A DNA stretch of 32,221 bases from Candidatus Sulfotelmatobacter kueseliae (lineage in GTDB: Bacteria; Acidobacteriota; Terriglobia; Terriglobales; Acidobacteriaceae): assembly GCA_900290255.1 (NCBI GenBank), contig OMOD01000068.1, positions 1-32,221 on the forward strand, in the 5' to 3' direction. The notes under the pieces are model-generated. The model ran no database searches. It was not told the DNA's origin and worked only from the letters and a program-made list of their open reading frames with translations. Shown here in pieces: positions 1-32,221 of the stretch (position 1 is its first letter; every line of letters begins with the position of its first letter). A program made the translations under genes and the position numbers.

Positions 1-17
1 TGAAACTCAAACCGTAG

Positions 18-227
18 CTTGGCCTGGCGGCCAAGCTGGTCTCAGAGGTTCTGACGACGAACAATGAACTGAACCAGCCAGGCTGGAAGTTCGAGCCCAA
101 TGGCGGTGTGCTGCGAATCCGACGGAGCGGGGCGAAGACGGTTCGCATTACGGAGTCCGTCTCCCACGACGAAGTCCCGCACGTTCAGGTACAAGATCGC
201 CTCCCGCAAGTTGGTCGAGGTCAATAG
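18..227 (+). pseudogene. Possible C-terminal fragment of an unknown protein
   Basis: This frame is open from the base after an in-frame TAG (15-17) to a TAG at 225-227. It encodes about 69 residues with a protein-like composition, including stretches such as NQPGWKFEPNGGVLRIRR and SGAKTVRITESVSHDE. It has no ATG, GTG or TTG start, so it looks like the tail of a decayed or frameshifted gene. An antisense frame (42-224, TTG start) is also open; its residues look less natural, and I regard it as a shadow. I do not recognise a family. Confidence 0.3.
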
Positions 228-605
228 TGAGGAAAGCCAAGACCTGGCTGTTCTTTGACGTGGGCTACACTATCTAGTTTCGACATGGTGCGCTTGTCAA
301 GAAAAAATCCGGCTCCACGCTGTTCTCCTCCATTTATCATCTAAGGTTTAGATGTAAAAAGAGGTCGAAGTCAAGGTACCTTTGTGTCACCGGCGAGCTA
401 GCAATTAATGCTTCTATACTCAATACGTTAGAAACATTCTTATGGGCCTAGAGGGTGCCATCGGCTCATTCACGCCTCTCCTGGGGGGCTTCATCTCAAG
501 CTCCGTAACCGCGCTCGTCTCACTTCCCGCCAAACGGCTGCGTGGGCGGCGGTGTCCGTCGTCTGAAGCATTCCGACAATTTCCTTAAGCCTTGCGGGCC
601 GGATT
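228..605. other. Intergenic stretch with no recognisable gene
   Basis: About 380 bases are locally AT-richer than their surroundings. I find no credible open frame, no tRNA-like fold and no clear promoter. A TTGACG at 255-260 is followed too closely by TATCTA (271-276) to form a standard promoter. The stretch lies downstream of the stop codon of the minus-strand gene that ends at 606. Confidence 0.4.
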
Positions 606-830
606 TCATGGATATCGCTTTTGGGCTTTGCAGCGAAGGTCTTTCAGCTCATCAAAACACGGAGCGCATCGTCGAACGTGATCGAGCAGGTGGGAGAGTT
701 GAGCGTCCGCGGGCTGTTGCGCGAGTTTCAGCAGGACTTGGCGCCCTGGACAGTCGATGTGCTGAGGATTGGGAAAGTCTTCATGCCCGACCCTGTCAAA
801 GGCGTCGAGCAGTTCTTTTTCGAGGTCCAT
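606..830 (-). CDS. Small soluble zinc-finger (anti-sigma-like) protein
   Basis: This 74-residue protein starts at ATG 830-828. It carries the zinc-binding anti-sigma signature H-x3-C-x2-C (H51, C55, C58), preceded by a further Cys at position 27 (HIDCPGRQ). In ZAS/zf-HC2 proteins this cluster folds a small helical domain that can hold an ECF sigma factor. Most family members continue into a membrane helix, but this one ends about 16 residues after the cluster and has no hydrophobic segment, so it would be cytoplasmic. The open frame extends much further upstream (to 1820), but that part is antisense to the gene at 1125-1868 and is compositionally poor, so I start at MDLEKELL. The sigma-like gene at 2601-3152 is a possible partner. 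That pairing is inferred. Confidence 0.6.
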   Translation of the reverse strand: MDLEKELLDAFDRVGHEDFPNPQHIDCPGRQVLLKLAQQPADAQLSHLLDHVRRCAPCFDELKDLRCKAQKRYP

Positions 831-1124
831 GCTGCCGCCCCAGCTGAACGCGGAGTCCAAGCCCGACTGCCGTGTTGCCCCCAGCAGAATCCCACGATCC
901 GTGATCGGTGTCGATGAAAATCTTTGTGCGCATTCACCTCTCGACGCAGCCGTGGGATATTGTGTGTGATGTGAGACGCTCCCCAATAGCGTGTCCCGCC
1001 GTGTCTCGCTCGCTCGGCGCATGCCATTGAAAATTTCAGTCCAGAGGTGAGACACATTCCTATTTCGCCGCCATGTATAGATAGGAGGGGATGTGGGGTT
1101 CGGCTTCCACAGTCCTGCCATGAC
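831..1124. other. Divergent intergenic region
   Basis: This region separates the divergent genes at 606-830 (-) and 1125-1868 (+). The only notable element is a strong Shine-Dalgarno run, AGGAGGGG (1083-1090), in front of a ten-codon mini-ORF (1091-1123). I did not find a convincing -35/-10 pair. Confidence 0.35.
1091..1123 (+). other. Ten-codon leader ORF with strong SD, possible translational coupling
   Basis: AGGAGGGG (1083-1090) directly precedes an ATG at 1091. The mini-ORF reads MWGSASTVLP and stops at TGA 1121-1123, one base before the ATG (1125) of the DNA-binding protein gene. That gene has no good SD of its own, so ribosomes finishing the leader could re-initiate there. The SD-to-ATG spacing is unusually short, which weakens the idea. 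Confidence 0.25.
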
Positions 1125-1868
1125 ATGGGGGAACTGAATCAACAGTCCAGTCGTCGTACCTTCCGCTGGCCTGGGGCGGCGCGAGAGCTGGTAAGGGCAT
1201 ATCTGAAATCCGCACCGTGTGAAGCGTCGGGGGAGGGTGGCCTCGATGCACAAATGAGGTTGAAAGCGCTGATCACAAGGATTGCCGCAGTGTCGGGAAA
1301 TCCGCGGGGCGCCTGTTGGCGATTCGCGCGCCAATCGGGTGTGACTTCTAAGCGGCGCTACCGGCAGTGGACAAAGGGCGAGCAACAGAAGCTGCTCGAC
1401 TTGATCGCATCGCATCCCCTCGAGGAAGTCACCGTGCTGCTCCGCCGCTCTCCAACCTCCGTTCGCTCCATGCTGCACCGGCTCGGAGCCAGTGCACGCA
1501 TGGGGCAGGATTGGTTCACGAAACATATCTTGGCGGCTGCGTTGCACGTTCGGCCTGAAGAGGTGCAGAAGTGGATCGACCGCGGGCTGCTGAAGTGCCG
1601 AACTGTGAACGCAAGCGGACTTAAGAGACAGATTATTGACGCGGAAGACTTTTGCGATTTCTGCAAGCGACACCGAGGAGAGATCGTGGGACACAGGTTG
1701 AATGCTGACCGGCTGAGTTTTGTCCAGACATTTGTTTTTCCGCCCAGCCACATGGAGCTGTTGCCGGTCCGGGAAGCGAAGAGGGAACAGGCGGCGTACG
1801 ACGAGCAGATGAAGAAACAAGCAGGTTGGGAAGCGGATGCGGAGGACGAACTATCCGCTACCGCTTAA
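1125..1868 (+). CDS. SANT/Myb-like and helix-turn-helix DNA-binding protein
   Basis: This is a protein of about 247 residues. The central part, RRYRQWTKGEQQKLLDLI followed by LRRSPTSVRSMLHRLGA, has the tryptophan and three-helix pattern of a SANT/Myb-type or homeodomain-like DNA-binding fold. A second helical segment (WFTKHILAAALHVRPEEV then KWIDRGLL) resembles a MerR/excisionase-like winged helix and precedes a Cys/His-rich stretch (DFCDFCKRHRG). I recall this architecture as a recurrent family of unknown function in Acidobacteriota. A GTG at 1047 is in frame, but I prefer ATG 1125 because the basic helical sequence begins there and a leader ORF stops one base before it. It stands divergent from the zinc-finger gene and close to a sigma-like gene, which suggests a transcription-related role. 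The target is unknown. Confidence 0.75.
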   Translation: MGELNQQSSRRTFRWPGAARELVRAYLKSAPCEASGEGGLDAQMRLKALITRIAAVSGNPRGACWRFARQSGVTSKRRYRQWTKGEQQKLLDLIASHPLEEVTVLLRRSPTSVRSMLHRLGASARMGQDWFTKHILAAALHVRPEEVQKWIDRGLLKCRTVNASGLKRQIIDAEDFCDFCKRHRGEIVGHRLNADRLSFVQTFVFPPSHMELLPVREAKREQAAYDEQMKKQAGWEADAEDELSATA

Positions 1869-1900
1869 GAGCACTTCGGAGGTGTCTAGGACGAGGGGTG

Positions 1901-2152
1901 TCAGGCGGCGCCGCTGAAGATGGCATCTACGGGGATGCCCCACTTCTTAAGGAGCCATTCGGGGACGTAGATTCGGTTCCGGTTTTGCTGGCACCAGATG
2001 TGGAGTTCACGCGACGAAGCATACATCTCTGCCGTGAGTTTCAGTCGCATGACTTGCAGCTCGAATTCAGTGGCCAACGCGGGAGCACATGGAATGGGTC
2101 GCCCCCAATTGGGGTTGCCGCGTTTGCGCGTGTGGACAACGGGTGTCGCCAT
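1901..2152 (-). CDS. Small conserved hypothetical protein (RGNPNWGRP family)
   Basis: This is an 83-residue basic protein. It begins MATPVVHTRKRGNPNWGRPI and ends with LLKKWGIPVDAIFSGAA. The middle is rich in charged and aromatic residues (YASSRELHIWCQQNRNR). I recall near-identical short proteins as common in Acidobacteriota accessory DNA, but no function is known to me. There is no signal peptide, membrane segment or metal cluster. The gene converges on 1125-1868, with only 32 bases between the stop codons, and diverges from 2236-2520. The overlapping plus-strand frames (1826-2239 and 1998-2465) have unnatural composition and look like shadows. Confidence 0.65.
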   Translation of the reverse strand: MATPVVHTRKRGNPNWGRPIPCAPALATEFELQVMRLKLTAEMYASSRELHIWCQQNRNRIYVPEWLLKKWGIPVDAIFSGAA

Positions 2153-2235
2153 AGGTCCCGATCATACTCGGCCCGGGGGAATCCGCAGGAAAATCTTCGC
2201 ACGGGAGAGCGTGGTTTGCGGAACCCGGAGGTACG

Positions 2236-2520
2236 GTGATACTTTCGGGGGATATGGCGGTTTCCGTGGAGATGCACCATACGGGAGATCCTGGCCTACA
2301 GGCAGAGGTTCGAGCGATCATCGAACATATCTTGGCCGATCGGCCCGGGGACTGGCTCGTGTCGATTGTCGGTTCTCAAGCGAACGATCGCTGGGAGATG
2401 AAGATTGCCGGGCCGAACGCCTTCGAGCGCTCCTACACGTTGGAGGGTTCTGCCGGAGAGCATGAGTCGCATGTCATCGGGAAACTGGTTGCAAGGATGG
2501 TGCCGCGGAGGAACTTGTAA
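2236..2520 (+). CDS. Small hypothetical protein
   Basis: This is a 94-residue protein. GTG 2236 has GGAGG at 2227-2231, four bases upstream. An ATG at 2254 (MAVSVEMHH) is an alternative start, preceded by a G-run. The sequence looks like a compact alpha/beta domain (VRAIIEHILADRPGDWLVSI, then SQANDRWEMKIAGPNAFE), with no catalytic or metal-binding motif that I can see and no export signal. It is flanked by the RGNPNWGRP-type gene and the sigma-like gene, both on the opposite strand. I do not recognise the family. The coding call rests on the start context and natural composition. Confidence 0.6.
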   Translation: MILSGDMAVSVEMHHTGDPGLQAEVRAIIEHILADRPGDWLVSIVGSQANDRWEMKIAGPNAFERSYTLEGSAGEHESHVIGKLVARMVPRRNL

Positions 2521-2600
2521 CCGTGTCCCGCTGCCACGCGCCGCCACTTCTACCGTTCGGAATTGCAACAGACAGGAGGATAGCGGCGTCTTTTCGCCGG

Positions 2601-3152
2601 TCACGGCGAACGGGTTTCGCAGCGGATTCTCTCGATCTCCCGCCAGAAGCTGTTCCGAACCGCCGCGACCGAGACTCCGAACAGGTGAGCAATCTCCTTC
2701 CACTCGTACTCAGCCGCCCTCAGCGTCAGAACGGCGGCATTTCTCTCGCTGAGTTGTCGAACAATCCTTTCGAAATCCAGGCGGGCATCAACGTGGCGGA
2801 CCCAAGCATTGTCTGCCACGTGGTTTGAGAGCTCACCGGACCCTCCCACCAATTCGAGGCGACTCGACTTGGCCGCATAGCGGCGAAGGGCCCGGCAGAA
2901 GGCTACCAAGAGAAGTCCGTGTTTCCGGGTGGACAGCGGCGCCCCGATCCGATCCAGATAACGGGAAACCTGCGCAACCGTGTTCTCCATTAGTTCGGCA
3001 GCTGGACCGCGATCAGCGAGGAGAACATGTGTCCGCCTACAGGCTTGTTCCCAAATCTCATGGCCAGCTAATCGCACGTCGGGCCGAATCGGCCTTCCCG
3101 CGCGATCCACGTCCCGGTCCCACCAAGCAAGTATTCCCCCTGCACGCGCCAT
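2601..3152 (-). CDS. RNA polymerase sigma-70-like protein (region 4 helix-turn-helix)
   Basis: This is a protein of about 183 residues. The C-terminal 60 residues contain an ECF sigma region-4 helix-turn-helix: LSERNAAVLTLRAAEYEWKE, then IAHLFGVSVAAVRNSFWREI. The N-terminal 110 residues are helical, but I cannot identify a clean region 2, so it may be a divergent ECF sigma factor or a sigma-like regulator. ATG 3152 is chosen because a GAAGGG lies 11 bases upstream. An in-frame GTG at 3164 would add four residues but has the SD directly against it. The small zinc-finger protein at 606-830 is a candidate anti-sigma partner, although it is not adjacent. The overlapping plus-strand frames are shadows. 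Confidence 0.7.
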   Translation of the reverse strand: MARAGGILAWWDRDVDRAGRPIRPDVRLAGHEIWEQACRRTHVLLADRGPAAELMENTVAQVSRYLDRIGAPLSTRKHGLLLVAFCRALRRYAAKSSRLELVGGSGELSNHVADNAWVRHVDARLDFERIVRQLSERNAAVLTLRAAEYEWKEIAHLFGVSVAAVRNSFWREIERIRCETRSP

Positions 3153-3257
3153 ACTGCACCGCACCCTTCGAGTAAAGACTAAAGATCGAAGTTGGGAATC
3201 CCATCCGGGCCAGGCGGAGGTGTTGAACTCATGAGATGAGCAAGGTGGGGAAGGTCC

Positions 3258-3452
3258 TCACGCGCCAGAGGCATTTGTCCAGGTCGCCGATCGTGCGCCC
3301 CTGCAAAGGGGGGCGGACCCGAAGTAGGACACTGTGAAAAAGACGGAGTCGTGATGGTCGGAAAACCGGACAAAATGGCTGCCCGGAGCGCCAGCCAGTT
3401 GCACTCTCGCGCCATTACGAGTCTCCGGGACCACTTCGAGCTTAGGCGGCAA
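3258..3452 (-). CDS. Possible small hypothetical protein or gene remnant
   Basis: This frame is open from a stop at 3489-3491 down to 3258 and has a TTG at 3450-3452. The residues PPKLEVVPETRNGARVQLAG and SHFVRFSDHHDSVFFTVSYF look like a natural beta-rich protein. The last 20 residues do not, which suggests a C-terminal frameshift or decay. There is no SD. It lies on the same strand as, and about 100 bases before, the sigma-like gene. A second minus-strand frame (3179-3637) overlaps it, is richer in Arg and Pro, and is less convincing. Confidence 0.25.
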   Translation of the reverse strand: MPPKLEVVPETRNGARVQLAGAPGSHFVRFSDHHDSVFFTVSYFGSAPLCRGARSATWTNASGA

Positions 3453-3824
3453 TTCGCGCGACCGTGGCAGAGCACACTCGCCCCAGGATTACGGTCACGG
3501 CGCAAGTGCTGTTTCGTGGTCGGCCAAGTCCTGTCTTTGTAAAGGGCTGCGGACGACGTGCGCTCCAGTGCCTGACCTCTTCTCGGTTGGGCTGGTTGAA
3601 CTACTGGCTTTTGACCTACCCCACTTCTGTTGTGCACAGCGGCTTCTCGCGGAAAGGATGATCACTATCGTGGCGTATTTCCGCGCAGAAGTGGTGCATT
3701 TTATTTTTGGTGGTCGGAATTCTGGACAGAGTGAACTAGAAACAGAGGGCAGATAGCCTTCAAATGCTCGCCGGCCCCCCGACCAGGCTATCTGCGCAAC
3801 TCGAATATATGGCTTCCGCGGCCT
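3453..3824. other. Intergenic stretch, no gene recognised
   Basis: Short open frames exist on both strands (for example 3464-3661 + and 3568-3756 +), but none has an SD or a natural composition. The only structured element is the 11-bp inverted repeat at 3749-3795. Confidence 0.4.
3749..3795. repeat. Perfect 11-bp inverted repeat
   Basis: GCAGATAGCCT (3749-3759) and AGGCTATCTGC (3785-3795) are perfect inverted copies flanking a 25-base GC-rich spacer. The element starts about 30 bases beyond the stop codon of the PAS-GAF-PAS gene, so it could fold in that transcript and act as a 3'-end structure. It has no T-run. A protein-binding site or a mobile-element scar are alternatives. Confidence 0.5.
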
Positions 3825-5456
3825 TCAATTGCTCCGCCTGGGATCATGGGTTACCACGTCTTCGGAGACGGCAAGGATGCAGGTCTGTCCCTCGAATAGG
3901 ATCCGGTCGGCGGAATACGCCGTAAGCTTGATTTCGCCGGATTTTGTCCGAAGCCGGGTGATTACGTTCCGAATCGGACCTCCCCGCCGGAGCTGGGTCA
4001 TCAATAATCTTCGGTCGGCAGGATCGTCCCAAATCCTTAGCTCGGACACGGTATGTCCAAGGATTTCCTGGCGCGAGTAACCGTATCGGTCCTCAAAGGC
4101 GGCATTGACTTCCAGGAAGCGGCCTTCCTCCAGCGTCGTAATCGAAAAGGCAATCGGACTCGAATGAAATATCTTCTGAAATTTCTCCTCTGAGACCCGG
4201 CGGCCGGCTTCCGACTGGTCGAGCGCCTGCTCGGCTTTTTGGAGGTCGGCTAATCGCTTTTCCAGCTCCGAACCGTAGATCTCGGCGGTGGAATAAAGAC
4301 GGGCGTTTTGAATGGCGACTGCCGCAGGAATGGCAAGCAGCTCGGCGCGCCGGAGGTGGTCCTCGGTGAAGTGGTTCGGTTCGACATGTCCCAGGGAGAG
4401 AAATCCCAGGAACTCCTCGGAGGCGACGAGGGGAACGCTCAGCCAGGAACGGAACTGCTTGTGTCCCTTGAAGGTTTGCCATCCTTCTTGCTGCCTGGTG
4501 TCGGGGATCAGGGTGCGCTTCCGCTCGGACCAGATACGCTGAAAGAACGGAGACTCATCGGCAACGAATGTCAGAGGCGTGCGGGGAGACTTTTTCGTGA
4601 GTTCGGGGAACGATTTTTCACCCAGGGCCAACCAATGTGGACCGCCTTCTGGAACCAGCACACGGGCGCAGGTGTAGGGAACCAACTCGGCCAGAGAGCG
4701 AAGCAATGCGTCCAGAACGCAATCCATGTGAAGGTCTTCGGTAAGTGCAAGAGTGGCCTTGCGCAGGGCCTCCGCTTCCGCCCATGCCGAGTTCGCCTTG
4801 GCGAGATTGGCCGCAACCTGGTCTTCCGCCTTCTTGAGCGCGGTGATATCGAGCGCGGTTCCCCCCAGTCGGGTGATTTTGCCATTGGTGTCTCTTCGTG
4901 GAAAACCGCGCATCCAAACCCAGCGGATCTCACCGTCCGGCTTCACAATGCGAAACCTTTCGTCAAAGCTCCCGGCCCGGGCTGCTTCATCAAGCTTAGC
5001 GAGCACATGAGCTCGATCGTCGGCGTGGATGACCTCTTGGTAGGAGGAAGGGTTCTCAAGCAGGGACTGGCAGGAGCGGCCGGTGATGGTTTCGTATGCC
5101 GGATTGACGAAGGTGGCTTTCTTTGTCTCGGCCTCGATCACCCAGAAGATTTCCTGGATGTTGTCGGCCATCTGGTGAAATTCCTGCTCCCGGTCTTCAA
5201 AGACAGTCCTTGCCTGGCGTTCGGTCCTGTGTATCTGGCGGAAAACGTCGGCCAACAGGAGGGCAAAAACAAGCATGGCGCTGATCAATGCAATCAGCAG
5301 CGCCAGGGCTACTCGCGGCGACTGAAGGTTGGCAACCAGGACTGCGATCACCAGAACGGCCGAGGCTACAACGAGACTGATGGAGGCAATCTTCCACTCT
5401 CGTCTCTGGGCCCTCGCGCGACCCGGTTCAGAGCGGGGATGGTCGGATTGATCCAC
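3825..5456 (-). CDS. Membrane PAS-GAF-PAS sensor without output domain
   Basis: This is a 543-residue protein. Two hydrophobic helices (about 22-44 and 48-70) form a short membrane hairpin. They are followed by a linker, a PAS/PAC domain (about 90-205; FWVIEAE, then IRWVWMRGFPRRD), a coiled coil, a GAF domain (about 240-395; SWLSVPLVASEEFLGFLSLG), another coiled coil and a second PAS domain (about 426-530; FHSSPIAFSITTLEEGRFLE). Such proteins normally continue into a histidine kinase, GGDEF or similar domain. This one ends a few residues after the second PAS core (SEDVVTHDPRRSN), and no continuation is visible in the DNA beyond the stop. It may be a truncated sensor kinase or a stand-alone sensory protein. 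The start is GTG 5456 with no clear SD. The substrate or ligand is unknown. Confidence 0.8.
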   Translation of the reverse strand: MDQSDHPRSEPGRARAQRREWKIASISLVVASAVLVIAVLVANLQSPRVALALLIALISAMLVFALLLADVFRQIHRTERQARTVFEDREQEFHQMADNIQEIFWVIEAETKKATFVNPAYETITGRSCQSLLENPSSYQEVIHADDRAHVLAKLDEAARAGSFDERFRIVKPDGEIRWVWMRGFPRRDTNGKITRLGGTALDITALKKAEDQVAANLAKANSAWAEAEALRKATLALTEDLHMDCVLDALLRSLAELVPYTCARVLVPEGGPHWLALGEKSFPELTKKSPRTPLTFVADESPFFQRIWSERKRTLIPDTRQQEGWQTFKGHKQFRSWLSVPLVASEEFLGFLSLGHVEPNHFTEDHLRRAELLAIPAAVAIQNARLYSTAEIYGSELEKRLADLQKAEQALDQSEAGRRVSEEKFQKIFHSSPIAFSITTLEEGRFLEVNAAFEDRYGYSRQEILGHTVSELRIWDDPADRRLLMTQLRRGGPIRNVITRLRTKSGEIKLTAYSADRILFEGQTCILAVSEDVVTHDPRRSN

Positions 5457-5664
5457 GGGAAGTGCCCCACGTATTTGCCGTATTCTATGCCCGTTACAGT
5501 CACAAATCGATTCAGAATCGCCATGCGGACGGTTCCCCCTTTATGCAGGCTAGAGACGTTCGCGAGCCCCGCAAGGATTGCTTTTGGCCAGATGGCAAAT
5601 GGTCACATCCGCGCTTTGACCGTGCTTTGGGTGTGGCGCCCTTAGAGGTTACGCAGAACGGAGA

Positions 5665-6897
5665 TCAAGTGGAGCGCAGCGAAAGGGCTCGACCTTTCTC
5701 CCATTCCTGCAACATTCGGTCTCCGACTTCCGCGAAGTCTGGATGTTCTTTGATGTAGGAGCGTACTTCAGTGGTGGTCTGTGACATTGCCTCATCGATG
5801 CGCTCCAAAATCTGTCGGACTTTGGCCGGTGCCCCTCCCATGCGTGTTTCACCGAGCCTGCGCAGTTCCTTGGCATTCGGCCATTTTGTAGTGCCCTTGA
5901 GCGTGAGAGCCATGCTGTCCTTGGGCAGGTACACGGCGGTTGTCACGAGGTCGTAAATGGGAGCAAGGCGTGCTTCACCGAGAACATCGTCGTAGACGAT
6001 TCCAAAGTTCTTCAAGTGCGCGTCACCGTTGCGAAGGGCACAATTGAGTGCAATCAAGGTGTAGAGCTTTTCGAGATCTTCGTTTACGTCGGGAGAATTC
6101 GCGAACTCCTGGAACCGCTTCATGATCGAAGTCTCGTAGCTGCCCCGATATTTTTCATCGGTCCTTCGGGCGTTAAGCACGCAGAAATCTTCAAAGCCGC
6201 GATAGGTGCCATCAGGCCGAAGATCGAAGCGATCGATGACCAGCGCCATGCCGTCCTCCGCAAGGCGATAGGGAGGCACTTCAAGGCCACAGTTCTGTGC
6301 GACCGTAAGACAGAAATGCTCGTTTGCGGCGAGCTGCGGATATTCGTTCGGTTCCCACAGCTTTACGATGTGCGTTGCGCCCCGGTAACTCTGAGAGAGG
6401 CGAGGCCTGGCGTCTTTGAGTGCGGCGGATGCCCGCTCGTCTCGGACGAGTATTTTTGGCTGCACGCCGCTGATGCCGGAAAACGACGCAAACTTGTCGA
6501 TGAGATAACGGAATAGATCTCCATCACGCCGACGCGCGAGGATTTCGTCCACAGACTGAAAAGGAACGTCCTCGTGCAGTTGCTCTCGGTCTCCCGTATA
6601 GCGAATGCGTCCCACCTGTGAGCGCCCGACAATAGAGAGGAGGTCAAAATCATCGAACGTGCCGGTGGCTTTTGCAAAAGCGAGGCGCAGGCGCTCGCGC
6701 AAGACGCCCTCCGGCAGGTTCATCTCGAATATTGGCAGCAGTCCAAAGGTGACATCCCAGGAGGGCAGGCGCACCGGCATAGTGACAGAAACGGCTCGTT
6801 GCGGGATTGCGCCGGGAAGATAGACAAATGTGCTGCCGCGCTCTCGATACCTGTCGAGCAGGCCTGACTCAGCCGCGTCGGTCCAGACCTTTAGCAT
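5665..6897 (-). CDS. hipA: HipA-type serine/threonine kinase toxin
   Basis: This is a 410-residue protein of the HipA family. HipA kinases phosphorylate a translation component (the glutamyl-tRNA synthetase in E. coli) and induce dormancy. The N-terminal beta domain (about 20-100) is followed by the kinase fold. Visible motifs are the glycine-rich SGVQPKILV loop, the catalytic NGDAHLKN motif within LNCALRNGDAHLKNFGIVYD, and the metal-binding aspartate of LAPIYDLVTT. All key positions look intact, so it should be active. The start codon ATG 6897 lies inside the antitoxin gene (29-bp overlap), which implies translational coupling in a hipBA operon controlled by the palindromes at 7148-7206. Confidence 0.93.
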   Translation of the reverse strand: MLKVWTDAAESGLLDRYRERGSTFVYLPGAIPQRAVSVTMPVRLPSWDVTFGLLPIFEMNLPEGVLRERLRLAFAKATGTFDDFDLLSIVGRSQVGRIRYTGDREQLHEDVPFQSVDEILARRRDGDLFRYLIDKFASFSGISGVQPKILVRDERASAALKDARPRLSQSYRGATHIVKLWEPNEYPQLAANEHFCLTVAQNCGLEVPPYRLAEDGMALVIDRFDLRPDGTYRGFEDFCVLNARRTDEKYRGSYETSIMKRFQEFANSPDVNEDLEKLYTLIALNCALRNGDAHLKNFGIVYDDVLGEARLAPIYDLVTTAVYLPKDSMALTLKGTTKWPNAKELRRLGETRMGGAPAKVRQILERIDEAMSQTTTEVRSYIKEHPDFAEVGDRMLQEWEKGRALSLRST

Positions 6898-7147
6898 TGC
6901 GATCCTCTTCTATGAGTTCATCGAGAGTCGGCCTGCCTGAGCCCGTTTCCTGGAGCTTTAGCTCCATGCCCAGTGCCGAGAGAATCTTGGTAATCTTGGA
7001 AAATCCCATCTCGCCGGTGCGCCCGTTCTCCAGCGCGTCGAGCGTAGCTCTGCTGAGAGAGGCCTTTTGCGCGAGCTCGGCCTGGCTGAGGGCAAGCTCC
7101 TTGCGTTTCGCCGCTATCCGGTCACCTATAGAAGATAGAGTCAGCAT
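6869..7147 (-). CDS. hipB: HipB-type XRE-family antitoxin/repressor
   Basis: This 92-residue protein has an XRE/lambda-Cro helix-turn-helix at about residues 8-60 (LALSQAELAQKASLSRATLD then ENGRTGEMGFSKITKIL). It has a short C-terminal tail (RPTLDELIEEDRNAKG) of the kind that contacts HipA. It should bind and neutralise HipA and repress its own operon by binding the two palindromes just upstream. ATG 7147 directly abuts the first palindrome and leaves no room for an ordinary leader. The predicted -10 box places transcription start on or next to this A, so the mRNA is probably leaderless. Confidence 0.92.
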   Translation of the reverse strand: MLTLSSIGDRIAAKRKELALSQAELAQKASLSRATLDALENGRTGEMGFSKITKILSALGMELKLQETGSGRPTLDELIEEDRNAKGLDRRG

Positions 7148-7167
7148 ATGCCTAATATATTAGGCAT
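7148..7167. promoter_or_regulatory. hipBA operator 1 (20-bp perfect palindrome)
   Basis: ATGCCTAATATATTAGGCAT is a perfect 20-bp palindrome immediately upstream of the hipB start codon. The same 18-bp core recurs 40 bp away (7189-7206). HipB-type repressors bind such palindromes, and this one also contains the predicted -10 box (TATATT on the minus strand, 7159-7154), so binding would block the polymerase. Confidence 0.85.
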
Positions 7168-7182
7168 TACCTTAATTTGCAA
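7154..7182 (-). promoter_or_regulatory. hipBA promoter, probable leaderless start
   Basis: On the minus strand TTGCAA (7182-7177) and TATATT (7159-7154) are separated by exactly 17 bp. Six bases separate the -10 from the ATG at 7147, so the expected +1 falls at or next to the A of the start codon. The -10 lies inside operator 1, and the -35 lies between the two operators. Confidence 0.65.
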
Positions 7183-7188
7183 GTGTTG

Positions 7189-7206
7189 TGCCTAATATAT
7201 TAGGCA
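7189..7206. promoter_or_regulatory. hipBA operator 2 (18-bp palindrome)
   Basis: TGCCTAATATATTAGGCA is a perfect palindrome identical to the core of operator 1. The centres are 40 bp apart, close to four helical turns, which places bound dimers on the same face and would suit cooperative binding or bridging by HipBA. Confidence 0.85.
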
Positions 7207-7357
7207 TGTCGAGCCATTGCCCAATGTCTGTTTTGCCGTCGGAGCATTGAAAAGCCCTCAGCCGAGGTTCAAGCGTCCAGCTAACCAATGGGTGGATGTC
7301 TGGCCGTGAAAGCGCGTAGTATGAACCCGGTCTGTTATCACTCTTTGAGGGGGATAC

Positions 7358-7603
7358 ATGGTTAATTTGTCGAGCCTACTCACGAACTTGCGGAAGGAAC
7401 GAGTACGGTCGGCACGAGAAGTTCAGCGCCTGGATAAAGCTATCGCGGTGCTCAGAAAGCTGGTCGGACGGAAACGTGCCGGGAAGATGCGGGGGCCAAA
7501 GCCGAGGCGCACCCTGTCGGCGGCGGCGCGACGAAGGATCGCCGCAGCGCAGCGGGCGCGATGGGCGAAATGGAAAGCCGGGCAGTCGAAGAAAGCCACA
7601 TAG
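7358..7603 (+). CDS. Small basic protein with coiled coil and AT-hook-like tail
   Basis: This is an 81-residue protein. The start ATG 7358 has GAGGGGG (7347-7353) four bases upstream. Residues 1-35 form a likely coiled coil (LLTNLRKERVRSAREVQRLD then KAIAVLRKLVG). The strongly basic tail (KMRGPKPRRTLSAAARRRIA then AAQRARWAKWK) resembles the C-terminal DNA-contacting segments of H-NS-like and AT-hook proteins. A small nucleoid-associated or DNA-binding role is plausible but inferred. It is monocistronic, with a strong hairpin (7650-7676) downstream. Confidence 0.7.
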   Translation: MVNLSSLLTNLRKERVRSAREVQRLDKAIAVLRKLVGRKRAGKMRGPKPRRTLSAAARRRIAAAQRARWAKWKAGQSKKAT

Positions 7604-7649
7604 GATCGCAACCGAGTGATCTGACGGTCGGCCAGTGTTGACCTTTGGC

Positions 7650-7676
7650 GAACAGCCGCGCGAAGCGCGGCTGTTC
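7650..7676 (+). terminator. 12-bp GC-rich hairpin, probable terminator
   Basis: GAACAGCCGCGC (7650-7661) and GCGCGGCTGTTC (7665-7676) pair perfectly around a GAA loop, 46 bases after the stop codon of the small basic protein. The following TTAGCCAATTCTTT is only a weak T-tract. It could also end transcripts arriving on the minus strand. Confidence 0.65.
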
Positions 7677-7780
7677 TTAGCCAATTCTTTCGAGGTCGCC
7701 TGGCTTGTGATACGACTCCATCGTTTTCAGGGCGGAATGACCAGACATGAATCGCCTTGATTCCGAAGCTTCCGTGCATT
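7677..7780 (-). pseudogene. C-terminal remnant of a tyrosine recombinase
   Basis: On the minus strand, a frame ending at TAA (7679-7677) reads FMSGHSALKTMESYHKPGDL and then ERIG. This matches the last active-site block of tyrosine recombinases, G-H-x2-L-x-T-x3-Y, with the catalytic His and the nucleophile Tyr still present. Upstream of it the sequence is not recombinase-like and there is no start codon in context, so only about 34 residues survive. Together with the intact recombinase at 9800-10891 it marks this as a site of repeated integration. Confidence 0.5.
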
Positions 7781-8083
7781 CTTAAATCTCAGATGCGACG
7801 ACTACTGAAGAAGTCACTTGAGGAAGGGCTGTCATATTTAGGACGTGAATGCGAAGCACGAAAGCAGAGCGCTGCGTCAGGTCAACGCTAAGACGCCCTC
7901 GGTGTGTTCTTGGGGTAGGGAACTGAGTTTACTTGGCGGGACAGAGCTTTATGAGGCTATTCAGGGTCTATTGCGCTTATCCGGCTCCCCGTCGGAGCGT
8001 TTGTCTGAGGGTTGGACCCCAGCAGCACTCGGAAAAATCCTATAATCACCGATGCTGAGAGCCTTGCTTCTCCGGAGGACGTC

Positions 8084-9055
8084 ATGGAAAGGCGCGAGTT
8101 CTTGAAAGTCGGTACGGCAGCCGGATTAATCGGTTCGACAAGAATGCTAGAGCCGCTCGCGAAGGCGGAACAACCAACTATTAACACAGCGCCCATTCCG
8201 CGCCGAGCGTTAGGCAAGACGGGCGAAAAGCTCTCCATTGTCGGTTTCGCCGGCATCGTGGTGATGGAGAACGGCCCATCGTTTGCGAGCAACATCGTGG
8301 CGGAAGCCGTGGACCGCGGGATCAACTACTTCGATGTAGCCCCCACCTACGGCAACGCACAGGAACGACTGGGCCCGGCGCTGCAACCGTATCGCGACAG
8401 GGTCTTCCTGGCTTGCAAAGAAGAGGACTGGAGCCAGGAAGGCTCGGCCAAATTGCTGGAGGAGTCTCTGCGGCTGCTGCATACCGACCACGTTGACCTA
8501 TACCAATTCCACGCGCTTTCGAAAATGTCAGATCTCGAGCAAATCTTCGGTCCCAGGGGCGCTATGGAGACTTTCGAGGCGGCAAGAAAGGCGGGCAAAC
8601 TGCGGTTCATTGGGTTTTCGGCCCATTCGGTCGAAGTGGCACTGGCCGCGATGGATCGCTATCCCTTCGACACCATTCTGTTCCCCATCAACTTCGTTCT
8701 CTACTCACAAGCCAAGTTTGGACCGCAGGTGATCGAGAAAGCCAGGCAGAAGGGAATGGGGATCATGGCGCTGAAAGGCATGGCCAAGACCACGTGGCCG
8801 CCTTCTGAAAAGAGCGATCACCCCCATCCCAAGTGCTGGTACGAGCCTGCGGCCTTTCCGGAAGAGGCCGCAATGGGTCTGCGCTGGGCGCTCTCGCAGC
8901 CGATTACCGCGGCAATTCCTCCGGGCGATGAGCGCTACTTCCGGCTGGGAATGGATGTTGCTCAGAATTTTCAACCGATTACCGAAGCCGAGCAACAGCG
9001 ACTCATCGCGGGAGCCACAGGCGTGAATCCTATCTTCCATCTGGGCGTCGTCTAA
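8084..9055 (+). CDS. Tat-exported aldo/keto reductase
   Basis: This is a 323-residue protein. The start ATG 8084 has GGAGG (8074-8078) five bases upstream; the open frame itself begins at 8012. The N-terminus MERREFLKVGTAAGLIG is a twin-arginine signal (RREFLK), so the folded enzyme would be sent across the inner membrane. The aldo/keto reductase catalytic tetrad is present: D84 and Y89 (YFDVAPTYG), K112 (LACKEED) and H143 (YQFHAL). The family reduces carbonyls with NAD(P)H. Tat-exported members usually carry their cofactor with them, and the substrate is unknown. The gene stands alone between a recombinase remnant and an HNH gene, so it may be cargo of an island. Confidence 0.88.
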   Translation: MERREFLKVGTAAGLIGSTRMLEPLAKAEQPTINTAPIPRRALGKTGEKLSIVGFAGIVVMENGPSFASNIVAEAVDRGINYFDVAPTYGNAQERLGPALQPYRDRVFLACKEEDWSQEGSAKLLEESLRLLHTDHVDLYQFHALSKMSDLEQIFGPRGAMETFEAARKAGKLRFIGFSAHSVEVALAAMDRYPFDTILFPINFVLYSQAKFGPQVIEKARQKGMGIMALKGMAKTTWPPSEKSDHPHPKCWYEPAAFPEEAAMGLRWALSQPITAAIPPGDERYFRLGMDVAQNFQPITEAEQQRLIAGATGVNPIFHLGVV

Positions 9056-9313
9056 GTCCCCGTATCTTTGTCGAGTGAGTATTTGGACACAAACTGACGG
9101 GCCTGACAGCGAAGCCAGTTCCGGGAATTCTCCAGTTGTTCGATCCGTCTCTGCGCTTGATTCCTTCTTCAACTACTGGATCGCATTAGCCAAGTTCGAT
9201 ATTGATTCCCCTCGAGCAGGACCTGTAGCAGCCCAGTGTTTCGGTGGGCCGTTCTCCGTTCCTGCTCACCGTCAACCCGCTTCCGACTTCATTCAGTTAT
9301 CAAGAGGAATGCC

Positions 9314-9685
9314 ATGAGACTCCGTAGCAATGAATTGTGCCCCATTCACAAGGCTCTCTCCTGTTGTGGCCGGGACCTTCTGCCCGCAAGGCCTCGATTG
9401 ATACGGCTCGGCGTGCAGCGTGTCGAAGATCCACATCACCCGAGGGGATATCGGGAACTGAGATCACCGGCGGAGATGAGGACACTATTGAACCGGAAGA
9501 TTGTTGAGCAGGACAGAAAATGCGCCATCTGTCACGAAGAGTTCACCGACTACAACGACATCGTGCCGGATCATAAGAACCCCAAGGGAATGGGAGGAGC
9601 GTGGAGGGACGACCATCCGGACAATATCCAGGCAACGCATTGGTGGTGCAATGAAGAAAAAGGATCAACCAGAATGGATGAATGA
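9314..9685 (+). CDS. HNH endonuclease with N-terminal Cys cluster
   Basis: This is a 123-residue protein. ATG 9314 has GAGGA (9304-9308) five bases upstream; the frame is open from 9236. The C-terminal half is an HNH nuclease: C70-x2-C73 and a later Cys (C112) build the zinc knuckle. D86-H87 (IVPDHKNPKG) supply the general base, and N104 and H109 (DNIQATHWWCN) complete the fold. The N-terminal CPIHKALSCCGRD adds Cys/His residues that could bind a second zinc. I recall near-identical proteins repeated in Acidobacteriota genomes. It converges on the tyrosine recombinase gene, which fits a mobile context. Its target is unknown. Confidence 0.8.
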   Translation: MRLRSNELCPIHKALSCCGRDLLPARPRLIRLGVQRVEDPHHPRGYRELRSPAEMRTLLNRKIVEQDRKCAICHEEFTDYNDIVPDHKNPKGMGGAWRDDHPDNIQATHWWCNEEKGSTRMDE

Positions 9686-9799
9686 CGGCCGATTATTCGT
9701 GAAGGATTTTCTTCTCAAGCACAATCGCCGGAGTTGTCAATGACTTGCCGAGGTTGTGGTTTTTCGGGTGTGTCGCAAAAGGTGTCGTAACCTTTTTAG

Positions 9800-10891
9800 T
9801 TACGCCCGCATTTCAGCAGTTTCGCTTGCCGTGCCGTAATCAAGTGCAGCCCGAACGACTTCGAGTTCCGGATGCTGATAACGCATCGCGGTCTTTACGT
9901 CTCGATGGCCCATTGTCCTCATGACAGCAGCCAGGTTCCCGGTTCGCGTCAGAACCCGAGTGCCGTAGTCATGCCGGGCACAATAAAGGACCAGTTCTTT
10001 AGGAAGACCAGCCCGGCGGCGAGCCTCCCTAAACAGGCGATCGATGGAGCACAGGTGACCCGAAGCAGAACGCTTGGACGGAAACACCCAGCCTTCCGTC
10101 CTTGTGCCGCACCGTTCATGCAAAAGCTCGAAGACACGACGGCTCATCGGAACCGGTCGTCGGCCTTCCGGTGTCTTGCTGTCCGGCACAAAGATCACAC
10201 GATTTTCCCAGTCGAGATTCTCGATGCGCATGCGGTAGAGTTCCCTTTGGTTTCTCATCCCCGTATCTCGCATCAAGACCACGATGTCGCGGAAGAGTTC
10301 AAAGGTTCGCCTCCTCCAGGTGCAAGCCTTAGCTCCTTCGAGCAACTTCCTTTCCGCGGTATTATCAAGCCGAAGATGCCGCCCATGCTCCTTCATCATT
10401 TTGATTTTTGGAGCGTGACCGATCATCTTCCACTCCTCCGCTTTGTGGAGCATTCGTCGCAGTGTCCGCAAAGCACAGTTGGCATTTGCGGCCGAGCCGG
10501 GAAATTTCAATTGCTCAACGCAATCGCCTGTGATCTGGTTCACTCGCACCTCCGCAACAGGTGTCGCTTTCAGCAGCCGCCAGCCGTTGCGGTAGAACTT
10601 CCTGGTCATGTCTTCCAGCCTGCCGCTGTCCACCCAAGCAAGAAAGCGCTCACCGACCTCACCGAGAGCAGTGGGCTTGCCTGGAAGCGGATCGGTGTTT
10701 TCCATCACCGAAGCTAGTTTCAGGCTTGCTGCTTGCAGAGCCTTGAGTGACCTCGTTTCCTGGGTTGACCCTCGATAGCGATGGCCTCGTACCGTAAAGT
10801 CATACCAGTAGAACTTCGACTTCGCTTTCCTAAACAGCTTCACGAGTTTCCTCCTTGCTGCCCGCACGGAAGCAACTCGGGTGTTCTGCAC
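9800..10891 (-). CDS. Tyrosine recombinase (phage-type integrase)
   Basis: This is a 363-residue, full-length integrase. The N-terminal arm/core-binding region (about 1-170; FYWYDFTVRGHRYRGS) precedes the catalytic domain. Visible active-site residues are the first Arg (MRDTGMRNQREL), a beta-hairpin Lys (DSKTPEGRR), the second Arg in YCARHDYGTR, the His of MGHRDVKT and the Tyr nucleophile of AMRYQHP. In the H-x2-R box the usual His is Tyr (Y-C-A-R), a variation seen in some recombinases. The C-terminus is intact. The gene sits between an HNH gene and the metabolic locus, close to a second, decayed recombinase. I found no attachment-site repeat or intact tRNA next to it. The long plus-strand frame inside it is a shadow. 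Confidence 0.9.
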   Translation of the reverse strand: MQNTRVASVRAARRKLVKLFRKAKSKFYWYDFTVRGHRYRGSTQETRSLKALQAASLKLASVMENTDPLPGKPTALGEVGERFLAWVDSGRLEDMTRKFYRNGWRLLKATPVAEVRVNQITGDCVEQLKFPGSAANANCALRTLRRMLHKAEEWKMIGHAPKIKMMKEHGRHLRLDNTAERKLLEGAKACTWRRRTFELFRDIVVLMRDTGMRNQRELYRMRIENLDWENRVIFVPDSKTPEGRRPVPMSRRVFELLHERCGTRTEGWVFPSKRSASGHLCSIDRLFREARRRAGLPKELVLYCARHDYGTRVLTRTGNLAAVMRTMGHRDVKTAMRYQHPELEVVRAALDYGTASETAEMRA

Positions 10892-11048
10892 CGCGCAAGG
10901 TGAGAACGGCTAATGATAGCTCACTGGTTCTTGAACGGATACGGTTGACCGCTAGTGCCCCGCAAAGGACTCGAACGAGGCAGCGGGTTGTACTGCGAGG
11001 AGCCGAATCAGGTTGTGATCAGAAGCTCAACAAATTCCTCCACGCGAG

Positions 11049-11065
11049 GTTCATGTTTGGTTCAT
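11049..11065. promoter_or_regulatory. Direct-repeat operator, copy 1 (upstream of flavoprotein gene)
   Basis: On the minus strand this reads ATGAAC-CAAAC-ATGAAC, two identical hexamers with an 11-bp period. It is nearly the same over 18 bp as the copy before the TonB receptor gene. It lies 63 bp upstream of the flavoprotein start and just ahead of a possible promoter (TTGACG 11082-11087, GTAAAT 11106-11111). Its orientation is opposite to that gene, unlike the other copies. Confidence 0.65.
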
Positions 11066-11127
11066 TTCATACGCGGACGGCTTGACGCGCAGACGGAAAG
11101 CTGTCGTAAATAAGCGGAGGAGGACGC

Positions 11128-12903
11128 TTGGAAGCAAAGGTCATAGAAACGGATGTGCTGGTGGTCGGTGGCGGGGGAGCTGGGTTTCGGGCCGCCATCG
11201 CCGCCCGGGAGAATAATATCCGGGTCCTCCTCTTGAGCAAGGGGCCGCTGGCCCGCTGTGGGGCAACCCCCATGGCTGGTGCGGACTACACGCTAGACGG
11301 AAGCAGTCTTCATCGATTGGGCTTCCGTGGAGATCCCAAAGATAACCGGGAAAAGTTCTTTAACGATATCGTCACGCAGGGTTACTTTTTGAACAATCAG
11401 AAGTTGGTTGATCAGTATGTCCGTAACGCTCCAGACCGCCTGAGAGAACTGCTGGAGTGGGGTCTGAAGGTCGATTACTCGGAAGAACGCGCGATTGACA
11501 CGTCCGGTATCAACCTCATGAATGTGTTGCTCAGGCGCATGAGAAAGGCAGGTGCGCAAGTACTTGAAGACACCATGTTGCTTGACCTGCTGGTACAAGA
11601 CGGACAAGTAGTCGGGGCACTTGGCCTGGATATCAATACCGGTGAGTTCATCCATTTCAATTGCAAGGCCGTGATTATGGCAACAGGCGGCTGGCACAAA
11701 GCCTTCTGGCCGAACACGGGCATGCGTGACCTTTCCGGGGAAGGCATCGCGATGGCCCACCGGGCCGGAGCCGAGATCGGAAACATGGAGTTCATTACGT
11801 TCTGCTGCAACGTGCTCTTGTCCCCGCCGGTCTGGCGCGGAAGCATTGCCATCTACATCATGGATTTGATTTGCGGAGGGGAACTCACGAATAGAGAAGG
11901 GGAAGTGTTTCTGCGGAAGTATGATCCATACACTGTCGAAACCGGGACGAAGACCGAGTGGAATAAGAGCTTTGTCTCGTTTGCCAGCAGGAAAGAAGTA
12001 ATAGAGGGAAGAGGGTCCCCGCTCGGAGGAGTCTACTACGGAACTGGCAAAGTATCCTGGGAAGACTTCGAACGCTCCGCCATGATGATGTTCCCTAACT
12101 GGAAATACAAGTTGATGGACTTGTCGGAACTCTGCAAGATGCTGCGCAGCCGGGGAAAAGTTGAAGTCGGGCCGGCGGTCGAGTACTTTGACGGCGGCAT
12201 TGTGGTCAACGAGCAGTTCGAAACGAGCGTACGGGGTCTTTACGCTGCGGGGGAGTGTATCCTGGGTCCATTCGGCTCCAACCGCATTTGTTCGGCCATT
12301 ACGGAAATACTCGTCCAGGGCACCGATGCCGGCAGGAACGCGGCCGAGTACGCTGCAAAGGCGAAGACACCGTTCCCGGATGCAGCAGCTTTTGCGACCC
12401 TGCGTGAAGTCGCCGAATTCCCTCTTTTGGGGAAAGACGGCGTGAGGCCAGCTCCACTGAGAAGGCATATTCAGGAAATGGCGCATGAGTACTTAGGACC
12501 AATCCGAAATCAGCAAGGCCTCTCATCATTCATCACAGTTTTGGACGATGCCGCCGCAACCAAGCTGTCCAGTCTTACCGTGTCGTCGCCAGTCCGCAGC
12601 TACAACAAAGAATGGATCGACGCGCTAGAGCTGCGGAACACGGTTCACTTGTTACGAGCCGCGGCCAAAAGCGCGCTCTGCCGCACAGAGAGCCGCGGCG
12701 TCCATTTTCGGAAGGACCATCCGTACACGGACAACGACCACTGGGTTAGGGAAAGCGTCGTGCGGCTTGTCGACGGTAATCTGTGCGTGACCAGTCGGCC
12801 CATAACTGTCACCACCATGACACCGCCTAAAGGGCTGTTGCCGTTTCTGGACATGATGAAGATGATGATGGAAAGCCGCTCGGATGTTGGTGGCGCTCAT
12901 TAG
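11128..12903 (+). CDS. Fumarate reductase/succinate dehydrogenase-like flavoprotein
   Basis: This is a 591-residue protein starting at TTG 11128 behind a strong SD (GGAGGAGGA, 11116-11124). The N-terminal Rossmann motif (VLVVGGGGAGFRAAIAA) and the late FAD motif (VRGLYAAGECILGPFGSNR) place it in the FAD_binding_2 family. The C-terminal helical domain has the family motif RGVHFRKDHPYTDNDHW. The residues that hold dicarboxylates in canonical SdhA/FrdA differ: the QFHP-type histidine is replaced (GNMEFITFCC), and the H-x2-GG histidine is Tyr (VEYFDGG), whereas the Arg of the N-R motif is kept. It therefore probably acts on something other than fumarate. There is no Tat or Sec signal, so it is cytoplasmic. 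It is followed by its own 2Fe-2S partner at 12954 and preceded by operator copy 1. Confidence 0.85.
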   Translation: MEAKVIETDVLVVGGGGAGFRAAIAARENNIRVLLLSKGPLARCGATPMAGADYTLDGSSLHRLGFRGDPKDNREKFFNDIVTQGYFLNNQKLVDQYVRNAPDRLRELLEWGLKVDYSEERAIDTSGINLMNVLLRRMRKAGAQVLEDTMLLDLLVQDGQVVGALGLDINTGEFIHFNCKAVIMATGGWHKAFWPNTGMRDLSGEGIAMAHRAGAEIGNMEFITFCCNVLLSPPVWRGSIAIYIMDLICGGELTNREGEVFLRKYDPYTVETGTKTEWNKSFVSFASRKEVIEGRGSPLGGVYYGTGKVSWEDFERSAMMMFPNWKYKLMDLSELCKMLRSRGKVEVGPAVEYFDGGIVVNEQFETSVRGLYAAGECILGPFGSNRICSAITEILVQGTDAGRNAAEYAAKAKTPFPDAAAFATLREVAEFPLLGKDGVRPAPLRRHIQEMAHEYLGPIRNQQGLSSFITVLDDAAATKLSSLTVSSPVRSYNKEWIDALELRNTVHLLRAAAKSALCRTESRGVHFRKDHPYTDNDHWVRESVVRLVDGNLCVTSRPITVTTMTPPKGLLPFLDMMKMMMESRSDVGGAH

Positions 12904-12953
12904 ATGCCCGGCTATTCCGTTGCCTTGCTTGAAGTAGTTGAGAGGCAAAATTG

Positions 12954-13307
12954 ATGGACTCAGAGACTATCACCGTGACGGTCTTCCGCTTTGAGCCCAC
13001 TTCGGATGAAGAGCCCCATTATCAAAGCTACAAGGTGCCCTTCGAGACAGGGATGAGCGCACTGAACGCTCTCGATTACATCTACCAAAACTTAGATGGC
13101 ACTGTGGCTTACCACGATCATGCAGGTTGCGGCCTGGGGATTTGCGCGAGGTGCACCGTCCTGATCAATGGTAGACGCGGGTTCTTATGCCAGGAAATTA
13201 TTACAGGAGACATCCTGCTGGAGCCAGTCTCAAAGAAGACCGTGATAAGGGATCTTGTGACTCGAATAGGGCCAAGAGATGCCCCCCAGTTCACAGAAAG
13301 GAGCTGA
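12954..13307 (+). CDS. Stand-alone 2Fe-2S subunit (SdhB/FrdB N-terminal type)
   Basis: This is a 117-residue protein with ATG 12954 and GAGG eight bases upstream. It matches only the N-terminal ferredoxin-like domain of the succinate dehydrogenase iron-sulfur subunit. Four cysteines, C59-x4-C64-x2-C67-x11-C79 (AGCGLGICARCTVLING then FLC), bind a plant-type 2Fe-2S cluster. The C-terminal domain with the 4Fe-4S and 3Fe-4S clusters is absent, and no membrane anchor gene follows. It lies 50 bases after the flavoprotein gene and most likely passes electrons to or from that FAD as a soluble two-subunit enzyme. The electron partner is not encoded here. Confidence 0.85.
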   Translation: MDSETITVTVFRFEPTSDEEPHYQSYKVPFETGMSALNALDYIYQNLDGTVAYHDHAGCGLGICARCTVLINGRRGFLCQEIITGDILLEPVSKKTVIRDLVTRIGPRDAPQFTERS

Positions 13308-13423
13308 CTCTCGACCTATATGGCGGCAGGGTGTTCGCCTGCCAAGAAAAAGGAAAAATTCGCCATGATTGGCCTTGCAGACGTGCAGAAGTGATAGAGC
13401 GCTTGCTAAGAGGGTCGCGACTG

Positions 13424-14497
13424 TCACGATAAATAGCTCCTTAGTGCTGTAGGCAGCGCATCGCACATCTGACAAACCCGCGGCAAGACTCGAATAGCTG
13501 TCAGCTTGATTTGGGGAGAAAGAAACCCGTCGCGAACCGGCTCGTCGCGGAGCAGATCGGTCGTTAGATACTTTTTGTTATCGTCGGGAAAAACAGTTAC
13601 AACGATCGCATCGCCGCCGAGGTCATTCTGAATTTGAGTAGCTGCTGAGAAATTGCAGCCAGATGAGATCCCAACGCCGAGGCCAATCTCCCTCGCCAGC
13701 GTTTTTGCCATCACGATCGAATCGCCGTCGGAGATGGAAATGACTGAATCGAGCTGGCATAGGTCCAGAATCGGTGGAATAAACTCATCGGAGATGCCTT
13801 GGATGCGGTGGTGTCCGATCTTGCATCCGGTGGACAGGGTTGGGGATTCGGCCGGTTCGACGGGATGAATACGAATATCTTTCCGGGCAGTCCTGAGAAA
13901 TCGGCCTACCCCCATCACTGTTCCGCCGGTCCCGACTCCCGCGACGAATGCACCGGGCACAAGGTCCGAATTACCTAATTGAAGCCAAATTTCGCGACCC
14001 CTGGTGAGTTCGTGTGCCTCTACATTGGCGCAGTTGGAGAACTGGCGCGGTAGAAAGACGTTTGATTCGTCACTGGCCATCTCTTCCGTTTTGCGAATAG
14101 CACCAATGAACCCTCCCTCCTCGCGACTTACGGAGACAACACGGGCGCCGTAGCTCTGAATTAGCTGCTTGCGTTCGGTGCTCATCCAGTCGGGCATAAA
14201 AATCGTGACTGGGTGCCCAAGGGCAGTTCCAATCGCAGCGAAGGAAATCCCGGTGTTCCCGCTTGTCACCTCGACAATCTTGTCGCCAGGCGTGAGCCGA
14301 CCACTTACGTAGGCGGTACGGAGAATATGAAGCGCCATCCGATCCTTTATGCTGCCGGTCAGGTTCAGATGCTCGCATTTTGCATAGACGGCTCTGAGGC
14401 GACCGCGAAAGAAGAAGTCGATCGCCAGCATCGGTGTGTTACCGATCACACGTGCCAATGCGGCAAATCTCGAAAGAAGTTCAGTTTCGGAGGGCAT
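13424..14497 (-). CDS. Cysteine-synthase-family PLP enzyme
   Basis: This is a 357-residue fold-type II PLP enzyme. The cofactor lysine is K51 in [11 protein letters not shown]. The substrate-binding loop is TSGNTGIS, the phosphate-binding glycine loop is [10 protein letters not shown], and the pyrimidine-binding Ser lies in GISSGCN. The family joins O-activated serine with a thiol or other nucleophile, or does the reverse beta-elimination. It is about 50 residues longer than CysK, with a C-terminal tail ending in VCQMCDALP (a C-x2-C). It is closest to the SbnA/cystathionine beta-synthase-like branch, a placement made from memory. Being the last gene of the operon, after a cysteine-dioxygenase-like gene, suggests a role in thiol chemistry, not housekeeping cysteine supply. 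I chose ATG 14497; a TTG at 14515 is in frame. Confidence 0.85.
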
Positions 14498-14598
14498 TCG
14501 ATCCCTATCATCCAATCCATCCGGTGCGGTGCCTTTAATAGCCTCGTATAACTGTTATGTCCCTAGCTTAGCTAAGGCCGAAACAGACTAAAGCCCTC

Positions 14599-15177
14599 TC
14601 AACAAACCGCTCTGTCCTTCCGGATCCCGTACTCGGAAGTGTAGACCAGATCAACATCTCTGCATGTTTTCTGATCTTCCGAAAAAACCGTGCAACTGCT
14701 GAAGGGACGGGAGTATATGTGGAAGCTGATAGCACGGTTGCCAAATTCACGAGGGTTGAACACCTTGCGCACGGGAGAATTGGGATTCACGGCCACAGGA
14801 TCGGTCGGATCCATTTCGATGACATCAGCCTTTTCAATGCGGCACCTTCCGGCATCGAGGTCTTGATCTAGAATATGATAATTCTGCACGATGAGCTTAC
14901 CCATCGGCACGGCCATCCAGCAGTTCTGGTCGTTATGATTGTGGATCGCACTGATCTGTCCAGTTTCCCAACAGATGGCAAGCAGCTCGTAAAGCGAGCA
15001 GGCGTTCATTTTTTGTTCAATTTGCGCGACGACCTGGAAAAGCGAACAGCGTTGATTCCACCCATGGAATGCCTTTTGCTCGGTCATCGCAACGGTGTGG
15101 ATCGCCTCCCCAGTCTCCATCAACAGCTGTCGCTCGCGCAGAACGTCAGCGAAACGACCAGGTTGCCGACGGGCCAA
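14599..15177 (-). CDS. Cysteine-dioxygenase-like cupin with an altered metal site
   Basis: This 192-residue protein matches type I cysteine dioxygenase. These enzymes oxidise a thiol to a sulfinate at a non-haem iron held by three His. Two ligands are present (H79 and H81 in SAIHNHNDQNC), as are the Cys of the Cys-Tyr cofactor (C86) and the S-x-H-x-Y triad (S151, H153, Y155 in ISFHIYSRPF). The third ligand normally lies in an H-x-V-x-N motif about 15 residues before the triad His. Here the matching sequence is VRKVFNP, so Arg (R137) replaces His. The Arg that binds the cysteine carboxylate in mammalian enzymes is not obvious either. It may use another substrate or have lost activity. It starts at TTG 15177, overlapping the upstream gene by 32 bp; ATG 15120 is an alternative. 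Confidence 0.75.
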   Translation of the reverse strand: MARRQPGRFADVLRERQLLMETGEAIHTVAMTEQKAFHGWNQRCSLFQVVAQIEQKMNACSLYELLAICWETGQISAIHNHNDQNCWMAVPMGKLIVQNYHILDQDLDAGRCRIEKADVIEMDPTDPVAVNPNSPVRKVFNPREFGNRAISFHIYSRPFSSCTVFSEDQKTCRDVDLVYTSEYGIRKDRAVC

Positions 15178-16036
15178 CGAACTTAAGCACGGACTGCCCC
15201 AACCGACGCTCCTTCTCGCGTTCCGCCAGATTTCGAGCGCGCATTTTGATCTCTCTTATGCCGCGAACACGATCTGTCGCCGGAATCACAAGCAGCATAA
15301 AATCGGGTCCGTGTAGGGCGACGACATCCTCGTTTTGCTTTCTCTCGATTTGGTAGCCTAGGTGAAGGCAGAAGTCGATCAGACTGTTTGCAGCATCCGC
15401 ATCGGCCGCCACTGTCAACCCGACCACGTCTTCCAGGCGTGGTTCATCTACCGGATTGAGGACTTCGGAATAGCGCTGGAGAATTTCCTTACGCGAGATG
15501 CCCCGGTTTGTTCCCTTCGGTTGCGGGTTCCAGTGGCCCAAAAACTCAGGGTGGTATTCCATCACCCAGCAACTCAATCCACTTTCATAGGGAAGGCTCC
15601 TTGACGTCGCCATAAAGAACCAGGGAATCTGCTTGCCCTGGTACAGCCGAGTCACTGACTTCAAACTTGGTTCGAGACTCGGGCCAAGCTTTTCCTGTAA
15701 GACTTTTATGCTTCCCGGTTGGTCCACTCCAAAAGCAATCGCAGAATCTCCGACGCAATCCTTGGGAGAATTTCCGATGTCAAAGAACTCAAAATAGGTA
15801 TTGATCCCATAGAAGTAGAGACCAGTGTAGGTCATATCCGCGTTTGTCGTCGTTCGCTTTTCATTAACCGCGAAATGCTGACGCAGAAACGCATCGTCTT
15901 CGACTGCCTTGTAAGTGGGGGAATCCAGGACCACATAAAAGTGATTCAGGAAGACTTGAGGCAATGAATCCGGTTGAGGAGCTGTCATAGAAGCTTGCGA
16001 GACAGGAGCCGAGGGGTCAAGGGATTTCCTTCTCAC
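15146..16036 (-). CDS. DUF5829-like protein (possible VOC/glyoxalase fold)
   Basis: This is a protein of about 296 residues. GTG 16036 has GGAGG six bases upstream; the frame is open to 16051. The core FLNHFYVVLDSPTYKAV then MTYTGLYFYGINTYFEFFD has the alternating beta pattern of vicinal-oxygen-chelate proteins and matches my recollection of DUF5829. A second half (VGLTVAADADAANSLIDFCL) looks like a repeat of that fold. The exact function is unknown. It overlaps the dioxygenase-like gene by 32 bp and so is translationally tied to it. A metal-dependent isomerase, lyase or binding role in the same pathway is possible. The N-terminus has no clear signal peptide. Confidence 0.7.
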   Translation of the reverse strand: MRRKSLDPSAPVSQASMTAPQPDSLPQVFLNHFYVVLDSPTYKAVEDDAFLRQHFAVNEKRTTTNADMTYTGLYFYGINTYFEFFDIGNSPKDCVGDSAIAFGVDQPGSIKVLQEKLGPSLEPSLKSVTRLYQGKQIPWFFMATSRSLPYESGLSCWVMEYHPEFLGHWNPQPKGTNRGISRKEILQRYSEVLNPVDEPRLEDVVGLTVAADADAANSLIDFCLHLGYQIERKQNEDVVALHGPDFMLLVIPATDRVRGIREIKMRARNLAEREKERRLGQSVLKFVGPSATWSFR

Positions 16037-16085
16037 CGTTGTCCTCCGCACAAGAACAAGGAACCGAAAATGTCGAAAGCATGAG

Positions 16086-17282
16086 TCACGCCGGGTCCCT
16101 GAGTTCTACCGCCAGAGCCTGTGTGTGGTTCTCGCGGCGAAGCCATAGCCCTCCAACCAACGCGATACCTGCGACCGCACAGATGAGACCATAGCCAGTT
16201 GTATAGCTTCCAGTTTTGTCAACAGCCAGCCCTACGAGAAGCTGGACGACAAACCCCAGACCATACAGGAACGAGCACAAGCCATACACGTATCCGGACT
16301 GCGCATTCCCAAACATAAGCGGCGGCAAGGCGTAAAAGGCGGGCATGCCTATCGCCATGGAAATACCAAATAGGCTTGAGGAAACTGCAGGTGGAACGAT
16401 GCGGGTAATTAGCAACAGTACACTTAGGATGAAAAGAAATGACGCTACGACCACGTAACTCGCGGCGTTGTTTTTTCGAAGAAAAGAGGAAAGGAAGGGT
16501 TTCAAGCTGAGAGCCACCCAGGCGTATATTCCGACGATTGCGGATGCTGCCGCGAGACCATACCCGCATCGCACGAGATAATCTGACGTGAAGGTCAGAT
16601 AAGCCTCCGTAGAAACGTTGTAACCTGCAAAGACGACCGCTAACATCCAGGCAGCCATCCTGTGGCTAGGCGGCAACGAAGCCACCGCCGCACCACTCTT
16701 GTTCGAACCTGGGGACGCGGAAGGAACCGACAGCATCATGAAGAGGCCGAAGGTCGCGAGTGCAACCAGCAGCAACATTGCCCGTTGCCAGCCGGAGTGT
16801 TGCCCAATTCTGCCCAGCACAAACAGGCTGGCGTACACTCCTGCAGTCATGCTCATGCTGTAAAAGCCCATGATAAGGCCGAACTCTTTTCGGCCCTCAA
16901 ACCATACCGCGAGCAACTTTGGTCCGGCCACGAGGTGACCGGTCAGCCCAGCTGAAGAGATTACTCGTCCCAGGCACAGCATCCAGAAACCCGATGCGCC
17001 AGCCATCAAGGCCGTACCTGCAACAATCAGAGCCCAAAGTGAAAGGAACAGGCGACGAAGGCGGACTCGGTCAGCCAACCAACCAGCTGGTAAGGATGCG
17101 CAGGCAGAAACCAAATACCAAAGCCCCGTCAAGGCACCTGCCTGTGTCCGCGAAATGCCGAGGTCTCTCACCCAAAGAGTCAAGAGGGGGAAGGGAGCAG
17201 AAAAGATCATAATCCCGGCTGCCGTTGTGAGCAGCACCAGGCCCAGGACAAACCAGCGGAAATTCTCTTTGGGTGGCGGCAA
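16086..17282 (-). CDS. MFS transporter
   Basis: This is a protein of about 398 residues with some twelve hydrophobic helices and a central cytoplasmic loop (VPSASPGSNKSGAAVASLPP). The MFS motif between helices 2 and 3 is visible as GWLADRVRLRRLF. It resembles MFS_1 members that carry organic anions. In this operon it would move the substrate or a product across the inner membrane. TTG 17282 is chosen because AAGGA (17293-17289 on the minus strand) lies six bases upstream. A TTG at 17306 adds eight residues but lacks an SD. It is 88 bp after the thioesterase gene and 49 bp before the DUF5829-like gene. Confidence 0.85.
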   Translation of the reverse strand: MPPPKENFRWFVLGLVLLTTAAGIMIFSAPFPLLTLWVRDLGISRTQAGALTGLWYLVSACASLPAGWLADRVRLRRLFLSLWALIVAGTALMAGASGFWMLCLGRVISSAGLTGHLVAGPKLLAVWFEGRKEFGLIMGFYSMSMTAGVYASLFVLGRIGQHSGWQRAMLLLVALATFGLFMMLSVPSASPGSNKSGAAVASLPPSHRMAAWMLAVVFAGYNVSTEAYLTFTSDYLVRCGYGLAAASAIVGIYAWVALSLKPFLSSFLRKNNAASYVVVASFLFILSVLLLITRIVPPAVSSSLFGISMAIGMPAFYALPPLMFGNAQSGYVYGLCSFLYGLGFVVQLLVGLAVDKTGSYTTGYGLICAVAGIALVGGLWLRRENHTQALAVELRDPA

Positions 17283-17370
17283 GTGCAGTCCTTGGCTCTG
17301 ATTCAATCAGTTAGTGTGTTGTGGTGCACATCGGATGATTGGGGCACCGCTTTTCCTTTCAGCCGTTTCC

Positions 17371-17772
17371 TTATCCTGTTTTCTCCTGCGCTGGTGTAGC
17401 GTAAAGGCCACGGCCGATCGCAACGACTTGACCCTGCTCATCCTTGACTTCTACGTCTGCCACACTGACCCGCCGGCCAACTTTAACCGTCCGCGCAATT
17501 GCCGTGAGACGACCGCGCTTTGTTGGTCGCAGATAATCTATCCGAAGATCCAGCGTTGGCACGTCTCCCCCGGTCTTTGAGTAGACTGCGTAATCACCTG
17601 CAATATCAATGAGCGCGCTTACAATTCCTCCGTGCAACCAGTCCGAGCCATCCTCGCGTAGGAACTCTTCGCGAAATGGCATACGAATCTCGACTAAACC
17701 CTCTTCGTATCGAGTCAGTTCCAAACCCAGAAAACGTTGATATGGCGACTCCGAAAGATCAGGCTGGTTCAT
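17371..17772 (-). CDS. PaaI-family hotdog thioesterase
   Basis: This is a 133-residue single-domain hotdog protein of the PaaI/4HBT type. The catalytic helix signature WLHGGIVSALIDIAGDYAV contains the HGG motif with the nearby Asp. The rest is a beta sheet (LDLRIDYLRPTKRGRLTAIA). Such enzymes hydrolyse acyl-CoA thioesters, often aryl-CoA or dead-end CoA esters. Its ATG lies inside the end of the ligase gene (14-bp overlap), with GAGGAG ten bases upstream. It is therefore coupled to the enzyme that should make the thioester and may edit or release its product. Confidence 0.85.
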   Translation of the reverse strand: MNQPDLSESPYQRFLGLELTRYEEGLVEIRMPFREEFLREDGSDWLHGGIVSALIDIAGDYAVYSKTGGDVPTLDLRIDYLRPTKRGRLTAIARTVKVGRRVSVADVEVKDEQGQVVAIGRGLYATPAQEKTG

Positions 17773-19318
17773 GTTGAACTTTCTCCTCGAATTCCGCCGC
17801 GAGTTTCTCCAGTTGGGCCCGGTCTATTTTTCCTGTGCCGCCCAGTGGCATTGAGTCGAGGAAGTAGATGCGGCGTGGGTAGGCATACGGTGCGCCATAT
17901 TTCAAGAAGAACTGCTTGAGTTCCTCTGCGGAAGTGCTTCCGGTCCCCGATTGCACGATGAATGCAACTGGAACAGCCCCCTTGATCGGGTGACGTATCG
18001 GCACAACATAGGCCTCCCGGACATTCGGATGCCGCAGAAGAATATCGACAATCTCCTTGGGATAGACATTTTCGCCGGATACATTGATCATGTCATCTTT
18101 GCGTCCCACGAAGTAGAAGAAACCGTCCTCGTCACGACGCATGAGGTCCCCCGTATAGAGCCACCCGTCGCGGAACTTCTTTTTGGTGACCTCGGGAAGC
18201 TTCCAGTAACCCTTGGCCAGCCCAGGATTGCGGGTAATAAGTTCACCCACCTCGTTAGGGCCTAATTCGGTGATACCATCCTCGCTGACGATTTTGACAT
18301 CAGAGCCGGGAATCTGCCTTCCGCAACTCCCGCGTTTGATCAGCCCGTAGCGGCAATTGCTAATCGGGTCGGGCCCACCTTCCGTCAAGCCATAGCTTTC
18401 TGCAATGATCGCCTCGGGGAAGGTTCTTTGAAATTCAGACACCAACTCTTCCGAAACCTCCGCGGAGCCGCACACTGCGTAGCGCAGCGATTTCACGTCG
18501 TTCCTGCTCAGTTCTTCCTTTTGCGAGAGGATCCTGGAAAACATAGCCGGTACTCCGGTCATGTACGTCACTTTGTAGCGCGCGATCGACCTTATGACCT
18601 GTACCGGATCGAAGCCTGGCAAAATGACCATCGATCCTCCGCAGAGCAACATGGGTTTGACCGCTCCGAGCATTGCGTTCTTGTGATAAAGCGGGACCGC
18701 CACTAAAGCTCGCTCCCTGTCATCGAACGCCTCGAGTTTGCACAGCAAATCTACATTCCAGATCTGCCCGCCATGCGTCAGAAGAACACCCTTTGGCTTG
18801 CCCGTCGAACCGGACGTGTATGGCTGAAGACATACCTCATCGAATGCTGTCTTTCTGCGCGCAAACAAAGGAGAAGCAGCCTGGAGCATCTGATCATAAT
18901 TCAGAGACGTGCCTGTCGCCTCCCCATCTACAATGAAGTGCCGCACCCCTGGAAACTGGGGGACCAGAGAGCGCGCACGCGCAGCCATCTCCCAATTGGC
19001 GATAAGGACCACCGCTTCGGAGTCGACGACAACATACGTGAGCGCCTCATCTCCCATCCGAATATTCAGAGGTACCGGGACTGCACCCAGGCGCATCGCT
19101 CCCATGAGCGACTCGATGAAGCGGTAATCATTGCTGAACATAAGGGCAACGCGGTCGCCTGGCCCGATCCCAAGGTTCACCAGCGCATTGGCCATCCGGT
19201 TGCATCGCTCATCCAAGTCCTTAAAGGTGAGAACAACGTCGTCTTGCAAAATGACCGGCGACAGGGGCTGAATTTGAAGTGGGACATCAAAGAGGTAGCC
19301 AAGATTCTCTGGTAGCAT
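17759..19318 (-). CDS. AMP-forming acyl-CoA synthetase/ligase
   Basis: This is a 519-residue ANL-superfamily enzyme that activates a carboxylic acid with ATP and normally transfers it to CoA. All core motifs are intact: the P-loop YTSGSTGKPKGV (about 167-178), SYGLTEGGPD, the adenylate-binding GWLYTGDL, the hinge GRKDDMINVSGENVYPKEIV and the C-terminal catalytic lysine in GGTGKIDR. The length fits medium-chain, aryl or short substituted acids, but the substrate cannot be read from the sequence. Its start overlaps the end of the reductase gene by 32 bp and its end overlaps the thioesterase by 14 bp, so the three form a coupled unit. Confidence 0.9.
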   Translation of the reverse strand: MLPENLGYLFDVPLQIQPLSPVILQDDVVLTFKDLDERCNRMANALVNLGIGPGDRVALMFSNDYRFIESLMGAMRLGAVPVPLNIRMGDEALTYVVVDSEAVVLIANWEMAARARSLVPQFPGVRHFIVDGEATGTSLNYDQMLQAASPLFARRKTAFDEVCLQPYTSGSTGKPKGVLLTHGGQIWNVDLLCKLEAFDDRERALVAVPLYHKNAMLGAVKPMLLCGGSMVILPGFDPVQVIRSIARYKVTYMTGVPAMFSRILSQKEELSRNDVKSLRYAVCGSAEVSEELVSEFQRTFPEAIIAESYGLTEGGPDPISNCRYGLIKRGSCGRQIPGSDVKIVSEDGITELGPNEVGELITRNPGLAKGYWKLPEVTKKKFRDGWLYTGDLMRRDEDGFFYFVGRKDDMINVSGENVYPKEIVDILLRHPNVREAYVVPIRHPIKGAVPVAFIVQSGTGSTSAEELKQFFLKYGAPYAYPRRIYFLDSMPLGGTGKIDRAQLEKLAAEFEEKVQHEPA

Positions 19319-20339
19319 TCAAAGGGCCTCGATCTGTCACAGTCAAAACGGATTTCCCAAAGACTTTGCGATCGATCAACTCCTGCAGTGCCTGCGGAGT
19401 CTCTGAAAGCGGTCTCGTCGAATGTATGACCGGCTTAAGCTTTCCTTCGACAACCATGTTCATCAGTGTGGTCTGATCCTCGTAGGTCCACCCGTCAGAC
19501 CCGATGATTTGCAGCTCAAAACTCCATATGTAGCGCAGGTCCTCCGCAGGTGCATAGCCAGCGGTCGCACCGCAGACCAGAAGACGGCCCTGATGTCTCA
19601 ACACTTTGAGCGAAGGCACCCAGGTGTCTCCACCGATGTAGTTCACAACTACGTCCACGCCACCACCGCCCATGTAGCTTGGTTTGCCGAACCGCTCGCG
19701 CACTGCCTTCAGAATGTCTTCCCTGGATGTGTCGATTACATGGGTGGCTCCGATTTCCTTGAGTCGGCTGAGCTTCCACTCCGCGCTTCCGCAAGCGATT
19801 ACCTCGGCCCCGGCGGCGGCGGCCAGCTGAACACAACAGGTCCCCACACCGCCTGTTGCGCCAAGAATCAGTACTTTCTCGCCCGCTCGTATCGCTCCAC
19901 GCGTCTGCATCATGCGCAGTGCTGTGCCGTATGCAATCGGGAGGGCGGCTGCATCGACAAACGAGAGTCCTTCCGGCATTCGCAAAAGGTTGGTTACCGG
20001 CATGGTCACCAGTTCGCGGCACGCTCCAGGGAGAGTCTCACCCGTCATTCCCCGGCCCTCGATGTATGGGTACGGACAAACGCGATCACCGACCTTCCAG
20101 GTGCCGCCATCCACGGAAGACCCCAAAGCAACGATTTCTCCCGAGAAGTCGCCTCCAGGGCTCATCGGAAAAGGCGTCTTGAGCGAGGTCGTACCCCTCA
20201 GAATCATCGGGTCAAACCCATTCAGCGAAACAGCCCTGACCCGAATAAGCACTTCATCCGCAGCAGGAGTCGGTGCGGGGACTTCCTCGTACTTGAGGTT
20301 TTCAACACCGCCGTGGCTGTGAAAGACGATCGCTTTCAT
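19287..20339 (-). CDS. Zinc-free medium-chain dehydrogenase/quinone oxidoreductase-like
   Basis: This is a 350-residue medium-chain dehydrogenase/reductase with start ATG 20339 (MKAIVFHSHGG); the frame is open to 20453 but the fold begins at this Met. The GroES-like domain (about 1-135) keeps GGDFSGEIVALGSSVD but lacks the structural and catalytic zinc cysteines, as in quinone-oxidoreductase or enoyl-reductase types. The nucleotide-binding motif LILGATGGVGTCCVQLAAAAG is intact and suits NADP(H). It would reduce an activated C=C or a carbonyl. It is the first gene of the seven-gene operon and is preceded by operator copy 2 and a -10-like TTATAT (minus strand, 20438-20433). Confidence 0.88.
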   Translation of the reverse strand: MKAIVFHSHGGVENLKYEEVPAPTPAADEVLIRVRAVSLNGFDPMILRGTTSLKTPFPMSPGGDFSGEIVALGSSVDGGTWKVGDRVCPYPYIEGRGMTGETLPGACRELVTMPVTNLLRMPEGLSFVDAAALPIAYGTALRMMQTRGAIRAGEKVLILGATGGVGTCCVQLAAAAGAEVIACGSAEWKLSRLKEIGATHVIDTSREDILKAVRERFGKPSYMGGGGVDVVVNYIGGDTWVPSLKVLRHQGRLLVCGATAGYAPAEDLRYIWSFELQIIGSDGWTYEDQTTLMNMVVEGKLKPVIHSTRPLSETPQALQELIDRKVFGKSVLTVTDRGPLNATRESWLPL

Positions 20340-20432
20340 TCGACGTTCTTGTCCCGTTGCAGAGAAACGAAAATCACCTCGCCCCACACACGCGTTACGA
20401 ATCGCTCGAACGACGGTCACCCGCCCCTGACG

Positions 20433-20474
20433 ATATAACACAACGTCATGCAACGGTGTTCATTTAGAGTTCAC
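20433..20474 (-). promoter_or_regulatory. Direct-repeat operator copy 2 and predicted operon promoter
   Basis: On the minus strand GTGAAC-TCTAA-ATGAAC (20474-20458) has the 11-bp period. TTATAT (20438-20433) follows the second hexamer after 19 bp, so that hexamer occupies the -35 position of a promoter for the operon starting at 20339. The same site lies 58 bp upstream of the divergent regulator gene and could also control it. Confidence 0.65.
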
Positions 20475-20532
20475 TTTTTCAGTTAAACGAAATCGCGATT
20501 GCTGCCAAAACAGCGACAAGGAATATCGGCAA

Positions 20533-22380
20533 GTGTCATGTGCCATAATAATGACAACTCAAGAGCCAGCGTCCATGGCTTCAGCGCAGAAATCGGCCTT
20601 TTCCCCCACCGCGCTTGCGCAGGTCTACGAGTTTGGCCCCTTCCGAATTGATGTCCGGGAACGTTTGCTCTTTTGTAATCAGAGACTTGTGTCTCTACCT
20701 CTGAAGGTCTTCGAGACGCTGTTGTTCCTGGTGCAACAGAATGGTCACATCGTTGGCAAGTCAGAACTTACCAGGAGACTCTGGCCCGATACCCACGTCG
20801 GCTCGCGGAGTCTCGCCCAAAACATCTTCTTGCTTCGTAAGGTCTTGGGCACCCCGTACTTGCAGTTCATCGAGACCGTCCCTAGGCGGGGTTACCGGTT
20901 TGCCGCGCCGGTTCAATTTACTCAGGAAGGGAGCAAAACCGATAACGTACAAGTCGGGCATCCCACGCGCGCCGGTGCTCTCATTATTCGGCAATTGGCG
21001 GTTCTTCCGTTCAGGTTTCTTGGCGAGGAAAGGATACCCGAAGCAGAATACTTAGGCATCGGGCTTGCAGACGCTCTGATCTCGAAGCTGAGCAATGTAG
21101 AAGAGTTGCTCGTTTGTCCGACAAGCTCGGTCTTGAAGTACATGAAGGTTAGCCAGGGCTTGGTCGAAATCGGGCGAGAATTGGAAGTCGATCTGATCCT
21201 TGAGGGCAAGTTTCAGGCCTATGGTTCCAGAGTTCGCGTCACCTTGCAACTCGCGAGCGCCTACAACGGGGCTGCGCTCTGGGCCGATCGATTTGACTGC
21301 AACCTGGCCGATGTATTTGCGCTTCAGGAGGCCATTTCTGAGGGAGTGATCCAATCATTAAACCTGAAGTTGAGCGGGGCGGAGAGGGCCCGGCTGGCCG
21401 CTCGTCATACGAACAATGCCGAGGCGTACAAGTACTATCTGAAGGGCCGTTTCCATTGGAACAAACGAACCGTACAGAGTCTTCTGAAAGCGATCGAAAG
21501 CTTTGAGTGCGCTCTGAAAAAAGATCCAATCTATGCACTAGCCTATTCCGGGCTCGCAGACTGCTACAACATTTTATCTTTTTACGGTGCGTTTGCTCCC
21601 AAAGACGTCTTCCCAAAAGCCAAAGCGGCAGCGAACAAGGCGCTTGAGATTGACCCCGACATTGTGGAAGCCGCCACTTCTATGGCCTTTGCCAGTCTGG
21701 CATTTGAGTGGAACTGGGCGGAAGCGGAGAGGTGGTTCAATCGTGCCTGGGAGCTCAACCCAAGTTACCCCACCGCCCACCAGTGGTTTGCGGAATACCA
21801 GCTTGCTATGGGGCGTCTGAATCAAGCGGTAGTGGCCATCACCCGCGCGCAAGATCTCGATCCACTGTCGGTCAGCATCAACCGACAAGTAGGGTGGATG
21901 CTTTGCTACGCACGCAAATACGACTCGGCCATTGAACAGATCCAAAGCACACTCGAAATGGACCCCGACAATGCGTACCTGTACCACGACCTTGGATTGG
22001 CCTACATCCACTCCAACAAACCGATGGAGGCCATCACCGCACTTCAAAGAGCCAACAGTTTGTCTCCTGATGATCCAGAAATGCCTGCGTTCTTGGCGTA
22101 TGCTTACGGCGTGGCAGGTCACCAGAAAGAAACCCAGGAGATTCTCGACCAATTGAGGGAGATGTCGGCGCGGAAGTATGTGTCACCGTTCTTATTTGCG
22201 ATTGTTCACGTGGCGCGAGGGGAGAAGGACCTTGCGTTCCGGTTTTTGAATCGAGCTTTCGAGGAACGCTCCAATTGGTTGATTTACTTGAACGTGGACC
22301 CGGCTCTCGACGTTTTGCGCCCGGATCCCAGGTTCCAAGATTTGCAAATCAGGATGAAATTGCCTTCCATCAATTGCTGA
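20533..22380 (+). CDS. Winged-helix (OmpR/CadC-type) regulator with TPR domain
   Basis: This is a protein of about 615 residues. Residues 31-128 form an OmpR/ToxR-type winged helix: FGPFRIDVRERLLF, then LPLKVFETLLFLVQQNGHIV, and the wing FIETVPRRGYRFAAPV. A TolB-like/FlgO-like middle domain follows (about 150-285; LAVLPFRFLGEE, LGIGLADALISKLSN), then about eight TPR-like repeats (300-600; for example ALEIDPDIVEAAT). There is no membrane helix, so it is a cytosolic one-component regulator. The TPRs probably sense a ligand or partner protein. It diverges from the seven-gene operon with an operator between them. OmpR-type winged helices bind direct repeats of 11-bp period, as found at four sites here, so it is the natural candidate to bind them. 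The start is GTG 20533; ATG 20551 or 20575 are alternatives. Confidence 0.9.
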   Translation: MSCAIIMTTQEPASMASAQKSAFSPTALAQVYEFGPFRIDVRERLLFCNQRLVSLPLKVFETLLFLVQQNGHIVGKSELTRRLWPDTHVGSRSLAQNIFLLRKVLGTPYLQFIETVPRRGYRFAAPVQFTQEGSKTDNVQVGHPTRAGALIIRQLAVLPFRFLGEERIPEAEYLGIGLADALISKLSNVEELLVCPTSSVLKYMKVSQGLVEIGRELEVDLILEGKFQAYGSRVRVTLQLASAYNGAALWADRFDCNLADVFALQEAISEGVIQSLNLKLSGAERARLAARHTNNAEAYKYYLKGRFHWNKRTVQSLLKAIESFECALKKDPIYALAYSGLADCYNILSFYGAFAPKDVFPKAKAAANKALEIDPDIVEAATSMAFASLAFEWNWAEAERWFNRAWELNPSYPTAHQWFAEYQLAMGRLNQAVVAITRAQDLDPLSVSINRQVGWMLCYARKYDSAIEQIQSTLEMDPDNAYLYHDLGLAYIHSNKPMEAITALQRANSLSPDDPEMPAFLAYAYGVAGHQKETQEILDQLREMSARKYVSPFLFAIVHVARGEKDLAFRFLNRAFEERSNWLIYLNVDPALDVLRPDPRFQDLQIRMKLPSINC

Positions 22381-22725
22381 GCACGTTAGCTGAAGACTTG
22401 CCGATCAAAACCTCACGCCTGTCTCGAAAATGAACAACAAATGAACGTACTTCACACCCGTCTCTATTGTATCTTCATCCCGTCACTGGGGAACTCCTCT
22501 GTGGTCGACGCAGAGTCCCTCAGAAGGTTGCACCAACACAAGCGTTGTAAGCGAGACTGACGCAAGCCAAATTTTGGTAGCGGTTCGTGGCACTCATCGT
22601 ACCGAAGTTCGCAGTGAAGAAGAGAAATGGCGCTGGGGTTAGGTTCTGGCGCGGTGCAGTGAAACGCACGTTTTGCAACTGAGGTCGAACGCGAATCTGT
22701 CGGGGCCATCGGAAGGAGGAGAATC
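22381..22725. other. Regulatory intergenic region before the first amidohydrolase
   Basis: These 345 bases contain operator copy 3 (22430-22446) with a -10-like TATTGT and end in the SD of the amidohydrolase gene. Minus-strand frames cross it (22464-22781 and 22520-22813), but they have no SD and run into the coding region, so I treat them as shadows. The predicted 5' leader of about 250 bases is long and could hold further control. Confidence 0.45.
22430..22470 (+). promoter_or_regulatory. Direct-repeat operator copy 3 and predicted promoter
   Basis: ATGAAC-AACAA-ATGAAC (22430-22446) has the 11-bp period. TATTGT (22465-22470) follows the second hexamer after 18 bp, so this hexamer again takes the place of the -35 box. 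It points toward the amidohydrolase gene at 22726. Confidence 0.7.
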
Positions 22726-24120
22726 GTGAACCCAAGGTTGCTAATGATTCTTTTTGTGCTGTTGAAGCCAACTTTCGGCACAGCTCAGCCCGCTGCCAAT
22801 TCAACTCCCGCACTCACCACCGTTGCGATCATACACGCAACCTTGGTTGATGTACGCACGGGAAAAGAAACTCCCAACAGCGTCATTGTGATTCGAGGGG
22901 ACAAGATCGAACGAGTAGGAACTTCCTCTGAAGTCTCAGTGTCTTCGTCCTCTCAAGCCCTGGTTGTGGATGCCGCGCAAAAGTGGGTCATCCCTGGTTT
23001 GATGGATATGCACGCTCATGCGGGAAACTCTCCGGAGGTGCCAGTCAACCTGTATTTGGCTCAAGGAGTGACCACAATCCGATCCCCGGGCGGCAATATT
23101 TCATTGTTACGCCTTCTTCGCGAGCAGATCGAGTCAGGAAAAACGGTTGGCCCACGGCTCTTCTTTTCCGGCCCCCTCCTGGACGGCAATCCCCCGGTTT
23201 GGCCGGATGGCAGCTTCATAGTGGACAGCCCGGAGCGCGCGCAAAGCACCGTCGATTTCCTCGCCGATCAGGGAGTAGATTTCATTAAGGTGTACAACAA
23301 TCTGTCTGAACCTGTGCTCGCGAAAATCATCGAAACCGCGACGCGACGCGGCTTGATTGTTGCCGGGCACATCCCGCGTTCCATGACGATGACCAGGGCA
23401 GTCGAGCTTGGTATGAAGAGCCTGGAGCATATTCGCATCACCGGCCGGGAAATGCTGCCACTCGACGTAGCGAATCAGATCGATTTTCTTCCGCTCGGCC
23501 AACGAGAGCCTTTGCTGTGGGAAAGGTTTGATCTCACCGCTCCGAAGTTTACGGAGCTCATCCACCTTCTCGCCGAGAGGGCGGTTTACCTGGACCCGAC
23601 GTTGACGGTCGATGAGGGTGACTTTGTCTTAGGACCGGTCGCGCAACACAACAATCCGAACAACTCGGTCCTTCCGCTGGAGTGGATTAAGTTTGAAGAA
23701 TCCCACCAGAGCCCACTTTTCGAGGTTCCGGACAAGCTCAAGGCGATAGCCCGGGAGGGATTCAAGAAGAGAGAAGAATTTGTAGGAATGTGTAATCGTG
23801 CGGGCGTAAAGATCATTGCAGGGACGGACGGACCGGGATTGGGTACCCTCGTTCCGGGCTATGGCCTCCATCATGAGCTGCAGCTATTAGTGGAATCGGG
23901 GCTAAGCCCCTTGCAAGCGCTCAGGGCCGCAACGCTGACCGCGGCGGAAGCACTTGGCAAAGACAAAGAGGTCGGATCCATTGAGTCCGGCAAATTGGCT
24001 GACATGCTGATCGTTGATGCGGACCCATTGGTAGACATTGGAAATGCAAGCAAAATCGAGCTCATCATTAAGGGCGGCAAGCAGTACAGGCCTGCAGATC
24101 TGCTCAAGAACAATCCCTGA
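22726..24120 (+). CDS. Secreted metal-dependent amidohydrolase 1
   Basis: This is a 464-residue protein starting at GTG 22726 behind AAGGAGGA. A Sec signal peptide covers residues 1-20 (LLMILFVLLKPTFGTAQ). The amidohydrolase barrel shows the binuclear metal set: H96 and H98 (MDMHAHAG), the carboxylated lysine K188 (FIKVYN), H215 (VAGHIP), H235 (SLEHI) and D368 (AGTDGPG). The C-terminal LGSIESGKLADMLIVD-like segment is the usual second beta domain. It belongs to the imidazolonepropionase/prolidase-like group, whose periplasmic members cleave amide bonds of N-acyl amino acids or proline dipeptides. The exact substrate is unknown. It lies upstream of the TonB-type receptor, separated by a second operator. 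Confidence 0.9.
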   Translation: MNPRLLMILFVLLKPTFGTAQPAANSTPALTTVAIIHATLVDVRTGKETPNSVIVIRGDKIERVGTSSEVSVSSSSQALVVDAAQKWVIPGLMDMHAHAGNSPEVPVNLYLAQGVTTIRSPGGNISLLRLLREQIESGKTVGPRLFFSGPLLDGNPPVWPDGSFIVDSPERAQSTVDFLADQGVDFIKVYNNLSEPVLAKIIETATRRGLIVAGHIPRSMTMTRAVELGMKSLEHIRITGREMLPLDVANQIDFLPLGQREPLLWERFDLTAPKFTELIHLLAERAVYLDPTLTVDEGDFVLGPVAQHNNPNNSVLPLEWIKFEESHQSPLFEVPDKLKAIAREGFKKREEFVGMCNRAGVKIIAGTDGPGLGTLVPGYGLHHELQLLVESGLSPLQALRAATLTAAEALGKDKEVGSIESGKLADMLIVDADPLVDIGNASKIELIIKGGKQYRPADLLKNNP

Positions 24121-24150
24121 TCTGGCACCGGTATTTCCTTCGTCAGAAAC

Positions 24151-24168
24151 CCTGCATTCCGTTGCAGG
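24151..24168. other. Short hairpin between amidohydrolase 1 and receptor operator
   Basis: CCTGCA-TTCCGT-TGCAGG forms a perfect six-pair stem 30 bases after the amidohydrolase stop and two bases before operator copy 4. It has no T-run, so termination is uncertain. Confidence 0.35.
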
Positions 24169-24170
24169 AA

Positions 24171-24211
24171 ATGAACCAAAAATGAACCTGCGTAGGAGGG
24201 CTCAGGATTAT
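24171..24211 (+). promoter_or_regulatory. Direct-repeat operator copy 4 and predicted promoter
   Basis: ATGAAC-CAAAA-ATGAAC (24171-24187) has the 11-bp period and matches copy 1 almost base for base. GATTAT (24206-24211) follows after 18 bp. It points toward the TonB-type receptor gene at 24371 and would leave a leader of about 150 bases. Confidence 0.7.
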
Positions 24212-24370
24212 CGTGGCGTCGTGCGGCCACGTCGGCTACAAGCCAGACTAAAGCTCCAAGGGGGCCAATATGAAAAACGGTTTGCTGCGTGCGGTGCAGG
24301 GCTTTCGGAGTTAACGTGGCGCCACAAGATCGGAGCCACAAGCCACCTTTACGTGGAAGCGAGGCGCTTA

Positions 24371-27300
24371 ATGCATCGGTTTAACCGCATCTTTTTCTCT
24401 TTCTCGCTGGCTATTACTGTGTGCACTGCGATTCTCGCGTGGCCACAGACGTCGACCACATCGCTACGCGGAACCATACTGGATAAGACCGGAGCGACTC
24501 TTCCACAAGCCACGGTTACCCTCTCCAGCCCCGAGCAGGGGTTTTCCCGGACGACAAAAACCAGTCAGGCAGGAGGCTATGAATTCGTTCAAGTTCCTCC
24601 AGGCACCTATCAGCTAACGGTTCAGATGGCAGGCTTTAGAAAAGCAGAGCAGAGAAACGTGCAGTTGCTCGTTGGTACACCCGCGACGATCAACATAACG
24701 ATGGAGGTCGGTTCGATCAGCGAGACCGTAGAAGTAACCGGCAAAGCTCCGCTGGTGAATACGCAGGATGCCACTCTGGGACACGCGTTCGACGCCAACC
24801 AGATCGCAAGTCTTCCATTTGAAGGTCGCGACCCCACAGGAATCCTGAGTCTGCAGGCGGGCGTCGTGTTCACCGGCAATGGTACGCATATCAAATCTGG
24901 TTCCGATAGCCGTAGCGGTTCGGTCAATGGCGCTCGCAGCGACCAAACCAACGTGACCCTTGATGGCGTAGATAACAACGATCAGCTTCTCGGCACCGCG
25001 TTCCAGGGTGCCGTGCGTGCGCCACTAGATTCGCTGCAAGAATTCAAAGTAACGACCAGCAACTCTGATGCAGATAGCGGCCGCTCATCTGGTGGACAGG
25101 TATCGCTGGTGACAAAAAGCGGCACAAACCATATTCACGGCGGAGTGTACGAGTATTACCGTCCCACGTTCACCACGGCAAACGACTGGTTTAACAAAGC
25201 GGTCCAGCTCAATTCCGGGGAACCCAACACGCCCCCCTTCCTATTGCGTAACACCTTTGGAGCATTTCTGGGGGGGCCGATCAAGAAGGACCGACTATTT
25301 TATTTCTTGGCCTACGAAGGCCAGCGCAAGCGTGAAAACATACCGGTTACGCGAGTAGTGCCCAGCGCCAATCTTCGGAACGGGATCATGCAGTATCCGT
25401 GCGTCGGTAGCGCAGGATGCCCACCGAGCGGAATTCAGACCTTGACCGCGGCGGACTTGGCCAGCATGGATCCCAACTGCTCGGGCTTAGGAACTTGCCC
25501 TTTGGGACGGGGACCAAATCCTGCTGTGGAAGAAATCTTCCAGCAATACCCGCTGCCCAACACCGACACCGTGGGCGACGGACTTGACTTCCGCGGATTC
25601 TCCTTCTCTTCCCCTCTGCCCGCAAAACTGGATGCGTATGTCGCCAAAGTCGACTACAATCTAACTGCAGACGGGAACCACCGGATTTTCGTGCGCAGCA
25701 TCTTGAACAATGATAATCAGTCAGGTCGCACCAGTTCCAGTCCCACTGCCGCTGCCAGTCCCACCTCGATTACAGGCGATGGAGGAGAGCAGTTCCCCGG
25801 ACAGCCTCAGCAGAGCGTGCTCCGCGATAACAATAAAGGCCTCAGCGTAGGATATGCGGCGACTCTCAGCAACACTTTGATTAATAACTTTCACTTTGGC
25901 TTCGCAAGAGAGGGGTTAGATCAGGCAGGCCTACAAACTCGGGCCTATGTAGACTTCCGTGGACTGGATAACATCACCGCACAGACTCCCACGATTAACA
26001 CCAATGTTCCTGTATTCAACTGGGTTGACGACATCGCCAAGATCAAGGGCCGCCACACGCTGCAATTTGGCACAAACATACGCCGGGTGGACAATGAGCG
26101 CGTGTCCAATGCGCAGTCTTTTTTCTTTGCCCAAACAGATGTCTACTGGTTGCCAACCGCTTGCATCGCGAACTGTGGAACCAGTTTGGATCCCGCAGTT
26201 GTTGGTTTTCCGCCGGTGGAAAGTTCGTTCGGCGCCAGCTACGATTACGCTGTCGCTGCGCTTGCTGGTCTGGTCACGCAGGTCTTCTCGAATTATCAGC
26301 TGACGAAAAATCTGTCAGTGCTCCCCCAGGGGACGCTTTCACCTCGCCATTTTCGCGACTGGGAATACGAATGGTACGCGCAGGATGCATGGCGAGTTAA
26401 ACCCAATCTCACGCTCACCTATGGTCTGCGGTACAGCCTGCTGGAGCCACCCTACGAAACTACCGGAACCCAGGGGTCTCCGACGATAAGTCTCAACAGC
26501 TATTTCAAGAATCGCGCGGCTGCGATGTTGCAGGGCCAGGTCTATGATCCGGTAATTTCGTTTGGATTGTCGGGCCAAGCCAACGGAAAAGCACCGTACT
26601 GGGCTTGGGATTACAAAGATCTTGCGCCACGCCTTGCGCTCGCTTTCGCTCCAAGTGGCAATAGTGGATGGGGAAGGAAACTGTGGGGTGGAGCGGGACA
26701 AACCTCGATTCGCCTTGGATATGGAATTTATTACGATCACTTCGGTGAAGGCATTACCAATACATTCGATCGCAACGGTTCGTTCGGATTAACGACCGCC
26801 ATTAGCAATTCAGCTGGTGTTCAGACCGTGGACGGATCAGCTCGCTTCTCTGGTCTGTATACTCTTCCCACTACAAGCCAGTCGCCGACGTTCTCGTGCT
26901 CTGCGAATTGTCCGATTGTTGAACCGCCTCCCGAGGGTCCATTCCCGGTTACGCCGCCCTTAGGACCTTTCAATGGCGGGTTTGCTGCCTACTGGGGGCT
27001 AGACGATAAATTGAAAACGCCGTATTCACATGTTGTGGATTTTTCCATCACGCGGCAGTTGCCGAGAGGCCTTGTGTTTGAAGCTTCATATGTTGGCCGC
27101 TTTGCGCACCGTCTGCTGCAGGAGGAAGACCTTGCGCAACCGACGGACTTGGTCGATCCAAAGACGGGGATGGATTACTTCCAGGCTGTGCAAGCTTTAG
27201 CCAAGCAATACTACGCGGGGACTCCGATTCAGAACATCACCCCGCAAACCATCGGAGCCAAGGCTTATCAATACTGGCAGGATGTGTTTCCTGGAGCAGC

Positions 27301-28387
27301 AGGTCCCGCATCCACGCAATTGGGCGTCTACAATCCTGGAGTTCCTTGTCTCGGCACGGCTCCTGCTAATGTGACTGCAACCCAGGCGATGTACGACTTG
27401 TTCTGCTACAACAAAGGGATCGAAACCAGCGCGCTTGAGTTCGCCGATGTGCCTGGGCTGATCACAGGCGGTTGCTTTCCAGCTTGTGCGACCATCAACG
27501 GCAAACAGACGCAGGGCTATGTATTTTATTCTCCGCAGTTTTCGTCCTTGTATGCCTGGAGAAGTATCGGCAACAGCGCCTACAACGCCGGGCAGTTCAG
27601 TCTTCGGCGGCACTCGGGTGGCTTGGAGTTTGATATCAACTACACCTATTCCAAATCGATCGACGAAGGCTCGAATGCCGAGCGCATCAGTAGTTATGAA
27701 GGGTTTGGATTGGGCAGCCAGATCATCAACGCGTGGATTCCCAGTCAGAACCGCGCGGTGTCGGATTTTGACACGACGCATATCATTAACGCGAACTGGG
27801 TTTATGACTTGCCAATCGGCCATGGAAAGCAAATTGGCGGCGGCATGGGAACGGTGGCGAACGCCATTTTCGGAGGATGGAGCATCTCCGGTCTGTGGCG
27901 CTGGTCCACCGGATACCCATTCACGACCTTCAGCCCGAAATGGGCCACAAACTTCGAAAATAGTACTCCCGGTGTGCTGATCGGCCCTATGCCCGAAACC
28001 GGAAGCTTCATCGTGCCCGAGTTAAACGGGCGTTCGGGGCCGAATGTGTTTAAAGATCCCGGTATCACAGATCCTACCAATCCGAATGCTGCTATCAACG
28101 TTATCCGACAAGCATACCCAGGCGAAAAGGGCGATCGTAATATCTTCCGCGGTCCCGGCACGTTCAATATCGATACTGGGCTAAGCAAGATATGGCAAAT
28201 CACCGAAAATCAAAACCTAAAGCTGACCTGGGAAGTGTTCAACGTAACGAATACTCCCCGTTTCGATGTCGCGAGCATGTCGCTCGCCGGCAACACCGTT
28301 CTGTCTAGCGTTACTAGCTTCGGTAATTTCACATCGACACTTTCGAATTCCCGGGTCATGGAGTTTGCGCTCCGGTATACCTTCTAG
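24371..28387 (+). CDS. TonB-dependent-receptor-like outer-membrane protein (Oar type)
   Basis: This is a 1338-residue protein with ATG 24371 and GAGG six bases upstream; the frame stays open far upstream, but the signal peptide starts here (MHRFNRIFFSFSLAITVCTA). Residues about 28-115 form a carboxypeptidase-regulatory-like beta domain (LRGTILDKTGATLPQATVTL). A plug domain follows (about 125-250; GSVNGARSDQTNVTLDGVDN), then a long 22-strand-type barrel ending in the aromatic residue of MEFALRYTF. No TonB box is obvious. Proteins of this architecture are abundant in Acidobacteriota and are thought to import or bind large or scarce substrates at the outer membrane. Operator copy 4 precedes it. 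Two secreted amidohydrolase genes follow on the same strand with short gaps (62 and 57 bp), suggesting co-transcription and a shared substrate. Confidence 0.92.
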   Translation: MHRFNRIFFSFSLAITVCTAILAWPQTSTTSLRGTILDKTGATLPQATVTLSSPEQGFSRTTKTSQAGGYEFVQVPPGTYQLTVQMAGFRKAEQRNVQLLVGTPATINITMEVGSISETVEVTGKAPLVNTQDATLGHAFDANQIASLPFEGRDPTGILSLQAGVVFTGNGTHIKSGSDSRSGSVNGARSDQTNVTLDGVDNNDQLLGTAFQGAVRAPLDSLQEFKVTTSNSDADSGRSSGGQVSLVTKSGTNHIHGGVYEYYRPTFTTANDWFNKAVQLNSGEPNTPPFLLRNTFGAFLGGPIKKDRLFYFLAYEGQRKRENIPVTRVVPSANLRNGIMQYPCVGSAGCPPSGIQTLTAADLASMDPNCSGLGTCPLGRGPNPAVEEIFQQYPLPNTDTVGDGLDFRGFSFSSPLPAKLDAYVAKVDYNLTADGNHRIFVRSILNNDNQSGRTSSSPTAAASPTSITGDGGEQFPGQPQQSVLRDNNKGLSVGYAATLSNTLINNFHFGFAREGLDQAGLQTRAYVDFRGLDNITAQTPTINTNVPVFNWVDDIAKIKGRHTLQFGTNIRRVDNERVSNAQSFFFAQTDVYWLPTACIANCGTSLDPAVVGFPPVESSFGASYDYAVAALAGLVTQVFSNYQLTKNLSVLPQGTLSPRHFRDWEYEWYAQDAWRVKPNLTLTYGLRYSLLEPPYETTGTQGSPTISLNSYFKNRAAAMLQGQVYDPVISFGLSGQANGKAPYWAWDYKDLAPRLALAFAPSGNSGWGRKLWGGAGQTSIRLGYGIYYDHFGEGITNTFDRNGSFGLTTAISNSAGVQTVDGSARFSGLYTLPTTSQSPTFSCSANCPIVEPPPEGPFPVTPPLGPFNGGFAAYWGLDDKLKTPYSHVVDFSITRQLPRGLVFEASYVGRFAHRLLQEEDLAQPTDLVDPKTGMDYFQAVQALAKQYYAGTPIQNITPQTIGAKAYQYWQDVFPGAAGPASTQLGVYNPGVPCLGTAPANVTATQAMYDLFCYNKGIETSALEFADVPGLITGGCFPACATINGKQTQGYVFYSPQFSSLYAWRSIGNSAYNAGQFSLRRHSGGLEFDINYTYSKSIDEGSNAERISSYEGFGLGSQIINAWIPSQNRAVSDFDTTHIINANWVYDLPIGHGKQIGGGMGTVANAIFGGWSISGLWRWSTGYPFTTFSPKWATNFENSTPGVLIGPMPETGSFIVPELNGRSGPNVFKDPGITDPTNPNAAINVIRQAYPGEKGDRNIFRGPGTFNIDTGLSKIWQITENQNLKLTWEVFNVTNTPRFDVASMSLAGNTVLSSVTSFGNFTSTLSNSRVMEFALRYTF

Positions 28388-28449
28388 TCCGTTCAAGGGC
28401 GTATCTCAGCAGGGGTCCTTGCCGAAGTCGAAGGGACGGGTCAGCGGAA

Positions 28450-29811
28450 ATGAAACGAACCTTAGACTTGGTTGTCGGAATAGCAGCAATACGACTTCTG
28501 TTTGTATTCGCGGCAGCTATGGCAGGTGTCTCTGCGAGTGCACAATCGCTTGCATTCACAAACGTTCGCATTGTAGACGGCAACGGAAGAGCGCCCGTCG
28601 AACATGGCACGATCGTTATCGAGGGGCGGAAAATCGTAGCCGTCGGCCCGACCTCAAACATCTCCATCCCGCATGGAGCCCGCACCATCGACGAGGGCGG
28701 CAGGACAGCCCTGCCCGGATTAGCGGACATGCACGTTCATCTTACGGGTGGCTGGGATGGAGTTTCGGCGGATATGTTGGGCTATCACCGTTACATGAAC
28801 GCTCTTCTATATGCGGGCGTCACGACAGTCCTCGACACCGGAAACGTCGAATCGTATGTTCTCCAATTAAGGGCGGAAACTGCTGCGGGGCGGCTACTCG
28901 GGCCGCGCATCTACTGCGTCGGTCCGCTCGTAGATGGCCCTGATCCGTTCTGGCCGGAGCTTTCGCGCGCCATCGTATCGCAAGATCAGATCCCTGGAGT
29001 TGTCCAACAACTGGCTGCAGAAAAAGTCGACTTGATCAAGCTCTATGCCGGACTCTCGGATCTGGAGGTTCAAGCCATCTCCAATGAGGCGAAGAAGTAC
29101 AAATTGCGCACTATTCTCGACGCGCACAGCCGTAACGGATCCACCGACCTCATGCAAGAGGGAATCGCCGGTTATGCACATCTTCCCACCCATAAGCTGT
29201 CCGATGAGGCGATCGACACCGCGCGGGCGAACCATGTGTTCTTTATCAGCACACTTTCTGTCATTGAGGCCTTTTCGCGACGCCGATTTAAGGATTTGTC
29301 TTTTCTGGACCACTCGCTCATCGTGGACACAACGCCGTCCTTCGCGCTTAATGGGCTGCGTAAACTCGGAAATGAGGAAGTGAACAAGCACTCGCTTGCT
29401 GCGTTACTCGACGGTGAGAGCAATGTCAAGCGTCTGATGAACGCAGGTATCTTGATCGCGGCCGGGACCGATGCCCCCTACCCCGGCGACTTCCAGGGTG
29501 AGGGGATTCACCGGGAGCTTGAGCTGTTCGTCGAGTCCGGCTTGACCCCTTTGCAAGCAATTACGATTGCTACAAAGAATGCAGCCGCGATTGTGAATGC
29601 CGAGACGGAATGGGGGACTCTGGAACCTGGAAAAATTGCGGACATTCTCATTGTGGACGGGAAGCCCGATCAGAATATTAGCGATACCAGAAACATCGTT
29701 GCAGTCATAAAGGAAGGAACAGTTTTGGATCGCAATAAGCTGAAGCTCGATCCCGATACAGATCCTGGTTACCGGCCGGTTGGCGGCATGGATGCGCCGG
29801 GCACGGAGTAA
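28450..29811 (+). CDS. Secreted metal-dependent amidohydrolase 2
   Basis: This 453-residue protein has a signal peptide at about residues 1-32 (LLFVFAAAMAGVSASAQS). Metal ligands are all visible: H95 and H97 (LADMHVHLTG), lysine K197 (LIKLYAG), H226 (LDAHSRN), H244 (GYAHLPT) and D341 (AAGTDAPY). It is a paralogue of the amidohydrolase encoded before the receptor, with the same order of motifs. It starts 62 bp after the receptor gene, with only a weak SD (AGCGGA), and is probably read from the receptor transcript. The substrate is inferred to be an amide- or peptide-like compound handled with the receptor. Confidence 0.9.
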   Translation: MKRTLDLVVGIAAIRLLFVFAAAMAGVSASAQSLAFTNVRIVDGNGRAPVEHGTIVIEGRKIVAVGPTSNISIPHGARTIDEGGRTALPGLADMHVHLTGGWDGVSADMLGYHRYMNALLYAGVTTVLDTGNVESYVLQLRAETAAGRLLGPRIYCVGPLVDGPDPFWPELSRAIVSQDQIPGVVQQLAAEKVDLIKLYAGLSDLEVQAISNEAKKYKLRTILDAHSRNGSTDLMQEGIAGYAHLPTHKLSDEAIDTARANHVFFISTLSVIEAFSRRRFKDLSFLDHSLIVDTTPSFALNGLRKLGNEEVNKHSLAALLDGESNVKRLMNAGILIAAGTDAPYPGDFQGEGIHRELELFVESGLTPLQAITIATKNAAAIVNAETEWGTLEPGKIADILIVDGKPDQNISDTRNIVAVIKEGTVLDRNKLKLDPDTDPGYRPVGGMDAPGTE

Positions 29812-29868
29812 GTAGTTGCTGCGAAGTATGGGAGTGCATGATCGACTGTGCCTTCGAGGAGGGATCAG

Positions 29869-31668
29869 ATGAAGAAGAGCTTCACGCTGCTCGTTCTTCT
29901 TTCGCCCTTGGTCTGCTTGGTTGCCCAACAGACGCCTAGCACGAAACCGAGGTCCCTCGTTTTGACTCACGTCACGGTGATAGACACGACGGGCGGGCCC
30001 GCAAAGGTCGATATGACGGTCGTGATAACAGGTGATCGCATAGCCGAGATTGGCAAGAGTCGAGCGACACGGACTCCTAAGAATGCCGAAATAGTGAATG
30101 GAAATAGCAAATTTCTGATTCCCGGGCTCTGGGATATGCATGTTCACTGGTACGACAAGGATTACTTACCTCTATTCATCGCCAATGGCGTGACGGGCAC
30201 TCGGCAGATGTATGGCGTGCCCATGTTCCAGCAGTGGCGGAAGGAGATCGAAGCAGGACAACTGCTGGGTCCGCACATGCTGATTCCCAGTCCGATCGTG
30301 GATGGGCCGAAACCCGTTTGGCCCGGTTCGATCGCAGTGGCCAATGCATCCGAGGGTCGGCAAGCCGTGATTCAGGTCAAGCAGGGTGGGGCAGACTTCG
30401 TGAAAGTCTACTCACTTCTTTCTCGTGATGCCTACTTCGCCATAGCGGATGAATCCAAGAAGCAAGGCATACCCTTCGAGGGGCATGTTCCGGATTCGGT
30501 TACCCTCGAGGAGGCATCGAATGCTGGGCAGATGACCGTTGAGCACCTCACGGGCGTGCTTGCCGCCTGTTCGAGTCACGAAGCGGAGTTGCTCAAGTCA
30601 GCGCAAGAAACCGTAGCGGCAATTGACACGGGACAATTGCCAAGTGTTCGTTTCTGGGGACCAGAGTTTCGCGCGCGGCAGAAGCTGGCTCTGGAAACTT
30701 ATAGTCCGCAGAAAGCCGAAACCGTCTTTGGGGAACTGAAAAAGAACCACACTTGGCAATGCCCTACGCTCACCGTTTTACGCAGCATGGCATATTCTGA
30801 TGATCCCTCCTTCACCAACGATCCAAGGCTGAAATACATACCTCGCGACATCGTATCCAGTTGGAACCCGAAGGCAGATCCCTTCTTGAAGGACAAGACC
30901 GCCGAGGACTGGGCCCTGAGTAAGAAGGTTTTCAGTAAAGATCTCGATATCGTCGGTGCCATGGAGCGCGCAGGCGTCGAGATCCTAGCAGGCACAGATA
31001 CTCTAAATCCTTATTGCCTCCCCGGTTTTAGCCTACACGATGAATTGGGCTTACTGGTTCAGTCAGGGCTTACACCGATGCAGGCTTTGCAGGCCGCAAC
31101 ACGCAACCCGGCGCGTTTTCTCGGTCGAGAGAAGGATTTAGGTACAATTGCTACCGGCAAAATCGCCGATCTCGTTCTGCTCGATGCGAACCCACTGGAT
31201 GATATAGGCAATACGAGAAAAATCTCGGCGGTCGTCTTCGGCGGCAAGTTCTATTCAAGGACTTCACTGGACGAAATGCTGGCAAAGATCGAAACACTCG
31301 CCAGAAGACAGTCTATCGGCGAGGTTCTCTTGAAAACCATCCAAGAACAGAACGTGGAGGCCGCGATCAAGCAATACCACGATTTGAAGACAACTCAACC
31401 CACCGCATACGATTTTGGTGAGAGTGCGCTGAGCGATCTGGGCGAGCGATTAGAAGAAATGAAGAGATTCAAGGAAGCGCTTCGCATTTTCGAGTTGAAC
31501 AGCGAAGAAAACCCTTCCTCTTACACCTACGACAGCTTAGGCGAAGCTTGTATGACGGCTGGCGACAGGAACTGTGCCATGACGAGCTTTAAGAAGGCGT
31601 TAGAACTCAGCCCGAGCGATACAAATGCGACCGAAAGGCTAAAGAAATTAGATGCTGCGCCGGAGTAG
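29869..31668 (+). CDS. Secreted amidohydrolase 3 with C-terminal TPR-like extension
   Basis: This is a 599-residue protein with ATG 29869 and GAGGAGGG (29856-29863) upstream; a GTG at 29848 is in frame. A signal peptide spans about residues 1-20 (KKSFTLLVLLSPLVCLVAQQ). The catalytic barrel keeps H91 and H93 (LWDMHVHWY), K179 (FVKVYS), H206 (EGHVPDS), H226 (TVEHLTG) and D377 (LAGTDTLNPY). Unlike its two paralogues it has about 120 extra C-terminal residues with a TPR-like helix pair (DSLGEACMTAGDRNCAMTSF, then KKALELSPSD) that may bind a partner or shape the active-site entrance. It is the last gene of the receptor cluster, 57 bp after amidohydrolase 2. Confidence 0.9.
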   Translation: MKKSFTLLVLLSPLVCLVAQQTPSTKPRSLVLTHVTVIDTTGGPAKVDMTVVITGDRIAEIGKSRATRTPKNAEIVNGNSKFLIPGLWDMHVHWYDKDYLPLFIANGVTGTRQMYGVPMFQQWRKEIEAGQLLGPHMLIPSPIVDGPKPVWPGSIAVANASEGRQAVIQVKQGGADFVKVYSLLSRDAYFAIADESKKQGIPFEGHVPDSVTLEEASNAGQMTVEHLTGVLAACSSHEAELLKSAQETVAAIDTGQLPSVRFWGPEFRARQKLALETYSPQKAETVFGELKKNHTWQCPTLTVLRSMAYSDDPSFTNDPRLKYIPRDIVSSWNPKADPFLKDKTAEDWALSKKVFSKDLDIVGAMERAGVEILAGTDTLNPYCLPGFSLHDELGLLVQSGLTPMQALQAATRNPARFLGREKDLGTIATGKIADLVLLDANPLDDIGNTRKISAVVFGGKFYSRTSLDEMLAKIETLARRQSIGEVLLKTIQEQNVEAAIKQYHDLKTTQPTAYDFGESALSDLGERLEEMKRFKEALRIFELNSEENPSSYTYDSLGEACMTAGDRNCAMTSFKKALELSPSDTNATERLKKLDAAPE

Positions 31669-32073
31669 TGAGCGCGTTTTTCAGTTTTCTCCTACGATCC
31701 AGAACGGAGCGTGCCTATACAGCCGGACTTCGAGCAAAAAGGATACCTTTCTCCCTATTCCTCTCTGATCTCTGGACGAGACGTGAACACGATGACGCCC
31801 GCCGTCTAGGATTAGAGTTCGTTACAATGTCACCGTTGCGGCGGACAAGGACATGTATCCACTCTCCGACCTTGAATTTATGTGACGCCAACTCTGCCCG
31901 GCGCAAGCGCGGACGGGAAGGTACTCATCGATGATCCATGGCAGACAGAGACATCCACGTTCGCATCAGTCATTGCAGCCGTGATCGGTCGGGTAGAGGC
32001 TGCGCATGGTGGGTCCTCTGGGGCGACATAAAACCCGAGGAGAATCACGCAGAAAGTTTACAATCCCGCGAAT
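31669..32073. other. Degraded intergenic region with possible small-gene remnant
   Basis: No intact gene is evident. On the minus strand (31906-31715) the sequence MRRAELASHKFKVGEWIHVL and then VRRNGD resembles the start of a family of short HKFKVGQ-type proteins that I recall from soil bacteria. It then runs into unrelated residues, so it is probably a remnant. A plus-strand frame at 31668-31934 is Arg-rich and has no SD. Confidence 0.3.
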
Positions 32074-32207
32074 ATGAGAGTGCAAGTTGAGTGCTACTCT
32101 GGCGCAAAGCAGATGAGAGACCGATCCGCTTCAGAGTCGATGAGCATGAATGCGTAGTCGAGTGTGCCACGTCAGCGGAAATGGGACAGTTTGAGACCGG
32201 AAGTTAA
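32074..32207 (+). pseudogene. Frameshifted, truncated small conserved protein
   Basis: ATG 32074 opens a frame reading MRVQVECYSGAK and then goes out of register. The +1-shifted frame continues KADERPIRFRVDEHECVVE to about 32160. The combined reading matches a recurrent short protein family of soil bacteria that I recall (MRV-x-V-x-CYSG...ADERPVRF). One extra base around 32101-32106 explains the shift. After VVE the expected continuation is missing and unrelated sequence begins (ATSAEMGQFETGS, stop at 32205), so the 3' half has been lost or replaced. Confidence 0.45.
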
Positions 32208-32221
32208 GCTACACATCTGAG

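Follow-up and report, generated by a model that had tools for sequence, protein, structure and literature searches.

Tandem 11-bp repeats restricted to one acidobacterial gene cluster are candidate operators of an adjacent winged-helix/TPR regulator

INTRODUCTION

A 32,221-nucleotide stretch of Candidatus Sulfotelmatobacter kueseliae DNA (contig OMOD01000068.1), analyzed here over its whole length and called the window, carries several copies of a short direct repeat around a gene for a winged-helix/TPR regulator, which raises the question of whether these repeats are the operators through which that regulator controls its neighbors. Tandem OmpR-type sites with a hexamer-N5-hexamer layout near -35 are familiar from the PhoB, PmrA, and PhoP boxes, whose regulators carry receiver domains. 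HilA combines a winged helix with TPR repeats, and the HilA box consists of hexamer-N5-hexamer direct repeats over -35. AfsR, a SARP of Streptomyces, has an OmpR-type domain and a TPR part and activates from two 11-bp direct repeats (the afs box), the upstream one overlapping the -35 element (PMC10936776). Acidobacteriota have many winged-helix/TPR regulators, and a search of an open-licence literature collection showed no article that treats their binding sites, judged by title or the start of the abstract.

RESULTS

The repeats are confined to one gene cluster

A preliminary description of the window had reported four copies of RTGAAC-N5-ATGAAC, and all four are exact, lying at 11049-11065 (-), 20458-20474 (-), 22430-22446 (+), and 24171-24187 (+); shuffled versions of the window hold a mean of 0.01 copies and at most 1 (100 shuffles). 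A genome-wide scan, also proposed there, covered 5,391,637 bases in 198 contigs (completeness, 96.1%; contamination, 8.46%) and returned 4 exact copies, every one in this cluster, and 0 for the reversed-pattern control. With up to one mismatch allowed, there are 30 matches versus 9 for the reversed control.

All four sites share RAA ahead of the first hexamer and A-M ahead of the second, giving a repeat unit of approximately RAARTGAAC with a period of 11 bp, and the extended element RAARTGAACNNNAMATGAAC matches each of them. At up to three mismatches this element is found at 43 places in the genome versus 20 for the control; its 4 exact copies and its single one-mismatch copy all fall within the window, and four two-mismatch places lie outside it. 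Since the 4 exact genomic copies and the one near-copy are all in one cluster, a tandem operator set restricted to that cluster is well supported. A further weak match (12/16) lies at 20334 in the window.

Box 1 (GAAATGAACCAAACATGAAC, 11049..11068, -) lies 59 bp before a flavoprotein open reading frame (ORF) that starts with TTG at 11128. The box is inverted with respect to the flavoprotein gene and, in its own reading direction, faces a recombinase gene. Box 2 (AAAGTGAACTCTAAATGAAC, 20458..20477, -) lies between a seven-gene operon and the divergent regulator gene and points to the operon. Box 3 (AAAATGAACAACAAATGAAC, 22427..22446, +) is upstream of the first amidohydrolase gene, and box 4 (GAAATGAACCAAAAATGAAC, 24168..24187, +) is upstream of the gene for an outer membrane receptor, whose start was placed by eye at 24371, before a signal peptide. 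Box 5 (AAATTGAACAAAAAATGAAC, 15004..15023, -), the sole one-mismatch copy in the genome and absent from the preliminary description, lies inside a cysteine-dioxygenase (CDO)-like ORF and reads toward the rest of the CDO gene and the gene for a PLP enzyme. The statement that each site stands upstream of a gene of the locus is thus borne out for position but not for the orientation at 11049, which faces away from the flavoprotein gene. The related statement that no copy lies in coding DNA holds for the four exact sites, with site 24171 being intergenic on condition that the receptor begins at 24371 (the mechanically called ORF starts at 24038), and fails for the one-mismatch extended copy in the CDO-like ORF.

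The second hexamer had been assigned to the -35 position, and this placement stands at three of the four exact sites, where a hexamer matching TATAAT in at least 4/6 positions follows it after 17-18 bp: TGTTAT at site 20458 (17 bp), TATTGT at 22430 (18 bp), and GATTAT at 24171 (18 bp), all of them weak. TTATAT, the hexamer originally named for site 20458, is 19 bp away and scores 3/6. Sites 11049 and 15004 have no hexamer of this quality in the 17-19 bp range, and at 11049 none of the hexamers at 15-20 bp is -10-like, with at most 2/6 positions matching. When 12,020 intergenic combinations of position and strand were tested across the window, 6.2% had a hexamer of at least 4/6 at 17-19 bp; three of four by chance would have a probability of about 0.001 (binomial), the spacing range itself having been taken from the preliminary description.

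Genes of the cluster

On the plus strand, a fumarate-reductase-like flavoprotein gene (11128..12903) is followed by one for a 2Fe-2S protein (12951..13307; Fer2_3 in Pfam). The seven-gene operon, called from strand and close spacing and divergent from the regulator, lies on the minus strand. Its genes one to seven encode a zinc-dehydrogenase/quinone-oxidoreductase-like protein (19287..20453; start ATG at 20339, by eye), an acyl-CoA ligase family protein (17759..19318; below the cut-offs of named families), a hotdog thioesterase (17371..17772), an MFS transporter (16086..17306; weak MFS matches below cut-off), a DUF5829 protein (15146..16051), the CDO-like protein (14599..15177; Pfam CDO_I, 39.8 bits with a cut-off of 23, and no NCBIfam match), and a cysteine-synthase-like PLP enzyme (13424..14515). 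Past the regulator, the plus strand carries amidohydrolase 1 (22726..24120), the outer membrane receptor (24371..28387; a beta-barrel OMP_b-brl_4 domain and a CarboxypepD_reg domain), amidohydrolase 2 (28450..29811), and amidohydrolase 3 (29848..31668), which has a C-terminal extension and scores below the cut-offs of named families.

A tyrosine recombinase gene (9800-10891, -) adjoins the cluster, which, given this neighbor, may be an acquired island. A stretch near 10970 resembles a tRNA 3' end by eye, and ARAGORN finds no tRNA in the window. Outside the cluster, a gene that looks HipA-like by eye lies at 5665-6897 (-).

The regulator gene

In the candidate binding regulator (20533..22380, +; 615 amino acids), Pfam recognizes a winged helix of the OmpR type together with TPR repeats. 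Its Trans_reg_C domain scores 42.5 bits against a curated cut-off of 26.2, which upholds the earlier assignment of an OmpR/PhoB-type winged helix, and solved structures related to this domain include RegX3 and CadC. The Pfam scan of the regulator gave no Response_reg (receiver) match and no BTAD match, and by eye no transmembrane helix, a feature of ToxR and CadC, was seen. The protein therefore has the HilA-like one-component layout of winged helix plus TPR without a receiver (Pfam); the HilA box and the window box differ in their words, and the HilA box belongs to another kind of target. No other large ORF among those read between 11 and 32 kb resembles a transcription factor.

No orthologue of the regulator was found among the matches listed from 300 family genomes, in a search that scored 4 candidates per genome; the other listed matches are at most 44% identical, most of them over the part after the winged helix. 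A short-pattern scan of the genome contig collection returned no relative of the regulator.

Tandem GAA repeats beside related regulators

Because no orthologue was found, we examined the box rule one level up, on similar winged helices. A winged-helix search gave a match at 1e-16 in 130 of 300 family genomes, our own included. Neighborhoods were fetched for 59 loci from this search and for 30 from earlier searches (one in genome G112); these, together with shorter loci from the regulator and winged-helix searches, yielded 106 regulators with at least 250 nt of upstream DNA, or 98 after removal of similar upstream regions, the window included. In the 150 nt that precede the winged helix in these 98, near-perfect 9-mer repeats occur with a period of 10 in 8 regulators, 11 in 13, 21 in 6, and 22 in 8, with 0 to 4 for other periods; 150-300 nt upstream, period 11 occurs in 1 and period 10 in 5. 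An initial form of this test, on 44 upstream regions that lacked the 60 nt nearest the winged helix, gave a small excess, with 11 at period 11, 10 at period 21, and 1 to 7 at others. Where the winged helix is at least 45% identical to that of the window (61 nonredundant regulators, window included), period 10 is found in 8 and period 11 in 12, with 0 to 2 for each period from 12 to 20, and the frequency of period-11 repeats is 12/61 in this subset versus 1/37 in the rest.

The repeats share a GAA core. In the 61 upstream regions, the strand that leads away from the regulator carries 20 GAA pairs spaced by 11 bp and 11 pairs spaced by 22 bp, against 0 to 5 for any other spacing, and the opposite strand has a smaller peak, with 14 at 11 bp and 12 at 22 bp (other spacings, 0 to 9). 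When the window is left out, 20 away-strand pairs at 11 bp remain, in 14 of 60 regulators (shuffles: mean, 2.5; maximum, 9; 1000 shuffles); the 11-bp pair is absent from the other 46 of these 60 relatives. The remaining genes of these loci, 581 in number, show no GAA peak (22 pairs at 11 bp; other spacings, 8 to 28); from this control, winged-helix genes and repeats were excluded, and 48 genes lying no more than 400 bp from a winged helix were set apart. In those 48 genes, the sense strand has 8 pairs at 11 bp, more than at any other spacing (1 to 5), and the opposite strand has 0. A first control of 672 genes, with some winged-helix genes and repeats left in, had given 44 pairs at 11 bp, 35 at 22 bp, and 11 to 30 at other spacings. 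A general intergenic excess of 11-bp repeats in the fetched loci was also considered and is weak, with 75 at 11 bp versus 59, 65, and 48 at 10, 12, and 13 bp, and 105, 90, and 83 at 7, 14, and 21 bp.

When the same rule is applied to both strands, GAA arrays of period 10 or 11 point away from the regulator in 21 of 105 relatives and inwards in 8 of 105, with 4 having both; by another score, an array is present in 30 of 106 regulators, and its period is 11 in 18 of them, 10 in 9, and some other value in 3. The arrays are thus frequent and not universal, and their orientation is a tendency. Among the 27 arrays of period 10 or 11 (106 regulators), 21 carry GAA in at least two units on the away strand, and for 20 the distance to the winged helix is 25-61 nt; many arrays of the relatives sit near the regulators' own start codons. 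Tandem 10/11-bp GAA repeats are associated with the genes of this winged-helix subfamily.

The window box and the relatives' arrays have the same period and the same GAA core, and box 2 has the same orientation as well, at a greater distance from its regulator's winged helix than most relatives' arrays. These repeats beside similar regulators suggest that the boxes of the cluster are read by the adjacent winged-helix/TPR regulator. In 21 array-bearing relatives, which were chosen for having an array, each fetched locus (7 to 20 kb) contains exactly one match when up to four mismatches are allowed, and that match adjoins the regulator gene. With one box in each relative and, in the window, four boxes plus the near-copy at 15004, the window regulator looks like a member of a local class whose operator has spread over a whole cluster.

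Box letters and the recognition helix

Among the 21 relatives, the recognition helix VEEANLTVNISALRK pairs with the box TTTGGAAYTT, VEEGNLNKNIF(L/V)LRK with TTCCAGAAYTT, VEESNLAQNIFVLRK with CTGAGAA, and VEENNLNQNIS with TTCAGAA at a period of 10; in the window, the helix is VGSRSLAQNIFLLRK and the box is AAATGAACC. The window box has a T before GAA, which is seen in none of the 21 relatives. Distances between boxes correlate with distances between recognition helices (r, 0.70; 0 of 2000 permutations as high), and the correlation with the rest of the domain is 0.77. A helix-specific code beyond ancestry is not borne out, as the partial correlation of box with helix is 0.18 if the window is included (132 of 2000 permutations) and 0.03 if it is left out (720 of 2000); ancestry alone can explain the pattern, since the rest of the domain correlates as strongly and the partial correlation is low. 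In eight aligned regulators of the TTTGGAA group, the array is kept and so is much of the remaining upstream region.

Cluster genes and the box word in other genomes

A 3.7-kb contig (C440, locus L073) of G112, a genome of another genus in the same family, holds relatives of the MFS transporter (80% identity over the last 46 residues), the DUF5829 protein (76%), and amidohydrolase 1 (58%; convergent) together, so this grouping has been seen twice. The contig carries no box, with two three-mismatch matches versus 4.6 expected, and none was found in the approximately 1.1 kb of it upstream of the amidohydrolase relative. The best G112 match to the regulator is 36% identical, and no orthologous regulator was seen among the matches listed there. 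DUF5829 itself has only 3 matches in 347 genomes of the order (own included), a match in our own genome only among 45 of the genus, 4 loci in the genome contig collection, and no match in plasmids.

The preliminary description had tied all the named genes into one control circuit. This is partly supported by the cluster-bound boxes and by the MFS/DUF5829/amidohydrolase 1 neighborhood recurring in G112. The missing box upstream of the amidohydrolase relative there does not bear it out, and because box 1 is reversed, it is position that links the flavoprotein to the circuit.

Of 300 family genomes, among them our own, 136 carry at least one exact match to the 12-base core. The exact RAARTGAACNNNAMATGAAC word occurs at 10 places in 5 of 398 family genomes (own included), four of the ten being in the window, and the reversed control gives single matches in two other genomes. 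tblastn found no winged-helix gene in the stretches of 4.6 to 20 kb fetched around five of the other exact places and the adjoining sixth (G365, G393, G258, and G234), nor was there one in the stretches fetched around five copies of the core (G006, G140, G221, G122, and G101). As no winged-helix gene was found in these stretches, the exact motif was rejected as a marker of similar regulators elsewhere, and an RTGAAC-N5-RTGAAC copy near a distant regulator in locus L088 was taken as chance. In G365, the word AAAATGAAC stands three times in tandem at 11 bp (L206, G365:C243:20894-20924), and the 11.6 kb of DNA fetched there yielded no winged-helix gene. Two near-identical stretches of at least 300 bp containing ATGAACACTTTATGAAC lie 14.5 kb apart in G101 (contig C4; L071 near 9647 and L072 near 4115) and are a repeated element.

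DISCUSSION

We consider it probable that the regulator gene at 20533-22380 encodes the protein for which the boxes are tandem operators, bound head to tail by its winged helix, with activation as the likely outcome and one signal for the cluster. Two winged-helix domains would bind head to tail, one per 11-bp unit and on the same face of the DNA, and in front of the seven-gene operon, amidohydrolase 1, and the receptor operon, the downstream unit would replace the -35 element. Since the downstream unit lies in the -35 place, activation through contact with RNA polymerase is the likely mode; the precedents of AfsR (PMC10936776) and HilA favor tandem binding and activation. The TPR part would probably serve in sensing or oligomerization, and a single signal could govern how one substrate is taken up (receptor), hydrolyzed (amidohydrolases), and processed further (operon and flavoprotein). 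We infer each of these elements, namely, binding, activation, signal, and substrate. The reversed box 1 is unexplained by a strict PhoB-like activator.

AfsR resembles the window regulator in having an OmpR-type DNA-binding domain with TPR, 11-bp direct repeats, and weak promoter elements (PMC10936776). Unlike the SARPs, the window regulator has no BTAD in the Pfam scan and comes from a different phylum; the 3' repeat is 8 bp from the -10 element in SARPs (PMC10936776) and 17-18 bp from it at the window sites. Unlike PhoB, PmrA, and PhoP, it has no receiver in the Pfam scan.

The same regulator might instead use the boxes as repressor operators, blocking the -35 elements and the CDO gene until a ligand is sensed. 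The boxes overlap the -35 position at three promoters, box 5 is intragenic, and the relatives' arrays are often near their own start codons, as in autorepression, all of which would fit; however, direct repeats over -35 combined with poor promoter elements are the layout of an activator such as AfsR (PMC10936776). We hold repression to be rather unlikely, and it is still a serious rival to activation. It is improbable that the boxes belong to a regulator encoded elsewhere in the genome, with the winged-helix/TPR gene a bystander: the exact extended word at 6 places in 4 other genomes, in fetched stretches where tblastn found no winged-helix gene, could be read that way, but the genome has no copy with up to one mismatch outside the cluster, which fits a local regulator, and 10/11-bp GAA arrays associate with the genes of this very subfamily. 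Even less can be said for chance or for a dispersed repeat of small size. Exact matches in 136 of 300 family genomes show the 12-base core to be no rarity, but four exact copies fall within 13 kb of 5.39 Mb with a control of 0, the extended form matches all four sites, and the flanks are unlike by eye past about 20 bp. On the shuffle counts, the genome-wide count, and the fit of the extended form, we reject chance, and a chance or dispersed-repeat origin is hardly credible.

The window is a sharply marked candidate regulon in which the receptor, three amidohydrolases, and an unusual sulfur/CoA gene set are grouped as one likely pathway. The relatives supply approximately 20 regulator-box pairs, so that sites become predictable and testable with single domains. 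Tentatively, and with somewhat less than even confidence, we propose an operator code for the Acidobacteriota winged-helix/TPR subfamily, in which each gene may have a private GAA tandem box (10/11 bp) beside it, with letters that would track the recognition helix. Most of these would be single-box switches, and in the window the spread to five places would have produced the private regulon of a rare catabolic cluster. Divergent from regulators of the TTTGGAA group are putative ORFs of 226-303 amino acids without a Pfam match, at L140 8902-9711, L143 3080-3829, L144 8958-9638, L160 3039-3950, and L164 10349-11134.
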